From NCBI RefSeq assembly GCF_022669015.1, contig NZ_JAKKSL010000001.1:664059-728058 (forward strand): DNA of 64,000 nt, read 5' to 3'. A model generated the notes under the pieces. It was not told the DNA's origin. It saw only the letters and a program-made list of their open reading frames with translations, and ran no database searches. The stretch's first letter is position 1, and each line of letters opens with the position of its first letter. A program made the position numbers and the translations under genes. Of this stretch, positions 1-64,000 are shown one piece after another. This stretch comes from Colwellia maritima (GTDB taxonomy: Bacteria > Pseudomonadota > Gammaproteobacteria > Enterobacterales > Alteromonadaceae).

Positions 1-2
1 TT

Positions 3-755
3 GCAACAGGATCTGCGTTTTTTTTGTTTGGTTTTGGTGGCGTTATTCTTTCGTTACTGGTTTTTCCAATAGTAAGGTTAATCTATCTAGGTAAAGAGCA
101 ACAGCGTCGAGCAAGTGCTCGGAAAGTAGTACATAAAACCTTTAAAATGTTCATCGCGTATATGCAGTTAATGGGCATTATGAAGTTAGAAATTGAAAAT
201 GGCGAGTTACTCAAAGCAAGTAAGGGCACTATTGTTATTGCCAATCATCCTTCGTTGATTGATGTAGTTGTACTGATTTCTATTATAGAAAATGCCGATT
301 GTGTGGTAAAGGCAGACTTATGGAAAAACCCTTTTTTAAGAGGGGTTGTTAGTAACACGGGTTATATTAACAACGAGGCTGATCCTGATAAGTTCATGCA
401 AGATTGCCAAAACACCTTTAATGACGGAAATAATTTAATCGTTTTTCCTGAAGGAACGAGAACCACGCCCGGAGAGAAAATGAAATTTAAACGTGGTGCT
501 GCTAATATTGCACTGCGTACTAATACAGACGTGACACCTATACTATTATTTGTAACGCCAACAACGTTAAGTAAAGAGCCGGCTTGGTATCAGGTGCCAG
601 AAAGTCGTTTTACGTTTAAATTAGTGGTAAAACCTGAAATATCAATTAAAAAATATGTAGCCACAGATGTTGTTTCAAATTCGGTAAGAGCACTTACCAG
701 AGACTTACTTAACTATTATAATGAGGAACTCAGTTTTTATGAAAGAGTTAATTAA
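3..755 (+). CDS. PlsC-type lysophospholipid acyltransferase, 5' end cut off by the window (ApeD-like)
   Basis: The open frame runs in from the left edge, so the true start lies outside; the first visible start-like codon is TTG at 24. The protein has the 1-acylglycerol-3-phosphate acyltransferase signature: NHPSLID gives the HX4D catalytic motif, followed by FPEGTRT, the acyl-acceptor block. An acyltransferase of this family is a standing member of aryl polyene clusters (ApeD in E. coli) and probably helps anchor the polyene to a lipid. It overlaps the next ACP gene by 17 bases, which supports one operon. Family assignment is secure from motifs; the exact acceptor is unknown. Confidence 0.85.
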   Translation, partial: ATGSAFFLFGFGGVILSLLVFPIVRLIYLGKEQQRRASARKVVHKTFKMFIAYMQLMGIMKLEIENGELLKASKGTIVIANHPSLIDVVVLISIIENADCVVKADLWKNPFLRGVVSNTGYINNEADPDKFMQDCQNTFNDGNNLIVFPEGTRTTPGEKMKFKRGAANIALRTNTDVTPILLFVTPTTLSKEPAWYQVPESRFTFKLVVKPEISIKKYVATDVVSNSVRALTRDLLNYYNEELSFYERVN

Positions 756-993
756 CCAAGTAAAACAATTGATTATTGAAACCTTAGAACTAGAAGATAT
801 TGAACCTGAAGATATAGCAGATGATGAAGCTTTATTTGTTGACGGATTAGGTCTTGATTCAATTGATGCGTTAGAGTTGGGTGTTGCCATTAAAAAAGCG
901 TACAATGTTAAAATTGATGGTGACTCAGCAGACAGTAAAAAGCATTTTTACTCCGTGACGTCATTATGTCAATTTATAGCTGAAAACCGATAA
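739..993 (+). CDS. apeE: acyl carrier protein, aryl polyene type (ApeE-like)
   Basis: An 84-residue acidic protein with the phosphopantetheine attachment motif GLGLDSIDAL; the modified serine is residue 41. It would carry the growing polyene chain as a thioester. I chose the ATG at 739 rather than the upstream in-frame codon at 721, because this gives the usual ACP length and the peptide MKELINQVKQLI, a normal ACP helix 1. It is the first of two adjacent ACPs, the arrangement found in E. coli and Xenorhabdus aryl polyene clusters (ApeE, ApeF). Which of the two carries starter or extender units cannot be told from sequence. Confidence 0.88.
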   Translation: MKELINQVKQLIIETLELEDIEPEDIADDEALFVDGLGLDSIDALELGVAIKKAYNVKIDGDSADSKKHFYSVTSLCQFIAENR

Positions 994-1010
994 TTAGGTA
1001 TATATTTTAA

Positions 1011-1262
1011 ATGAAAGATAGAAACGATATTTACAAAATGGTAAGTGATATTTTAGTAACCATGTTTGAAATAGATGAAGATGATATTTCAATGGATGCA
1101 CACTTATATGAAGACATGGATCTAGATAGTATCGATGCTGTAGACTTAGTCGTAAAACTGCGTGAAATTACCGGTAAAAAAATTGAACCAGAAGATTTTA
1201 AACAGGTAAGAACTGTCAAAGACATTATTGATGCTGTTGAAAAAATCACAACGAATGAATAA
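1011..1262 (+). CDS. apeF: acyl carrier protein, aryl polyene type (ApeF-like)
   Basis: Second ACP of the cluster, 83 residues, with DLDSIDAVDL; the phosphopantetheine serine is residue 40. It is 17 bases downstream of the first ACP and clearly paralogous. Paired ACPs are characteristic of type II aryl polyene synthases. Start at ATG 1011 gives a standard ACP N-terminus (MKDRNDIYKMVSDIL). The DAR block further along the window contains no ACP of its own (no DarC), so these two may also have to serve resorcinol formation; that is inference. Confidence 0.88.
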   Translation: MKDRNDIYKMVSDILVTMFEIDEDDISMDAHLYEDMDLDSIDAVDLVVKLREITGKKIEPEDFKQVRTVKDIIDAVEKITTNE

Positions 1263-1283
1263 ATAGTTGATGAAAAACTAATA

Positions 1284-1843
1284 GTGATAAAAAATATAGC
1301 GCTAGGACTGGTTTTTCTTTTATACCCATTCATTGTTTATGTTGGGCTAAACTGGTTTGAACCGTCAATACTTGCGTTATTCTTAGTGTCTTTAACCTTA
1401 ATAAGAGTATTTTTTTCTAAGAAGAAAACGGCAATACCATTAATTAAAATAGTTGGCATTAACGCTATTTTGCTTCTTAGTTTTAATGTGTTTGCGAATT
1501 CAACTTTGTTGCTGAAATTGTATCCTGTTGTTATTAATTTTAGTTTTTTCAGTGTTTTTATATACTCGTTTTTTAAACCGCCACTGTCATTACACTTATT
1601 GCGAGTGTTACAGACAAATTAACTGAAAATGCCGTTATTTATACGCGTAAGGTTACTTTGGTGTGGTGCGCTTTTTTCATGCTAAATGGATTTATCGCTT
1701 TATGGACCGTATTTCAAAGTGATGAATATTGGGCGTTATATAACGGTATTATCTCTTATTTACTTATGGGCGTTATATTTGCGTGCGAATGGCTAGTTAG
1801 ACGAAAATTCAAGAAAAATGACCAATCAAATTACATTACCTAA
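1284..1843 (+). CDS. apeG: ApeG-like polytopic membrane protein (COG4648), frameshifted
   Basis: Starts with GTG at 1284 and encodes several hydrophobic segments. The frame is lost around 1575-1583 (Lys-Pro-Pro then a wrong frame ending at 1622). The next frame continues as TVITLIASVTDKLTENAV then IYTRKVTLVWCAFF, and the protein runs to 1843 with further membrane helices (LWTVFQ, YLLMGVIFACEWLVRR). One missing base at the break restores a single protein of about 187 residues. The family always sits between the ACPs and the ApeH ligase in aryl polyene clusters; its biochemical role is not established. The end overlaps the ApeH start, as expected for a coupled operon. Confidence 0.75.
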
Positions 1844-3173
1844 TTCCAGTACCTTTTTTGTTGAACAAAATATTCACTTTCCACAATGGCTAAATTCAGT
1901 TAATTATCATCGGCAATGTTTTGCCAATAATGATGCGGTAACGTGGTTATTGTATTGCGATAATGCCTACCAATTTTCCGTACTTTTTTTTGGCTTATTA
2001 ACGGCGAATAAAAAAATTATTCTGCCGCAAAATGGTACTGTTAACCAGTTACAGCTGTGTATGGAATTGGCTGATGGTTTTGCGGGTGCAGCCGAACTGA
2101 TCCCCACGTTAGCTGCTGATAATGTTGTGTCTTATTGCCCTCAAAGCACCTTACCCATAGCGTCACCGTTACGTATTGCCAGTAATACTGACATAACGCT
2201 TTTCACCTCTGGATCAACCGGTGATGCAAAAGCTATTAACAAAACTTTTCAACATTTACTGAACGAAATAATGCAGTTAGAACATTGTTTTGGCGATAAA
2301 CTTGGCAACGCTACCATTGTTTCTACGGTATCTCATCAACATATTTATGGGCTTTTATTCAAATTGATGTGGCCTATTTGGTTCAGTCGCGATGTTTTAC
2401 TACAACCTTATGAATATCCTGAACATTTGTGCTATGACCATCATAAATATAAGCTGAAAAATATTGCAATAGTGAGTAGCCCGCCCCATTATCATCGGTT
2501 AATCAAAGACAATGTTTACATGGAGATGCGTGACAATATTAGTACCTTGTTTTCTTCTGGTGGTCCGTTAAGTGATGACGCAAGTCGACAACTTGCCGTA
2601 CAGTTAGGGCAAAGCCCAAATGAAATTTATGGAAGTACCGAAACAGGTGGTATCGCATGGCGACAACGATGTCTAGGACAAAGTAATCGTTGGTTACCTT
2701 TTGGCGATATTGAATTGTCTTGTCAAAACACCAGTCAGTGCTTAATGCTTAAGTCGCCTTATTTTGACCATGACGGTTGGTATATCACTGATGATCAAAT
2801 AAAGATAGCCGCTGATGGTAGTTTTGATTTATTAGGACGAGTTGATCGTATCATCAAAATTGAAGAGAAAAGGGTATCACTAGATCATGTGCAACACTGC
2901 TTAAAAGCCCTTGATTTCATTGACGATGCTTTCTGCTTAACGTTGTTAACTAAACGAGGCTTGCAAATTGTTGCTGCTGTCGTTTTAACTGAAGAAGCTC
3001 AAAATGAGTTAGATCAGAGTCGAAATCTTGTTTTTAATCGCCGAATAAAATCTCATTTAATGAATGATTTAGAAGTTATCGCTATACCAAAAAAATTTCG
3101 TTATTTGCCTGCTTTACCTTATAATTCATCGGGTAAATTAAACAAGTTAGTGATGGAGAAGGTTTTTGAATAG
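1818..3173 (+). CDS. apeH: AMP-forming acyl/aryl-ACP ligase (ApeH-like)
   Basis: Member of the ANL superfamily, 451 residues, shorter than typical acyl-CoA synthetases as usual for ApeH. Visible core motifs: A3 phosphate-binding loop FTSGSTGDAKAINK, A5 YGSTETGG, the aspartate block DGWYITDD and the C-terminal catalytic lysine in NSSGKLNK. In aryl polyene pathways this enzyme activates the aromatic starter (4-hydroxybenzoate or a cinnamate-type acid) as an adenylate and loads it on an ACP. It overlaps apeG by 26 bases. With the ammonia-lyase downstream, a coumarate-type starter is plausible here, but substrate choice is not readable from sequence. Confidence 0.87.
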   Translation: MTNQITLPNSSTFFVEQNIHFPQWLNSVNYHRQCFANNDAVTWLLYCDNAYQFSVLFFGLLTANKKIILPQNGTVNQLQLCMELADGFAGAAELIPTLAADNVVSYCPQSTLPIASPLRIASNTDITLFTSGSTGDAKAINKTFQHLLNEIMQLEHCFGDKLGNATIVSTVSHQHIYGLLFKLMWPIWFSRDVLLQPYEYPEHLCYDHHKYKLKNIAIVSSPPHYHRLIKDNVYMEMRDNISTLFSSGGPLSDDASRQLAVQLGQSPNEIYGSTETGGIAWRQRCLGQSNRWLPFGDIELSCQNTSQCLMLKSPYFDHDGWYITDDQIKIAADGSFDLLGRVDRIIKIEEKRVSLDHVQHCLKALDFIDDAFCLTLLTKRGLQIVAAVVLTEEAQNELDQSRNLVFNRRIKSHLMNDLEVIAIPKKFRYLPALPYNSSGKLNKLVMEKVFE

Positions 3174-3514
3174 CAAAGTGATGTTTCCAGAAGTAGATCA
3201 CATAGAGCGCAATGAAGATACATTAACCTTGTCGTTAAGTATTTCTGAGGATGTTTATTATTTTTGGTCATTTTCCTAACGCACCTATTTTAGCGGGCGT
3301 AGTACAAGTACATTGGGCTTTACATTACTTAAATGAATACTTTAACATGCAAGTGAGCGACTATAAGGCTATTGATGCCTTAAAATTTCAAGTGATTATC
3401 GCCCCTAACAGTCAAGTTAATTTGTGCCTTAAAAAAATAAACGATCACAAATTCAGTTTTAGTTATCGTTCTGAAAATGGCAGTCATTCGTCTGGCCGGG
3501 TTGTTTATCAATAA
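3166..3514 (+). CDS. apeI: ApeI-like hotdog 3-hydroxyacyl-ACP dehydratase, frameshifted
   Basis: The reading frame from TTG 3166 (or ATG 3181) gives FPEVDHIERNEDTLTLSLS then SISEDVYYF and breaks at about 3260. One frame over it continues GHFPNAPILAGVVQVHWALH, the conserved FabA/FabZ-type hotdog core with the catalytic histidine in GHFP. The break lies in a T-run (TATTTTTGG), consistent with a one-base indel. ApeI dehydrates the beta-hydroxyacyl-ACP intermediate in each elongation round, working with ApeP. It ends in TAATGA, overlapping the ATG of the next gene at 3514. Apparent pseudogene, probably intact in the real genome. Confidence 0.8.
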
Positions 3515-4275
3515 TGAAATGCTGCTTTGTTATTCCCTGCTATAATCATGATCTTGTTATTAGAGACACAGTCATTGCCTTAACTCAGTATTCATTTCCT
3601 ATTATTATTATTGATGATGGTAGCCAACCGTCAACAAAAGAGATATTAGAGCAAGTAGCGCAAGAATTTGACAACGTACAGTTAATTCAACATGTTGACA
3701 ACGGTGGTAAGGGGGCTGCTATGCAAACAGGCCTAGCTGCTGCTATCGAAAAAAAAATGACCCATGCTTTGCAGGTTGATGCCGACGGTCAACATGATTT
3801 AACCGACTTACAGGCGTTTATTCAAGCAGCAGAGCAGCATCCTAACGATCTTATCAGTGGTCAACCCGTCTACGATAGCTCCATCTCTAAAGGCCGATTT
3901 TATGGTCGTTATATTACCCATTTTTGGGTAGCGTTAGAAACCTTGTCGTTTAAAGTGATTGATACCATGTGTGGCTATCGAGTGTATCCTCTTGCTGAAT
4001 ATAAAACATTAATCAGCACAGCAACATTAGGTAAGCGCATGGATTTTGATATTGAAGTGATGGTGAAATTGATTTGGCAAGGGGTTAACGTGCGTTTTGT
4101 AAAAACCAAAGTACACTACCCAGAATTTGGTTCATCACATTTTCATGCATTTAAAGACAATGTACTGATTAGTAAAATGCATACACGTTTATTTTTTGGC
4201 ATGCTGTGGCGTTTACCCAAATTAGTCTTAAGAAAATTATTTTCAAGTCAATCATCAAAACAATCAAAAAAATAA
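3514..4275 (+). CDS. GT2 family glycosyltransferase (N-terminal half of ApeJ-type)
   Basis: 253 residues with the GT-A fold of dolichol-phosphate-mannose-synthase-like enzymes: N-terminal CFVIPCYNHD, nucleotide-binding IIIIDDGSQPS and metal-binding QVDADGQHDL (DXD). No transmembrane segments are evident. In many aryl polyene clusters a GT2 domain and an LpxL-type acyltransferase domain are fused as ApeJ; here they are two adjacent genes 13 bases apart. The pair is thought to build the lipid or sugar anchor carrying the polyene in the outer membrane. Sugar donor unknown. Confidence 0.85.
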   Translation: MKCCFVIPCYNHDLVIRDTVIALTQYSFPIIIIDDGSQPSTKEILEQVAQEFDNVQLIQHVDNGGKGAAMQTGLAAAIEKKMTHALQVDADGQHDLTDLQAFIQAAEQHPNDLISGQPVYDSSISKGRFYGRYITHFWVALETLSFKVIDTMCGYRVYPLAEYKTLISTATLGKRMDFDIEVMVKLIWQGVNVRFVKTKVHYPEFGSSHFHAFKDNVLISKMHTRLFFGMLWRLPKLVLRKLFSSQSSKQSKK

Positions 4276-4288
4276 TCAAGGTAGGTTT

Positions 4289-5233
4289 ATGAGTCAGAAA
4301 GAAGATCTACATTGGTCAAAATTTAAAGAACGCGGTTCAATGCTCGGTATTGAGGTTTTGGTGTTCATTCATAAATACTTGGGAAACTGGGTATTTAAAG
4401 TGATTTTGTTTCCCGTTATGGTGTATTTTTACTTGTCGGGCAGTATTGCGCGAAACAGTATTCATCATTATTTAAGTAACCTTAATAAACACCAACATAA
4501 TATAACCCTTACGCAAGGGCAGCTGTTTAGAAAAGGCTTTCGCGTTTTCTATAACTTTGGTTTAGCCATTGTGGACAAATTTGATGCGTGGTTAGGTAAA
4601 GTGAATATTGACGATATTGATATCGTCAATAAAGACGCTTATCAATCTTTACTTAACGCCAATGGTGCGGTTATTTTCAGTGCGCATTTGGGCAATATGG
4701 AAGTTTGTCGTGCTATTTTTAGTTCAGGTGAGCATAAGCGAAAACTCAATGTCATCACCTACAATGAGCATACTCCAACGTTTAATAATTTTTTAAAGAA
4801 GGTGAATAAAGACGCGGCAATAAACTTTATTCATATTAATAATTTTGGTCCTGCAGACTCTATTCAATTAAAACAAAAAATTGAAGACGGTGAAGCAATA
4901 GTTATCTTTGCCGATAGAACTTCAGTAAATAATCCTGACAGTGTTTATCAAGTCCCCTTTATGGGTGAAGATGCCCCTTTTGCTAAAGGACCTTTTGCAC
5001 TCGCTGCTATTATGGAATGCCCAGTATTTTTAATGTTTTGTGTGAAAGAAGAAGGCCGTTTTAAAGCCTGTATTGAAGAGTTCGCGCAACCGAAGAAAGT
5101 GAAGAGAAAAGAACGCAATGAATATTTTACTGGGCTTGCAATAAAGTATGCCCAACGATTAGAATATTATTGTCAAAAGTCCCCATACCAATGGTTTAAC
5201 TTTTTTAATTTTTGGCATAATACCAAAAAATAA
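4289..5233 (+). CDS. LpxL/HtrB-family acyltransferase (C-terminal half of ApeJ-type)
   Basis: 314 residues, with one hydrophobic N-terminal segment (KVILFPVMVYFYLSGSIA) and the family motif SAHLGNME, which supplies the HX4E catalytic pair. FADRTSVN and VPFMGEDAPFAKGPF correspond to later conserved blocks of the lauroyl-acyltransferase family. It likely transfers an acyl chain onto the lipid anchor of the aryl polyene. It has a good GGTAGG-like ribosome site before ATG 4289. The next gene in the intact operon is the ammonia-lyase, which begins 63 bases downstream and is interrupted. Confidence 0.85.
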   Translation: MSQKEDLHWSKFKERGSMLGIEVLVFIHKYLGNWVFKVILFPVMVYFYLSGSIARNSIHHYLSNLNKHQHNITLTQGQLFRKGFRVFYNFGLAIVDKFDAWLGKVNIDDIDIVNKDAYQSLLNANGAVIFSAHLGNMEVCRAIFSSGEHKRKLNVITYNEHTPTFNNFLKKVNKDAAINFIHINNFGPADSIQLKQKIEDGEAIVIFADRTSVNNPDSVYQVPFMGEDAPFAKGPFALAAIMECPVFLMFCVKEEGRFKACIEEFAQPKKVKRKERNEYFTGLAIKYAQRLEYYCQKSPYQWFNFFNFWHNTKK

Positions 5234-5295
5234 AAATGACCATAGTATAAACAGCATATTAGAACAAAAGTTGAAATAGCTTTGGAGAGCAATCA

Positions 5296-5398
5296 GTGAC
5301 CCCCCTAAAAATAAAAAGATTTTATTTGGTGAAGGTAATTTAACGATTGAAGATATTGTTAATGTCTCGAAATCATCAGACCCTGTTGCTTTATCTGA
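5296..5398 (+). pseudogene. HAL/PAL/TAL-family ammonia-lyase, 5' fragment (34 codons)
   Basis: A GTG at 5296, preceded by GGAGA at 5284, opens a frame reading KILFGEGNLTIEDIVNVS then KSSDPVALS, the normal N-terminus of HAL-family enzymes. Homology stops at about 5398. What follows is unrelated: on the opposite strand it is a thioesterase fragment. The missing remainder of the gene is found at 15864 onward, so the two pieces flank a ~10.5 kb insertion. The last shared bases, CTTTATCTGA (5389-5398), recur with one mismatch as CTTTGTCTGA at 15864-15873, where the downstream piece begins. Confidence 0.85.
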
Positions 5399-5485
5399 AG
5401 CGACAAGCTCGCCTTTACGATTATATATTTGTCCACGAACCAAACCACGACCGTTACTTGCCGTGGGATACAGCAGAATCACCAT
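5399..5485 (-). pseudogene. fragment of an acyl-CoA thioesterase II gene (tesB 3' region)
   Basis: On the minus strand the sequence reads PTASNGRGLVRGQIY then NRKGELVAS, closely matching the C-terminal block of TesB (E. coli: STSASSARGFVRGEFY then TQDGVLVAS). It stops abruptly where the HAL 5' fragment begins and lacks the last ~11 residues expected for TesB (VQEGVMR-type tail). There is no room for the rest of the gene. The simplest explanation is that the integrative element brought along the edge of a previous tesB insertion site. The identity rests on about 24 residues of strong similarity. Confidence 0.65.
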
Positions 5486-5517
5486 ATTTACACGTTATTA
5501 TGTATATGCTCAAATAG

Positions 5518-5541
5518 CACCTAAATAAACCTATTTAGGTG
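5518..5541. repeat. perfect 10-bp inverted repeat upstream of the integrase
   Basis: CACCTAAATA at 5518-5527 and TATTTAGGTG at 5532-5541 form a perfect hairpin with a 4-base loop (AACC), directly abutting the GTGACC repeat at the integrase start. The position at the end of the element suggests a recombinase accessory site or integrase autoregulatory site rather than a terminator, since no T-run follows. Confidence 0.6.
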
Positions 5542-5558
5542 ACCCATATGGTGACCCA
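5519..5558 (+). repeat. left copy of element-end direct repeat (GTGACC repeat)
   Basis: GTGACCCATATGGTGACCCA at 5539-5558 matches GTGACCTATGTGGTGACCTA at 15763-15782 in 17 of 20 positions. Weaker similarity extends upstream to ACCTAAA at 5519 and 15744. The repeat contains two GTGACC half-units and overlaps the first codons of the integrase frame. Both copies lie just inside the HAL break points, so they are likely integrase arm-type sites or degenerate att sites. Confidence 0.6.
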
Positions 5559-6842
5559 TTCACGAGATAAAAAACTAAATCAGAAAAATGCTGAGGACTT
5601 TAACAACAAAGCTACTCGTGATGAAAGGCTGTGGGGTGAAAATGGTTTACACCTAAAGAAAAAAGCTAAAGGCTGTGCTTTTGTTGTTAGGTTTCGCTCT
5701 CCAACAGGAAAGCGTAAGGATATTACATTAGGTAAATATGGCGTAATGTCTCTTGAACAAGCAAAGAATAAAGCCCTATTAATTGCTAGTGAAGGTTTAG
5801 ATAAGAAAGACCCTTTAGAGGAAAGACGAAAACGAAAACTAGAGTTAGCGAGACTTGAGAGTAGTACGGTTGGGAACTTTTATTATGGCTACTACACAGA
5901 CGTTCAACATAGTAAAAAAGATGGCCAAGGTTCATTACTAAGAATCAAAAAGCACTTTAACTACTGGTTTCATAAACCTATGAGCGAAATAACACCCAAC
6001 GATGTTGATCTATGGTTTCGCAATGCAAAGAAGCAAGGCGCGAAATTCTCAGGTATACAAAGAAATTATGCTGCATTTAAAGCATTACTTAATCTAGCAG
6101 TGAAACAAAAAATCATCAAAGTAAATCCTATTATAGACAAACACCTCAATAAGCCCTTTGAAGAAAATAATGATGATATTAAAGAAAAAGGCGATTCCTT
6201 CACCAAGAAGAGATACAAGGGTTACTTAATGGAGTTGAGCTTAGAGAAGCTGAGCTGATGAACGAGTGTGACGATATTCACTGGATGCGCCCTTTTTTGA
6301 TGGTGTTACTTACTACAGGATTTCGTTCAGGTGATGTATATGGCTTAAGGTGGAATGAAGTTGATCTACAGTTTTCTCACTCAATAACAAAGGTTATAGA
6401 GAAAACCAGTGATAAATACACTAAACCAAGGTCTTTTCCTATAAGTAACGAGTTAGAAGAAGTTTTAATTCAATGGAAAAAACAATCAAAAGGTAAAGGT
6501 CGTGGTTTAGTTTTTCCATCACCATCTAAGCAAAATGAAGGTGGCAGAATGTCTACAGAAGCGTTTGCACTGCATTGGAAAAGAATAAAAGAACTTGGTG
6601 GAGTAGATAGTAAGCTCCATATATATGCCCTTCGTCACAACTTTGCTAGCCGGCTAGTAATGAATGGCGTTGACCTATTCACAGTTAGTAAATTGATGGC
6701 CCATTCAAAAATAAGTACAACCATTGATAACTATGCACATCTAGCACCTAATAAAGCCAGTGAATGCACACAAGCTTTAGTGAGAGGATTCATCGGGAAA
6801 CAACAAGAGACAGCTGATGAAACCTACTTAAACGCATTGTAA
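5539..6842 (+). CDS. tyrosine recombinase / integrase of the integrative element, frameshifted
   Basis: The N-terminal part (5539-6200) has an arm-type DNA-binding domain (LWGENGLHLKKKAKGCAFVV, then KRKDITLGKYGVMSLEQAK, typical of DUF4102 P4-like integrases) and a SAM-like core-binding region. The frame breaks near 6214 and resumes upstream of 6258 (GVELREAELMNEC). The catalytic domain shows TTGFRSGDVYGLRW (first Arg), YALRHNFASRL (second Arg; the usual preceding His is Tyr here), LMAHSKIS and the nucleophile in DNYAHL. The gene lies 140 bases inside the left end of the element, the normal place for an integrase. The GTG/ATG choice at 5539-5551 is uncertain. One missing base at ~6214 restores about 430 residues. 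Confidence 0.82.
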
Positions 6843-7396
6843 GTTTAAAGCCACTATGTAAGGCAATTTATCTACTGAATATTAATAAATCTAATTTCAC
6901 TTTCATCGAGGTGTATTATAAGTAACATATTGTTTTGTTTGGTTTATTGTTTTGTTTGTGAGGTATCAAGAAGACAGTTAAATGTTCAGGTTACATTAAA
7001 AAATACCTCATATAAAATTAATCGAACCTGATCATACTGATCAGAACCCCATAATTTTATTTAAGGTTACAGGTAAAGCCGTTAGTGAGAAGTTATTAAA
7101 TCTACTGTAGATCGTATAGGTTATTTCGTTGAAAAGGAGTGATTTAAAGTCTTGGTGAAGATTGGTATTACTCAAAGGTTTTATGGCTTTAAATCATCGT
7201 TATATTAACCCTAAAGGCTGAACCACGATATAAAAATACTCCATTGATAGCTTAATGTTTGTAACAGTGATTTAAACATTGGCGGTTAAATTATCTAATG
7301 GATTTCGTTCTAGTTTTTAAGTACTTGCTATAGAGCTCTGTAGGTTAGATATTAAACTAATAAAATTTCAACTAGGACCATATTGTTAGTAACAAG
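6843..7396. other. non-coding stretch after the integrase
   Basis: No frame with protein-like composition was found on either strand. The stretch is AT-rich and has runs such as TTTTGTTTGGTTTATTGTTT near 6931-6950 but no convincing promoter, RNA or repeat. It ends at the terminator of the minus-strand gene at 7470-8018. Confidence 0.5.
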
Positions 7397-7428
7397 GAAA
7401 AAGCCGCTTATGATGATTATAAGTGGCT
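7397..7428 (-). terminator. Rho-independent terminator of the minus-strand RepL-like gene
   Basis: On the minus strand the stem AGCCACTTAT (7428-7419) pairs with ATAAGCGGCT (7411-7402) with one G-T pair, and is followed by a T-run (A-run at 7398-7402 on the plus strand). It sits about 40 bases beyond the stop of the gene at 7470-8018. Confidence 0.75.
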
Positions 7429-7469
7429 TAAAGCACGTAGGGAGTTGATATCATCGTGATCTAAGTAGC

Positions 7470-8018
7470 TTACAAATTTATCACATCCATATTTTTGATT
7501 GATTCATCAAGAGTTAATTCGAAGTAAACTAATAAATTATCTAAGGTTTTTCCTTTAGCTACGTCTATTGATTGGTAATATTGCCATAAACCAAGATGCC
7601 TTTTGAACTCTCTATTTGGGATTAAAAGGAAGGGGTTAATCATGTAACTTTTCTTTTTCCCTTTTTTTAAAATATTCTTGTCAACTAGTGTCTTTACGTT
7701 GTTATTACGCTGCATTAGAGATTTTATCATTTTGGTGTAAGAGTCGTCCAATATAAGGCTGACTTCATTTAAATTTCTTCTTGAATCAGGGTACTTTGAT
7801 TCCAACTGATTATTAATTTTTATCATATCTCTAAAATATAAAAAAATTTTAAGTTGAGATTCATTTAGGCTGCCAATGACAGAAAGAGTATCAATTGTTC
7901 CAGAAGGAAACATTTTAGTCGTTTGCCCTGTACCAATCATTGTGTATGCAGGTTTAGGGTCTCTCCAGTACTCATTTTTTGATGTAGTAGCGTTTTTATT
8001 CTTATTTTGTTGACTCAT
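7470..8018 (-). CDS. RepL-like winged-helix protein A (possible replication or regulatory protein of the element)
   Basis: 182 residues. The N-terminal part is polar (SQQNKNKNATTSKNEYW). A central helical region (TLSVIGSLNESQLKIFLYFR) is followed by a C-terminal winged-helix-like block ending LVDKNILKKGKKKSYMINPF then LLIPNREF. The pattern of a helix, a 'gILkk' turn and 'YMINP' resembles the C-terminal half of plasmid RepL-type initiators. It is paralogous to the divergently transcribed protein at 8501-8992: both share P-Y-x-x-x-G-x-G-x-x-T-x-x-F near the N-terminus and the ILK...YM(I/L)NP(F/Y) ending. The family call is tentative. Confidence 0.5.
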   Translation of the reverse strand: MSQQNKNKNATTSKNEYWRDPKPAYTMIGTGQTTKMFPSGTIDTLSVIGSLNESQLKIFLYFRDMIKINNQLESKYPDSRRNLNEVSLILDDSYTKMIKSLMQRNNNVKTLVDKNILKKGKKKSYMINPFLLIPNREFKRHLGLWQYYQSIDVAKGKTLDNLLVYFELTLDESIKNMDVINL

Positions 8019-8500
8019 ATAGCAAACCTCATCTCTTAAAAGCTATCTAATATATAGTAAAAGTGTTTTTAATATATATAAATAGGCTTTTTTACCATAT
8101 TTAATCTCGTGTTTAAACTGATGAAAACTATATTATTGATAGTAAATAATTATATAAACTATTAATTGTATAGGTGGTATTTATATTAACTACTTGTATA
8201 CAAAGAATAAAGTAATTTATTAGAGTCTATATTAATAAAAAAAGAGATATATAAAGAAAGAAAGATATATATATATAAAGAAATTTTTAAAGTTATTAAA
8301 TTAAGAATTAAAGAAGGGAAAAAAATAATTATTGTCCTTAATAAACAGAAAGACACCTATTGTTTAACTACCTTATCTCTTTAACTATTTAAATAAATAT
8401 AATAATTACTATTAAATCAGTGACTTATAATGTTTTTGTATATGAGGGTTATAGGTTTTTTGTGTGTAAGTCTATAATTTTTATATAATTTGGAGGGTCT
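8019..8500. other. very AT-rich spacer between the divergent RepL-like genes
   Basis: About 480 bases with extremely low GC, containing long A/T tracts and alternating TATATATATATA near 8267-8278 next to purine runs such as AAAGAAAGAAAGATA. No coding frame is visible. It must hold both divergent promoters. The composition is what a DNA-unwinding element of a replication origin looks like, but no iteron set could be demonstrated by eye. Confidence 0.55.
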
Positions 8501-8992
8501 ATGGACAACGAGTTAAAAGAAAATGTGAGTAGTTTAAAGCGCGGAGAGCAACTTGTTACAACTTATCAAAAAAAGAAAATTAGCAAAACTCCGCCTTATA
8601 TTACAGTAGGTAATGGGCTTTCAACAACAAAATTCTCTGAGGAAGTAGTAGTTGATGCTTTTAAAGTGTTCAGTGAATTATCAAAAGCTCAACAAGACTT
8701 ATTTGTTGATTTAAAAGATATTCTAGTAGCTCAAAGTATGCACAATCACTATAACAAACGAAAAGTCGAAAATCCAAATCTAATTATCTTAGACAGGAGC
8801 AGGAGTAACTTAGTGCATCAAAACATAAAAACTAAGATGAGCCAAAATCGAAATAGAAAAATGCTTGAGACCAAAGGCATTTTGAAACAAATTAAACCAG
8901 GGATTTATATGCTTAACCCATACATTTTTATTCCTCATAACGACTTTCAAGAAGTTGTAAGCATCTGGAAAGAACTATCATCAAAATCATAA
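8501..8992 (+). CDS. RepL-like winged-helix protein B, paralogue of the divergent neighbour
   Basis: 163 residues, starting at ATG 8501 after the strong ribosome site GGAGGG at 8492-8497. Layout matches the divergent protein A: a charged N-terminus, then PPYITVGNGLSTTKFSEE, a helical core (VFSELSKAQQDLFVDLKDIL) and a C-terminal winged-helix ending MLETKGILKQIKPGIYMLNP then YIFIPHNDF. The 'GILKqikpGiYMLNPyiFI' block is the part most like RepL plasmid initiators. The two paralogues back to back may be an initiator and a competing regulator. Function unproven. Confidence 0.5.
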   Translation: MDNELKENVSSLKRGEQLVTTYQKKKISKTPPYITVGNGLSTTKFSEEVVVDAFKVFSELSKAQQDLFVDLKDILVAQSMHNHYNKRKVENPNLIILDRSRSNLVHQNIKTKMSQNRNRKMLETKGILKQIKPGIYMLNPYIFIPHNDFQEVVSIWKELSSKS

Positions 8993-9087
8993 CCCTACTA
9001 ATTACATATTATACAAGATAGTAATCATGCATTTAATACAGGACTAAGAGATACCCCGCAGTAGTTATAAGAGCCGCTAACGATAAT

Positions 9088-9234
9088 CAATAGGAAACAG
9101 TAGTTTTGGGTCTGCTAAGCGTGTATCAGCTTAACTACGTGTATGTGTGGTGCTATCAATATTATTACCTACTTTACCCATAGCTACTGATACTCAATAA
9201 CCAATAGGAAACTGTAGTTTTGGGTCTGCTGAAC
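9088..9234 (+). repeat. 33-bp imperfect direct repeat pair
   Basis: Two copies at 9088-9120 and 9202-9234 share 30 of 33 bases, including the block TAGTTTTGGGTCTGCT. They lie 81 bases apart downstream of RepL-like protein B and upstream of the IS21 element. The rest of 8993-9393 contains shorter TAGCTA/CAGTAG-like repetitions but no gene. Possible iterons or partition site of the element. Confidence 0.6.
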
Positions 9235-9484
9235 AATAACCATAAGAATATCTTTAGATAAGCTGATAACCAGTAGCTAACTATCAGTAGTTAGTATCAA
9301 TGATTACCTATCATCAAATCTACGGGTAAATATGGGGCTTAAGCTTGTTGTGTGAGTTGTCACTCAATACACTAGTAGATTTGCTTCTAGTAATATTAGG
9401 CGACAATTAGCTTGGCCGGTTCACGACAATTAGCTTGTCTGGTTTTGGTACACTTCAGATATATCAAATTCAACAGAGAAAGAT

Positions 9485-10975
9485 ATGTCTGGAAAACCCA
9501 TAACCAAACAACAGGTTAATTTATATATGTCTTATCGTAAGGACCATAAACAAACAACAGCTGCCGCCCAAGCGGGGATGTCAGAGCGCACAGCCAGTCG
9601 CATTGATACAGGGCAACATTCAACAACAAAGCAACCTAGAGCATATCGAACCCGAAAAGATCCCCTTGATGGTGCCTTTGAACTACATCTTATTCCACTA
9701 CTTAAAGCAGATCCTAAGCTTCAACCTGTAACGTTATTAGATCAGCTAGATAACGTTATGCCGGGTAAGTTCGGCCGTAACCATTTACGCACGTTGCAAC
9801 GTCGAGTCAAAAAATGGCTAGCCACTGAAGGGCCAGATCAAGAAGTCATCTTTCGTCAAAAGTATATGCCAGGATTTATGGGGATATCGGATTACACCTG
9901 GATGAATAAGCTCAATATTAGCATTGCCGGTGAAGCCTTTGAGCATAAACTTTTTCATTACAAGTTAGTGTTTAGTGGTTGGTCGTATGCTCAGGTTGTC
10001 TTTAGTGGAGAAAGCTTTGAGTCACTTTCCACAGGCTTACAAAATGCTTTTTGGCGCAGTGGTGGCGTACCACAGACACATCGAACGGATAGCTTAAGTG
10101 CCGCATTCAATAACCATTATGAACAAGAAACCTTAACCGAACGTTATCAAAAACTATGCAAACATTATGGCGTTATAGCGACTCGCAATAATAAAGGTGT
10201 GGCGCATGAAAATGGTGCGATTGAAGTGGCTCATAGCCATTTAAAACAAAAAGTAGATCAGCAATTGCGTTTACGCGGTAGTCGTGACTTCGCGACAATT
10301 ACCGAGTATCAATCGTTTGTAGATCTAATTGTCGCCAAAATCAATCGTCAATGTAAAACACGCTTTGATGAGGAGCGCAAGCACTTAACCGCGCTACCAA
10401 AACGCCGTACTAACGATTTTAGTGAGCAATATGTTAAGGTCACATCCAGTAGCACTATCAGCATCAAACGAGTGACATATACCGTACCTTCCAGGCTTAT
10501 TGGTCATCGTTTACTGGTTCATATTTATGATACCCGGCTCGCTTTATTTCTTGGTCATGAAGAGACTTTATCACTGCCCAGAATTTATGCCCAAGGGCAC
10601 CGAGCACGCGCGGTAGACTATAAACATGTGATCCACTCACTGGCGAAAAAGCCCAATGCCTTCAAATATTCACAGTTACGAGAAGACTTAATACCAGAAG
10701 GTGATTTCAGTTTATTGTGGCAGCAGTTAACCGCGCAGCACGTTAGTGACAAAGACTGCCGATATATGGTTGATCTATTATTACTCGCTCATAACTATCA
10801 TTGCGAAGACGCCCTTGGCCGCTATGTACTGAAAAACCATGAGCAAGGCAAACGTATATCGATTGATATGTGTCGTAAATTGTTTGGCCCTAGTATGGTT
10901 ACAGTACCTAATATTGTCAGCCATCAACATCACATAAGTGATTATGATAGCTTGCTTGGAGGTATGCATGGCTAA
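9485..10975 (+). CDS. istA: IS21-family transposase IstA
   Basis: 496 residues. An N-terminal helix-turn-helix region (TTAAAQAGMSERTASRID) is followed by an integrase-core DDE domain: the first Asp in MGISDYTWMN, the second in QTHRTDSLSAAF and the Glu in ENGAIEVAHSHLK. A C-terminal beta-barrel region follows (SIKRVTYTVPSRLIGHRLLV). The length is normal for IstA. It overlaps istB by 8 bases, the usual translational coupling. The frame is intact. Confidence 0.95.
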   Translation: MSGKPITKQQVNLYMSYRKDHKQTTAAAQAGMSERTASRIDTGQHSTTKQPRAYRTRKDPLDGAFELHLIPLLKADPKLQPVTLLDQLDNVMPGKFGRNHLRTLQRRVKKWLATEGPDQEVIFRQKYMPGFMGISDYTWMNKLNISIAGEAFEHKLFHYKLVFSGWSYAQVVFSGESFESLSTGLQNAFWRSGGVPQTHRTDSLSAAFNNHYEQETLTERYQKLCKHYGVIATRNNKGVAHENGAIEVAHSHLKQKVDQQLRLRGSRDFATITEYQSFVDLIVAKINRQCKTRFDEERKHLTALPKRRTNDFSEQYVKVTSSSTISIKRVTYTVPSRLIGHRLLVHIYDTRLALFLGHEETLSLPRIYAQGHRARAVDYKHVIHSLAKKPNAFKYSQLREDLIPEGDFSLLWQQLTAQHVSDKDCRYMVDLLLLAHNYHCEDALGRYVLKNHEQGKRISIDMCRKLFGPSMVTVPNIVSHQHHISDYDSLLGGMHG

Positions 10976-11735
10976 CATTCAAAGCTTACCAATATTGTTG
11001 AAAGAGCTGCGCTTAAGTGCGATAGCCAAAGAATGGGAAGTTATCGCTCAAAAGGCCGTGTCAGAGCAATGGGAGCCTGAGTTGTTTCTTGCTGAGTTAT
11101 GCGAACTTGAAGCGAATCATCGCCATGAGAGTCGCTTAAAGCGGCTTCTTAAAGAGAGTAAATTACCCGTAGGTAAGCAGCTTCATCAATATGATTTTGA
11201 CGAAATCGAAGGGGTAACATCGCTACAAATCAAACAAAAAACGAATCAAATAGATTGGGTTAGACAAGGTCATAATGTATTACTGTTTGGGGCAAGTGGC
11301 TTAGGGAAAACTCACTTAGCGTGTGCGATAGGTTACTCATTACTGGAAAAGTCGGTGCGAGTTAAGTTCAGTACTAGCACGACGATAGTACAAGAATTAC
11401 AACGTGCTAAAGAAACACTAGGTTTGAATGATGCCTTAAGAAAACTCGATAAATATGAGCTATTGATCTTGGATGATATTGGCTATGTGAAGAAGAATGA
11501 TAGTGAAAGTCAGGTATTATTTGAATTGATTGCTCATCGATATGAACGAGGCAGTATGTTGATCACATCAAATCAAGCTTTCAGTGAGTGGGATAGTATA
11601 TTCGGTGACAACATGATGACTGTTGCAGCTATAGACCGACTTGTACATCACAGTGATATCTACCAAATACAAGGAGAAAGCTACCGTAAAAAACAAGCAA
11701 TGAAAATAAACTCAAATACCGCCCAAGTTAATTGA
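10968..11735 (+). CDS. istB: IS21-family helper ATPase IstB
   Basis: 255 residues from ATG 10968, preceded by GGAGGT at 10958-10963; the longer in-frame start at 10938 is inside istA and unlikely. AAA+ DnaC-like ATPase with Walker A GASGLGKTH and Walker B LLILDDIGY. It also has the N-terminal IstB helical region and a C-terminal RLVHHSDIYQIQGESYRKK block typical of IstB. It controls target choice and stimulates IstA. Intact. Confidence 0.95.
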   Translation: MANIQSLPILLKELRLSAIAKEWEVIAQKAVSEQWEPELFLAELCELEANHRHESRLKRLLKESKLPVGKQLHQYDFDEIEGVTSLQIKQKTNQIDWVRQGHNVLLFGASGLGKTHLACAIGYSLLEKSVRVKFSTSTTIVQELQRAKETLGLNDALRKLDKYELLILDDIGYVKKNDSESQVLFELIAHRYERGSMLITSNQAFSEWDSIFGDNMMTVAAIDRLVHHSDIYQIQGESYRKKQAMKINSNTAQVN

Positions 11736-11773
11736 CGCCGACCGGACAAGTTAGTTGACGTCTAATATAGTAA

Positions 11774-12398
11774 TCCATTCTTTCGATATATCCGTAGTTA
11801 TGTATACCGTTAGCAGCTGATATACAGAGTAGTAAGTATAAGTTTTTTATTTTTATTCATTAGCATTTGGCTTTTTTAACACTGTACCTTACGCATCCAT
11901 TTCACAGAACATTTCGCTTCACTACAATACTCATTACGTTCACTTGCTGCGCAAGCTCACTTATTCGTATTTTTGTTTGCTCAATTTCTGCTCATGGTGC
12001 GACGGTCAGTGTTAAGAGTTTACGGGTGAGTGGTGGATATTGTACGTAGTTATGAGTACAGCCTTGGATGATCACTGTAGGTACTTATTTGAACTAGGGG
12101 ATCTATGGTATTACCAAACATAACTATGTGTCTAGTTTCATTACAAGCCAATCTGTAGTGTAATTTGGTGCAGATATTAGCATTGTATATAAGCCGCTAT
12201 GTCATACATTGCTAAAGCATAAAGTGGTCTATGCCCATACTAATATTGAGCTTGTAATAAGAACCAGATAAAGCATTTATTTTAATGATTTACATCAACT
12301 TAAGTACGAATCCATTATACTTATTACTTTTATTTAGGCAGAATATATCATTAGTTCTAATTATGGAACTAATTTGAAGCAGACTAAGGAATGTATGT
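11774..12398. other. non-coding stretch between IS21 and the lipoprotein operon
   Basis: No supported gene. A 60-residue frame at 11867-12049 has no homology features I recognise and unusual composition. The promoter of the downstream operon must lie in the last 100 bases before 12399; an AAGGA ribosome site precedes the start at 12386-12390. Confidence 0.45.
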
Positions 12399-13361
12399 AT
12401 GAATAAACTCTTAATAATATCTTCTGTATTACTCTTTACGGGGTGCGCAACCGTAAAAGATTCAAGTGTAAGCAATACAGAGAATAATAACTCTGCTGTA
12501 AGCAAGACGTTACAACAGGAAGTTATCAATAAAAAATATTTAAAGCGTAAAGTGGCTATCGGTCGTTTTACTAATGAAACTAAGTATGGTCAAAGTTTTT
12601 TCGTTGACAAAAATAATGACCGAATTGGTAAGCAGGCGATGGATATCCTATCTGCTAAATTGTTTGATACTGAGCGTTTCATTATGCTTGAGCGAGCAGA
12701 TTTAGCACAAATAGAAAAAGAATTATCGATGGGTGAGACTTCTAGCATGAAAAATGCGGCTGACTTTTTGATTGTTGGGTCTATTTCTGAGTTTGGGCGT
12801 AAGAATACAAGTAATGTTGGTGTTTTCTCGAGAGTAAAAAAACAGGAAGCAAATGCTACAGTTCATATCCGATTGATTGATGTGTCGTCAGGTCAAATAA
12901 TTTATTCGGAGTCAGGTAAAGGTGTAGCCTTCTCAGAGGCAGGGACTGTCATGGGGGTTGGGGATAAAGTCGGTTACGATAGCTCTTTGAACGATAAAGT
13001 ACTTGATGCTGCGATTACTGACTTGGCTTCTAATGTAATAGAGAACATGTTAGATAAGCCTTGGCGTTCATATGTATTATCAGAGGACGAAGGTAACCTT
13101 ATTATTTCTGGTGGTAAGTCTCAGAATATTTCGCAGGGCTCTAAGTTCACTGTGTATAAGTCAGGAAAGAAAGTTAAAAATCCTCAAACAGGCATGTATA
13201 TAACTTTACCAGGGAAATCCATTGGTGACATCGAAGTGTTAATGTCTATGGGAGATACCCCCCAAAGTGAAGTTTCCATAGCAGAGGTAGTTTCTGGTGA
13301 TTTTAGTGAGTATGTTACTTCTGGTGATTTCACATCACTCTACATTCAAGAAAGTAAATAA
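12399..13361 (+). CDS. CsgG-family outer-membrane lipoprotein
   Basis: 320 residues with a lipoprotein signal peptide (MNKLLIISSVLLFTGC; lipobox cysteine at residue 16). A CsgG/LpoB-like domain follows: KRKVAIGRFTNETKYGQSFF, then DILSAKLFDTERFIMLERAD and ADFLIVGSISEFGR, with VHIRLIDVSSGQIIYSESG after it. The C-terminal part (~200-320) adds a beta-rich extension (GNLIISGGKSQNISQGSKFTVYKS). It is the first gene of a four-gene operon in which every product is a predicted lipoprotein. The CsgG-DUF4810-DUF799 set is known in other Proteobacteria, where it is thought to form a periplasmic/outer membrane assembly; its role is not defined. It is cargo of the element. Confidence 0.87.
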   Translation: MNKLLIISSVLLFTGCATVKDSSVSNTENNNSAVSKTLQQEVINKKYLKRKVAIGRFTNETKYGQSFFVDKNNDRIGKQAMDILSAKLFDTERFIMLERADLAQIEKELSMGETSSMKNAADFLIVGSISEFGRKNTSNVGVFSRVKKQEANATVHIRLIDVSSGQIIYSESGKGVAFSEAGTVMGVGDKVGYDSSLNDKVLDAAITDLASNVIENMLDKPWRSYVLSEDEGNLIISGGKSQNISQGSKFTVYKSGKKVKNPQTGMYITLPGKSIGDIEVLMSMGDTPQSEVSIAEVVSGDFSEYVTSGDFTSLYIQESK

Positions 13362-13372
13362 AGGATTATTGT

Positions 13373-13678
13373 ATGAAAATTTTAAAATTCTCTTTAGCTC
13401 TTCTATTGGCTTCTACTCTTTTGGCCTGTGGTTATACCGAAGGTGTTCGTAGCTCAGAACAGTCTTCTTTTGTCTATTTTACGGGTAACGCACAAGGTGT
13501 TTCTGCTACCGTAGGGGGTGGAGAACCCTTTGTAGTTAATAAGTTAGGTGAGCGTAATGTATATAAGGTCGCATCAGGCAAGCAGCGAGTTGTTGTTCGT
13601 AAGGCAGGTGTTATCGTTGTAGATAGGATTGTGCTACTGGGTGATGGTCAGTCTAAAGAATTTAATATCTCACAATAG
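13373..13678 (+). CDS. small lipoprotein with PEGA-like beta domain
   Basis: 101 residues, with signal peptide and lipobox (LLASTLLACGYTE). The mature part (SFVYFTGNAQGVSATVGGGE, then KVASGKQRVVVRKAGVIVVD) reads as a single small beta-sandwich similar to PEGA-type repeats found in surface lipoproteins. It starts 11 bases after the CsgG-family gene with AAAGGA before the ATG. It is an extra member compared with the usual three-gene CsgG/DUF4810/DUF799 operon. No function can be assigned; the PEGA resemblance is by eye. Confidence 0.65.
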   Translation: MKILKFSLALLLASTLLACGYTEGVRSSEQSSFVYFTGNAQGVSATVGGGEPFVVNKLGERNVYKVASGKQRVVVRKAGVIVVDRIVLLGDGQSKEFNISQ

Positions 13679-13694
13679 AGATAAAGGAGAAATA

Positions 13695-14063
13695 ATGAAA
13701 ACTAAATTATTGATGGTTGTGTGTGCAGCTTTACTAGCTACAGGCTGTGCCAATAAAGTTAAGCCAATGTATGAATACGGGGAGTATTCTGAAACATTCT
13801 ATACTATGAAAAGAGATGTGGGAGAAAACTCTTTGAAAGAATGGAAAGTAACATTAGAGGATGTTATTCAGCGTTCAGGTGAACAAAGTCTTAGAGTTCC
13901 TCCGGGAGTGTATGCCAATTTAGGTTATCTTTATTTAAAGGTAAATGATTCAAGGACTGCAATTAGCTATTTTGAGCTAGAAAAGAGTATATACCCTGAA
14001 TCTGTTATATTTATGAATAATTTGATTAGTAAAATTAAAGTGCAGGGAAGTGATGATGATTAA
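13695..14063 (+). CDS. DUF4810-family lipoprotein
   Basis: 122 residues from ATG 13695 (AAAGGAGA ribosome site at 13684-13691); an in-frame start at 13629 would overlap the previous gene and lose the signal peptide. Lipobox ALLATGCAN. The body has YEYGEYSETFYTMKRDVGE and the tetratricopeptide-like PPGVYANLGYLYLKVNDSR then TAISYFELEKSIYPES, which identify DUF4810. It acts with the CsgG-like and DUF799 lipoproteins encoded on each side, by analogy to the conserved gene trio. Confidence 0.85.
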   Translation: MKTKLLMVVCAALLATGCANKVKPMYEYGEYSETFYTMKRDVGENSLKEWKVTLEDVIQRSGEQSLRVPPGVYANLGYLYLKVNDSRTAISYFELEKSIYPESVIFMNNLISKIKVQGSDDD

Positions 14064-14757
14064 CAAGATAAAAATAGCATTGGTTACTTTGATTGTTGTT
14101 ATGGTGTCTGGTTGTGTGAGCCCCCCAAAAAAGTTACCTAAAATTGAAGTATTCCCAGAAATGTACAATGAGAAACCTCGTTCATTATTGATCATGCCTC
14201 CGATCAATTTAAGTACAGCTGCTGATGCTAAAGATTATTATGCTACAACGATAGAGATGCCTATCGCATTTAAGGGGTACTATACTTTTCCGTATGAGCT
14301 AGTTTCTGAAATATTAAAACAAGAAGGTGTTTATGATACAGAGCTAGTTTACGATATGCCTTTGGATAAATTTCATGAGTATTTTGGGGCAGATGCTGTT
14401 TTATTCACCCAGATTGTAAAATGGGACATTAACTATATGGTTTTTACTTCATACCTAACTGTATCAATTGAGTTTGAAATAAAGTCAACGAAGACATCTA
14501 AGACGTTATGGGAATCTAGTGGAGATGTAAGGATTGACCTGAGCGGTGGTGATGGAGGAGGAAGTCCGTTAGGGGCAGTTGTAAGCTTAATTTCTACAGC
14601 AATTCAATCAGCGGTAGCTGATTACACTGAATATGCAAGACAAGCTAATTATCGCTTTGTTAGTCCAATTCCTTTTGGTCCATACCATCCGTTATACCTT
14701 AAAGATCAACAAACATTAGTTTGTCCAGAAGGTGCTGCTCCAAAGACTACAACCTAA
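14050..14757 (+). CDS. DUF799-family lipoprotein (GNA1162-like)
   Basis: 235 residues. Start is one of the tandem ATGs at 14050-14058, overlapping the end of the DUF4810 gene, so translation is coupled. Lipobox VVMVSGCVSPP. The sequence matches the neisserial GNA1162/DUF799 family: PRSLLIMPPINLSTAADAKD, EMPIAFKGYYTFPYELVSEI, FGADAVLFTQIVKWDI. Its fold is related to TolB-N/CsgG-like periplasmic domains. Last gene of the operon. Confidence 0.88.
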   Translation: MMMINKIKIALVTLIVVMVSGCVSPPKKLPKIEVFPEMYNEKPRSLLIMPPINLSTAADAKDYYATTIEMPIAFKGYYTFPYELVSEILKQEGVYDTELVYDMPLDKFHEYFGADAVLFTQIVKWDINYMVFTSYLTVSIEFEIKSTKTSKTLWESSGDVRIDLSGGDGGGSPLGAVVSLISTAIQSAVADYTEYARQANYRFVSPIPFGPYHPLYLKDQQTLVCPEGAAPKTTT

Positions 14758-15743
14758 TCCATATGCAAAAAATGGTTATTTAGAAATTTGTCCTATAAAA
14801 GTGGATGAATGATAACCCCAAAATAATGAAGGAATCATGCGATTTTTTATAATAGTTAGTGGATACTAGGTATATTTCTACTAACTATTATATTCTTAGG
14901 GTATCACTTTAAGTCTTTTTTGTTGGCTGAAAGGACTATCTATTAAGATGATTTTCTGTCTAAATATCGTTCTACGTGGTAGTAGTTTTCCTTTTCAAAC
15001 TAAGCCGTAACTTCCGACTTATGGCTAATTGAAGTCATAAAGCATTCCTTGACGGTAATGTATGCAAAGTCGGTTATGCGGGTATTAAAGTCGAAATAAT
15101 AAAGGCCGGCTATCAAATAATAATTACGATTAATCCAAAATTATTAAGTGGTAATCAACGGTTACTCCTGCCCTTGTTTTGTTATCTACTCAGGAAGAAC
15201 ATGTGGGCGTTATAGCAACCACTGACTTGATTACTAACACAGAATAAAGCTAAGAAATATACTCATAGTTATTATGAAATCTCACAAATTTAAACTTTAT
15301 ATAACGGCTAATTAGGCACATTCCCAATTAAGTGCATAACCATACACAGACCGCTATGTAAAAGTATGTCTGCATTTTTTACCACACAAGTACTTCCTTT
15401 AAGCCACATAGGTGGTTCACCATCCCCCCGTAGTTTTATATAAGCTGATAGTAAAATAGTGTTAAGTACAACTAAAAGTCATATCTACTGGTTTTTATGA
15501 GTACATACACCTACACATAACTATTGAGCAGTAGATACAAAAAAGCACCAAACTTTACGAGTGGTGCTGTTTGATATTTAACACTTTGGATTATTGCTTT
15601 TTAATCTATTAAGGTAATCAGTCCACCCTTGTATCATTTAAATGAGTTTCTTCGCTCTTTTAGCTCTGACAGAATGATACTTACCTTCTTTCTTTAGATT
15701 AAATAAGCATAAGAACAATGTTCAATATATTTTATATTTAAAT
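14758..15743. other. non-coding right flank of the element
   Basis: Nearly 1 kb without a supported frame. It includes a minus-strand terminator-like hairpin at 15539-15568 but no gene pointing into it, suggesting that a minus-strand gene has been lost or degraded here. No tRNA or CRISPR was seen. Confidence 0.5.
15539..15568 (-). terminator. orphan terminator-like hairpin, minus orientation
   Basis: AGCACCA at 15544-15550 pairs with TGGTGCT at 15562-15568, next to an A-run at 15539-15544, which reads as a T-run on the minus strand. No minus-strand gene ends here now. Confidence 0.55.
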
Positions 15744-15782
15744 ACCTAAAGTCTATAAATGTGTGACCTATGTGGTGACCTA
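15744..15782 (+). repeat. right copy of element-end direct repeat (GTGACC repeat)
   Basis: GTGACCTATGTGGTGACCTA at 15763-15782, with ACCTAAA at 15744, matches the left copy at 5519-5558 (17/20 in the core). It lies 82 bases inside the point where the ammonia-lyase gene resumes. Together the two copies bracket the whole insertion. Confidence 0.6.
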
Positions 15783-15863
15783 AACAAAAATAAAGAAACA
15801 ATTAAGCATAAAGTTAAATAATGAAACCTATATTTGACAAGGGCTACAAGCTAATTTTATTAT

Positions 15864-17332
15864 CTTTGTCTGATAACACCTTCTTGCATGGTTGAAGCAG
15901 GAGACTTTAGACAGCGCATCGACTCGGGCGTGAAGTTTTTAGAAAAAATATTAAGTGAAGAAGGGCACATATACGGAGTAACCACAGGTTATGGTGATTC
16001 TGTTATGTTTGAAGTACCTTATGATCTGATTGAAGAATTACCTATGCACCTGACACGCTTTCATGGTTGTGGCCTAGGTGAATTTTTTACACCTGAACAA
16101 TCTCGCGCTATTTTAGCCGCTCGACTAGCCTCCTTAACTCGCGGTTATTCAGGAGTCAGTTGGAATTTATTAGACCTATTAGTTGAATTGCTTAACCGTA
16201 ATATTTTACCGGTTATCCCACAAGAAGGCTCGGTAGGAGCAAGCGGTGATCTAACTCCTTTGTCATATGTTTCGGCACACTGATTGGTGAACGTGATACT
16301 TATTATAAAGGTGAAATTGTACTTGCAGCTAAAGCGTTTGAACAAGAAGGTTTAACGCCAATTAAGCTACGCCCAAAAGAAGGCTTAGCTATCATGAATG
16401 GTACAGCTGTGATGACTGCACTGGCCTGTACAGCTTATAAACGTGCAGAATACTCGACTAAATTAATGGCGAGAATTACCGCGTTATCAAGTTTAGCCTT
16501 AAAAGGTAATAGTAATCATTTTGATGATATTCTATTTAGTGTGAAACCTCACCCTGGGCAAAATCAAATTGCTAAGTGGATTCAAGGTGATTTGAATCAT
16601 CATGAACATCCAAGAAACTCACATCGCTTACAAGACAGATATTCAATTCGTTGTGCACCGCATGTTATCGGGGTTTTAGCCGACAGCCTACCTTGGCTGA
16701 GAAGTATGATTGAAAATGAATTAAACAGTGCTAACGACAATCCGATTATTGATGGCATTGGTGAACATATCCTCCATGGCGGGCATTTTTATGGTGGTCA
16801 TATTGCCATGGCAATGGACTCAATGAAAAACTGTGTGGCTAATTTAGCTGATTTAGCGGATAGACAAATAGCGACCTTGGTTGATATTAAAATGAATAAT
16901 GGTTTGCCACCTAACTTAACCGCATCACAAGGAGGAAGAAGGCACATTAATCATGGTTTTAAAGCGATTCAAATTGGCTGTTCTGCATGGACGGCAGAAG
17001 CATTAAAGTTAACGATGCCTGCAAGTGTTTTTTCGCGCTCAACTGAATGTCATAATCAAGACAAAGTAAGTATGGGTACTATCGCGGCTAGAGATTGTTT
17101 AAGAATATTGCAATTAACAGAACAAGTATTAGCGGCAACGTTATTAGCCGCAGTGCAAGGTATCCGTATCAGAATACTCAATGCTGAACTTTGTCGTGAT
17201 TCATTAACCCAAGAGGTTCAGTGTATGATTGATGACATAGCAAGCTTTTTTGATTTGTTAGAAGAAGATCGCCCAACCGACATGATTTTACGTCAAACAA
17301 TTGATTATATTCAGAACGAACGCGGACTCTTT
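15864..17332 (+). pseudogene. HAL/PAL/TAL-family ammonia-lyase, 3' part after the insertion
   Basis: This resumes the enzyme begun at 5296. From 15864 the frame reads LSLSDNTFLH, shifts at ~15890, then VEAGDFRQRIDSG. The active-site tyrosine lies in YGVTTGYGDS, and the MIO cofactor comes from Ala-Ser-Gly in VGASGDLTPLSY (about 16239-16247). A second shift at ~16275 leads to LIGERDTYYKGEIVLAAKAF and the rest of the lyase, including SRSTECHNQDKVSMGT. It deaminates an aromatic amino acid to an aryl acrylate, a plausible aryl polyene starter. No stop separates it from the thioesterase that follows. The gene cannot make active enzyme while the element is inserted. Confidence 0.85.
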
Positions 17333-17770
17333 ATGAGGAAAGTTAAAGGTATATTAACCGTTGCCCATGAAATAGATGTGCAATTTTACGATGTGGATGC
17401 TATGCGTGTTGTGTGGCATGGCAACTATGTTAAATATATTGAGGATGCTCGCTGCCAATTATTACGCAAATTTAATTACGATTATAACGATATGGAAGAC
17501 TCGGGTTATGTGTGGCCTATCGTTGATATGCGACTGAAATATGTACAATCAGCAGAATTTGGCAATAAAATTCGTGTTGAAGCAACGCGGTTGAATATGA
17601 AACACGATTAAAAATTTCTTATAGAATTTTTAATGCGGAAACAAATCAAATTTTAACAAAAGCCTATACTGTGCAAGTAGCGGTGAACATTGAAAGTAAT
17701 GAAATGCAATTTGAATCGACAATATTCTTTGGAAAAATTAGCACCCTTCTTAACTGATGTAAGCCAATAA
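17333..17770 (+). CDS. apeK: ApeK-like 4HBT thioesterase, frameshifted
   Basis: Hotdog-fold 4-hydroxybenzoyl-CoA-type thioesterase. The core IDVQFYDVDAMRVVWHGNYV then KYIEDARCQLLRKFNYDY contains the catalytic Asp of FYDVD. It leaves frame at ~17587 (true frame AVEYETRLKISYRIL) and returns near 17720 to end LEKLAPFLTDVSQ at 17770, two bases before the ATG of the next gene. ATG 17333 overlaps a TGA in another frame (TTATGAGG), so the lyase stop was probably coupled here; as sequenced, the two proteins read through as one. ApeK is thought to edit or release the polyene thioester. Confidence 0.72.
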
Positions 17771-17772
17771 TC

Positions 17773-18441
17773 ATGACACTATTATTGCGTATTTTATTGT
17801 TTGCACTATTTGTTTTCTCAGTAACACCATGGGCAAATGAAAGCAGTGAAATCCGCCATAATGAAAAAACAACCAGTATAAATAGTCACAGTGATAAGCA
17901 AACAGATATTGAATCAAATGTTCGGTTAGAACGTTTTCTTGCAAGGTTAAAAATAAAGCAGGGGATTGCGCGTTTTACTCAAAAAAAACATCTCAGCTTT
18001 CTTGCTAACCCCATAGTGTCAAAAGGCTTACTAAAAATTTATCAAAACAGCGTTATTTGGCACGTTCAATCACCTGTATTTTCCAAATTGGTGATTGTTG
18101 ATGACCAAATTTGGCAACTAACCGATAAAAATGCCTCTAATTACCAAGTAGTGGTAAGCCATGCCAGTGTAGAAACGTTAATACGTGCTGTATTTACGGG
18201 CGACATTAGCCAATCACAATGGCATAGTTCACTAGATGAAAAAAACTGCTTGCAGTTATCGCCAAACGATTTGATTTTATCACAAGCTATCACTCAGCTG
18301 AGTGTTTGTGTTGATGAAGACGAAGCACAGCGTTTTGTTAGCATTAAGGATGCACAGAATAATGTGACTGAAATTGAGTTGACGATAACCACTGAACTAC
18401 TTTCAGATGATGATATCCGTGAATTTGTCATCAATCCATAA
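17773..18441 (+). CDS. apeL: LolA-like periplasmic carrier (ApeL-like)
   Basis: 222 residues with a signal peptide (LLLRILLFALFVFSVTPWAN). A LolA-type beta-barrel sequence follows (RFLARLKIKQGIARFTQKKH, SKGLLKIYQNSVIWHVQSPV, SKLVIVDDQIWQ). By analogy with lipoprotein transport it would ferry the lipid-linked polyene through the periplasm. It begins two bases after apeK and overlaps the start of apeM. Confidence 0.83.
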   Translation: MTLLLRILLFALFVFSVTPWANESSEIRHNEKTTSINSHSDKQTDIESNVRLERFLARLKIKQGIARFTQKKHLSFLANPIVSKGLLKIYQNSVIWHVQSPVFSKLVIVDDQIWQLTDKNASNYQVVVSHASVETLIRAVFTGDISQSQWHSSLDEKNCLQLSPNDLILSQAITQLSVCVDEDEAQRFVSIKDAQNNVTEIELTITTELLSDDDIREFVINP

Positions 18442-20762
18442 ACTCTATATTTGGTTTGCGCAATGTCTAGTATTGGCATTGCTTTTGGTGTTCATCATCA
18501 TTGAAAAGCCGATCGTTTTTAATGCCAACTTAACTGCATTATTTTCTGTTAATCACGACAATCAATGGCAAGCAATCCAAAAAAAATAGAGTCAAACTTA
18601 ACAACCAGTCTGTTTTATCTTGTCGGTCATGCAGACCAAAGCAAGGCAATTAAAGCCGCAGAACAGTTAGTAACACAATTAGAAAATGTTGAAGGAATTG
18701 AAAATGTTTCCGCCCAATTAAAAAATGTGCCGACTCAGCAAAGCTTGATTGACAGTTATCTTGGTTTTGAACAACAGCTGCTAACCCCAGTATTTAGAGA
18801 CTATTTGATACAAGAGCAGAAGCAAATTTTTGATTTGCAATTTCAGTTGTTAAATCAACTAGGTGACCAAATTGTCGCTAAAACTATCGATAAAGATCCT
18901 ACCTTGGCCTTAGCTAATTTTTTAAATCGCTCACCTTTTCCTTCTAACAAGCTCACCATTACACCAGATGGCTATTTAACGTTGAGTTATCAAAATAGTC
19001 ACTATGTTTTGGTAACGATGAAAACGGCAGATGGGGCATTTAACCTCAATACGGTTAAAAGTATCGTTTCGCAACTTGATCATATATTTGAAGGTGTCAC
19101 TGTCGATAAAGCAATAGATTATATTCGCACAGGCGCCATTTTTTATAGTTATGAGGCAAGCGAACAAGCACAGTTTGAAATGACATGGCTAGGGGGATTG
19201 TCTGTGTTGGCAACCTTGTTACTTATTTATTTTGCCTACCGACGGTTTGTCACCTTATTTTGTACAGTTTTTCTTATTGCTATCAGTATTGTTTATGGAT
19301 TTTTAGGATTAAATTTATTTTTTGATGAAGTGAATGTTTTATCACTGGTGTTTGCTGTTACCTTAATTGGTATTGCGGCAGACTATAGTTTTCACAGTCT
19401 GACTGAGTTACAACATGTTTCGTCGGTTGCTGCCAAGCCATTAAAAAATATTACCTCATCATTGATTCTGAGCTTTGTCACAACAGCTTTGGGGTATTTG
19501 TTACTCGTTGTGGTGCCTATTGTAATTTTCAAGCAAATCGCGGTGTTTACTATTTTTGGCTTATTTGGCGCACTTATTACGGTGTTGTTAGTATTCCCTT
19601 ATTTGCATCAACGCGTTAATTTTCAACAGAATCAAAATAACTCGAAGAAACAGCAGAACAACCTATTTTTACTGCTCAATAAAAAACATCAAGCCATGTT
19701 GAAAAACTGGCAAGCTTATTCATTGTTCATATTGATTTTATTGTTAATATCAATTGCTATATTGTTTAATACACACTTTTCAGATGACGCGAAATCTTTT
19801 TACCAAGTACCTGAAAAATTAATGAAAAATGAACAAAAAGTAAAAAAAATGCTTGGCCAAAAATTAGATAATCAATACCTGCTGTTACGCGCGCCAACTC
19901 AACAAAAGTTACTCGAAAGTGAAGAAAAGGCAATAATCTTACTGAATGAATTACAAGCTAATAATGTATTCTCTAGTTATCAAGCGGTGGCAAGTGGTTG
20001 CCTTCTGTTAAACAGCAACGAAGCAATAATGACTTACTACACAGTGCCGAGCAACAAGGCCAATTCAGTGCGTTAAATAACATGCTTGGTCAACATCATG
20101 GTGTGGTGAAACCGACAGAGCAATATTTATTACCTAGCCAATGGTTTGATAGCCCAATAGGTAAAGTATTTAAGCCTTTATGGTGGCAGGATAACGGCTC
20201 TTTTTATTCAACCATTAAGTTTGCAGGCATTCGCGATGTAAAAACGTTATCGCATGTGCTTAGTGGGCTAGAAAATGTAACTTTTGTCGATAAACTTGCA
20301 GACACTGAAGCAGAATTAGGCACCTTTAGATTGGTACTTGCCACAATATTTATTGCCGCTTGTTTAGCCGGTTTGGCAATTTTTTATTTTCGTTATGGGT
20401 TTAAAAAAGCGTGTTATGGCGTTGCAGTACAAAGAAGTGCCTTTGCTATCGCATTGGCTATTAGCGCGATATCTCAAGGGAACTTAACCTTATTTAACCT
20501 GGCAGCAGGATTGGTTATTTTGGCTTTAGGACTTGATTATTCAATTTTTTATGCGGAACATGGGTTTTCTGTGTTGATTACAAAAACCACCCTAATGTCA
20601 GCTTTAAGTTCTATTTTTGTGTTTGCAGTATTAAGTTTTAGTTCGACCCCTGCTATAGCAAGCTTTGGAAAAACCGTATTCTTGGGAATAGTGATCACAT
20701 TCCTATTTGCTCCCATCATGACTAAAATTTCAGGAAAGAGAGGTTACAATGCCAGTAAATGA
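18407..20762 (+). CDS. apeM: MMPL/RND-family exporter (ApeM-like), two frameshifts
   Basis: Large membrane protein with an N-terminal helix (LYIWFAQCLVLALLLVFIII), a periplasmic domain and two blocks of membrane helices (WLGGLSVLATLLLIYFAY onward; LVLATIFIAACLAGLAIFYF onward), the RND superfamily layout. The first break, at ~18582, is an A8 run that would be in frame as A9 (QKKIESNLTT). The second is at ~20003, where the true frame reads WLPSVKQQRSN. Length when repaired is about 780 residues, normal for ApeM. It would move the aryl polyene or its lipid out of the inner membrane together with ApeL and ApeN. Confidence 0.83.
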
Positions 20763-22002
20763 ATCGTTTGATGTAATTGTCATTGGCGCAGGACCTTCGG
20801 GTGCCGTTGCTGCTAGTATTTTGGTTCAAAAAGGTTGGAAAGTACTTGTTATAGAAAAAGAAGAATTCCCTCGTTTTTCTATTGGTGAAAGCTTATTACC
20901 ACAATGTATGCAGTTTATTGAAGAAGCCAATATGCTAGATGCGGTGCAATCGCAAGCTGAAGCCCTCGGCTTTCAATACAAAGATGGTGCAGCTTTTTAT
21001 CGAAATGGCGAACATTCAAATTTCGATTTTAGCAAAAAGTTCAGTTCAGGAGCAGGTACAACGTTTCAAGTAAAACGCGCTAATTTTGATAAACTGCTTG
21101 CCGATAGAACCAAAGAATTAGGTGCAGATGTTCGTTATAAGCATGAAGTCACAGCGGTTGATTTTAACGACGCAGCAGCGATAGTTTCTGTGAAAAATGA
21201 AGCAGGCACTAGTCAATTCTTAGCAAAATTCATACTTGATGCCAGTGGCTATGGTCGTGTGCTTCCGAGATTATTATCATTAGAATTACCGAGTACTCTC
21301 TCTGACAGACGCGCTGTGTTTTGTCACTTAGAAGATGGCATATGCGATGAAAGCTATGATAGGGATAAAATACTAATAACAGTGCATCCTGAAATGGACG
21401 ATATTTGGTATTGGTTAATTCCCTTCTCAGATGGCACCGTAAGTTTTGGGGTAGTGGGTGATGTTAAATATTTTGACGAATCTCAAACAAACGAAGCAGT
21501 ATTTGATCACTTTTTAGCACAAGAGCCCTATTTAGCGAAGTTACTTAGTAAAGCCAAGAAAACAACACCAGTAAGATCCCTGCAAGGTTATTCATCTGAT
21601 GTTACCCAGTTATATGGTGACCGATTTGCTTTATTAGGTAATGCGGGAGAATTTTTAGATCCTGTTTTTTCGTCAGGGGTGACGATTGCAATGTACTCTG
21701 CATCATTAGCGGCTAATTTATTAGATAAACAATTGTTAGGTGAGGATGTTTCTTGGCAGGAAGAGTATGCGGATAATTTAAAAGCGGGTGTTGATGTTTT
21801 TAAACACTTTGTTATGTCTTGGTATGATACTGAATTACAGAATGTGATTTTTTTCCAGAAAGATGACAATGATGTTAAAGCCATGATTTGTTCTATTTTA
21901 GCAGGTTATGCATGGGATCAAGAAAACCCCTATGTTAATAAAACAGAGCGTAGGTCGGCGGCGTTAGTGGATATTTGCCAAGAAAGTGACGAAAATCAGT
22001 GA
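20749..22002 (+). CDS. FAD-dependent monooxygenase, tryptophan-halogenase-like
   Basis: 417 residues. FAD-binding Rossmann motif VIVIGAGPSGAVAASIL, then GESLLPQC and the second FAD motif FALLGNAGEFLDPVFSSGV. The motif W-Y-W-L-I-P at residues 220-225 fits the WxWxIP signature of flavin-dependent halogenases. Members of this family are regular partners in aryl polyene clusters, and xanthomonadins and some flexirubins are halogenated, so ring halogenation or hydroxylation is plausible. The start ATG 20749 overlaps apeM, and the stop overlaps the next ATG (TGATG). The frame is intact. Confidence 0.82.
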   Translation: MPVNESFDVIVIGAGPSGAVAASILVQKGWKVLVIEKEEFPRFSIGESLLPQCMQFIEEANMLDAVQSQAEALGFQYKDGAAFYRNGEHSNFDFSKKFSSGAGTTFQVKRANFDKLLADRTKELGADVRYKHEVTAVDFNDAAAIVSVKNEAGTSQFLAKFILDASGYGRVLPRLLSLELPSTLSDRRAVFCHLEDGICDESYDRDKILITVHPEMDDIWYWLIPFSDGTVSFGVVGDVKYFDESQTNEAVFDHFLAQEPYLAKLLSKAKKTTPVRSLQGYSSDVTQLYGDRFALLGNAGEFLDPVFSSGVTIAMYSASLAANLLDKQLLGEDVSWQEEYADNLKAGVDVFKHFVMSWYDTELQNVIFFQKDDNDVKAMICSILAGYAWDQENPYVNKTERRSAALVDICQESDENQ

Positions 22003-22562
22003 TGTTTTTGTTGAATGTTTGCCGTTGGGCTGTATTAATAATAACGTTTGCTAGTATGCTTTCGTGTTCTTCAACTTATATTAATGCGCAAAACCAGTCG
22101 TTTTATCAGCTGCAAGCATTACCAAGATCATTACAAAATAAAGTTTTTTTAGAAACCTTAACGTTTCAACAAGACGAACAGCGTACGTTACTCACGCAAA
22201 TAGAAACCAGTGAGCAAAGCTTGAGCTTAGGTGCTATGACCTTTAGCGGCCTACCTATTATTCAAGCAAAATGGCATAGTAGAGAAGGATTAGTGGGCTT
22301 TTCGAGTATGGCATTCGATAAAAGCATGATAATGCGTATAATACGAGATATTCAGTTAGTTAAATGGCCTGAAGAATCGATTAACGCAGGACTTTTGCCA
22401 AATTATCGTTTGCATACTATCCAAACCAGTGCCAATGAACGGGTAAGAGAAATACGAGATTCAGAGCAAACTATTGTTAAAGTTACCTATTTAGAAAACA
22501 AAATAATCTTAATAAATGCGATTGAGCATTATCAATTAACGATCGAGCAAGTTAATGAATAA
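22002..22562 (+). CDS. apeN: DUF3261 lipoprotein (ApeN-like)
   Basis: 186 residues from ATG 22002. Signal peptide with lipobox (FASMLSCSS). The DUF3261 body includes LLTQIETSEQSLSLGAMTFS and GLPIIQAKWHS. It is a predicted outer-membrane lipoprotein that would receive the polyene lipid from the LolA-like carrier. It overlaps the next gene at ATGAATAA. Family placement is by context and motif. Confidence 0.8.
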   Translation: MFLLNVCRWAVLIITFASMLSCSSTYINAQNQSFYQLQALPRSLQNKVFLETLTFQQDEQRTLLTQIETSEQSLSLGAMTFSGLPIIQAKWHSREGLVGFSSMAFDKSMIMRIIRDIQLVKWPEESINAGLLPNYRLHTIQTSANERVREIRDSEQTIVKVTYLENKIILINAIEHYQLTIEQVNE

Positions 22563-23745
22563 AACCAATTCTCTTGATATTTATTTAAGTGACTTCGCCT
22601 TAGTCAATCCGCTAGGCAGTAACTTAAAAGACATTAAACAAAATATGTTGTTAGGTAAACGCAGTGGGCTTATTAAAAACACATCGCTTCCTAATGATGA
22701 AGCCCTATTTGTGGGGGCTGTGGTAGATAAACTACCCATACTTACGGATAAAGCTAAACACTTTAACACACGTAATAATCAATTAGCTAAACTTGCTTTG
22801 CAGTCGCTTGAAGAAGAAGTGAGGGATCTAAAAACAACGCTATCTTCTGACCGAATAGGGGTCATTGTCGGTACCAGTACTTCTGGCATTTATGAAGGTG
22901 AAAATGCGGTAAAAGGCGAATTAGAAACAGGACATTTTCCTGATGATTATGATTACCGTATGCAAGAAATGTTTAATTTAGCAGAATTTATTGCAGATGA
23001 CTTAGGAATTGAAGGTCCTGCTTTTACAATTTCAACAGCATGTTCTTCAAGTGCTAAAGCCTTTGTTACAGCAAAAGAATTGATTCATTCTGGTGTTATT
23101 GATGCTGCCATAGTCGGCGGCGTTGATGCTTTATGTGGTATGACAGTAAATGGTTTTGCCGCACTTGACTCAACGTCTAGTGGTATATGTCAGCCATCAA
23201 GTATAAACCGAGATGGTATTAATCTAGGTGAAGCCGCTGCCTTGTGTGTTTTAAGAAAAGATAAAGGCAGTATAAAACTGTTAGGCTGTGGTGAATCAAG
23301 TGATGCTCATCATATGTCAGCGCCTCACCCTGAAGGTGAAGGGGCAATTATGGCAATGCGTAAAGCCGTTGAAAGTGCGGGTATTCAACCAGATGATGTT
23401 GATTACATTAACTTACATGGTACAGCAACCCCGAAAAATGATGCGATGGAAGCAATTGCCGTTAAAGCACTCTTTGGTAGCGATACACCCTGTAGCTCAG
23501 TAAAAGGGATGATAGGTCATACGTTAGGCGCAGCAGGCGCAACGGAAATTGGCTTATGTTGGCTGATGATGCAAGATAATAATTTACACTTTATCCCCCA
23601 TTGTTGGGATGATGCTAAAGACCCTTCATTGGCAGAAATAGCATTGACACAGATAGGTCAACAGAGTACAAAGCCGTTTAAATATTGTTTATCAAACTCA
23701 TTTGCCTTTGGCGGCAATAATGTCAGTATTATCATTGGAGCCTAA
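22555..23745 (+). CDS. apeO: beta-ketoacyl-ACP synthase (ApeO-like)
   Basis: 396 residues, FabF-like thiolase fold. Catalytic Cys163 in ISTACSSSAKAF, first His in NLHGTATPKNDAMEA, second His in GMIGHTLGAAGATE: a complete Cys-His-His triad, so it should condense. In aryl polyene synthesis ApeO is the main elongating ketosynthase, paired with the chain-length factor ApeC, which is not in this window and probably lies upstream. The frame is intact. Confidence 0.88.
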   Translation: MNKTNSLDIYLSDFALVNPLGSNLKDIKQNMLLGKRSGLIKNTSLPNDEALFVGAVVDKLPILTDKAKHFNTRNNQLAKLALQSLEEEVRDLKTTLSSDRIGVIVGTSTSGIYEGENAVKGELETGHFPDDYDYRMQEMFNLAEFIADDLGIEGPAFTISTACSSSAKAFVTAKELIHSGVIDAAIVGGVDALCGMTVNGFAALDSTSSGICQPSSINRDGINLGEAAALCVLRKDKGSIKLLGCGESSDAHHMSAPHPEGEGAIMAMRKAVESAGIQPDDVDYINLHGTATPKNDAMEAIAVKALFGSDTPCSSVKGMIGHTLGAAGATEIGLCWLMMQDNNLHFIPHCWDDAKDPSLAEIALTQIGQQSTKPFKYCLSNSFAFGGNNVSIIIGA

Positions 23746-23746
23746 T

Positions 23747-24232
23747 ATGACAAACCTTTCTACGGCGAAACAAGGTATGACAAAATTTACCATAGAGCAG
23801 GTACTACCTCACGATCATCCGATGATATTACTTGATTCATTAGTTGAGTACGATGATAACAGCGCGACTTGTTGTCAGCTAATTACAGAGCAAAGTTTGC
23901 TGTTTGATACCGCACTACAAGGTATACCCGCCTATGTTGGTATAGAGTATATGGCACAAAGTATTGCCGCTTACGCAAACGCAAATGAATTGGTAAATAA
24001 CCGACCTGTAGAGATCGGCTTCTTAGTGAGTACGCGTAAGTATAAATGTGACTATTCCATTTTTAAGTTAGGTATGGCTTTACAAATAAAGGTAAAGCTA
24101 CTCTATAAAGATGAATCGGGGTTAAGTGCCTTTGATTGTGCTATATTCATTAATGAACAAGAGGTGGCTTCGGCACGGGTGAATGTATTTCAACCCGAAA
24201 ATCCCGCAGAATTTTTAGCTGAGCAGTTATAA
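23747..24232 (+). CDS. apeP: ApeP-like hotdog dehydratase
   Basis: 161 residues from ATG 23747, one base after the apeO stop and with GGAG before it. A longer in-frame start at 23702 lies inside apeO. The hotdog dehydratase sequence EQVLPHDHPMILLDSLVEY then YVGIEYMAQSIAAYANAN matches ApeP, including the conserved His and Glu of the family. It partners ApeI in dehydrating 3-hydroxyacyl-ACP. In most clusters a FabG (ApeQ) follows directly; here it is missing from this spot and found at 41672. Confidence 0.85.
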   Translation: MTNLSTAKQGMTKFTIEQVLPHDHPMILLDSLVEYDDNSATCCQLITEQSLLFDTALQGIPAYVGIEYMAQSIAAYANANELVNNRPVEIGFLVSTRKYKCDYSIFKLGMALQIKVKLLYKDESGLSAFDCAIFINEQEVASARVNVFQPENPAEFLAEQL

Positions 24233-24286
24233 ATAGCTCAAGTTTAACGTGATTAAATTTAATTTCCTAAGAGGCTTATTGTACAA

Positions 24287-25513
24287 ATGAGACGTGTTGT
24301 TGTAACAGGAATGTCGGCTATAACGGCATTAGGACATAATTGGCAAGATTTCGAAAATAACTTACGAAAAAAGAATAATGCCATTCAAATTGATGAAAAA
24401 CTAAAAAGCATCGAAGGGTTAAATACTCACTTGTCGGCGCCTATTTTAGATTTTACTAAACCTGCGCATTATAGCCGAAAACAAGTTCGTTCAATGGGGC
24501 GCGTTGCGTTAATGGCCACGCGTGCGACTGAAGTTGCCCTTGAAGATGCCGATTTATTAGGGGGCGAGTTTTTTAAATCAGGACGAATGGGGGTAGCTTA
24601 CGGCTCATCAACTGGTTCAACCGACCCTATTATGGCCTTTGGCGACCTGCTAAAATCAGGCAACATGCAAGGGGTTACCGCAACCAGTTATATTCGCATG
24701 ATGAGCCACACTACCGCCGTTAACATTGGGGTGTTTTTTGGCATATCAGGCCGTGTTTACACCACAAGCTCTGCGTGTACTTCAGCTTCTCAAGCCATAG
24801 GCTATGCTTACGAGGCGATAAAATTTGGCAAACAAGATATTATGATTGGCGGCGGAGGAGAAGAACTTTGCCCAAGTGAAGTTGCTGTTTTTGATACCCT
24901 TTACGCTACCTCAACAAAAAATTCTCAACCGAAAGAAACACCTCGCCCTTTTGATAAGGATCGTGATGGTTTGGTCATTGGTGAAGGAGCCGGCACACTG
25001 ATTCTTGAAGAATATGAACATGCGGTTGCCAGAGGTGCTCACATTTATGCTGAAATAGTGGGTTACGGCACAAATTCAGATGGAGTACATGTAACACAAC
25101 CGACTAAGGAAACTATGGCTAAAGCAATTACCGAAGCCATGAATGATGCTAACGTAAGTGCTGAAGATATTGGTTACGTTAATGCCCATGGTACCGCAAC
25201 AGACAGGGGGGATATTGCCGAAACTCATGCAACGGCAATGGCTGTATCAAGTCATACCCCTATTAGTTCGTTAAAAAGTTACTTAGGTCATACCTTAGGT
25301 GCTTGCGGAGCGATAGAATCTTGGGCATGTATTTCAATGATGAACAACGGTTGGTTTTTACCCACTATCAACCTAAGTAATATTGATCCAGAATGTGCTG
25401 AACTCGATTATATTACCGGTGATGGTCGCACGATTGATACGCAATATGTGATGAGCAACAACTTTGCCTTTGGCGGCATAAATACATCAATAATATTCAA
25501 ACGAATGGATTAA
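24287..25513 (+). CDS. apeR: beta-ketoacyl-ACP synthase (ApeR-like)
   Basis: 408 residues, FabF family. Catalytic Cys164 in TTSSACTSASQAIGYAYEAI, His in NAHGTATDRGDIAETHA and His in SYLGHTLGACGA. ApeR is the second ketosynthase of aryl polyene clusters, thought to start the chain by condensing the aryl starter with malonyl-ACP. It is 54 bases after apeP with no intervening ketoreductase gene. The frame is intact. Confidence 0.87.
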   Translation: MRRVVVTGMSAITALGHNWQDFENNLRKKNNAIQIDEKLKSIEGLNTHLSAPILDFTKPAHYSRKQVRSMGRVALMATRATEVALEDADLLGGEFFKSGRMGVAYGSSTGSTDPIMAFGDLLKSGNMQGVTATSYIRMMSHTTAVNIGVFFGISGRVYTTSSACTSASQAIGYAYEAIKFGKQDIMIGGGGEELCPSEVAVFDTLYATSTKNSQPKETPRPFDKDRDGLVIGEGAGTLILEEYEHAVARGAHIYAEIVGYGTNSDGVHVTQPTKETMAKAITEAMNDANVSAEDIGYVNAHGTATDRGDIAETHATAMAVSSHTPISSLKSYLGHTLGACGAIESWACISMMNNGWFLPTINLSNIDPECAELDYITGDGRTIDTQYVMSNNFAFGGINTSIIFKRMD

Positions 25514-25517
25514 TCAA

Positions 25518-26232
25518 TTGAAAAATGTTTTAGCACAAGCTCATGTGCCTGAATCTAGTTTTGGTAAGTGGTTTTTACGTAGTAATACTTGGACCAATTA
25601 CGTGCTTGAAGTTGCCATGGACGATTTAACCTTGCCTTGTTGAATAACGATACTGCAACCTATAACGTTATTGCGGATGTAGGTGTAGGTTATGGACGCT
25701 CACTTAAAAAGTTAAATGATCGATTCAATCCAAATAAACTTATTGCCATCGACATTGATCCCGAGATGATTGAGGCAACCAAAAAAGAAGTTGAAATAGC
25801 GCAATTACATAATGTTGACTACGTTTGTTGTTCAAGCTCAATGATAAATTTGGAAGACAATTCAGTTGATATGTTACTCTGTCATCAAACATTTCATCAT
25901 TTAATCTATCAAGAACAAGCCATCAGCGAGTTTTTTCGTATATTAAAACCAGGTGGGGTTTTATTGTTTGCTGAGTCAACAAAACGCTATATTCACTCAT
26001 TTATCATTAAGTTATTGTTTCGTCATCCAATGAAAGTACAAAAAACAGCAAGTGAATATTTAGCCTTAGTGCGTGACGCGGGTTTAATGTACCTGATGAT
26101 AAAATATCTTATCCCTTTTTATGGTGGAGTCGGGAAGATCTCGCCATAAAAGAAAACTGGTTTGGTATAGCACCACCAAAGGATAGAGAAGAAACGCTGA
26201 TAAACCTTATTGCACAAAAACCAAGTGTATAA
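25518..26232 (+). CDS. class I SAM-dependent methyltransferase, two frameshifts
   Basis: TTG at 25518 opens LKNVLAQAHVPESSFGKWFL then RSNTWTNYVLEVAMDDL, which breaks at ~25635. The middle frame has the SAM motifs VIADVGVGYGRS (motif I), LIAIDIDPEM (motif II), VDMLLCHQTFHH and RILKPGGVLLFAEST. A second break at ~26120 (T5 run) leads to WWSREDLAIKENWFGIAPP and the stop at 26232. Repaired length is about 238 residues. It would methylate the pigment head group, as in other aryl polyene clusters (ApeB-type role), but the target is not certain. Confidence 0.75.
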
Positions 26233-26278
26233 TTAAATAGGTAAATGTCGAAAGCTGATAGAAAATAAATCGACCATA

Positions 26279-26332
26279 TTGCTACAATAATAGCAAATAT
26301 CTTGCTTTATAACCTATATTTGCTACAATAAT
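26279..26332. promoter_or_regulatory. hipBA operator: palindrome plus second half-copy
   Basis: TTGCTA-CAATAA-TAGCAA at 26279-26296 is a perfect 6-bp inverted repeat, and TTGCTACAATAAT recurs at 26320-26332, ending 11 bases before the region of the hipB start. This is the expected form of a HipB autoregulatory operator (paired palindromes just upstream of hipB). Confidence 0.65.
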
Positions 26333-26343
26333 GACCAATTTAA

Positions 26344-26631
26344 GTGAGTGAACTTATTATGTTGTCATTACTTTCCCCTTTTGAACTCCAATTAGAGCTT
26401 AGCCATTTTGTGAAAGCAACTCGTCAAGCTAAAGGATATAGTGTTCGATCTTTCTCAGAAAAAACAGGCGTACCTAATAGCACTATTCGAAAATTTGAAA
26501 ATACGGGAGAGGTGTCTTTGCGACAATTTTTAATGATGTATGCTGCGTTAGGTAAGTTATCTGATTTACAAAAACTCACCCAAAAAATAGATATGCCAAA
26601 GAGTATTGATGAAGTGATCAAAAATGCTTAA
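26344..26631 (+). CDS. hipB: HipB-like antitoxin, XRE-family repressor
   Basis: 95 residues with one helix-turn-helix of the lambda Cro type (ATRQAKGYSVRSFSEKTGVP then NSTIRKFENTGE). It overlaps the downstream hipA gene by 8 bases, the usual antitoxin-toxin coupling. It would bind the palindrome upstream and neutralise HipA. The actual start may be the downstream ATG at 26359, since the ORF begins at GTG 26344. Confidence 0.82.
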   Translation: MSELIMLSLLSPFELQLELSHFVKATRQAKGYSVRSFSEKTGVPNSTIRKFENTGEVSLRQFLMMYAALGKLSDLQKLTQKIDMPKSIDEVIKNA

Positions 26632-27861
26632 AGATAAACTTATCGTCAAACGACGACTTGCTAATGGAAGCACAATTTCTGTTGGCGAACTCGCTGAAAA
26701 TAATACGGGTATATATTTTCAGTATGATGAACACTACTTGGCAAAATACTCAAACATTGCCCCATTTACTTTAGACGAGTCCACAAGACTGCAACTGGCT
26801 CCATCTACCCCACACAAAAAATTACACGGTGTATTTGCTGATAGTTTGCCAGACGGATGGGGACTTTACTTAATGGACCGAATTTTTAGACAAAGAGGGT
26901 ATGATCCTAAAACTGTCTCTCAACTAGAAAGACTTGCCTTTATTGGAGATAATTGTCTAGGTGCCTTATATTACTACCATCTACCAATTTTGACGATATC
27001 AAAAAGCAGGACGATATTTCAATACAGGAACTTGGTAAGCAGGCAGTAGAAGAGTTTGAAGGAACTGAAAGTGCGTTAATTGACCATTTAATGGATACAG
27101 CCGGCTCTGGTGGAGCAAGACCTAAAATAAATGCCATATTGTTGTCAGATGGATCATATTCTACTAAGCGAGGAGTAAGTGGTACGCCTTGTTTGATAAA
27201 ACTCACTTCAGATAATTTTTACTTAAAACATGAAGAAAGCCTTGTTGAATTCTGTTGTATGACATTAGCAAACAGGTGTGGTATTGAAACTGCAAAGTTT
27301 GAGTTATTGAATGGAAATGAAGATAGATTTTGGTTACGCCAAAATAGATTTGATTGCGTAGGTACCAAAGGAAGGCTTCATATGATATCCGCCAGTGGCC
27401 TTCTTGACGCTTCGTTTCGCGAACCTTCACTTGATTACGTTGACCTTGTTAAAGCAACACGCGCTATGTGTGGAGTGAAAGATGCAAAAAACCTTATTCA
27501 ACGAGCGCTTTTTAATTACCTGATCTGTAATCAAGACGATCATGCAAAGAATTTTTCTTATCTATGTGATGACTTTAATAATTGGAAGTTGTCACCATTT
27601 TATGATGTTGTTTATTCCCCTACACCTTTTGGTGAGCATATGACCTCATTTAATGGGGATGGTATTGCCCCAAAAAAATCCTCATTAGCTTTAATGGCGA
27701 AACATGCGGGCATAAACCCAAAAGAAACAGTAATCATGGTTGAAGAAATTATGGATCAACTGACTCATGCCAAATCATTATTTCAGAGTGTAGGGGTGTC
27801 ACAGTCCACGATTAGTACTATTACAAAAACTATTGGCGAAAAGTGGTTACAATTAAACTGA
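26624..27861 (+). CDS. hipA: HipA-like serine/threonine kinase toxin, frameshifted
   Basis: The N-terminal subdomain (VKRRLANGSTISVGELAENN, LHGVFADSLPDGWGLYLMDR) is in one frame, which breaks at ~26973. The rest continues YYYPSTNFDDIKKQDD, with the kinase-core blocks GSGGARPKINAILLSDG (P-loop-like), FDCVGTKGRLHMIS, NYLICNQDDHAKNFSYL (catalytic Asp) and LSPFYDVVYSP (metal-binding Asp). One added C at the break (TACTACC to TACTACCC) restores a HipA of normal length. HipA kinases phosphorylate glutamyl-tRNA synthetase or related targets and arrest growth. If the break is real, the toxin is dead. Confidence 0.83.
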
Positions 27862-27896
27862 AAAAATGGATAGAAAAAAGCAATGATCAAGTAGCT

Positions 27897-29219
27897 TTAC
27901 AAGCCAACCTCAATAGTGCCATGCCAATCAAATACTGTATTGTTTAAGTGTACCTGTGTTAATGATGCATTGAGGGTTGTAGGTAGGTTGCTAATCACTA
28001 AAGCGTTACTTGCATAGAGCTCAACCCCATTAAACTCTAATTGACTGTTTTCAATATATGCGATGGTTAGTGCCGTTAAACTTCCACCCCAAATTTCAAC
28101 ATCACTGTTATTCAAAGTCATGGCGTAATTGTTGTTATTGTTAATTTTTAAATGATTAAAGCTCACTGCAGAATTGTTGACTACTATTTTTTCAGCATGT
28201 AAATGGGCGATCTGTTTTTGTTGGCAGTTGTTAATAGTGACTAATGTATATTGGGTATTATTTAGTAATGACGTGCTATCATTTTTATCACAATCAATAG
28301 TTATGCTCTTGTCTGATATTGTGATGTTAGGTGCTTGCATAGTTTGATTATCACTAATGAAATCTTCAATTTTATTGACGATATCACTCGGGTGTTCTTT
28401 TTGGGGTGAATGACCCGCCTCTGGAAAAATGAACACGGCATGGGTATTAAGTAAATAACTTAACATGGTAGAAACTTGCACTGGCATTACCTGATCTTTT
28501 CCTCCCCAAATTATGAACGTAGGAGGTGATTCTTGTCGAATAAGCGCAGATAATTCTTCATTCATCACCGCAAGTGCTGAAATGGCATTAATATTATCAT
28601 CAAGTATTAAGGACCTGCCTGTTGAGCTGAGTAATACTCCCGTTGGGTCTGGTAAAAACTGATTTAGCGCATTCACTACGCTTTTTACTGTTGACGAATA
28701 TTGTTTAGCAAGAGGTAGCTGATTACCAACGTAATTTGCTGCAACATGCTCGCTATATGAAAACTTATTTAAAAAACCTGCAGCATCTATCAATATTAAT
28801 TTTTTAGCTAAAGTAGGTGCTTGCAGGGCTATTTGCACGGAAACATTCCCCCCCATAGAGTGCCCAATAATATAGTTGGTGCTATTAACGAGGGTTGGTA
28901 AAAGATCAATTAACAGTGTTGCATACTTTTGTGGAGAGAAAATATTTTCTTGACCTTGAGAAAGCCCAAAGCCAGGGAGATCGAGCAAGAGTAAATCATA
29001 ATTTTTAGATAAGTCAGCAACGATTTCTTTAAAATCTTCTGCTGAACCGCCTACACCATGAACCAAGGTAATAGAAGGTTTAGCGGGATGTTTAGGGGTT
29101 TGGTAAAAAGTTACTGAGGTATTATATTTTTCAGAAAAAACAACCTGCTCGATAAGTCCAAAGTCTTTATACCAATCATTAGCCATTGCTGACATGCTAA
29201 CAAACTGAATAAGTAACAA
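27897..29219 (-). CDS. secreted alpha/beta hydrolase with C-terminal beta-rich extension
   Basis: About 440 residues. Hydrophobic N-terminus LLIQFVSMSAMAND; the open frame extends further upstream (RRINNKILPLLLLLIQFVSM), so a proper signal peptide with an earlier unusual start is likely. Alpha/beta hydrolase fold: oxyanion loop TLVHGVGGSAEDF, nucleophile elbow IIGHSMGGNVSVQ, acid in IIWGGKDQVMP and His in PEAGHSPQKEH. Residues ~300-440 are Asn-rich with regularly spaced hydrophobics (KIVVNNSAVSFNHLKINNNN, YAMTLNNSDVEIWGGSLTAL), like a short right-handed beta-helix. Substrate unknown. Confidence 0.78.
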   Translation of the reverse strand: MLLIQFVSMSAMANDWYKDFGLIEQVVFSEKYNTSVTFYQTPKHPAKPSITLVHGVGGSAEDFKEIVADLSKNYDLLLLDLPGFGLSQGQENIFSPQKYATLLIDLLPTLVNSTNYIIGHSMGGNVSVQIALQAPTLAKKLILIDAAGFLNKFSYSEHVAANYVGNQLPLAKQYSSTVKSVVNALNQFLPDPTGVLLSSTGRSLILDDNINAISALAVMNEELSALIRQESPPTFIIWGGKDQVMPVQVSTMLSYLLNTHAVFIFPEAGHSPQKEHPSDIVNKIEDFISDNQTMQAPNITISDKSITIDCDKNDSTSLLNNTQYTLVTINNCQQKQIAHLHAEKIVVNNSAVSFNHLKINNNNNYAMTLNNSDVEIWGGSLTALTIAYIENSQLEFNGVELYASNALVISNLPTTLNASLTQVHLNNTVFDWHGTIEVGL

Positions 29220-29300
29220 TAAAAGAGGTAAGATCTTATTGTTGATGCGGCGTATGTTTTGCCTTTTTTGTACTGTAATAATAAATACCTCCCTAGCTAT

Positions 29301-31332
<2,032 letters not shown>

Positions 31333-31491
31333 TTATCAGGTGGCGGCTGACTAGCAATAACACGATTGCATTTTGTTATAGTTATTGCCAACATAGATGT
31401 TTACAAAGTGCTTTGCTTACAAGCTATAGTAAATAAAATAGAAGGAATTATCATGATAAAATTTAAATTGAAAAACAGAATGAATATATGA

Positions 31492-32009
31492 GTGGTGGCA
31501 GTATTGGGCCTGAGTATGGTTGCTTGTACGTCAACGTCTGAATCACCAGGTGAGCAAGCGTCAACTAATCAGGATAATTCAGTTTTTGTTGAGGGATCTA
31601 CTGTTGAAGCGTTAGTTAATATCCACGCAGATTATGCCAATAACCGTCTATATGCTTTAAATTATCAAATGTCTAATTTGATTCCTATGTGTAGTAAGTT
31701 TGTGATTGAAGATATTGGCAGCAAAGAAATTGAAATATCTCACCAAGGCAAAGTTTATCGCTATCTTTGGGATAAACATACGCGCTCAGCAGGACAATCA
31801 CTTGCACAGAATTTTAATACCTTTTTTGGTAAGCGTTGTGATAGTGATAGGGTTAAACGGCTAAGCAAAAAGGCAAACCATTGATAGGTATGATAAAAGA
31901 AGGTGTTAAATATGCAATGGGTACGCCACCAGTTCATGTAACAACGACACTTGAAGAAAATAACTGGACCTATTGGTTAACAGCGACTACCTTATTCATT
32001 TCGTCGTGA
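31492..32009 (+). CDS. small lipoprotein of unknown function, frameshifted
   Basis: GTG 31492 gives VVAVLGLSMVACTSTS, a short lipoprotein signal. An upstream ATG at 31453 is in the same frame but separated by a TGA, so the true N-terminus is uncertain. The body continues ALVNIHADYANNRLYALNYQ and SAGQSLAQNFNTFFGKRCDS, then loses frame at ~31868. One more A in an A5 run gives GKPLIGMIKEGVKYAMGTPP then VHVTTTLEENNWTYW to 32009. I do not recognise the family. Confidence 0.6.
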
Positions 32010-32421
32010 CACCTGCCTTTAGTCTATATTCGTAGTTCAATAGCCGATAGGCTATTGCCATCCTAACGCCGTTGGTGATTGAGTAAACTAATTTGATGTG
32101 AGCGGGATTGGGACTTCGTAACGACTTACGCGCATTTGTTCGGTTATATATGCTATCTGAGGAGAAGACATTTTAATTCCTTTTTATAAATTACATGCTG
32201 TATATGTATACAGATTAGTATGAAGCCGCCTTTCCACAAGCTTACATAAATTAAAGCGTTTAATTTTTTAAATAAAAAATTGAATATTTAATTAAATTAT
32301 TGATTAAAATAATAAAATAAATTAGCATAATTTTTAATTTACAAAATGTAGGCGAAAGTTACCTTTGTAGAAAGGCGGCAATTTGCCTACTATTAAACTG
32401 TTATGTTTCAAAAGGAGTCCA
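32010..32421. other. non-coding stretch with a RayT-element remnant
   Basis: No gene. Bases 32079-32112 match the 5' edge of the transposase gene at 34777-34810 (shared TTGAGTAAACTAATTTG and TGTGAGCGGG), so a piece of the same element once sat here. The rest is AT-rich leader of the next gene. Confidence 0.55.
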
Positions 32422-32997
32422 GTGGATATCGATCATTTAAAACTAGCACAGAAAGTCATTGAGCTTTCTGGTGGAAAAGACGCACTGAATGCAGAAATGG
32501 ATCGTAAGCTCTCGCTAATAAACGAAAAATGGAATCAAGATGTAGATGCTATAGGAAGAATTTTAAGGTCACACCTTTTTGTTGAGCACTTTCTAACTGA
32601 GTATCTTATTGCCCTAAATCCAAATCTTGGTGATTTAAAGGGTACGCGTTTAACCTTTTCACAAAAATTATCACTTGTGGAAAATCATTCTAACGAAACC
32701 AAAGAATTGGCGAGTGGCATTAGAAGGTTAAACTCAATACGTAATCAATTGGCACATCGATTGGAAGCCAAAGTAACTGACCAAGATAAAGAGTCGCTGT
32801 TATCACTTCATTCATTTCGTTATCTCCGAGAAGCGTTAGCAAAGCCTGATGTACCAAGTTCTGATAACTTAGTAGTTTTAGAGGACTTTGCTAAACATGT
32901 AGGTTCTCGTTTGGCATCATTAGCAGATCCAGAAGATTTATCAGCAAGAATCTCTCAAGCTATGTGCGAACTGGCAGTTGAAACATTAATTAACTAG
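32422..32997 (+). CDS. HEPN-like protein of unknown function
   Basis: About 191 residues from GTG 32422, preceded by AAAGGAGT (32411-32418); an in-frame start at 32383 has no ribosome site and would add unrelated residues. All-helical composition. The segment RRLNSIRNQLAHRLEAK contains R-x4-H (RNQLAH), the catalytic signature of HEPN-domain RNases and related toxins. No partner nucleotidyltransferase (MNT) or antitoxin gene is adjacent. The stop codon abuts the repeat array that begins at 32990. Classification beyond HEPN-like is not possible by eye. Confidence 0.6.
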   Translation: MDIDHLKLAQKVIELSGGKDALNAEMDRKLSLINEKWNQDVDAIGRILRSHLFVEHFLTEYLIALNPNLGDLKGTRLTFSQKLSLVENHSNETKELASGIRRLNSIRNQLAHRLEAKVTDQDKESLLSLHSFRYLREALAKPDVPSSDNLVVLEDFAKHVGSRLASLADPEDLSARISQAMCELAVETLIN

Positions 32998-33008
32998 GCC
33001 ACCCACTA

Positions 33009-33840
33009 ATTAACTAGGCCACCCACGATAAATCTAAGTAATAACGACACGTAAATCAGTTTGTTTTTTTATTAAAAAAATTCACAACATGATCAAGTAA
33101 ATGGTTCGGTTACCCGATTTTTTATTTTTAACGTCACTTTTTCTGAATTTAAGCTGAGAGAGTGCCGTGGCGTTAGCGAAACCACTTGTTTTTGTTTTGT
33201 CGTTTAGGTGTTTAATTACTTTATTGTTAAATAAAATTAGGCACGACAATTAACTAGGCCACCCACGATAAATCTAAGTAATAACGACACGTAAATCAGT
33301 TTGTTTTTTTATTAAAAAAATTCACAACATGATCAAGTAAATGGTTCGGTTACCCGATTTTTTATTTTTAACGTCACTTTTTCTGAATTTAAGCTGAGAG
33401 AGTGCCGTGGCGTTAGCGAAACCACTTGTTTTGTTTTGTCGTTTAGGTGTTTAATTACTTTATTGTTAAATAAAATTAGGCACTATTCAAACAAGCTTGG
33501 GCATTGGCTATGCCATGTGTTCGCTTTAAGCCTACATGTTCACTAAATTCACTTAAGTGCTCAGCTGTTCCGACAGCACCCGTGAAAATACATTCAAATT
33601 TTGTAATTAACTAGGCCACCCACGATAAATCTAAGTAATAACGACACGTAAATCAGTTTGTTTTTTTATTAAAAAAATTCACAACATGATCAAGTAAATG
33701 GTTCGGTTACCCGATTTTTTATTTTTAACGTCACTTTTTCTGAATTTAAGCTGAGAGAGTGCCGTGGTGTTAGCGAAACCACTTGTTTTGTTTTGTCGTT
33801 TAGGTGTTTAATTACTTTATTGTTAAATAAAATTAGGCAC
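33009..33840. repeat. three near-identical ~235-bp copies of the RAYT-element end
   Basis: Copies lie at 33009-33244, 33249-33483 and 33606-33840 and are almost identical (one T-run length difference, one base change). Each begins ATTAACTAGGCCACCCACGA and ends AATTAGGCAC. Between copies two and three, 33484-33605 is a diverged duplicate of the last ~120 bases of the transposase gene. The starting motif TAACTAGGCCACCCAC also appears once more at 32991. The array is therefore serial duplication of one end of the element, not a CRISPR or satellite. Confidence 0.85.
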
Positions 33841-34817
33841 TATTCAAACAAGCTTGGGCATTGGCTTTGCCATGCGTGCGTTTTAGTCCAACATGTTCAC
33901 TAAATTCACTTAAGTGCTCAGCTGTTCCTACAGCGCCCGTGAAAATACATTCAAATTGTGTGGTGAGTTTTAACCAACTTTCATCACTAATGTGTAGCCT
34001 GGCTAAAATGTTAGACGCTTTTGGGTTAATTGCGCCACGTTTATCGCTTCGAATTATTTTCCCCGTTTCATCTACAAGGGTTAAGTAGTCTTTCAAGCTG
34101 AAGCTTATGCCCTGGGTTTTGTGTTGATGTTCATTACCAGTAAAAGGGAGTAACTCGGTTGGTTGCTCACCGTTAATAGCCGCTTTAATACGTAATTGAA
34201 TCTTTGGTGAAACTTGATTGCTCGGGTGTAGGGGAGATAGCGGCACGTACTGGGTTTAAATCAACATAAGCCATACATGATAATAAGGCACCTTCATCAA
34301 GCAAGGCTTGAGATTTAAACCGTCCTTCCCAGAAATGGCCTGTGCATTTATCTTCTTGATTAGCTTGCCTTGCAATAGGCTCATTTAAGGAGCGCATAAA
34401 CCGGCTAATATCCATTAAACGCTCTTTGTATACTTTAGCGGTTTGTTCAACCATGGTGAGTTGATAGTCAGCCAGTGGTTGTTTGTTTAAATATTGGCGT
34501 GTGAGGAGCGTGCCTTTAAAAAGTTGATGCCAACGTTGAAGAATATCTGCTGTGGTCCACTGTTTTATTTGCTCACAATCAACATGCAGCACTAAATGTA
34601 AGTGATTGTGCATGATAGCATGGGCACAAATATCAATAGCAAAAGATTGGGATAATTGAAACAGACGTTTTTCAATCCAACCGCGTCTGTGTTCAAAGCT
34701 AGTGCCAGTTTCTTTATCGACCCCGCATAAAAAGGCTTTGCGTACAGTGCGGCTACAAATGTGGTAATAGGGGGTATTGAGTAAACTAATTTGTTGTGAG
34801 CGGGGTTTAGGCATCAT
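33833..34817 (-). CDS. REP-associated tyrosine transposase (RayT, IS200/IS605-related), frameshifted
   Basis: Y1-type HUH transposase of the RAYT group. N-terminal PKPRSQQISLLNTPYYHICS, HUH motif in AIMHNHLHLVLHVD, then DISRFMRSLNEPIARQANQ and CTGHFWEGRFKSQALLDEGA then LLSCMAYVDLNPVRAA, all characteristic. The frame is lost at ~34203 next to a CCAAAGA (minus strand) and continues IQLRIKAAINGEQPTELLPF and a C-terminal domain to the stop at 33833. RAYTs mobilise short palindromic repeats rather than themselves. Confidence 0.85.
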
Positions 34818-35009
34818 AGTGTCCGTACTTGATTGAGGTAAAGTAAGTGTAGTTTATCTTTGGGAAAGTTGCAAAAGTTATTATGGGTGGCCTGATAACA
34901 ATTTGTGAGCGTGGTTTAGGCATCATAGTTTCCATACTTGATTGAGGTAAAGTAAGTGTAGTTTATCTTTGGGAAAGTTGCAAAAGTTATTATGGGTGGC
35001 CTGATAACA
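34794..35009. repeat. duplicated opposite end of the RAYT element (two ~107-bp copies)
   Basis: 34794-34900 and 34903-35009 are near-identical, both ending TTATTATGGGTGGCCTGATA. TGGGTGGCCT is the reverse complement of AGGCCACCCA at the start of each 235-bp repeat, so the two arrays are the inverted ends of one element. CCTGATAACAC is repeated once more after the second copy. Confidence 0.8.
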
Positions 35010-35086
35010 CAGCCTGATAACACACTTTAGTGTGATCTCATCACTGCCTGCTTTTCCTTAATCCTTTTCGGTAGCAGGGGCACTAT

Positions 35087-35130
35087 AAAAAAGGGGGCAG
35101 GTACACATAATTTAATTAGTACCTGACCCC
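35087..35130 (-). terminator. terminator of the ParDE-like operon
   Basis: GGGGGCAGGTAC (35093-35104) pairs with GTACCTGACCCC (35119-35130), with an A6 run at 35087-35092 that reads as T6 on the minus strand. It lies 10 bases after the toxin stop. Hairpins of this GGGTCAGGTAC type are also common next to RAYT elements. Confidence 0.72.
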
Positions 35131-35140
35131 ATTTATCCCA

Positions 35141-35434
35141 TTAGAGTGCGGAGTTAACATCCATACTTTTATGTAATATTCGCACTATAAATATTTGGTT
35201 GTTTTTATATTCTTTGTAATAAATTACATGACTAGCTTGTGGATATTTACTATAGCCTTCTCTGATATCATGGCAGTTAATACCTAACTCGGGATCTTCC
35301 GACAATAAATGAAACGTATTATCTAATACTTTTAGGTAACCATTTCGTTGAGCGAGTCCCCAAGTTATTTGAGTATATTTAGCTATTTTAATTAAGTCTG
35401 TTTTTGCTTTCGAAGATAATACAAACTTATTCAT
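35141..35434 (-). CDS. parE: ParE/RelE-family toxin
   Basis: 97 residues of the RelE/ParE fold: FVLSSKAKTDLIKIAKYTQI, LGINCHDIREGYSKYP, HVIYYKEYKNNQIFIVRILH then KSMDV, the C-terminal block typical of ParE. It overlaps its antitoxin by 8 bases. ParE-type toxins poison DNA gyrase; the closely related RelE group cleaves mRNA, but the partner here is ParD-like. The frame is intact. Confidence 0.88.
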   Translation of the reverse strand: MNKFVLSSKAKTDLIKIAKYTQITWGLAQRNGYLKVLDNTFHLLSEDPELGINCHDIREGYSKYPQASHVIYYKEYKNNQIFIVRILHKSMDVNSAL

Positions 35435-35666
35435 TAATGTTATCTAATTCAGTCATTAAGCTTTCATAGCTGTAATCTGCAACACCACTTTGTTCGCCTT
35501 GGATTAGCATATTACGTAAATTTAAAAGTTTAGCCTCTTGGTCTTCTAAAGCTCTCAATCCGGCTCTAACAATTTCACTTGCTGAGCCATAACGACCAGT
35601 GCTAAGTTGTTGGTTTATAAACTGATCAAAATGATCGCCTAATGTTACACTTGTATTTTTAGCCAT
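35427..35666 (-). CDS. parD: ParD-family antitoxin
   Basis: 79 residues, with the ribbon-helix-helix N-terminus (MAKNTSVTLGDHFDQFINQQ) and the CC2985-type signature GRYGSASEIVRAGLRALEDQ then EAKL. The acidic C-terminal tail (DYSYESLMTELDNINE) would bind the toxin. First gene of the minus-strand operon, autoregulated by homology. Confidence 0.9.
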   Translation of the reverse strand: MAKNTSVTLGDHFDQFINQQLSTGRYGSASEIVRAGLRALEDQEAKLLNLRNMLIQGEQSGVADYSYESLMTELDNINE

Positions 35667-35876
35667 AATATAAAACCTTATAAGTACCTAGATATAATAT
35701 ATTATGGTATAAAAAACATAACAAGTCATTTAAAAGGACAAAAAACAGTTGGCTTTTGTTCACTATTTTAGCCAATAATTTTATTGCCGCTTAGCAAAGC
35801 GTTGATTGTCTTTCAAACTCAGAGTTGTTTTAAATATTGCACATGTTTTCTTTATTGGTTAGACTTGTCTTATTAG

Positions 35877-35884
35877 TTGTACAA
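35877..35884. promoter_or_regulatory. YefM-type operator palindrome TTGTACAA
   Basis: TTGTACAA lies 16 bases before the yefM start. The E. coli YefM-YoeB repressor binds palindromes with a TGTACA core at the same relative position, so this is very likely the autoregulatory operator. Confidence 0.7.
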
Positions 35885-35899
35885 CTCGTGAGGTGTTTT

Positions 35900-36154
35900 A
35901 TGCGCATAGTTTCTTTCACAGAAGCCAGAAACGGGCTTAAATCGGTATTAGATCGTGTTGTAAACGATGTTGACTACACCGTTATAACTCGTAGAGATGC
36001 AGAAGATGCAGTAGTAATGTCTATGGATCATTACAACAGTCTTATGGAAACTGTTCATTTACTTAAATCTCCGGCTAATGCTACACATTTATCTAAATCA
36101 ATAGAACAGTATAATTCAGGAAAGGTGCAGTCTAGAGATTTAATTGATGACTAG
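35900..36154 (+). CDS. yefM: YefM/Phd-family antitoxin
   Basis: 84 residues from ATG 35900, preceded by GTGAGG; a longer frame from 35837 adds an unlikely hydrophobic leader. N-terminal MRIVSFTEARNGLKSVLDRV then VNDVDYTVITRRDAEDAVVM is the YefM DNA-binding fold. The C-terminal part (LLKSPANATHLSKSIEQYNS) would wrap the toxin. It overlaps yoeB. Confidence 0.9.
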   Translation: MRIVSFTEARNGLKSVLDRVVNDVDYTVITRRDAEDAVVMSMDHYNSLMETVHLLKSPANATHLSKSIEQYNSGKVQSRDLIDD

Positions 36155-36407
36155 GCAACTTGCATGGACTGATGAAGCTTGGAGTGATTATGTATACTGG
36201 CAAAGCCAAGATAAGAAGACGCTTAAACGTATTAATAAATTAATTAATGATACCAAGCGTTCACCATTTGAAGGTATTGGTAAACCTGAGTCACTAAAAG
36301 AAAATTTATCGAGCTTTTGGTCTAGACGAATAGATGAAACTAATCGTTTAGTTTATGCCGTATCTGATTCGTATTTAACTATAATTTCCTGTCGCTACCA
36401 TTATTAG
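36144..36407 (+). CDS. yoeB: YoeB-family mRNA interferase toxin
   Basis: 87 residues; start at 36144 or 36147. LAWTDEAWSDYVYWQSQDKK, INKLINDTKRSPFEGIGKPE, SLKENLSSFWSRRIDETNRL and the C-terminal CRYHY are diagnostic of YoeB, including the catalytic Glu, Arg and His. It cleaves mRNA in the ribosomal A site. The frame is intact. Confidence 0.93.
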   Translation: MMTRQLAWTDEAWSDYVYWQSQDKKTLKRINKLINDTKRSPFEGIGKPESLKENLSSFWSRRIDETNRLVYAVSDSYLTIISCRYHY

Positions 36408-36664
36408 TTTAGGCGGCAGCTAATAAGCGTCTCAACTCCGACAATGTCCTAGTTATTACTCGTTATTATGTTCATATTTCACCCATTGATTGTTTTTTTA
36501 AGCTTGAAGCCTGTTTTTGTCTGTGATCTAATAGATATTATTCGCCGACAGTAAAATATTATTGTTGATACATATATTATGGCTCTGGTTTGTAAAACTA
36601 ACCCACGTTTAGAGGTTAGTATCTCTTGGGAGTTATTGTGTCTATTTTGGCTTTCAACCATATG

Positions 36665-37543
36665 ATGAACATTAAAATTGTTTCTTGGTAACAGTTTTTT
36701 TAGGGCTGTTTTCTAATATCACTTTTGCGCAAAATGATGTGCATAGCTTACTTATATCAGGTAACACTAAGCAGCTTAGGCAAGCAGCTCAAATGATGAC
36801 CACAAACCAAGCAAAACACGCCAGAGAACTTACGTTTATTAGCCAATATTATTGAACAAGAGTATGAGACTGCGCCTACAAGTAGAATTGACGCTTTGTC
36901 TTGGGGATGCAGAGCGTTGGGCGCTACAGGTGATAGTCAGTATATGCCATTGTTGCAAAGCATTTATCAAAGTAAAGCTGCGCATAAAAAATTGAAAAAA
37001 TATGCGAACAAAGCCTATCAATATTTACTGAATTCGGCTCATGCAATCATGACAAGTGAAGCCACAGCGCCTGTAGATAGAGAAATTACGGCGACAATAG
37101 CTCCTCTTCCTTTACCGCCACGAATGAATGCACAAGATATAATCCCGAAAGCATCATTGTCTGCCAACCAACGACAAATATTTGCCATTGCTAAAGGTGA
37201 ATGGCAAGCAATTAAGTATATTGCTCAGCACATAAGCAAAATGGAGCACGTTGGAGCAGCAGAAATAGAGGTATATGATGCTTTAGGGCAGTTTTTAGTT
37301 GAGATGTATGGCTATAATTTGGATAACAAAAAAATAGACGTGCTTGCATGGATTTGCCGAACCTTAGGTGAAAGTAAAAATGGGCGATATAAAGTACTTT
37401 TACAACAGGTGGCTAATCAGGTAGTTAATACAAAACTCCAAAATTATGCTTCATCAGCAAGCCGCTCATTACCTCAGAACGCTACACCTTATATTATCGG
37501 TGGCATCAATTTTCAGAAAATTCTGGATACATATCAGCAATAA
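36665..37543 (+). CDS. secreted helical-repeat protein of unknown function, two frameshifts
   Basis: ATG 36665 gives MNIKIVSW; after a one-base gap (GG for GGG, ~36694) the frame continues VTVFLGLFSNITFAQ, a signal peptide. The body (LLISGNTKQLRQAAQMMTTN, QAKHARELT) breaks again at ~36833 (T3 for T2) and continues LLANIIEQEYETAPTSRIDA then LSWGCRALGATGDSQYMPLL to 37543. The segment ALGATGDSQYMPLLQSIYQS and its later echo TLGESKNGRYKVLLQQVANQ look like two HEAT-like helical repeats. I do not recognise the family. Confidence 0.65.
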
Positions 37544-37582
37544 TAGCTACCTCTAGTTAAGTTTATATTGGTAGCTAGTGCG

Positions 37583-38050
37583 CTATTGGTGTTTTTTACG
37601 TCTTTTTTTAGGCTTTCTGTGTTTAAGATTTATCGTAACACGCTGATCTTTAGTCAATACAAAGGCGCTATCTTCTGGGGTTGGTTCACCGCCAAATAAA
37701 CTGGGATTGTTTGAGAAACCTACAGGCTCTAACGGTATATTATTAGATGATCTATCAAGCAGACCATTGTTATTTATGTCTTGAAATAGTCTTATTGCAT
37801 AAGTTCTTTTTTGCAGCCCAGTAAAAATAATATCTTGATTGTCTGTATCGAATTCAGTAATTTTTTTATCAATTAAATGAAGGTTTTGCCAATCTTGAGA
37901 GTTTGTATCAGTTAATAAATACACTTCCATTACTATTTTTTTATCAATAGTTTTTATTTTTGCTACTTTAACGGTCAATTCTAGCGAAAAGGATGGATTT
38001 GAAAATAAAGCAATGCTAAAAAGGAAGATGGTTATTATGAACTTAGTCAT
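37583..38050 (-). CDS. DUF2141-family secreted protein
   Basis: About 155 residues from the ATG at 38050 (MTKFIITIFLFSIALFSNPS, signal peptide); the ORF extends 20 codons upstream without such a signal. Conserved DUF2141 block: YAIRLFQDINNNGLLDRSSN then NIPLEPVGFSNNPSLFGGEP and TPEDSAFVL. Basic C-terminal tail (KHRKPKKRRKKHQ). Function unknown. It is divergent from darA with only ~70 bases between the starts, so a shared promoter region is likely. Confidence 0.82.
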   Translation of the reverse strand: MTKFIITIFLFSIALFSNPSFSLELTVKVAKIKTIDKKIVMEVYLLTDTNSQDWQNLHLIDKKITEFDTDNQDIIFTGLQKRTYAIRLFQDINNNGLLDRSSNNIPLEPVGFSNNPSLFGGEPTPEDSAFVLTKDQRVTINLKHRKPKKRRKKHQ

Positions 38051-38122
38051 GAGTTTGTTTTTATTTAGAAGTGACTTTGGTATGATACGCGACTTAAATT
38101 TAATGAGCAATTATGGTGGTTA

Positions 38123-39082
38123 TTGGTGCGAAAAATCCTTGTTGTTAGCTACTCTCAAACAGGTCAGCTAACTAAAATTGTAGACTCAATAATGGGGCCA
38201 TTACTTAATGATGAGCAAATCCAAATTGACTCACTTACCATTCAGCCTCAAGTTAAATTTCCTTTTCCTTGGTCATTTTTTAAATTCTTTCAAGTGATGC
38301 CAGAGTCGGTTTATATGAAAGAGATAGAGCTAGATAAAGTGACCCTACACAGTAGTATTGATAGTAGTTCTGACGATACGACCGATGTTATGAACGAGCC
38401 TTACGATTTGATTATTTTATCTTATCAAGTGTGGTTTTTATCACCTTCATTGCCTATATCAAGTTTTTTGCAGTCAGAACAAGCTAAAATACTTTTTAAT
38501 AATACCCCTGTTATGACCGTTATTGGCTGCCGAGGAATGTGGTTAACGGCACAAGAAAAAATGAAAGTGTTATTAGCCAAGCTAAATGCGAATTTAGTCG
38601 ACAATATAGTATTAACGGATGAGTGTGGTGCGGGTTTTAGTTTTTTAGCAACCCCTTTGTGGATGCTAACGGGTAATAAAAAGCCAGTCTCTTGGGTGCC
38701 TAAAGCAGGTGTGTCAGATCAAGAAATTGCGAAAGCACAGCGTTTTGGGATCGCAATCAAAAAACGGTTAACAGACACTAACAGTAAAATAACAACACCA
38801 ATGATGACAAGCTTAGCCGCTGTAAAAATTAATGAAAAATTAATTATGAGTGAGAAGATTGGGCACAGAAGTTTTAAAGTTTGGGGAAAGTTGTTGATGC
38901 TGTTGGGTCCTCAAAACTCTGTTAGACGATGTGTTGGTTTATGCTTTTATTTTACGTTTTTACTGGCATTAATTGTCACTATTGTGCCAATTACGGCTTT
39001 AATTATTAAATTAATATCCCCTATTTTCAAAGCAAAAATAGCGAAACAAAAAGCTTATTACGCACAGCCATCAGGAGAGTAG
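38123..39082 (+). CDS. darA: DarA-like dialkylresorcinol condensing/aromatising enzyme
   Basis: 319 residues; start at TTG 38123 or GTG 38126. A flavodoxin-like N-terminus (KILVVSYSQTGQLTKIVDSI) is followed by the segment FPFPWSFFKFFQVMPESVYM, characteristic of the protein called DarA in flexirubin and dialkylresorcinol clusters. A C-terminal hydrophobic helix (YFTFLLALIVTIVPITALII) is present. DarA acts with the ketosynthase DarB to join two beta-keto acyl units and form the resorcinol ring. It is directly followed (6 bases) by darB, the normal order. The frame is intact. Confidence 0.8.
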   Translation: MVRKILVVSYSQTGQLTKIVDSIMGPLLNDEQIQIDSLTIQPQVKFPFPWSFFKFFQVMPESVYMKEIELDKVTLHSSIDSSSDDTTDVMNEPYDLIILSYQVWFLSPSLPISSFLQSEQAKILFNNTPVMTVIGCRGMWLTAQEKMKVLLAKLNANLVDNIVLTDECGAGFSFLATPLWMLTGNKKPVSWVPKAGVSDQEIAKAQRFGIAIKKRLTDTNSKITTPMMTSLAAVKINEKLIMSEKIGHRSFKVWGKLLMLLGPQNSVRRCVGLCFYFTFLLALIVTIVPITALIIKLISPIFKAKIAKQKAYYAQPSGE

Positions 39083-39088
39083 AAAACC

Positions 39089-40234
39089 ATGGGAAAACGC
39101 GTTTTCATCAATAATATTTCAGCATTTCTTCCAAATGACAAAGTGTCTAATGCTGAAATGGAAGATATAATTGGTAAAATTTCAGGCAAGAAATCTAGAG
39201 CAAAGTCAGTAATATTACGTAGCAACGGCATTAAATCACGTTATTACGCTATTGATAAAATCACAGGTGAGTTTAATTATACTAACGCTGCTTTAGCTGC
39301 GAATGCGGTTCAAGGGTTATTTAAGCATGAAGACGAATTAAACAACATTGATTGCTTAGTTGCTAGTACCTCAATGGCAGACCAAATCATGCCAAATCAT
39401 GCCGTTATGGTTCATGGTGAATTAAAAAACCCTCCTTGTGAAGTTGTATCAACAGCGGGTATTTGTTTGTGTGGTCTTACGGCACTTAAATATGCTTTTT
39501 TAAATATTAAAGCGGGTGAAAGTCATCGCAGTGTTGTTGTAGCAAGTGAATTGGCTTCAAGTATTATGCGATCGGAAAGATTTGAAGCTGAGAGTGAGTA
39601 TAAATTGGCGCAATTAGATCAAAAGCCGGAAATTGCCTTTGAAAAAGACTTTTTGCGTTGGATGTTATCAGATGGCGCCGGCTCTGCACTTTTGTCTGAT
39701 GAACCCAATGTGGATAAGTTATCCCTTGAAATAGATTGGATTGAAACCCTCTCTTTTGCCGATCAAATGGAACCTTGTATGTATGCAGGTGCCGACAAAG
39801 TAGAAGGCCGTTTACAGGGGTGGATGAGGTTTAATGATGATGAACGATCGCAGCAATCTATTATGTCGGTTAAACAAGATGTCAAAATATTAAATGAAAA
39901 TATTGTATCGATAACTGTAGAAAAAGCACTATCTAAAATAGCGGCTAAACGTGCCATTAAACCAGAAGATTTCACTTATTTTCTGCCCCATTATTCTTCA
40001 ACCTATTTTCGCGAAAAACTGTTTGACGGACTTGAAAATATTGGCTTTAGCATACCTTATGACAAATGGTTTACCAATTTAACAGCCAAGGGTAATACAG
40101 GGTCTGCCTCTATATTTATTATGTTGGAAGAGCTATTTAATTCAGGTCGATTAAAATCGGGAGATAAGTTATTGTGTTATGTACCCGAAAGTGGACGGTT
40201 TTCTAGTGGGTTTATGCAATTAACTGTATGCTAA
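39089..40234 (+). CDS. darB: DarB-like beta-ketoacyl-ACP synthase III
   Basis: 381 residues, KAS III fold. Catalytic Cys126 in STAGICLCGLTALKYAF, His in FLPHYSSTYFREKL and Asn in LTAKGNTGSASIFIM complete the KAS III triad. In dialkylresorcinol pathways DarB makes the ACP-bound intermediate that DarA condenses. It follows darA and precedes a small unknown gene and a BtrH-like gene, an order also seen in flexirubin-type clusters. The frame is intact. Confidence 0.82.
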   Translation: MGKRVFINNISAFLPNDKVSNAEMEDIIGKISGKKSRAKSVILRSNGIKSRYYAIDKITGEFNYTNAALAANAVQGLFKHEDELNNIDCLVASTSMADQIMPNHAVMVHGELKNPPCEVVSTAGICLCGLTALKYAFLNIKAGESHRSVVVASELASSIMRSERFEAESEYKLAQLDQKPEIAFEKDFLRWMLSDGAGSALLSDEPNVDKLSLEIDWIETLSFADQMEPCMYAGADKVEGRLQGWMRFNDDERSQQSIMSVKQDVKILNENIVSITVEKALSKIAAKRAIKPEDFTYFLPHYSSTYFREKLFDGLENIGFSIPYDKWFTNLTAKGNTGSASIFIMLEELFNSGRLKSGDKLLCYVPESGRFSSGFMQLTVC

Positions 40235-40262
40235 TTAACAACATTGTAACGAGCATTATTTT

Positions 40263-40667
40263 ATGAAAAAAGAGCAAGTACCACAAGATAGCTGCAAATC
40301 CTACGATGGTCATAAAAAGCTTATTTATGCCGTGGATGAAAATGGCCATTATCAAGGCGTACAATCGTCAGGATGGGAAGTGGAAGGTTTTGCCACTGAA
40401 ATGGCTGTTCAAGCACTTGATGAGCAATTAAACGATATGAAAAAAGCGCTTTTAGCGGGCACAGTATCTCCCATTGCCTATTATTTACCCCTATATCGGT
40501 TTGATTTAATGTCGCTTGCTCATGCTTCTGGTTTTTTTCAATGGCAAATTAAGCGCCACATGAAGCCAGAAATCTTTGCTAAGTTATCAGACAAAAAATT
40601 AACTAAATATTGTGAAGCATTTAATATCTCACTTGAAGACTTAAAACAACCGGTTATTAAAGAATGA
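40263..40667 (+). CDS. small conserved protein of the DAR block, unknown function
   Basis: 134 residues. It is soluble, with no signal peptide and no ACP-type DSL motif, so it is not the missing DarC carrier protein. Recognisable stretches: KLIYAVDENGHYQGVQSSGW then EVEGFATEMAVQALDEQLND, and SPIAYYLPLYRFDLMSLAHA then SGFFQWQIKRH. It overlaps the BtrH-like gene by 4 bases, implying tight coupling. Proteins of this kind accompany BtrH-like genes in aryl polyene/flexirubin clusters from memory of such loci; I cannot assign a role. Confidence 0.65.
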   Translation: MKKEQVPQDSCKSYDGHKKLIYAVDENGHYQGVQSSGWEVEGFATEMAVQALDEQLNDMKKALLAGTVSPIAYYLPLYRFDLMSLAHASGFFQWQIKRHMKPEIFAKLSDKKLTKYCEAFNISLEDLKQPVIKE

Positions 40668-41668
40668 AAGCAATTGAAAATAAAATAAGCCATAAACAAT
40701 CATCTCATTGTGAATCTGGCGTTGTAGCCAATATGCTTAATTCTCAAGGAATGAACCTATCCGAGCCAATGGTTTTTGGTTTATCCTCAGCGTTAACCTT
40801 TGTTTATCTTCCTATTGTTAAGGTGGGGGGGTTACCGCTTATTGCTTATAGAATGCCACCAAAATCTATTATTTCTTCTGTTTGCAAAAAGTTAAACGTA
40901 AAAGTTAACTCACAAAAATTTTCAAATCCTGAAGCAGGCATGAAGGCGCTAGACAAGGCCTTAAGCGAAGGCAAGTTGGTGGGCTTACAAACGTCTGTTT
41001 ATTGGTTACCTTATTTTCCTGAAGATATGCGTTTTCAATTTAATGCCCATAACTTAACGGTTTACGGTAAAAATGAACAAGGAGATTATTTAATTAGTGA
41101 TCCTGTTTTTGAAGACGTGGTGACTTGCCCTGCAGATGATTTAAAACGCGCTCGTTTTGCCAAAGGGGTGTTAGCGGCTAAAGGGTTAATGTATGAAATG
41201 ACCTTACCAACGGTTGAGGTTGATTTAGCGCCACAGATTAAAAGTAGCATTAAGAAAACAGCTAAAATGATGAATGGTTTGTTATTACCTTTTTTTGGTA
41301 ATAAAGGTATTAGACACCTAGTTAAAAAAATCAAAACACTCAAAGATAAACCCCATAAAGACGCCGCCATGTTTCTAGGGAATATCGTGCGAATGCAAGA
41401 AGAAATAGGGACAGGAGGCGCAGGGTTCCGTTTTATGTTCGCTAGCTTCTTGGACGAAGCCGCATCATATCTTAAGGATGATACCTTATTCGAAATTTCT
41501 ACATTCACCACCGAAATTGGTGACTTATGGCGTGAGTTTGCGATGAAATCAGTATTGTTTTGTAAAAACAGAAAAAATGTAACGATAGATGATGTTGCCG
41601 CTAGCCTCGAACTTTGTGCTGAGCAAGAAGCAATATTACGTTCAAAATTATTACAATGGAGTAAATAG
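40664..41668 (+). CDS. BtrH-like acyltransferase (BtrH N-terminal domain plus DUF4872-like C-terminus)
   Basis: 334 residues. The N-terminal cysteine-peptidase-like domain has HCESGVVANMLNSQGMNLSE (candidate Cys) and FNAHNLTVYGKNEQGDYLIS then DPV (candidate His and Asp), the layout of BtrH. BtrH of butirosin biosynthesis moves an ACP-bound acyl chain onto an amine. Here, between DarB and a ketoreductase, it is a good candidate to transfer the polyene acyl chain from ACP onto the dialkylresorcinol or another acceptor. The C-terminal half is helical. The frame is intact and the next gene starts 3 bases later. Confidence 0.78.
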   Translation: MKAIENKISHKQSSHCESGVVANMLNSQGMNLSEPMVFGLSSALTFVYLPIVKVGGLPLIAYRMPPKSIISSVCKKLNVKVNSQKFSNPEAGMKALDKALSEGKLVGLQTSVYWLPYFPEDMRFQFNAHNLTVYGKNEQGDYLISDPVFEDVVTCPADDLKRARFAKGVLAAKGLMYEMTLPTVEVDLAPQIKSSIKKTAKMMNGLLLPFFGNKGIRHLVKKIKTLKDKPHKDAAMFLGNIVRMQEEIGTGGAGFRFMFASFLDEAASYLKDDTLFEISTFTTEIGDLWREFAMKSVLFCKNRKNVTIDDVAASLELCAEQEAILRSKLLQWSK

Positions 41669-41671
41669 GAT

Positions 41672-42397
41672 ATGAATCGCCGTGTTTTAGTAACAGGTTC
41701 CAGTAAAGGTATAGGTAAAGCCATTGCCATAAAACTGGCTGAAATGGGGTTCGACATTTGTCTTCATTGTCGTGCTGACATGACAAGTGCAGAACAAGTA
41801 GCGCAAGATATTACCACCAAAGGTGTACAAGCCACTATTGTACAATTTGATGCGGCTGATAGAGAAGGCACGAAAAAAGCATTGGAAACACATATTGCAG
41901 ACTATGGCCACTTTTACGGCATAGTGTGTAATGCAGGAATATCTGCCGATACCGCTTTTCCTGCCATGACTAGTGCTGAGTGGGACAGTGTTATTCATAC
42001 TAATTTAGATGGTTTTTATAATGTATTGCATCCGTTAGTGATGCCAATGGTAAGCGCGAGAAAAGGCGGGCGAATTATTACTATTTCGTCACTCTCGGGG
42101 GAAATAGGCAACCGAGGGCAAGTCAATTATAGTGCCTCCAAAGCAGGGATTATTGGCGCAACTAAAGCCCTTGCCCTTGAACTGGCTAAACGAAAAATCA
42201 CCGTAAATTGTGTTGCACCAGGCTTAATTGAAACAGAAATGACAGACGAGCTGCCTATTGCCGATTTAAAAAACATGATCCCATTAAGACGAATGGGTAA
42301 ACCTGATGAAGTTGCTAGTGCGGTGGCTTTTTTAATGTCTGATGGGGCAAGCTATATTACTCGGCAAGTAATCTCGGTAAACGGTGGCATTGCGTAA
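41672..42397 (+). CDS. apeQ: 3-oxoacyl-ACP reductase, FabG/ApeQ-like
   Basis: 241 residues, short-chain dehydrogenase. Cofactor motif VLVTGSSKGIGKAIA, NAG motif in IVCNAGISADTAF, catalytic Ser in ITISSLSGEIG, and Tyr153/Lys157 in VNYSASKAG. In aryl polyene clusters the ketoreductase ApeQ usually sits between apeP and apeR; that slot is empty here, so this gene most likely supplies the reduction step for polyene elongation. The frame is intact. Confidence 0.88.
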   Translation: MNRRVLVTGSSKGIGKAIAIKLAEMGFDICLHCRADMTSAEQVAQDITTKGVQATIVQFDAADREGTKKALETHIADYGHFYGIVCNAGISADTAFPAMTSAEWDSVIHTNLDGFYNVLHPLVMPMVSARKGGRIITISSLSGEIGNRGQVNYSASKAGIIGATKALALELAKRKITVNCVAPGLIETEMTDELPIADLKNMIPLRRMGKPDEVASAVAFLMSDGASYITRQVISVNGGIA

Positions 42398-42400
42398 CCA

Positions 42401-43273
42401 TTGAAACAATACAAAGCGTTTATATTCTTCTTACTATTTGCTGCTCAAACGATATCAGCAAACGAACAGGCACAACCAGAAGAGCATAACGCTAACGCGA
42501 ATATAAATACGCAGAAACGTGAGAATACCGCCCATTACTCAATAGGATTTGGGGTATCAATGATGACCATTGATGATTATATTGGCGCTGACGAATCGCG
42601 TTTTTATCTTATCCCTACGCCCTATATATATTATCAAAATGATTCGGTTGTTATTGACCGAAATGCATTTGAAGGGGATTTATTTAATAGTGAAAAATGG
42701 CATTTGGCATTGGATGCAGCGGGATCTATTCCTGTTGATAGCGATAGAAACAAAACCCGACAAGGTATGGACGATTTAGACTGGGTTGGTGAATTAGGCC
42801 CTTCGTTAGAATACTATTTCGCGGGTAATAGCCGCTCACAAAACCGTACTTTTATTGACTTTTCTGTACGAAAAGCGGTTCATACTGATTTTAAAAAAAT
42901 TGCTGATGCGGGATGGACTAGCCAAATTAGTGTGAACAACAAATACCAATTTAACACTGATATCTTTGGGGGAAAAACCATTATAGATACCTCAGTGGCA
43001 ACATTATTTTATTCTGATAAATATGCTCAATATTTTTATTCTGTAGCACCTGATGAAGTATCAGCAGAGAGAGCACAATACAGTGCTGAAGGGGGCTATG
43101 CAGGTGTTAGAGTATCATTCGGCGGTACGTGGCGGCGAAAGAACATTTGGCTTGGTTTGTTTACCCGTTATACCCACCTGAACAATACATCCTTTGACGA
43201 CAGCCCGTTAATAAAGTCAAACACAAATTTATTAATAGGCCTCTCTGTGTCCTATATATTTATGGAAAAGTAA
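42401..43273 (+). CDS. MipA/OmpV-family outer-membrane protein
   Basis: 290 residues. Signal peptide (KQYKAFIFFLLFAAQTISAN) from a TTG start three bases after the ketoreductase stop, then a beta-barrel-type sequence: SIGFGVSMMTIDDYIGADES, YLIPTPYIYYQNDSVVIDRN and the terminal YIFMEK pattern, as in MipA/OmpV. Its placement within the pigment operon suggests a role in housing or inserting the pigment in the outer membrane, but that is inference. Confidence 0.8.
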   Translation: MKQYKAFIFFLLFAAQTISANEQAQPEEHNANANINTQKRENTAHYSIGFGVSMMTIDDYIGADESRFYLIPTPYIYYQNDSVVIDRNAFEGDLFNSEKWHLALDAAGSIPVDSDRNKTRQGMDDLDWVGELGPSLEYYFAGNSRSQNRTFIDFSVRKAVHTDFKKIADAGWTSQISVNNKYQFNTDIFGGKTIIDTSVATLFYSDKYAQYFYSVAPDEVSAERAQYSAEGGYAGVRVSFGGTWRRKNIWLGLFTRYTHLNNTSFDDSPLIKSNTNLLIGLSVSYIFMEK

Positions 43274-43314
43274 AACAATCAAAATATAACCCTATAGAAA
43301 TGGATGAAAAATAA

Positions 43315-44415
43315 ATGATTCAATTACCTCAACAGGATGAACTATCGGCAATAGAAGCTAAGTCGATGGCACAGCATATCGCCTTTTCGCCCTATATTTT
43401 CCAAGCAACAGTGGCAATGAAAGAACTTGGTATTTTACAGTTTATTGATAAATATAGACGTAAAGGCGTGCTGTTAAGTGACATTGTTAAAGCCGTAGGG
43501 GTAAGTGAATACGGTGTCAGCGTTTTGTTAGACTTTGCGCTGACCTGTGGTTTAGTGACTGTTGTAGCAGATGAAGAGGATGATCAAAAGAACTTAGCTC
43601 GTTATAGCTTAACCAAGGTTGCTTTTTTTCTTCTACACGACGAAATGTCAGTAGTAAATTTTGAGTTTACTCAGCATTTTGGTTATCAAGGTTTAGCCAA
43701 ACTTACTGAGTCAATTAAAACAGGTAAACCAGAAGGGTTAAAAGTGTTTGGCAATTGGGAAACGCTTTATCCGCACCTTGCTGAATTACCTGACCAAATT
43801 AGAGAAAGTTGGTTTTCATTTGATCATTTTTACTCGGATCACGCCTTTGATGAAATTCTGCCAATAATCTTTGAGTCTAAACCAAAACATATTGTTGATA
43901 TTGGGGGAAATACGGGGCGATTTACCACTAAGTGTTTACAATATAATGGCGAAGTACACATGACTATTATGGACTTGCCGCCTCAATTAGCTAAAGCAAG
44001 CCAAAACATAGCTGTTCTTGGTTTAGCTGAACGTTTTCACCAATTTCCTTGTGACATGTTAGATCCTAAACAGGTACTCGCGGAAAAGGCAGACATCTAT
44101 TGGATGAGCCAGTTTTTGGATTGTTTCTCCGAACCTCAAATTAAAATCATATTATCAAACATTGCTAACGGTATTACGAGCAAACAAAAAGTATTTATTT
44201 TAGAAACTTTTTGGGACGCACAACAGTTTGATGCTGCCGCCTTTAGTTTAAATGCCACCTCGCTATATTTTACCTGCTTTGCTAATGGTAATAGTCGTAT
44301 GTACGCAGCAGATAAATTTATGGCCTTGGTAGAAGCAAGTGGCTTAGCCATTGAAAAACGTATTGATAATATTGGCCTAGGTCACAGTTTGTTAATTTGC
44401 AGTAAAGTGACTTAA
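43315..44415 (+). CDS. SAM-dependent O-methyltransferase-like protein
   Basis: 366 residues with the two-part layout of small-molecule O-methyltransferases. The N-terminal winged-helix dimerisation domain contains LGILQFIDKYRRKGVLLSDI and VGVSEYGVSVLLDFALTCGL. The C-terminal Rossmann domain has KHIVDIGGNTGRF (motif I) and MTIMDLPPQLAKASQN. It is the last gene of the DAR block and is followed by a strong terminator. It would methylate a phenol of the resorcinol or aryl head. The frame is intact. Confidence 0.84.
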   Translation: MIQLPQQDELSAIEAKSMAQHIAFSPYIFQATVAMKELGILQFIDKYRRKGVLLSDIVKAVGVSEYGVSVLLDFALTCGLVTVVADEEDDQKNLARYSLTKVAFFLLHDEMSVVNFEFTQHFGYQGLAKLTESIKTGKPEGLKVFGNWETLYPHLAELPDQIRESWFSFDHFYSDHAFDEILPIIFESKPKHIVDIGGNTGRFTTKCLQYNGEVHMTIMDLPPQLAKASQNIAVLGLAERFHQFPCDMLDPKQVLAEKADIYWMSQFLDCFSEPQIKIILSNIANGITSKQKVFILETFWDAQQFDAAAFSLNATSLYFTCFANGNSRMYAADKFMALVEASGLAIEKRIDNIGLGHSLLICSKVT

Positions 44416-44463
44416 GTAGAGCTGAGCATAACTGAGTATAGGTTAGCACTTGGTATTAACAAT

Positions 44464-44496
44464 AAAAAAACCACTCAATTTCACGAGTGGTTTTTT
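44464..44496. terminator. bidirectional terminator between the DAR block and mscS
   Basis: AAAAAACCACTC and GAGTGGTTTTTT form a strong hairpin with an 8-base loop and T-runs on both sides, serving both converging transcripts. Confidence 0.9.
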
Positions 44497-44520
44497 ACTA
44501 AAACAGGATATAAAAACTAA

Positions 44521-45336
44521 TTAATCGTTTTTGTGTACGTGAACATCCATTTGTGGGAATGGGATATTTAAACCTTCACTTTCAAACGTTTTATATACTT
44601 TTTCATTTAAATCAAAGTATACACCCCAGTAATCAGCGGCGTTAACCCATGCTCTAACCGCAAAGTTTACTGAGCTGTCTGCTAAGGCAGAAACGGCAAT
44701 GAATAATTCCGGATCTTTTAAAATACGTGAATCTTCATCACATAAACGCTTGATTACTTCACGAGCTTTGTCGGCGTCATCGCCGTAAGCAATACCAATA
44801 GTCCAGTCAACACGTCTTGTAGCTTCGGTTGAATAATTAACCATTGAAGATGTTGATAAGCCACCATTAGGAATGATGATAGTTTTATTATCAGGCGTTT
44901 TCATAATGGTATTGAAAATTTGTATTTGATCTACCTTACCAGTATAACCCTGCGCTTCAATGACATCACCAATTTTGAATGGTTTGAAGATAAGGATCAT
45001 CACACCACCCGCAAAATTTTGTAATGTACCTGATAAAGCCATACCTACGGCTAAACCTGCAGCACCAAGAATGGCGATAAAGGAGGTCATTTCAATGCCT
45101 AACATACCAAGAACGGTAATAACCAAGATAACTTTCAATAAACCATTTATAATGCCGGTTAAAAAAGGCATTAAGGATGGATCGGTTCCACCTTTTTCTA
45201 ACGCTTTTTTGGCGCCACTACCAATAGCTTTAATAATCCGACCACCAATGATCCATACGGCTATGGCTCCAACAAGTTTTGGGCCGTAAAACAAAGTCAT
45301 CTCAGTGACTCGATTCATAATTTCTTCTGTATTCAT
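44521..45336 (-). CDS. mscS: small-conductance mechanosensitive channel MscS
   Basis: 271 residues, close to E. coli MscS. Three N-terminal membrane helices; the pore helix contains AAGLAVGMALSGTLQNFAGG then VMILIFKPFKIGDVIEAQGY, the MscS family signature. A cytoplasmic beta and mixed domain follows (IIIPNGGLSTSSMVNYS), ending MDVHVHKND. It protects against hypo-osmotic shock. It converges on the DAR block at the shared terminator. Confidence 0.93.
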   Translation of the reverse strand: MNTEEIMNRVTEMTLFYGPKLVGAIAVWIIGGRIIKAIGSGAKKALEKGGTDPSLMPFLTGIINGLLKVILVITVLGMLGIEMTSFIAILGAAGLAVGMALSGTLQNFAGGVMILIFKPFKIGDVIEAQGYTGKVDQIQIFNTIMKTPDNKTIIIPNGGLSTSSMVNYSTEATRRVDWTIGIAYGDDADKAREVIKRLCDEDSRILKDPELFIAVSALADSSVNFAVRAWVNAADYWGVYFDLNEKVYKTFESEGLNIPFPQMDVHVHKND

Positions 45337-45662
45337 ATTAATTCCCTGATTTATTCATAGTGATAAAAAAATGCGCTTAAAGGCTAGTATGCAACACCTA
45401 ATAATTCTTGTAAAAACTTCTCTTGATTACTCATTACAAGTTGATAGTCACACTACTGAATATAAGACATAAATCACGATAATACATAAAAATGTCGATG
45501 ATTGCAGTAGCTAGTATGAAATACTTATCGTATCAATGTGATATTTATCACATAAAATAGGGAAGATCTAATTATTTTTACTTTCTTCTTGTATATGTTT
45601 AACAATGGCCTATTTACTTAGGTATACTTGAATTTACGAAACGGACTAATTAAGCTTTTAAA
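45337..45662. other. intergenic region between mscS and a secreted protein
   Basis: About 325 bases holding the divergent promoters of mscS and the gene at 45663, plus the CRP-like site at 45537-45552. No additional gene or RNA seen. Confidence 0.5.
45537..45552. promoter_or_regulatory. CRP-like binding site
   Basis: TGTGA-TATTTA-TCACA is a perfect match to the CRP consensus TGTGA-N6-TCACA, with A/T-rich flanks. It lies 111 bases upstream of the gene at 45663, consistent with class I activation of that gene. Confidence 0.65.
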
Positions 45663-46148
45663 ATGAAAATCATTATTCTATCTTTTCTTATTTTTTGTCA
45701 CTTTAATCTAGCCTGTGCCCAAGCACCGCAAACTAAGTCAACGGATGAGTTAGCTCAACATAATGCTTGGTTAAAACAAAAATTTAGTGAACAACATCAA
45801 AATCTTATACCAAAAGTAGCAGTAGCCGATATGCTTTTTTCATGTAATCAAGCGCGAAAAATTGAACCTGTTAACTATAAAATTAATGATCTTATTTTAC
45901 GTATGGACAAAAACCGCTTAGCAGAGAAGTTAATCCGTTGTCTCGATAATGACAGCATGAAATCAGACATTGCGCTAAATTTTGGTCTGTTAGGCTGCTT
46001 CGAGGATCAATTAGTCCACTTACCTGATATCGAACGCAAACAAAAAATGGATTTAGTAAAAAAAACCATTCATGACTTACCACACAACGAACGTAAAAAA
46101 AGTTTTACCCAATGTGTGTCAGCCCAAGCAATTAATTATTTACAATAG
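45663..46148 (+). CDS. secreted protein of unknown function
   Basis: 161 residues with a signal peptide cleaved near ACAQA (IIILSFLIFCHFNLACAQ). The mature protein is helical, with four cysteines (MLFSCNQARKI, LIRCLDNDS, GLLGCFEDQL, FTQCVSAQ) that could form two disulfides. No family recognised. It has a CRP-like site upstream and its own transcription unit. Confidence 0.7.
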   Translation: MKIIILSFLIFCHFNLACAQAPQTKSTDELAQHNAWLKQKFSEQHQNLIPKVAVADMLFSCNQARKIEPVNYKINDLILRMDKNRLAEKLIRCLDNDSMKSDIALNFGLLGCFEDQLVHLPDIERKQKMDLVKKTIHDLPHNERKKSFTQCVSAQAINYLQ

Positions 46149-46325
46149 CGATGTAACATTGGAATTAGCTGAATTTAGTTTACGTATGGCTAAATAACTA
46201 ATGTCTCAGCTATATTCATAAATTGTAACAAATGGTGGACACATTTACTAATCGCTCTTTTGAATTCATTGCTATATCGCTTATAGTAATTTCTATAATC
46301 AAAGTAAAATGATGGTGAAAATAAA

Positions 46326-47048
46326 ATGCCCCAAGAAACTCAAAAAATTTTAGTTGTAGATGATGATATGCGTTTACGCTCGTTATTGGAACGTTACTTG
46401 GTTGAACAAGGGTTCACCGTGCGTAGTGCTGCTAATTCAGAACAAATGGATAGGTTACTTGAACGAGAGAACTTTCATTTGTTAGTACTCGATTTGATGT
46501 TACCAGGTGAAGACGGTTTATCAATTTGCCGTCGTTTACGTCAACAAAACAATAGTATTCCTATTGTAATGTTGACAGCTAAAGGCGATGAGGTTGACCG
46601 AATTATTGGTTTGGAAATTGGCGCTGATGATTATATGCCTAAACCCTTTAACCCAAGAGAGTTATTAGCGCGTATAAAAGCGGTATTGCGCCGTAGAGTA
46701 CAAGAAGCACCTGGCGCACCTTCTATGGCAGAAAGCAACATAGTCTTTGGCGAGTATGAACTTAACTTGGCAACTCGTGAAATGGTTAAAGGTGACGTTA
46801 ATATGCCTTTAACTAGTGGTGAATTTGCCGTATTAAAAGCCTTAGTGACTCATCCTCGCGAGCCATTATCTCGTGATAAATTGATGAATTTAGCACGTGG
46901 TCGCGATTATTCAGCGCTTGAACGTAGTATTGATGTACAAGTATCACGTTTGCGCCGAATGTTAGAACAAGATCCGGCAAAACCTCGCTATTTACAGACG
47001 GTATGGGGGCTAGGCTATGTTTTTGTGCCGGATGGCACATCCGTTTAG
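46326..47048 (+). CDS. ompR: osmolarity response regulator OmpR
   Basis: 240 residues. Receiver domain with ILVVDDDMRLR and phospho-acceptor Asp in LLVLDLMLPGEDG, the Lys in ADDYMPKPFNPREL, then a winged-helix DNA-binding domain (REPLSRDKLMNLARGRDYSA then LERSIDVQVSRLRRM). Followed by its sensor kinase. It controls porin and envelope genes in response to EnvZ. Confidence 0.94.
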   Translation: MPQETQKILVVDDDMRLRSLLERYLVEQGFTVRSAANSEQMDRLLERENFHLLVLDLMLPGEDGLSICRRLRQQNNSIPIVMLTAKGDEVDRIIGLEIGADDYMPKPFNPRELLARIKAVLRRRVQEAPGAPSMAESNIVFGEYELNLATREMVKGDVNMPLTSGEFAVLKALVTHPREPLSRDKLMNLARGRDYSALERSIDVQVSRLRRMLEQDPAKPRYLQTVWGLGYVFVPDGTSV

Positions 47049-47132
47049 TATTATCGGTTGTAGATGGGAATTTAATCTCGTTTTGAACTTGTTTCGTTAC
47101 AAACGAGATTTTTCCTCAGTCGAAGGTTTTTC

Positions 47133-48416
47133 ATGAAAGTATTACCCCGTAGCGCATTTGGACAAACTGTTTTACTTATTGGTTTTTTATTATTTGTAAA
47201 CCAGGTAGTGTCGTATATATCGTTTGCCTTATATGTTATTGAGCCAAATCAGCAGCAAATAAATCAGTTATTAGCCAAACAGATTAGGGTTGTTTTTATT
47301 GACATTAATGATGTGCGCTTAAGCCCGAAAATGGCTGAAGCCTTTCATCATGAAACGGGTATTGGGGTATATAGAGAGCAAGATGCACTTAAATTAGGTT
47401 TAGCGTCTGCAGGTTACTACCCCTATCGCAGTGAGCAAATGTCGGCGTTGTTAGGTGGCCCTGCTGAGGTAAGAATTTCTCAGGGGGATGAATATCTTTT
47501 CTGGATTCGCCCTCCGCAAGCACCTAGTTTGTGGGTTAAAATTCCCTTAATGGGTTTAGAAGAGGCAAACTTTTCACCTCTTGTTTTTTTCCTCGGTATT
47601 ATTGGTGTATTGAGTGTCGCGGGTGGTTGGCTGTTTGTAAGGCAGTTAAATCGACCTTTGAAATCTTTGCAGCGTGCCGCACAAGAAGTAGGGCGAGGTA
47701 ACTTTCCTGAACCTTTAACTGAGCACGGCACATCGGAAATTATGGCGGTAACACAAGCCTTTAATCATATGTCTAAAGGTATAAAACAGTTAGAGAATGA
47801 TCGTAATTTGCTCATGGCCGGTATTTCTCACGATTTAAGAACGCCACTTACTCGTATACGTTTAGCCGAGATGATGTCAGATATTGATGAGTTTTTGAAA
47901 GAAGGCATAGAAAACGATATTGATGATATGAATAATATTATCGATCAATTTATTGATTATCTACGCCATGGCTCTAAAGATAAAGCTGAATTAGGGGATT
48001 TAAATTTACTGGTGGAGGAGGTGCTTAATGTTGAAACACCGGCGAACCGGCATATTATTTTTAACGCCCAAGACTGCCCAGACATTCCGTTACGCTATGT
48101 TGCAATAAAGCGTGCCTTGGCCAATTTAATTCAAAATGCACTGCGATATACACAAGGCGATATTGAAGTTATTACAGGGCATGATAAAGATTATGTTTAC
48201 TTTATTGTGAGTGATGAGGGCGAGGGGATTCCCGATGCTGATATTGAGCGTTTATTTCAACCCTTTACTCAAGGTGATAAAGCCAGGGGCACGGAAGGAA
48301 GTGGTTTAGGGTTAGCGATTATCAAACGTATAGTAGATACCCACGGTGGTCGTGTTGAATTATCAAATAAACCTAGCGGTGGTTTACAAGCGAAAGTTTA
48401 TTTACCCAAGAAGTAA
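47133..48416 (+). CDS. envZ: osmosensor histidine kinase EnvZ
   Basis: 427 residues. Two membrane helices ([40 protein letters not shown]) flank a periplasmic region, followed by a HAMP domain, the H-box [19 protein letters not shown] (phospho-His) and the ATPase domain with [23 protein letters not shown] and [20 protein letters not shown]. Pairs with OmpR. Confidence 0.94.
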
Positions 48417-48445
48417 CTAAGAAAAAATTTACCTAAGAAGTAGCT

Positions 48446-48482
48446 AAAAAAAACCACTAACAATATGTTGTTAGTGGTTTTT
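48446..48482. terminator. bidirectional terminator between envZ and pckA
   Basis: AAAAACCACTAACA and TGTTAGTGGTTTTT form a long stem with a short loop and A/T-runs on both sides, suited to stop both converging operons. Confidence 0.9.
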
Positions 48483-48526
48483 GTATTTATAATGGTTACT
48501 AATGCTATGTTTACTAAAGCTGAGGA

Positions 48527-50137
48527 TTACAGCTGAGGACCTGCAGCAACTAACGCTTTACCGTTATCAGTATCAGTGAATTTATCAAAATTATTAACAA
48601 AACGGTTTGCAAGATCAACGGCTTTAGTGTGCCACTCGCTAGTGTCTTGATAAGTATTTCTCGGGTCAAGAATATCCCCTTCAACGCCGTCAATTTTGCT
48701 TGGTACTGCTAAATTGAACATAGGCACTATAGTGGTTTCAGCATTATCAATTGAACCATCTAAAATAGCATCAATTATAGCGCGTGTTGCTTTAATTGAA
48801 ATACGTTTACCTGTGCCATTCCAACCCGTGTTTACTAAGTAAGCCTCTGCACCCGCAGCTTGCATACGTTTTTGCAAAACTTCAGCATATTGAGTTGGGT
48901 GTAGGCTTAGGAATGCCGCACCAAAACAACTTGAGAAAGTAGGCGTTGGCTCAGTAATACCACGCTCTGTACCCGCTAATTTAGCGGTAAACCCTGATAA
49001 GAAGTAATATTCAGTTTGCGCAGGTGTTAATTTAGCCACTGGGGGTAATACGCCAAATGCGTCAGCCGTTAGGAAAATAACTTTTTTAGCATGACCTGCA
49101 CGAGAAACCGGTTTAACAATATTATCAATGTGATAAATAGGGTAAGAAACACGGGTGTTTTCTGTACGAGAATTGTCATCGAAATCAACTGTGCCATCAC
49201 TAGCTACCGTTACATTTTCTAATAAAGCGTCACGACGAATAGCATTATAAATATCAGGTTCATTCTCTTTGCTTAAATTGATGGTTTTTGCGTAACAACC
49301 ACCTTCAAAGTTAAATACACCATTATCATCCCAACCATGTTCGTCATCACCAATTAATTGGCGCTTAGGATCGGTTGAAAGTGTTGTTTTACCTGTACCA
49401 GAAAGACCGAAGAATATTGCGGTATCTCCATCTTCGCCAACGTTAGCGCTACAGTGCATTGAAGCAATGCCTTGTAATGGCAAGTAGTAGTTCATCATTG
49501 AGAACAACCCTTTCTTCATTTCGCCACCGTACCAAGTACCGCCAATTAATTGAATTTTTTCAGTTAAATTAAAAGCAACAAAGTTTTCAGAGTTTAACCC
49601 TTGTTGCTGCCAATTTTTATTGGTGGTTTTTGCGCCATTTAATACAACAAAATCAGGCTCAAAGTTTGCTAATTCTTGGTCAGATGGACGAATAAACATG
49701 TTTTTAACAAAATGTGCTTGCCATGCAACTTCAGTAACAAAGCGTACTTTTAAGCGAGTATCTTCGTTAGCGCCACAAAAAGTATCAACCACAAATAAAC
49801 GTTTGCTAGAAAGCTGAGTAGTGACTTGACCTTTAATATCAGCCCAAGTTTCAGGAGTCATTGGTTTGTTATCATTTTTACCTTGATCAGACCACCATAC
49901 CGTATCGCGTGTTATATCATCACGAACAATGTATTTATCTTTAGGTGAACGACCAGTAAATATTCCCGTATCAACATTGACTGCGCCAAGCTCGGTGACT
50001 ACGCCTTTATCAAAACCTTCGAGATCGGCTTTTGTTTCTTCACTAAAAAGTAACTCATACGATGGGTTGTAAATAATTTCAGATACATCGTTGATGCCGT
50101 ATTGTGACAAGTCAATTGAGTTTTCTTGGGCGGTCAT
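48527..50137 (-). CDS. pckA: ATP-dependent phosphoenolpyruvate carboxykinase
   Basis: 536 residues, full length. Substrate loop [29 protein letters not shown] (P-loop kinase-1a), [20 protein letters not shown] (metal-binding Asp) and [14 protein letters not shown] near the end are the ATP-type PEPCK signatures. It converts oxaloacetate and ATP to phosphoenolpyruvate in gluconeogenesis. The frame is intact. Confidence 0.96.
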
Positions 50138-50385
50138 AGCAAATTCACTCCTAGGGTATGACGAATATTAAATAATGGTTAAGTTAATTTTGAAATAATA
50201 GGTAAAAGTTTTCATCGAGCTAATAATTCGATATTCTATTTTAAAATCGAACAAAACGAAAGTAAAAAATAACCTAAGATGAAAGTTTTCAGTATAAGCA
50301 ACAGAAATATTGAAAATAGAGAAGTGAACGGTGTTAGTAATATTACAACATAATAGTAGCAAGGCTTGCAGGAAAGCAGGACTTT
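50138..50385. other. pckA upstream region
   Basis: Non-coding and AT-rich. It must contain the pckA promoter, as the start codon at 50137 is preceded on the minus strand by a ribosome site (CCTAGGAGTG). No clear regulatory motif was recognised. Confidence 0.45.
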
Positions 50386-50420
50386 AACACTCTTTTAAGC
50401 AGAATTTACTTAAAAGAGTG
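50386..50420 (-). terminator. hairpin downstream of hslO, likely terminator
   Basis: ACACTCTTTTAAG (50386-50398) and CTTAAAAGAGTGT (50408-50420) are a perfect 13-bp inverted repeat with a 9-base loop, 39 bases after the hslO stop. It lacks a long T-run, so it is only probably an intrinsic terminator. Confidence 0.5.
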
Positions 50421-50458
50421 TGTATAAGAGGTATTTTGATCAGAATGAAAGCTGTCGG

Positions 50459-51355
50459 TCAATGAATATCTTTCGAAATGAAACTTTTCAATTGGTCAGC
50501 AAAAAAATCATAAGTGGTTAAACAGTAATCACAGGTCATTGAAACTTTCCCTTGTTCAGCCAACATGTTTTCAAGTTCTGTCGGTTCTATTTGAGCAATA
50601 GCCGATAAACATTTTTCGCTTGAACAACCACATTGATAAGAAACTGCTTGGGGGTCAAATAAACTTACCTGCTCTTGATGGTATAAACGATAAAGTAAAG
50701 CTTCCGCTTCAAGGGAAAAAATTTCTTCCGCTTTTATCGTATTAGTTAATTGTGCTATATGCTCAAAATCTTCGTGTTGTTGGGCTTTGTTTTCAATACT
50801 TCCGTCGCCATCAGGCAATAATTGCACTAAGCTACCGCCAACTCGCATATTATTATCATCACTAAATAACCAAACTTGTGTCGGTATTTGGGCAGAAACG
50901 TCAAAATAATGTGAGAAACATTCTGCTAGGGTTGGTTTATCTAAAGCCACTATTCCTTGATAAGCTTCGCCTTGATCAGGTTTTATAGTGATAATCATAT
51001 TACCTTTACCGAGTAATGCTTGTAAGGAATGTGCATCTTTAGCATTTTCTACATCAACGACTTTGGCAATGCCGCGCATTTGTTGTTTATTATCCCCATT
51101 AACAGACATGTAGCCAACAGGACCGTCACCTTGTAATTGTACCGTGATGCTGCCTTCAAATTTTAATGTTGCGGTCAATAAACAAGTACCTGCCAATAAT
51201 TCACCTAACAATATACGAACGCCAACAGGGTAATGATGATTTTTAATAATGCTTTGATAGCTTTGGCTTAGTTGTACCAGTTCACCACGGACATGTTTGT
51301 CGTTAAATAAGTAACGGTTAAGTATATCCGTTGTTTGTGTGTCAGTTTGAGACAT
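50459..51355 (-). CDS. hslO: redox-regulated chaperone Hsp33
   Basis: 298 residues. N-terminal LNRYLFNDKHVRGELVQLSQ and GDGPVGYMSVNGDNKQQMRG are typical Hsp33. The zinc/redox switch near the C-terminus has the C-x-C pair in SYQCGCSSEKC and the C-x2-C pair in MTCDYCLTTYDF, the full four-cysteine set. It becomes an active holdase on oxidation. It starts 5 bases after hslR, forming one operon. Confidence 0.95.
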   Translation of the reverse strand: MSQTDTQTTDILNRYLFNDKHVRGELVQLSQSYQSIIKNHHYPVGVRILLGELLAGTCLLTATLKFEGSITVQLQGDGPVGYMSVNGDNKQQMRGIAKVVDVENAKDAHSLQALLGKGNMIITIKPDQGEAYQGIVALDKPTLAECFSHYFDVSAQIPTQVWLFSDDNNMRVGGSLVQLLPDGDGSIENKAQQHEDFEHIAQLTNTIKAEEIFSLEAEALLYRLYHQEQVSLFDPQAVSYQCGCSSEKCLSAIAQIEPTELENMLAEQGKVSMTCDYCLTTYDFFADQLKSFISKDIH

Positions 51356-51360
51356 AATAT

Positions 51361-51774
51361 TTATATCCTTTCTTTGAATTCTCGTAATTTTCGACGTTGT
51401 TTTTTATCTGGCTTAGTATCGCTTGCCGGGCTAAGTAAAATGCCTTGTTTTCGTGCGAGCGCGTTTTTTTCTCTTGTTTCAATACTGTTAGGCGTTTCTT
51501 GATATAAGGTTTGAGCAAATGTGGCATCACGACGGGTATCAGCTAAAGCTATAACGGTGATTTCTTTCTCATCAAAACCTTGACGAATTTTTATTGAATC
51601 ACCAATTGCTACCGCTTTACCTGATTTAGTCCGTTGGCCATTGTAAAAAACTTTACCACCATCAATCATTTGTTTTGCGATGGCACGGGTTTTATAAAAT
51701 CGCGCAGCCCACAACCACTTATCTAATCGAGTTGAGGTTAATAAAGTTGAACTATTTTTATTTGTTGTTGCCAT
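51361..51774 (-). CDS. hslR: ribosome-associated heat shock protein Hsp15
   Basis: 137 residues, S4-type RNA-binding domain: TRLDKWLWAARFYKTRAIAK then QMIDGGKVFYNGQRTKSGKA, followed by a basic tail (KPDKKQRRKLREFKER). Hsp15 recycles stalled 50S subunits carrying a nascent chain. First gene of the hslR-hslO operon. Confidence 0.94.
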   Translation of the reverse strand: MATTNKNSSTLLTSTRLDKWLWAARFYKTRAIAKQMIDGGKVFYNGQRTKSGKAVAIGDSIKIRQGFDEKEITVIALADTRRDATFAQTLYQETPNSIETREKNALARKQGILLSPASDTKPDKKQRRKLREFKERI

Positions 51775-52037
51775 AAAACTGTCTATTTAATTTGATAAGA
51801 GTAATAGTCACATTTTGGCGAAAAATAACATATTCCCGCATAAACTGCGCACACTTTTTATTTCTTTTGTAAATATTCGTTAAAAACTGCGGTCATTGCT
51901 TGTTGGCAGGCTTATGGTCGAGTATTATCGACAACTTGCATTATAAATTACAATTTTTGCAATATTACAGAAGTATTACATAGAAAGTTACTTGACTAAC
52001 TCTCTTTAATGAAGAACAAAAGAAGTTTAAATAATCA

Positions 52038-53006
52038 ATGGCATTAACAAATAACCTAACATCATTTTCCGCTGCGGTAAAACTACCTCAACAAAAAATT
52101 GCACAGGCATTGAGCGTATTGCTGTTAATATATATTGCTTTTATGGTGGCGAAAATAACATGGCTAGTAGCACCTAACTCCAATCAAGTAATGAGCATTA
52201 GTGGAACGGGAGGAGGGAAGTCAGTAGCGGGTCAATCAGGTGATAAAAATCATGATTTATCTAAGCTACAAGCACTGAATCTATTTGGAAAATATACGAC
52301 ACAAGAAAAAGAAGTTGTTGTTGAGCAAATTACTAATGCTCCTGAGACGCGATTACAATTAACGTTGTCGGGTTTAGTTGCGAGTGACGATGCTAAAATT
52401 GCCGCAGCAATTATTGAAAACAAAGGGAAGCAAGAAACCTACGGTATTGGTGATATTATAAAAGATACACGTGCAAGTCTGGAGCAGGTGCTAATCGATC
52501 GCGTTATAATAAAACAATCCGGTCGTGCAGAAACCTTGATGCTTGATGGTGCGGATTATAACCAACCCGCACAAACCGTTTCACATAAACAAGAAAGTAC
52601 TAAACAACGTGCTACCCAAAATCAGAATAATACAAGTCAACAGTCAACTGGAACGACTACAAATGTTGTGGACCAACGTAGTAATAAGAGCTTAAGCGAG
52701 AGTGCTCAGCAATTAAGAATAGATTTAAATAATGATCCGGGCAAAATAACAGATTATTTACGTATTTCTCCGGCACGAAAAGCGGGAGAAATTGTAGGTT
52801 ACCGTTTATCGCCAGGTAAAAATCCTGATTTTTTCAATTTATCTGGATTGAAATCGGGTGATGTTGCCGTGCAAATGAATGGGTATAATTTACTTGCACC
52901 GTTAGAAGCAGCACAAGCAATGTCGGCATTAAAAACTGAACGAGATATTACATTATTAGTTGATCGCAATAGCGACTTAATTCAGATACTGTTCAGCATA
53001 GAGTAA
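52038..53006 (+). CDS. gspC: type II secretion protein GspC
   Basis: 322 residues: one N-terminal membrane helix (ALSVLLLIYIAFMVAKITWL), the periplasmic homology region (LSKLQALNLFGKY; RLQLTLSGLVASDDAKIAAA; YGIGDIIKD), a Gln/Asn/Ser/Thr-rich linker and a C-terminal PDZ-like domain (GYRLSPGKNPDFFNLSGLKS then GDVAVQMNGYNL). It connects the inner-membrane platform to GspD. First gene of the operon. Confidence 0.94.
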   Translation: MALTNNLTSFSAAVKLPQQKIAQALSVLLLIYIAFMVAKITWLVAPNSNQVMSISGTGGGKSVAGQSGDKNHDLSKLQALNLFGKYTTQEKEVVVEQITNAPETRLQLTLSGLVASDDAKIAAAIIENKGKQETYGIGDIIKDTRASLEQVLIDRVIIKQSGRAETLMLDGADYNQPAQTVSHKQESTKQRATQNQNNTSQQSTGTTTNVVDQRSNKSLSESAQQLRIDLNNDPGKITDYLRISPARKAGEIVGYRLSPGKNPDFFNLSGLKSGDVAVQMNGYNLLAPLEAAQAMSALKTERDITLLVDRNSDLIQILFSIE

Positions 53007-53096
53007 ACGATTAAATATAACGTAAGTAACTTTTTTCATTAGCATTAGCTTTAATAAAAGCTTTTGGCATAAATAAGCAGCAATAAGGAATTTTTC

Positions 53097-55263
53097 ATGG
53101 GCACACCCTTAAACGCCATTGTGGTTAAACCATTACGCCACAAGTTTAAGCAACTTAAGCAATTTGGCTTGGTTTTGACAACTGCATTCGCCTTTAGCGG
53201 CATTTTTGCTGTAGGGCAAGCAAGTGCTGCAGAATATTCGCCAAGTTTTAAAGACACGGAAATTGTCGAGTTTGTCACGATTGTTGGCAAAAACTTGAAA
53301 AAAACAATGATTGTTGATCCTAACGTACGCGGTAAAATTAACGTGCGTAGTTATGATTTATTATCAGAAGAGCAATATTATCAATTTTTCCTCAATGTAT
53401 TACAGGTTTACGGTTTTTCAGCGATAGAAAGAGATAATAATATTATCAAAATCATTCGTAATAAAGATGCTAAAACGGCTGCTATTCCGGTTATTGGTGA
53501 TGATGGAAAAATAATGGGTGACGAAATGGTTACCCGTATTGTTGAAGTGAAAAATGTTACCGTTCGAGAATTAGTGCCATTGCTACGACAGTTATCAGAT
53601 CAAGCGGGTGGCGGTAATGTTACGAACTATGATCCTGCTAACGTTATTATGCTTACGGGTACAGCCGCCACAGTGAATCGATTAGTGAATATTATTGAAC
53701 GTGTCGATAGAGTCGGTGATCAAGATATAGAAATCATAAAATTACAGTATGCGTCAGCAGGTGAAATGGTACGAATTATCGAAGCCATGTATAAACCCTC
53801 TGGCGGAAAATCAGGCGAACCAACCTTTTTAATTCCCAAAATCGTTGCTGACGATCGCAGTAATAGTGTGATTGTTAGTGGTGAAGTAAAAGCTCGTGAA
53901 CGCGCAGCAAAATTAGTGAAACGCCTTGACAGTGAATTAGAGTCGAGCGGCAATACTCGAGTCTATTACCTTAAATATTCAAAAGCAGAAGATTTAGTAA
54001 AAGTGTTGAACGGAGTGAGTAAAACTATCGCTTCAGAAGATAGCGTCAATAAATCACGTGCCGCGGCTAATTCAAAAACTGATACCAGTATTGAAGCTCA
54101 TGAATCAACCAATACGTTAGTTATTACAGGTCAGCCTGATATGTTACGTGCGTTAGAATCGGTTATTCGTCAGCTTGATGTGCCTCGCGCGCAAGTGCAT
54201 ATTGAAGCCATTATTGTTGAAGTATATGAGTCAGATGGCGCTCAATTAGGTGTGCAATGGTATAGCGAAGCGGGTGGTTTTACCCAGTTTACTAATGGAC
54301 CAAAGATCTATCTCATCTGTTGCAGCCGCAGGCAAACTTGCTGAAGGAACAGACGGAGATATAGTTCCGGCCGTCTATTCATCAGAAACCGGTAAAAAGA
54401 TTTCTGATGAATACAGACTAAACGATACTGAAGGCGATTATACCTTGTTAGCAGAAATACTGGGTTCAGTGAGTGGTGGCATGTTTGGTATTATGAAAAA
54501 TGATTGGGGTGCGATTATTCAGGCGGTTAGCTCTGATACTAACTCTAATATTTTAGCGACACCGAGCATTACTACTTTAGATAATGAAGAAGCCTCTTTC
54601 TTAGTTGGTCAAGAAGTTCCTATTATCACTGGTTCTCAAACGGGTAGTAATAACTCAAACCCGTTCCAAACAGTAGATCGTCAAGAAGTAGGTATTAAAC
54701 TGTTAGTAACGCCACAAATAAATGAAGGTAACAGTGTACAACTAACTATTGAACAGGAAGTTTCATCAGTGAGTGGTACTACGGGTGTTGATATTTCAAT
54801 TAACAAACGTGAAATAAAAACCACTGTTATGGTGGAAAGTGGTCAAACCGTTATTTTAGGTGGCTTAATGGATGAAGACGTACAAGAAAGTGTGCAAAAA
54901 GTGCCATTATTAGGTGATATTCCTATTATTGGACATTTGTTTAAATCGACATCAAACACCACAAGAAAACGTAATTTAATGGTATTTCTTCGACCTCAGA
55001 TTATGACTGATTCAAGTGTTATGCATAATTTAGCGAAAGAGAAATACAACTTTATTCGCGCTGATCAGTTACGTAAACAAGAAGAAGGCTTATCTTTGAT
55101 GCGTGATGAAAAATTACCTATTTTACCGCAGTGGAATGACAAATTGACCTTGCCACCTTCGTTCGATAAGTATCAAGAGTCGATTAAAGACGGTAAATTC
55201 AATCAAGAAGATGTAGCAACAGACGAAGTATTGAAACCGCTTGCAGTAGAAGAGAATAAGTAA
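53097..55263 (+). CDS. gspD: type II secretin GspD, frameshifted
   Basis: Signal peptide ([19 protein letters not shown]-like), N0 domain ([20 protein letters not shown]), N1-N3 domains ([40 protein letters not shown]), then the secretin barrel ([60 protein letters not shown]). The frame is lost at ~54302 in NGP(CCAAAGA) and resumes as [19 protein letters not shown]; removing one base restores one protein of ~720 residues. It forms the outer-membrane pore. In an organism with working T2SS this would be intact. Confidence 0.92.
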
Positions 55264-56855
55264 TGTCTGAGGAAGCCATTAAAGACAACAATATCGCAGT
55301 TGAACAGGCGGTTGCCCATGATGAAATAGGCGAGCCCCTTGTAGAGCATATAGATGAAAACTTGGACATTGACGCTGATGAAAGCGCTGTAGCTTGGCGT
55401 TTACCCTTTGCATTTGCCAAACGCTATAGTGTGTTATTGACTAAAATCGACAACAAGTATGTTTTACATTGTCTAGAAAGCATCCGCATAGAAACGATTG
55501 TTGAAGTACGTCGGATAATTAAAGCCCCCTTTAGTTTTGCTATCCAAGATGCCTCATCGTTTGAACTTTTATTAACACAAGTTTATCAACGCGATTCGTC
55601 CGAAGCACAGCAAATGATGGAAGATATCGGCAATGAAGTCGATTTGTACTCACTTGCTGATGAAATGACTGAAAGTGAAGATTTATTAGAAAATGAAGAT
55701 GACGCGCCAATCATTAAATTGATTAACGCTATGCTCAGCGAAGCCATTAAAGAGGGTGCCAGTGATATTCATATTGAAACCTTTGAAAATGCTTTACAGA
55801 TACGTTTTCGAGTTGATGGTGTATTACGGGAAGTGTTGAAACCTAACCGAAAACTTGCCTCATTACTTGTTTCTCGTATTAAGGTAATGGCTAAACTCGA
55901 TATTGCTGAAAAACGTATTCCTCAAGATGGTCGTATTTCTTTGCGAATTGGTGGCCGAGCAGTAGATGTGCGTGTGTCAACTATGCCAACAGGGCATGGT
56001 GAACGCGTAGTATTACGTTTATTAGATAAAAATGCGGCACGATTAGATTTAGAAGATCTGGGTATGACAGATAAAAATCGCCATATCTTTAGCCGACTTA
56101 TTGATAAACCGCATGGTATTATTCTTGTTACTGGACCAACAGGATCAGGTAAAAGTACCACTTTATATGCCGGGTTAACTCAAATTGATTCAAAAGAGCG
56201 TAATATTCTTACGGTTGAAGATCCCATAGAATTTGCTATTGAAGGCATAGGACAAACACAAGTTAACACAAAAGTTGACATGACCTTTGCACGGGGGTTG
56301 CGTGCAATATTACGTCAAGATCCTGATGTGGTTATGGTAGGTGAAATTCGTGATTTAGAAACGGCACAAATTGGTGTGCAGGCGAGTTTAACTGGTCACT
56401 TAGTATTATCAACACTACATACTAATACTGCAGCCGGTGCTATTACGCGTATGGAAGATATGGGGGTTGAGCCTTTCTTGTTATCATCAAGTTTGCTCGG
56501 CGTACTGGCACAACGATTAGTACGAACTCTGTGTCCTCATTGTCGTGAAAGTCATCTACCAAACGAAGAAGAATGTACTTTACTTAATTTGCCTGCCGAT
56601 AATCAACAAGTGATTTACCGTGCCAAAGGCTGTAGTGAGTGCAACTTCAAAGGTTACCGTGGTCGTACTGGTATTCATGAGTTATTAGTGGTTGACGACA
56701 ATGTGCGCGAAATTATTCATAACGGGCATGGCGAGCAAGCAATTGAGAAGTATATCCGCACAAACACCGCTTCTATCCGACGAGATGGTTTTGATAAGGT
56801 GATGACAGGACAAACAACACTTGAGGAAGTGTTACGCGTCACAAGAGAAGATTAA
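55263..56855 (+). CDS. gspE: type II secretion ATPase GspE
   Basis: 530 residues. N1E/N2E region, then the ATPase: [20 protein letters not shown], Walker [18 protein letters not shown], Asp box [19 protein letters not shown], Walker [17 protein letters not shown], and the zinc site with CPHC and CSEC pairs. It powers pseudopilus assembly. It overlaps gspD by one base. Confidence 0.96.
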
Positions 56856-58090
56856 TGGCAGCATTTGATTACCAAGCAGTAGATCGCAAAGGAAAAACTA
56901 AAAAAGGGGTTATTGAAGGCGATACCCCAAGACAAGCTCGCGCGTTATTACGTGATCAGGGCTTAATGCCGACTGAAGTAACGCCAACCATTGCTCGCAA
57001 TAAATCGAAAGTAGGCGTATCTGGCAAGTTAGATAAGCAAAAAGACAAAGGCAAAGTTTCTGCGGCAGAATTAGCATTAATTACCCGTCAATTGGCTACC
57101 TTGGTTGAATCAGGTTTGCCACTTGAAGAAGCTTTAATGGCCGTTTCTGAGCAAGGTGAAAAAAACCGTATTAAAAGTATGCTCATGGGGGTTCGTACCA
57201 AGGTTACTGAAGGCTATGGCTTGGCGGAAAGCATGGCGGAATACCCTAAAGTATTTAATCGACTTTATCGTGCCATGGTAGCAGCAGGTGAGAAATCAGG
57301 TCATTTAGATAAAGTATTAAATCGCTTAGCTGACTACACCGAACAACGTGAGCAAATGCGTTCACAATTGATTCAAGCCTTAGTCTATCCCATAATTATG
57401 ACCGTTGTTGCTATTGGCGTTGTTGCGATATTGTTAACCAAAGTAGTACCACAAATTGTTGGCCAGTTTGAACACATGGGCGCCAACTTACCCGGCACAA
57501 CTAAATTTTTAATTGCTAGCAGTGAATTTTTACAGGCGAATGGTCTTTGGATTGTATTATTCATCGCCATTATTATATTGGCTTTCTCCGAATTATTGAA
57601 GAAACCTAAGTTCGAAATGGCATATCATGAGCGAATTATCACACTTCCTGGTATAGGTAAGGTAGCGAAAGGGCTTAATACAGCACGTTTTGCAAGAACG
57701 TTGAGTATATTGTCAGCCAGTGCAGTACCGTTATTAGAAAGTATGAAAATATCTGGTGAAGTACTTGATAATTTATACATCAAGCAACAAGTTAAATTAG
57801 CAGCCGATAAAGTTCGAGAAGGTTCAAGCTTGCATTTGTCGTTAGAGCAAACAAAATTATTTCCACCAATGATGTTACACATGCTAGCCAGTGGTGAAAA
57901 AAGTGGCCAACTTGACCAAATGTTAGGGCGAGCTGCTGATAACCAAGATAAAGAGTTTGAAGCCTTAGTGAACATTTCATTAAAAGCTTTTGAACCAAGA
58001 CTCATGGTAGTTATGGTCGGTGTTGTGTTATTTATTGTAATGGCAATATTAGAGCCTATTTTGAAATTAAACACCTTTGTTGGTGGGTAA
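56855..58090 (+). CDS. gspF: type II secretion inner-membrane protein GspF
   Basis: 411 residues. Two GspF domains with LALITRQLATLVESGLPLEE and MVAAGEKSGHLDKVLNRLAD in the first, and RTLSILSASAVPLLESMKIS and MLASGEKSGQLDQMLGRAAD in the second, separated by membrane helices (LVYPIIMTVVAIGVVAILLT). Platform protein contacting GspE. Confidence 0.96.
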   Translation: MAAFDYQAVDRKGKTKKGVIEGDTPRQARALLRDQGLMPTEVTPTIARNKSKVGVSGKLDKQKDKGKVSAAELALITRQLATLVESGLPLEEALMAVSEQGEKNRIKSMLMGVRTKVTEGYGLAESMAEYPKVFNRLYRAMVAAGEKSGHLDKVLNRLADYTEQREQMRSQLIQALVYPIIMTVVAIGVVAILLTKVVPQIVGQFEHMGANLPGTTKFLIASSEFLQANGLWIVLFIAIIILAFSELLKKPKFEMAYHERIITLPGIGKVAKGLNTARFARTLSILSASAVPLLESMKISGEVLDNLYIKQQVKLAADKVREGSSLHLSLEQTKLFPPMMLHMLASGEKSGQLDQMLGRAADNQDKEFEALVNISLKAFEPRLMVVMVGVVLFIVMAILEPILKLNTFVGG

Positions 58091-58172
58091 ACTGCATAAC
58101 TATACAGTTAGTACTGTATTTTCAATGGGCTCAAAACAAGTTAAATTTATATTAGACAAATAACTAGGAAAA

Positions 58173-58616
58173 ATGATGGTTAAAAATAGACGCAATAGTA
58201 TACAGGGTTTCACTTTATTAGAAGTGATGGTAGTTATTGTTATCATCGGTATGATGTTAAGTGTTGTGGTCCCCAATTTAATGGGCAGCCAGGATACTGC
58301 TAAACTTCAAAAAGCCGTACAAGATATTACTGCATTAGAAAACTCACTAAGCATGTATAAATTAGATAATTACGATTACCCAAGTACAGAACAGGGGTTA
58401 GAGGCGTTAACAACACAAACGGATATCGACCCAGTGCCTCGTCGTTTTCCGGATGGTGGCTATGTAAAACGTCTTCCTAAAGATCCGTGGGGTAATGATT
58501 ACCTATTATTAAATCCTGGTGAACATGGCAAGATGGACGTGTTTACCGGAGGCCCTGATGGTGAAGTTGGCACAGAAGATGATATTGGTAATTGGAACTT
58601 AGGTGACTACCAGTAG
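58173..58616 (+). CDS. gspG: major pseudopilin GspG
   Basis: 147 residues. Type IV pilin signal with prepilin cleavage at QG/FTLLEVMVVIVIIGMML, then the GspG pilin body (NSLSMYKLDNYDYPSTEQGL) ending in the calcium-binding GGPDGEVGTEDDIGNW loop. Main subunit of the pseudopilus. Confidence 0.96.
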   Translation: MMVKNRRNSIQGFTLLEVMVVIVIIGMMLSVVVPNLMGSQDTAKLQKAVQDITALENSLSMYKLDNYDYPSTEQGLEALTTQTDIDPVPRRFPDGGYVKRLPKDPWGNDYLLLNPGEHGKMDVFTGGPDGEVGTEDDIGNWNLGDYQ

Positions 58617-58795
58617 TAAAATTTACGTTAGACCGATAATTTAAGCTACTGCGTTTTTGTTGAAGGTTTAATGTTGGCTAAGGTATAAAAACTAAAAGGG
58701 TAATTTATTGCCCTTTATTGTTTTTTATCAGCGTAAATTACGACGGACCAAAATAAAACCATGATATGTACTCTATCAATTTTAGATTTGAATCA

Positions 58796-59435
58796 ATGAT
58801 AAAACCATTTACGCAACGAACAATCACCAACACCAAAGGCTTTACATTACTTGAAGTTTTAATGGTGATCGCGCTTATTGGTCTAATTGTGTCTGTAGTG
58901 CAGTTTAATTTTTCGGGCAATAAACCAGAAGAAACACTACAAAAAACCAGCCTATAAATTTGCTACGCTTTTTGAAAGTGCAGCAAATTATGGCTTATTG
59001 AATAACATTGAATTAGGTTTGTATATTGATAAAAATACCTATCAGTTTTTAGGTTACGACGGCGTTAAGTGGAGTGAAATAGCGTCGCAAGATTGGTTAA
59101 CTGCACAAACGTTACCTGAAGGTGTAAAGTTTACGTTAGCTTTAGATGATCTACCCATTGAAGAACCTTTATTGTTTGATTCATCTGTATTTACCAATGA
59201 AGATGATGATTTTCTGTCTTTTGATTCAGACGAACAAGACAGCGATTCAGAAAAAGAAAAACAATTAATACCTCAAGTATATATATTGTCAGGAGGCGAT
59301 ATCACGCCATTTAGTTTAACATTTCAGTTTTCAGACCAAGCTTCACTAAATACGGATTTAACCACTTTAGCTTATCGTGTTACCGGCATTTATAGTATTC
59401 CGTTAACGATAGAAGGACCCGTGTTAGATGATTAA
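58796..59435 (+). CDS. gspH: minor pseudopilin GspH, frameshifted
   Basis: ATG 58796 precedes KPFTQRTITNTKGFTLLEVL, a prepilin signal with the conserved Glu at +5. The frame breaks at ~58942 in an A6 run and continues PAYKFATLFESAANYGLLNN to the stop at 59435. Removing one A restores ~213 residues. GspH-specific features: the block LGLYIDKNTYQFLGYDGVKW and an acidic stretch. A longer start at 58766 is possible. Confidence 0.87.
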
Positions 59436-59814
59436 TACTGCAAAATCAAAATCACTCGGTTTTACGTTAATTGAAGTCATGCTTGCGTTAGGTGTGTTTT
59501 CTATAGCGGGTGTTGCGTTATTAAGTACCGCGAGCAATAATGCGCGTAATATTGGTCACTTAGAAGACAAAATGTTTGCTAATTGGGTAGCGTCGAATCA
59601 ATTGGTTGCCGCGAGTATCGCGCCAACGTGGCCTCCCAAAAATAATGCAAAAGGTGAAGTTGAAATGGTCGGCCGGGATTGGTTTTGGACACAAAAAGTA
59701 CTTAAAACAACTGATAATGATATGCGCGCAATAGTAATGGAAGTACGGTTAAATAAAGATGATGAACTTGCGGTAGGTAGTTTCACCACCTATGTGTCTA
59801 AAGCGGAGCAATAA
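59428..59814 (+). CDS. gspI: minor pseudopilin GspI
   Basis: 128 residues: prepilin signal LGFTLIEVMLALGVFSIAGV, then FANWVASNQLVAASIAPTWP, the GspI signature. It overlaps gspH by 8 bases and gspJ by one. Part of the pseudopilus tip with GspJ and GspK. Confidence 0.94.
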   Translation: MINTAKSKSLGFTLIEVMLALGVFSIAGVALLSTASNNARNIGHLEDKMFANWVASNQLVAASIAPTWPPKNNAKGEVEMVGRDWFWTQKVLKTTDNDMRAIVMEVRLNKDDELAVGSFTTYVSKAEQ

Positions 59815-60488
59815 TGGCATATACTGGCGTCGCATTATCTCGTTGTTTTACGCACAAGCATGAGAACAAAGGTTTTACCTTATTAGAAGTGCTGATTGCC
59901 ATTGCGATTTTTTCTCTGATTAGCTTATCGAGCTTCACAATATTTGATTCTGTATTAAAAGGTGACGCGACATCTAAAGAACGCAGCGAAAGGCAAAATG
60001 AATTACAACGCGCCTTTTTGATTATTGAACGTGATATTACACAAATTGCACGTCGTACTATCCGTTTTGAAGGTGAGGCGCCGTCAGCGCAGTTTATACA
60101 AAGTACTAGTGATACCTTTGGCAGTGAAGATCAAGCGGTTGCTTTTGTAAGGCAGGGATGGACAAATCCTGGCTTATTATTACCGCGCAGTGATATGCAG
60201 GCAGTTTCGTACCGGTTATTTGAAGGAACCCTGCAACGGTTGCACGCTAATTTTGTTGATTCAGTGGTAGGTGAAGAGCCGAAAATAAGACCATTAATTA
60301 GTGACGTCACAGCAGTATCATTTGAATATTATGATGGCGATAAATGGCAAAAGTCATGGTCAAATAATACGTTACCTTTAGCAATGGCTATCGAGGTTGA
60401 TACAAAAGATTATGGCGTTATCCGTCGGCAGTTTTTAGTGCCTGGCGACGGTCAAAGTAAACAAACACAATTATCAGGTAGTAACTAG
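59814..60488 (+). CDS. gspJ: minor pseudopilin GspJ
   Basis: 224 residues: prepilin signal KGFTLLEVLIAIAIFSLISL, then ERSERQNELQRAFLIIERDI then TQIARRTIR and PLISDVTAVSFEYYDGDKWQ, all typical GspJ. Tip subunit. The frame is intact. Confidence 0.95.
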   Translation: MAYTGVALSRCFTHKHENKGFTLLEVLIAIAIFSLISLSSFTIFDSVLKGDATSKERSERQNELQRAFLIIERDITQIARRTIRFEGEAPSAQFIQSTSDTFGSEDQAVAFVRQGWTNPGLLLPRSDMQAVSYRLFEGTLQRLHANFVDSVVGEEPKIRPLISDVTAVSFEYYDGDKWQKSWSNNTLPLAMAIEVDTKDYGVIRRQFLVPGDGQSKQTQLSGSN

Positions 60489-61538
60489 TGATACGCAACC
60501 AAGCTCGATTTAATATGCAAACTGGTGTTGCACTGATAACCGTTATGCTCATAGTTGCGTTATGTGCAGTAATTGCGAGCCAAATGACTGCCCGTTTACA
60601 AGTGCAAATGCAGCGTAGTGCGAATGTGGCGTTTAATCAACAAGCCTACTGGTATGCTATGGGGGCAGAGGCGTTTACAAAAAGAGTATTAATTACAGCG
60701 TTTCAAGGTGATGAAAAGGTAACGAATTTAGGACAAATTTGGGCACAAGGTGAAACCACCTATCCTGTTGATTTTGGTGAAATAACAGGCGAAATATCAG
60801 ATTTGCAAAGTTGTCTAAATCTAAATGCACTACGAGCGCCGTTAAATAATACAAATTCAGGCAGTAACGATACAAATAACACAAATAACGCAAGCCGAGC
60901 ACAAAACGCAAATAAAGTGCCAAAGACGTTTGGCATTTGAAGCACTATTGATAAATTTGGAAATTGACGATGTAAGCCAGTTTGAAGCTGAATCAATGGC
61001 TGACGCACTGACAGATTGGCTTGACTCAAACAGTAGCATAAGTAGTGCCGGTGGTGCAGAAGATAATGACTATGCGTCAAGGGAGTTTCCATACCTTGCT
61101 GCGAATAACTTTTTAGCGAGTGTCAATGAATTGAGAGTTATAGAGCACTTTACACCGAAGATTATTGAAAAAATAAAACCCTATGTTTGCGTTATTCCTG
61201 CAAGTGATATGCACAAAGTTAACATTAATACACTCAATAGTGAACATGTTGAACTGTTGCAAGCCTTACTTGATGTAACGATAGATGAAGCGCAAGATAT
61301 ATTAAGCGCAAGAGGTGAAAAGGGATTTGCTTCTATTGATGAGTTTTACAACCTACCTGAAGTTGTAAAACTCAAAAATTTTAATGATAAAAAAGATCAG
61401 TTTGTAGTTGATAGCGAATACTTTACACTTAAAACGAGTGCGAGTTTTAATGATAGCTATTTTGCCATGAACTCCGTGATGAAAGTAACTAATAACAAAT
61501 ATATTGATGTGATAAGTCGCACCGTAGGACGCAATTAA
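60488..61538 (+). CDS. gspK: minor pseudopilin GspK, frameshifted
   Basis: N-terminal QTGVALITVMLIVALCAVIA is the atypical GspK prepilin signal; FNQQAYWYAMGAEAFTKRVL follows. The frame is lost at ~60921 next to CCAAAGA and resumes as RRLAFEALLINLEIDDVSQF. The C-terminal part has YPYLAANNFLASVNELRVIE-like and KVNINTLNSEHVELLQALLD blocks. One base removed gives ~350 residues. Tip of the pseudopilus. Confidence 0.9.
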
Positions 61539-62852
61539 TGGCCGAAATTTTATACATACGCCTAGGTAGCCAAGCAAAAGATGAAATATCTTGGTTGATA
61601 ATTAATACCACAGAACAAGAGATTATTGCCAGTGGTGAATTATCGAACGCAGAACAGTTAAGTGAGTTAACTGATAAAGCGCAGCAACGTGTAGTTAGGG
61701 TATTTGTACCAGGCTGTGACGTGTTGTTAAAGCGTTTAGTTGTGCCAACTAAATCGCAACGCGCTATGCGCTCAGCTGTACCTTATATGCTTGAAGATGA
61801 GTTGGCACAAGATGTTGACGAATTATTCTTTGCTTATGCTAATTTGGCAAACAACAAGAGTGAACACAATTGTTTTGTGGCTATTACAGAGCGTGCTCAA
61901 ATGTTGCAATGGCAGTCGTGGTTAACTGATGCCAATATTGAAACGAAAAGCATGCAACCTGATGTTTTGGCTATGCCCTATGTTGAGGGGCAATATAGTG
62001 CTATAGCACTTCATTGTGTTAATTCAACGTCAGAGAAAGCAGTCAGAAGTACACAAATTGTGATTCGCCAAGATGAATGGCAAGGCTATACATTAGACAA
62101 TGATGCCTGGCAGTTTTTGTTGAATAGCCTTATTTTCTCAGGACAAAAGGAAGACGAGTCGGCAGAAGGAAGTACCACCACAATCAATGCCTATTCCAAC
62201 TTACCTTTTGTTGATGATATTGCAAACGAAAATGGCATAACGGTTGTTAATGCAGAAGAAGAATTGCCTTTAGCATTATTTGCACAGCATAGCCAAAGTA
62301 GTAGCTTCAACTTATTACAAGGTGAGTTTAAGATAAAAGAGCGTCGCTCAAAAAATCTCAGCAATTGGCTTTGGGCTGCCGGTTTTGCTGTCTGCGCGTT
62401 ATTATTTAATGTTGGCTATAAAAGTGCCCAATTATGGCAGCTTTCAGCCCAAATAAGCGATGTAGAAACACACATTATTACCCGTTATAAAAAAGTTTTT
62501 CCCAGTGCCAAAAAGGTACCTATTGGTATTGTTAAGTCGCAACTTAAAAGAAAATTAGCGCAAGTTGGCGGAACAAACGATCAAACTGGCTTTTTAACCA
62601 TGTTGTCTCAAGTACAACCTGCTTTTGCGAAAGTTCCAAAGATTAAAACCTGAGTCGTTAAAATTTGATGGTAAACGTCAAGAACTTCGACTGCAAGCAA
62701 TCGCCGATGACTACCAACATTTTGAGCGTTTTAAAAGTGCGCTTGTTGCTGAGAATTTAACGGTGCAACAAGGCGCACAAAATAATCAGGGTGATCAGGT
62801 AACAGGGTCATTTAGTATTGTTAGCAAAACAAGTAGTAAGGAAGGTTCATAA
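61538..62852 (+). CDS. gspL: type II secretion protein GspL, frameshifted
   Basis: Cytoplasmic actin-like domain (VFVPGCDVLLKRLVVPTKSQ then RAMRSAVPYMLEDELAQDVD), one membrane helix (WLWAAGFAVCALLFNVGYKS) and a periplasmic ferredoxin-like domain. Frame lost at ~62638 beside CCAAAGA; the continuation is RLKPESLKFDGKRQELRLQA to 62852. Anchors GspE to the membrane. Repaired length about 437 residues. Confidence 0.9.
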
Positions 62853-63336
62853 TGAACGTATCTTCAGTGAAAGCATGGTGGCATGGGCTTGCCATACGTG
62901 AGCAACGACTCGTGCTTGCCATGGGTTCAGCAGTGGCAATATTTTTACTTTATAGTTTAGTATGGCAACCGCTAAATGAGAATTTAGCTGCAGCTAAAAA
63001 AATCTTGTGAACCGCCAAGCATTACTTACCTGGGTGGATGAAAATACCGCTCGCTATCAAAGTGCACAATTGTCTAGCGGTAAAAATCCAACAACGGGTA
63101 GTTTATCAAGTATCGTTAATCGCACGGCTAATCAGCAACAATTAACCATTACTCGTATGCAACCCCAAGGGGAGCTATTGCAAGTTTGGCTTGATAGTGT
63201 GCCTTTTACGCAGCTGCTTTTTTGGCTAGAGCACCTCGCAAATAAAGAAGGTTTGCAAGTGCAAGCAATTGATCTCACTAAAGGTGATCTTCAGGGTGAA
63301 GTTCGCGTTCGTCGTTTACAGTTAGCAAAACAGTAA
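62852..63336 (+). CDS. gspM: type II secretion protein GspM, frameshifted
   Basis: ATG 62852 overlaps the gspL stop. MNVSSVKAWWHGLAIREQRL with one membrane helix (VLAMGSAVAIFLLYSLVW) then breaks at ~62996 in an A7 run. The other frame continues NRQALLTWVDENTARYQSAQ and the periplasmic domain to 63336. One extra A restores the protein (~162 residues). Partner of GspL. Confidence 0.88.
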
Positions 63337-63370
63337 TTCTTCTAATCAACGTGTTAAGCAGAGATAATCA

Positions 63371-64000
63371 ATGAAAAACAAATTCGCCATGGGTGGTATT
63401 TTTTTAATCGCCTATTTGGTTTTTTTAATCGCCACATTACCAACAACATTCGTGTTAAATCAAGTTTCATTGCCCAACAATATTAAAAACTCGATTCAAT
63501 ATTCAGGCGTTAGCGGAAGCATTTGGCAAACAAACATTGCGCAAATGGCAATTAATGGTACACGTATTGAAAAAGTACATGCTGACTTAAGTTTTTGGTC
63601 GTTATTTAGTTTAGCACCCAAAATAGCCATTACGTTTGGCGATTCTTTTTCTGCCGGTCCAGAAGGCAAAGTTGAATTAGTGCTTTCGCAAGAAAAAGCC
63701 AAAGATAAAAGATCTTAGCTTGTTTATAAAAGCAAATGAAGTGGCACAACAGTTAACATTGCCGTTGCCTGTAACAGCACAGGGCGATGTGCAACTAACC
63801 GTGGTAAATGCTGATATTGATTTAAAAAATAATAATCAATGTATTTCTGTTAAAGGTGATATCAATTGGTCAAAAGCGGGTGTAGAGGCCTTTGACAAGA
63901 ATATAAAGCTTGATCAACTAAATGCCGAGATAGGTTGTGAAAATGGTGCATTGACAGTCAATATTTCACCAAATAATGACTTGGGTTTAACATTTACTGC
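63371..64000 (+). CDS. gspN: type II secretion protein GspN, frameshifted and cut by the window end
   Basis: N-terminal membrane helix (FAMGGIFLIAYLVFLIATLP) and FSGVSGSIWQTNIAQMAING-like region typical of GspN. Frame lost at ~63690 near CCAAAGA; the true frame continues IKDLSLFIKANEVAQQLTLP and beyond to the window edge. Incomplete at the 3' end. Confidence 0.85.

Follow-up and report, generated by a model that had tools for sequence, protein, structure and literature searches.

The DarG-DarH pair follows the dialkylresorcinol genes, and DarH is a candidate enzyme for joining aryl polyene and resorcinol

Introduction

The darG-darH gene pair of Colwellia maritima lies in a 64,000-nucleotide stretch of DNA (hereafter the window), directly downstream of the ketosynthase gene darB. 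In a sample of gammaproteobacterial genomes, the pair was found only together with DarB. We consider it reasonably likely that DarH joins a polyenoyl chain carried on an acyl carrier protein (ACP) to a hydroxyl of a dialkylresorcinol, with DarG as its partner or as a regulator. This reading was reached by elimination, as polyene genes alone occur without the pair and DarA and DarB suffice for the resorcinol, together with the predicted fold of DarH.

In Bacteroidota, esters of polyenes and resorcinols serve as chemotaxonomic pigments, and many Proteobacteria are expected to make them too. Azoarcus sp. BH72 makes arcuflavin, a polyene-resorcinol conjugate whose ester was predicted by the authors from mass spectrometry; its resorcinol proteins yielded the free resorcinol in E. 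coli, which was undetectable in Azoarcus's own extracts (PMC3949708). In Table 1 of that paper, the neighbors of darA-darB are a "conserved hypothetical" gene, darD, and darE, annotated as a "BtrH-like peptidase"; genes for an ABC transporter, an ACP and a ketosynthase come after these. Other genes bear the names darG and darH in that table, and the available portion of the paper gives no role for darE. For Chitinophaga, where heterologous expression of darA and darB yielded the dialkylresorcinol, a "ligase-like enzyme (FlxW)" was proposed to join the two halves (PMC3992019). The original prediction, which knew of no enzyme assigned to the ester step, was too broad in this respect, since FlxW had already been suggested and NCBIfam already names DarH an acyltransferase. 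Among the matches listed in a search of the open-access literature, we found no paper testing an enzyme for the ester bond in the text available, a weak absence. Free resorcinol is produced by Pseudomonas chlororaphis, with darABC plus darS and darR (PMC6403133), and by Photorhabdus asymbiotica, with a DarABC operon (PMC4414361); the available parts of these two papers do not name the DarG-DarH pair for either cluster.

Results

Gene neighborhood of the pair in the window

The features of the window on which the analysis draws are as follows:

721..993, + strand: acyl carrier protein, candidate polyenoyl carrier (putative role); PP-binding 38 bits, cut-off 20.8
1011..1262, + strand: second acyl carrier protein (putative role); PP-binding 46 bits
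22555..23745, + strand: polyene-type ketosynthase; NF006618 509 bits, cut-off 407
24287..25513, + strand: second polyene-type ketosynthase; NF006587 712 bits, cut-off 470
38123..39082, + strand: darA, dialkylresorcinol-forming partner of DarB, named by place and by similar open reading frames (ORFs)
39089..40234, + strand: darB, StlD/DarB family ketosynthase; NF005293 577 bits, cut-off 450
40263..40667, + strand: darG, 134 aa; NF053536 (DarG_fam) 175.3 bits, cut-off 70, profile positions 1-129 of 131
40664..41668, + strand: darH, 334 aa; NF053550 (DarH_acyl) 464.6 bits, cut-off 300, profile positions 2-324 of 325
41672..42397, + strand: ketoreductase of the FabG2 type, next in the run; TIGR01831 389 bits, cut-off 339
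42401..43273, + strand: MipA/OmpV-like outer membrane protein; Pfam MipA 126 bits
43315..44415, + strand: FlxJ-like methyltransferase; NF053543 443 bits, below the cut-off of 560

We confirmed that darG and darH overlap by 4 bases and that the pair sits between darB and the ketoreductase gene, as predicted, the four genes being nearly contiguous on the + strand. Both ORFs are real genes judging by NCBIfam matches over cut-off (DarG_fam and DarH_acyl) and, for DarH, by Pfam matches (BtrH_N and DUF4872), and by these profile matches the pair is not new as genes, its products being members of the curated families DarG and DarH. The description of the 134-residue protein as unknown therefore stood as to its function and fell as to its family, already named DarG in NCBIfam. 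The curated names come without a donor, an acceptor or a fold for DarG. Pfam divided DarH into BtrH_N (166 bits) and DUF4872 (157 bits), and DarH was the single BtrH_N match in the window's genome at an E value of 0.001.

DarH adjoins DarA and DarB, the former recognized by place and similarity only: the ORF at 38123..39082 had no Pfam or NCBIfam match, and ORFs 39-63% identical to it were found near DarB in other loci. We take this ORF to be DarA. The assignment agrees with the published darA-darB order (PMC3949708), and the order darA-darB-darG-darH was found again in relatives. DarB scored below the cut-off of the narrower model NF053539 (494 versus 550 bits).

The window also holds a polyene cluster with two ACPs and two ketosynthases over NCBIfam cut-offs; the two ketosynthases are presumably of the polyene type, as judged from their place. 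A LolA2-like protein, an MMPL-like exporter and a split ammonia-lyase were matched below the profile cut-offs. About 12 kb (approximately 25600..37600) separate the polyene block from the darABGH block, and the ORFs in this interval look toxin-antitoxin-, HipA- and transposase-like. Polyene-type genes start no more than about 1 kb from darH in Paraglaciecola (L059).

The pair follows the resorcinol genes in the class sample

Co-occurrence was assessed with NCBIfam profile cut-offs in an even sample of 274 genomes from the window's class. DarH was over its cut-off in 13 of these genomes and DarG in the identical 13, while DarB was over cut-off in 16, which included all 13 with the pair; neither DarG nor DarH exceeded its cut-off in any of the 258 genomes without DarB (DarH with and without DarB, 13 and 0; no DarH with and without DarB, 3 and 258; Fisher p 9e-20). 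The polyene ketosynthase NF006587 was present in 26 genomes, and among these DarH was found in 9 of the 12 with DarB and in 0 of the 14 without (Fisher p 7e-5). Overall, the comparison that had been proposed between genomes with both aryl polyene and dialkylresorcinol genes and those with polyene genes only showed that the pair follows the resorcinol genes. The pair was not common in clusters lacking these genes, the finding that had been named as contrary to the prediction, and a general aryl-polyene feature is ruled out by its absence from all 14 polyene genomes without DarB.

All 13 DarH genomes had a polyene ketosynthase over cut-off by NF006587 or NF006618, the four without NF006587 (G071, G072, G131 and G241) having the other polyene-type ketosynthase, NF006618. 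The same was true of all 16 DarB genomes by one of the two models. Within these 16, DarH was present in 9 genomes with and 4 without NF006587 and absent from 3 and 0, respectively (p 0.53); because all 16 have a polyene ketosynthase, a need of DarH for polyene genes beyond that of DarB is not resolvable in this set.

Two further class genomes encoded a distant BtrH relative below cut-off, without DarG; the distant BtrH-family proteins at L015 and L016 (genomes G138 and G013), taken together with matches on plasmids, were about 21-30% identical and not beside DarG. In the control genome of Bacteroides ihuae, DarB was over cut-off and neither DarH nor DarG was matched, so that this DarB may lack the pair, or a DarH there may have diverged too far for a match. 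Among the 14 control genomes, NF006618 was matched below cut-off in 9 and over cut-off in none.

Named DarB loci and pair-less genomes

A DarB profile scan of the genome_contigs collection was then evaluated for its best 80 named loci, which by their titles come from Gamma-, Beta-, Alpha-, Delta- and Epsilonproteobacteria, with no title naming Bacteroidota among them. DarG and DarH were found in the DarB locus in 75 of the 80, nearly always directly 3' of DarB, and the three genes were on one strand in 74 of these 75. DarG without DarH, or the reverse, was seen in no locus except the cut locus L134, whose genome has DarH elsewhere with DarG beside it. Separated pairs were rare: in L037 a 338-aa ORF on the same strand (10075..11091) lies between DarG and DarH, and in L125 about 2.3 kb lie between them.

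DarH was absent at an E value of 1e-6 from L081 (whose genome is G221), L093, the Brenneria locus L103, the Pseudomonas H3 locus L132, G104 and G198. Five genomes combined DarB and a polyene-type ketosynthase over cut-off with the absence of DarH at this threshold, namely G104, G198, G221 (identical to G283), Brenneria G298 and Pseudomonas sp. H3 G318. These five count against a joining role for DarH, and would fit it only if their two products stay unjoined. In the locus of the Brenneria strain (sp. hezel4-2-4), no darA was seen. Within the genus of Pseudomonas H3, also named H3(2019), DarB was over cut-off in 21 of 249 genomes, with the pair immediately downstream in 18 of the 21. The family of Brenneria had DarB over cut-off in 2 of 149 genomes, neither with the pair within about 1.5 kb on either side. 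The loci of both groups extend about 1.5 kb to each side of DarB, and G579, G489 and G461 are pair-less within that distance.

The polyene ketosynthase search covered 50 of the 80 named genomes and 10 sampled genomes. Among the pair-bearing named genomes, NF006618 was over cut-off in 33 of 46 and below it in 13; 12 of these 13, mostly Campylobacterota and Desulfo- groups, scored 278-336 bits, somewhat above FabF-like matches, and the pair-bearing G309 reached only 242 bits, the FabF level.

A DarB tree was built by a quick method from 75 rows (97 DarB sequences, from which 2 identical ones and 23 near-relatives were removed and to which 3 pair-less ones were added), in which L054, a long branch below the DarB cut-off, was labeled pair-less. 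On this tree, the pair-less label requires six changes, at least 5 of them on starred branches, and pair status has therefore switched repeatedly. Pairwise distances of DarB, DarG and DarH correlated at 0.90-0.92 across 88 rows, figures that are inflated by related sequences; such values are as expected for genes travelling together. At least one genome (L040 and L087) is represented twice among the 88 rows.

A DarH scan of the viral_contigs collection found no relative. BtrH-family matches on plasmids (51 records, 45 of them from Acinetobacter) were rejected as DarH, the best 20 of the 51 being 27-30% identical and coming from Acinetobacter and Actinomycetes.

Predicted fold and catalytic residues of DarH

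DarH consists of a papain-like N-terminal domain (BtrH_N) and a helical C-terminal domain (DUF4872). Its AlphaFold2 (AF2) model, computed from 13 sequences (pLDDT 82.7, pTM 0.85), matched AziU3 (Z 25), CtaG (Z 23-24) and CcbD (Z 21-22) over 292-309 aligned residues, which is near the whole chain; the next match (Z 12) covered the papain-like domain alone. Cys16, His129 and Asp146 were invariant in all 88 aligned rows and Gln109 was conserved in 87 of 88. The CtaG variants C11A, H128A and D144N, known from PDB entry titles, mark residues in the same order and at similar spacing to C16, H129 and D146 of DarH. Two distant BtrH relatives keep these three residues and, in the helical domain, also share a GTGG-xxFR motif. 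DarH is a basic protein (median pI 9.4), with a median net charge of +1 over its final 34 residues. Searching PDB sequences with profiles of DarH and DarG gave no convincing relative, the best match (E 0.011) being a designed coiled coil.

The assignment of DarH as a BtrH-like acyltransferase was borne out by the predicted fold and the triad of ACP- or PCP-dependent acyltransferases, and by the NCBIfam description "BtrH-related acyltransferase". As modeled, DarH has both the fold and the Cys-His-acid triad of the BtrH/CtaG/CcbD acyltransferases. Its likeness to BtrH of butirosin biosynthesis lies in the Pfam domains BtrH_N and DUF4872; BtrH is an ACP:aminoglycoside acyltransferase (PMC10318531), so its acceptor is an aminoglycoside, and its family, with a papain-like fold, was placed among transacylase-like enzymes (PMC2922099). 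CcbD, from celesticetin biosynthesis, follows a carrier-protein-dependent ping-pong mechanism with a Cys-His-Glu triad and accepts many acyl groups (PMC12945683), while CtaG, the peptidyl transferase of closthioamide biosynthesis, was proposed to move hydroxybenzoate off one carrier and onto a carrier-bound peptide (PMC6772006). With these two, DarH shares the near whole-length fold, the Cys-His-acid residues and a carrier-bound donor like the one proposed for it, although sequence identity is only 11-14%. CcbD acylates amines and CtaG, as proposed, a carrier-bound amine, whereas DarH would form an aryl ester. AziU3 of azinomycin biosynthesis, the best fold match, was solved as a complex with its partner AziU2 according to the entry titles, and serves aziridine formation rather than acyl transfer. 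We know of no phenol O-acylation by the BtrH/CtaG/CcbD fold, whose known reactions are to amines or between carriers.

Predicted structure of DarG

The AF2 model of DarG (pLDDT 81) has a low-confidence start, an N-terminal beta-hairpin, a long helix and, at residues 66-134, a mostly confident helix-turn-helix (HTH) domain of the Cro/C1 type. Residues 66-134 matched DdrO, SinR and P22 c2 in the PDB with Z 9.5-10.4 over 60-70 residues, the highest Z being reached over 62 residues. The best Foldseek match was NGO0477 of Neisseria (E 0.005), and none reached 0.001. Pfam HTH_26 was matched weakly in 5 of 13 DarG homologues (best E 0.0011), while the window DarG itself matched no Pfam family at E values up to 1, HTH_26 included. 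In the putative recognition helix, Trp94 was conserved in 85, Arg98 in 87 and His99 in 86 of 88 sequences. Against the flexirubin DarG equivalog NF053545, the window DarG scored 148.2 bits, under the cut-off of 170; by these profile scores, it is in the wider DarG family and outside the curated flexirubin subgroup.

Stretches upstream of darA were collected from 74 loci, of which three groups were aligned; the 8 Variovorax and 6 marine loci had diverged too far. The consensus of the 21 Pseudomonas loci showed no palindrome by eye that could serve as a DarG operator; a promoter-like stretch is common to these loci.

Exporter genes and extent of the cluster

With thresholds set by the analysis itself, 68 of the 75 pair-bearing loci had an ABC-2 ATPase and as many (68) a permease, with both in 67, several of the loci without an exporter being short contigs. 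Neither gene was found in the 4 pair-less loci, and both were present in L134. As ABC-2 exporter genes track the pair about equally well, co-occurrence by itself does not point to the ester step specifically. The window's genome has its ABC-2 exporter genes some 12 kb upstream of the window, accompanied by an ACP-like ORF and by a ketosynthase resembling DarJ, and the complete cluster therefore exceeds the window. Close relatives likewise have an ACP-like ORF and a separate ketosynthase near the resorcinol genes. By the published gene table, Azoarcus BH72 darD-darE are like the pair and adjoin darA-darB in a conjugate producer; ABC transporter genes follow the pair there, whereas the ketoreductase gene follows it in the window.

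Discussion

In the class sample, the pair occurs where both halves of the pigment are encoded. It is probably dispensable for the resorcinol half, because darA and darB of Chitinophaga and the Azoarcus proteins expressed in E. coli gave the resorcinol. A carrier-protein acyltransferase would be well suited to coupling a polyenoyl chain, carried on an ACP, with a phenol. DarH would act as a cysteine acyltransferase that has the BtrH/CtaG/CcbD fold and depends on a carrier protein: the finished aryl-polyenoyl chain would pass from its ACP to Cys16, and from there to a phenolic hydroxyl on the DarA-DarB product, 2,5-dialkylresorcinol, with His129 as the putative base and Asp146 in a supporting role, and the product would be a flexirubin/arcuflavin-type ester. 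DarG may be a binding partner of DarH or a regulator of the cluster. In this scheme, we infer the donor, the acceptor, the ping-pong order and the role of DarG.

A different function in the resorcinol branch, in which DarH as an acyltransferase or thioesterase would move another acyl group (fatty or 3-oxoacyl) between ACPs, edit misloaded ACPs or serve another acceptor before export, would agree with the pair tracking DarB rather than the polyene genes, with relatives that have an ACP-like ORF and their own ketosynthase near the resorcinol genes, and with the many acyl groups taken by CcbD (PMC12945683). We regard it as rather unlikely, because DarA and DarB gave the resorcinol heterologously (PMC3992019) and every DarH genome in the class sample also has a polyene ketosynthase. 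It is also quite improbable that the ester is made by another enzyme, either FlxW, for which there is a published proposal (PMC3992019), or an acyltransferase of the LPLAT type from the polyene cluster, with DarG, DarH and the ABC exporter serving transport or processing. Such a transport role would account for the exporter genes that accompany the pair in most loci and are missing from the 4 pair-less ones, and for the match of exporter C39 domains to the DarH model (Z 10-12). However, DarH is far nearer to the carrier-protein acyltransferases (Z 21-25) than to these domains, and LPLAT- and GT-type genes are also found in the polyene cluster of E. coli, where linking the polyene to a lipid anchor is the role proposed for ApeD and ApeJ (PMC8253772).

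DarG may be either a regulator or a protein partner. That it serves as a Cro/C1-type transcription regulator specific to the cluster, separate from the catalysis by DarH, is a realistic possibility somewhat short of an even prospect, and one compatible with a joining role for DarH. The predicted HTH fold, the weak HTH_26 matches among its homologues and the near-invariance of two residues of the putative recognition helix, Arg98 and His99, speak for regulation. On the other hand, darG is third in the gene run and never occurs without DarH in the class sample (13 of 13 genomes); enzymes that do not act on DNA (HppE, HEPD and MPnS) also match as holders of such domains. The absence of a palindrome by eye upstream of darA in the 21 Pseudomonas loci counts slightly against a regulator and is weak either way. 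A bolder form of the joining proposal, which we put forward tentatively and hold to be possible but doubtful, is that DarH is the missing ester enzyme and the first of its fold to O-acylate a phenol, with DarG as an obligate accessory subunit that perhaps docks the acidic polyenoyl-ACP, as in AziU2/AziU3.

If DarH does join the two halves, the presence of the pair would predict from a genome a joined pigment, while DarA and DarB alone would predict free resorcinol signals. An old gap in the pathway of the widespread flexirubin-like yellow pigments would be filled, and the carrier-protein acyltransferase fold would be extended to aryl esters. It also raises the question why the helix-turn-helix-like DarG travels with DarH.

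Additional observations on the window and its genome

A second StlD/DarB-like ketosynthase was found on another contig of the window's genome (G000:C4:179809-180903, L036), with 396 bits against the cut-off of 450. The polyene cluster of the window is interrupted at 5539..6842 and 9485..11735 by integrase pieces and an IS21 pair of transposase and helper ATPase, which sit between an LPLAT-type gene and the ammonia-lyase. Several genes are split into ORFs in different frames (15888..17611, 18565..20762, 53097..55263 and 60488..61538 in the window, and 5609..7663 in L168), these being the ammonia-lyase, the MMPL-like exporter, two genes of a putative type II secretion run and the upstream ABC exporter genes. 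Because the breaks are numerous and also affect housekeeping-type genes, sequencing indels rather than decay are suggested.
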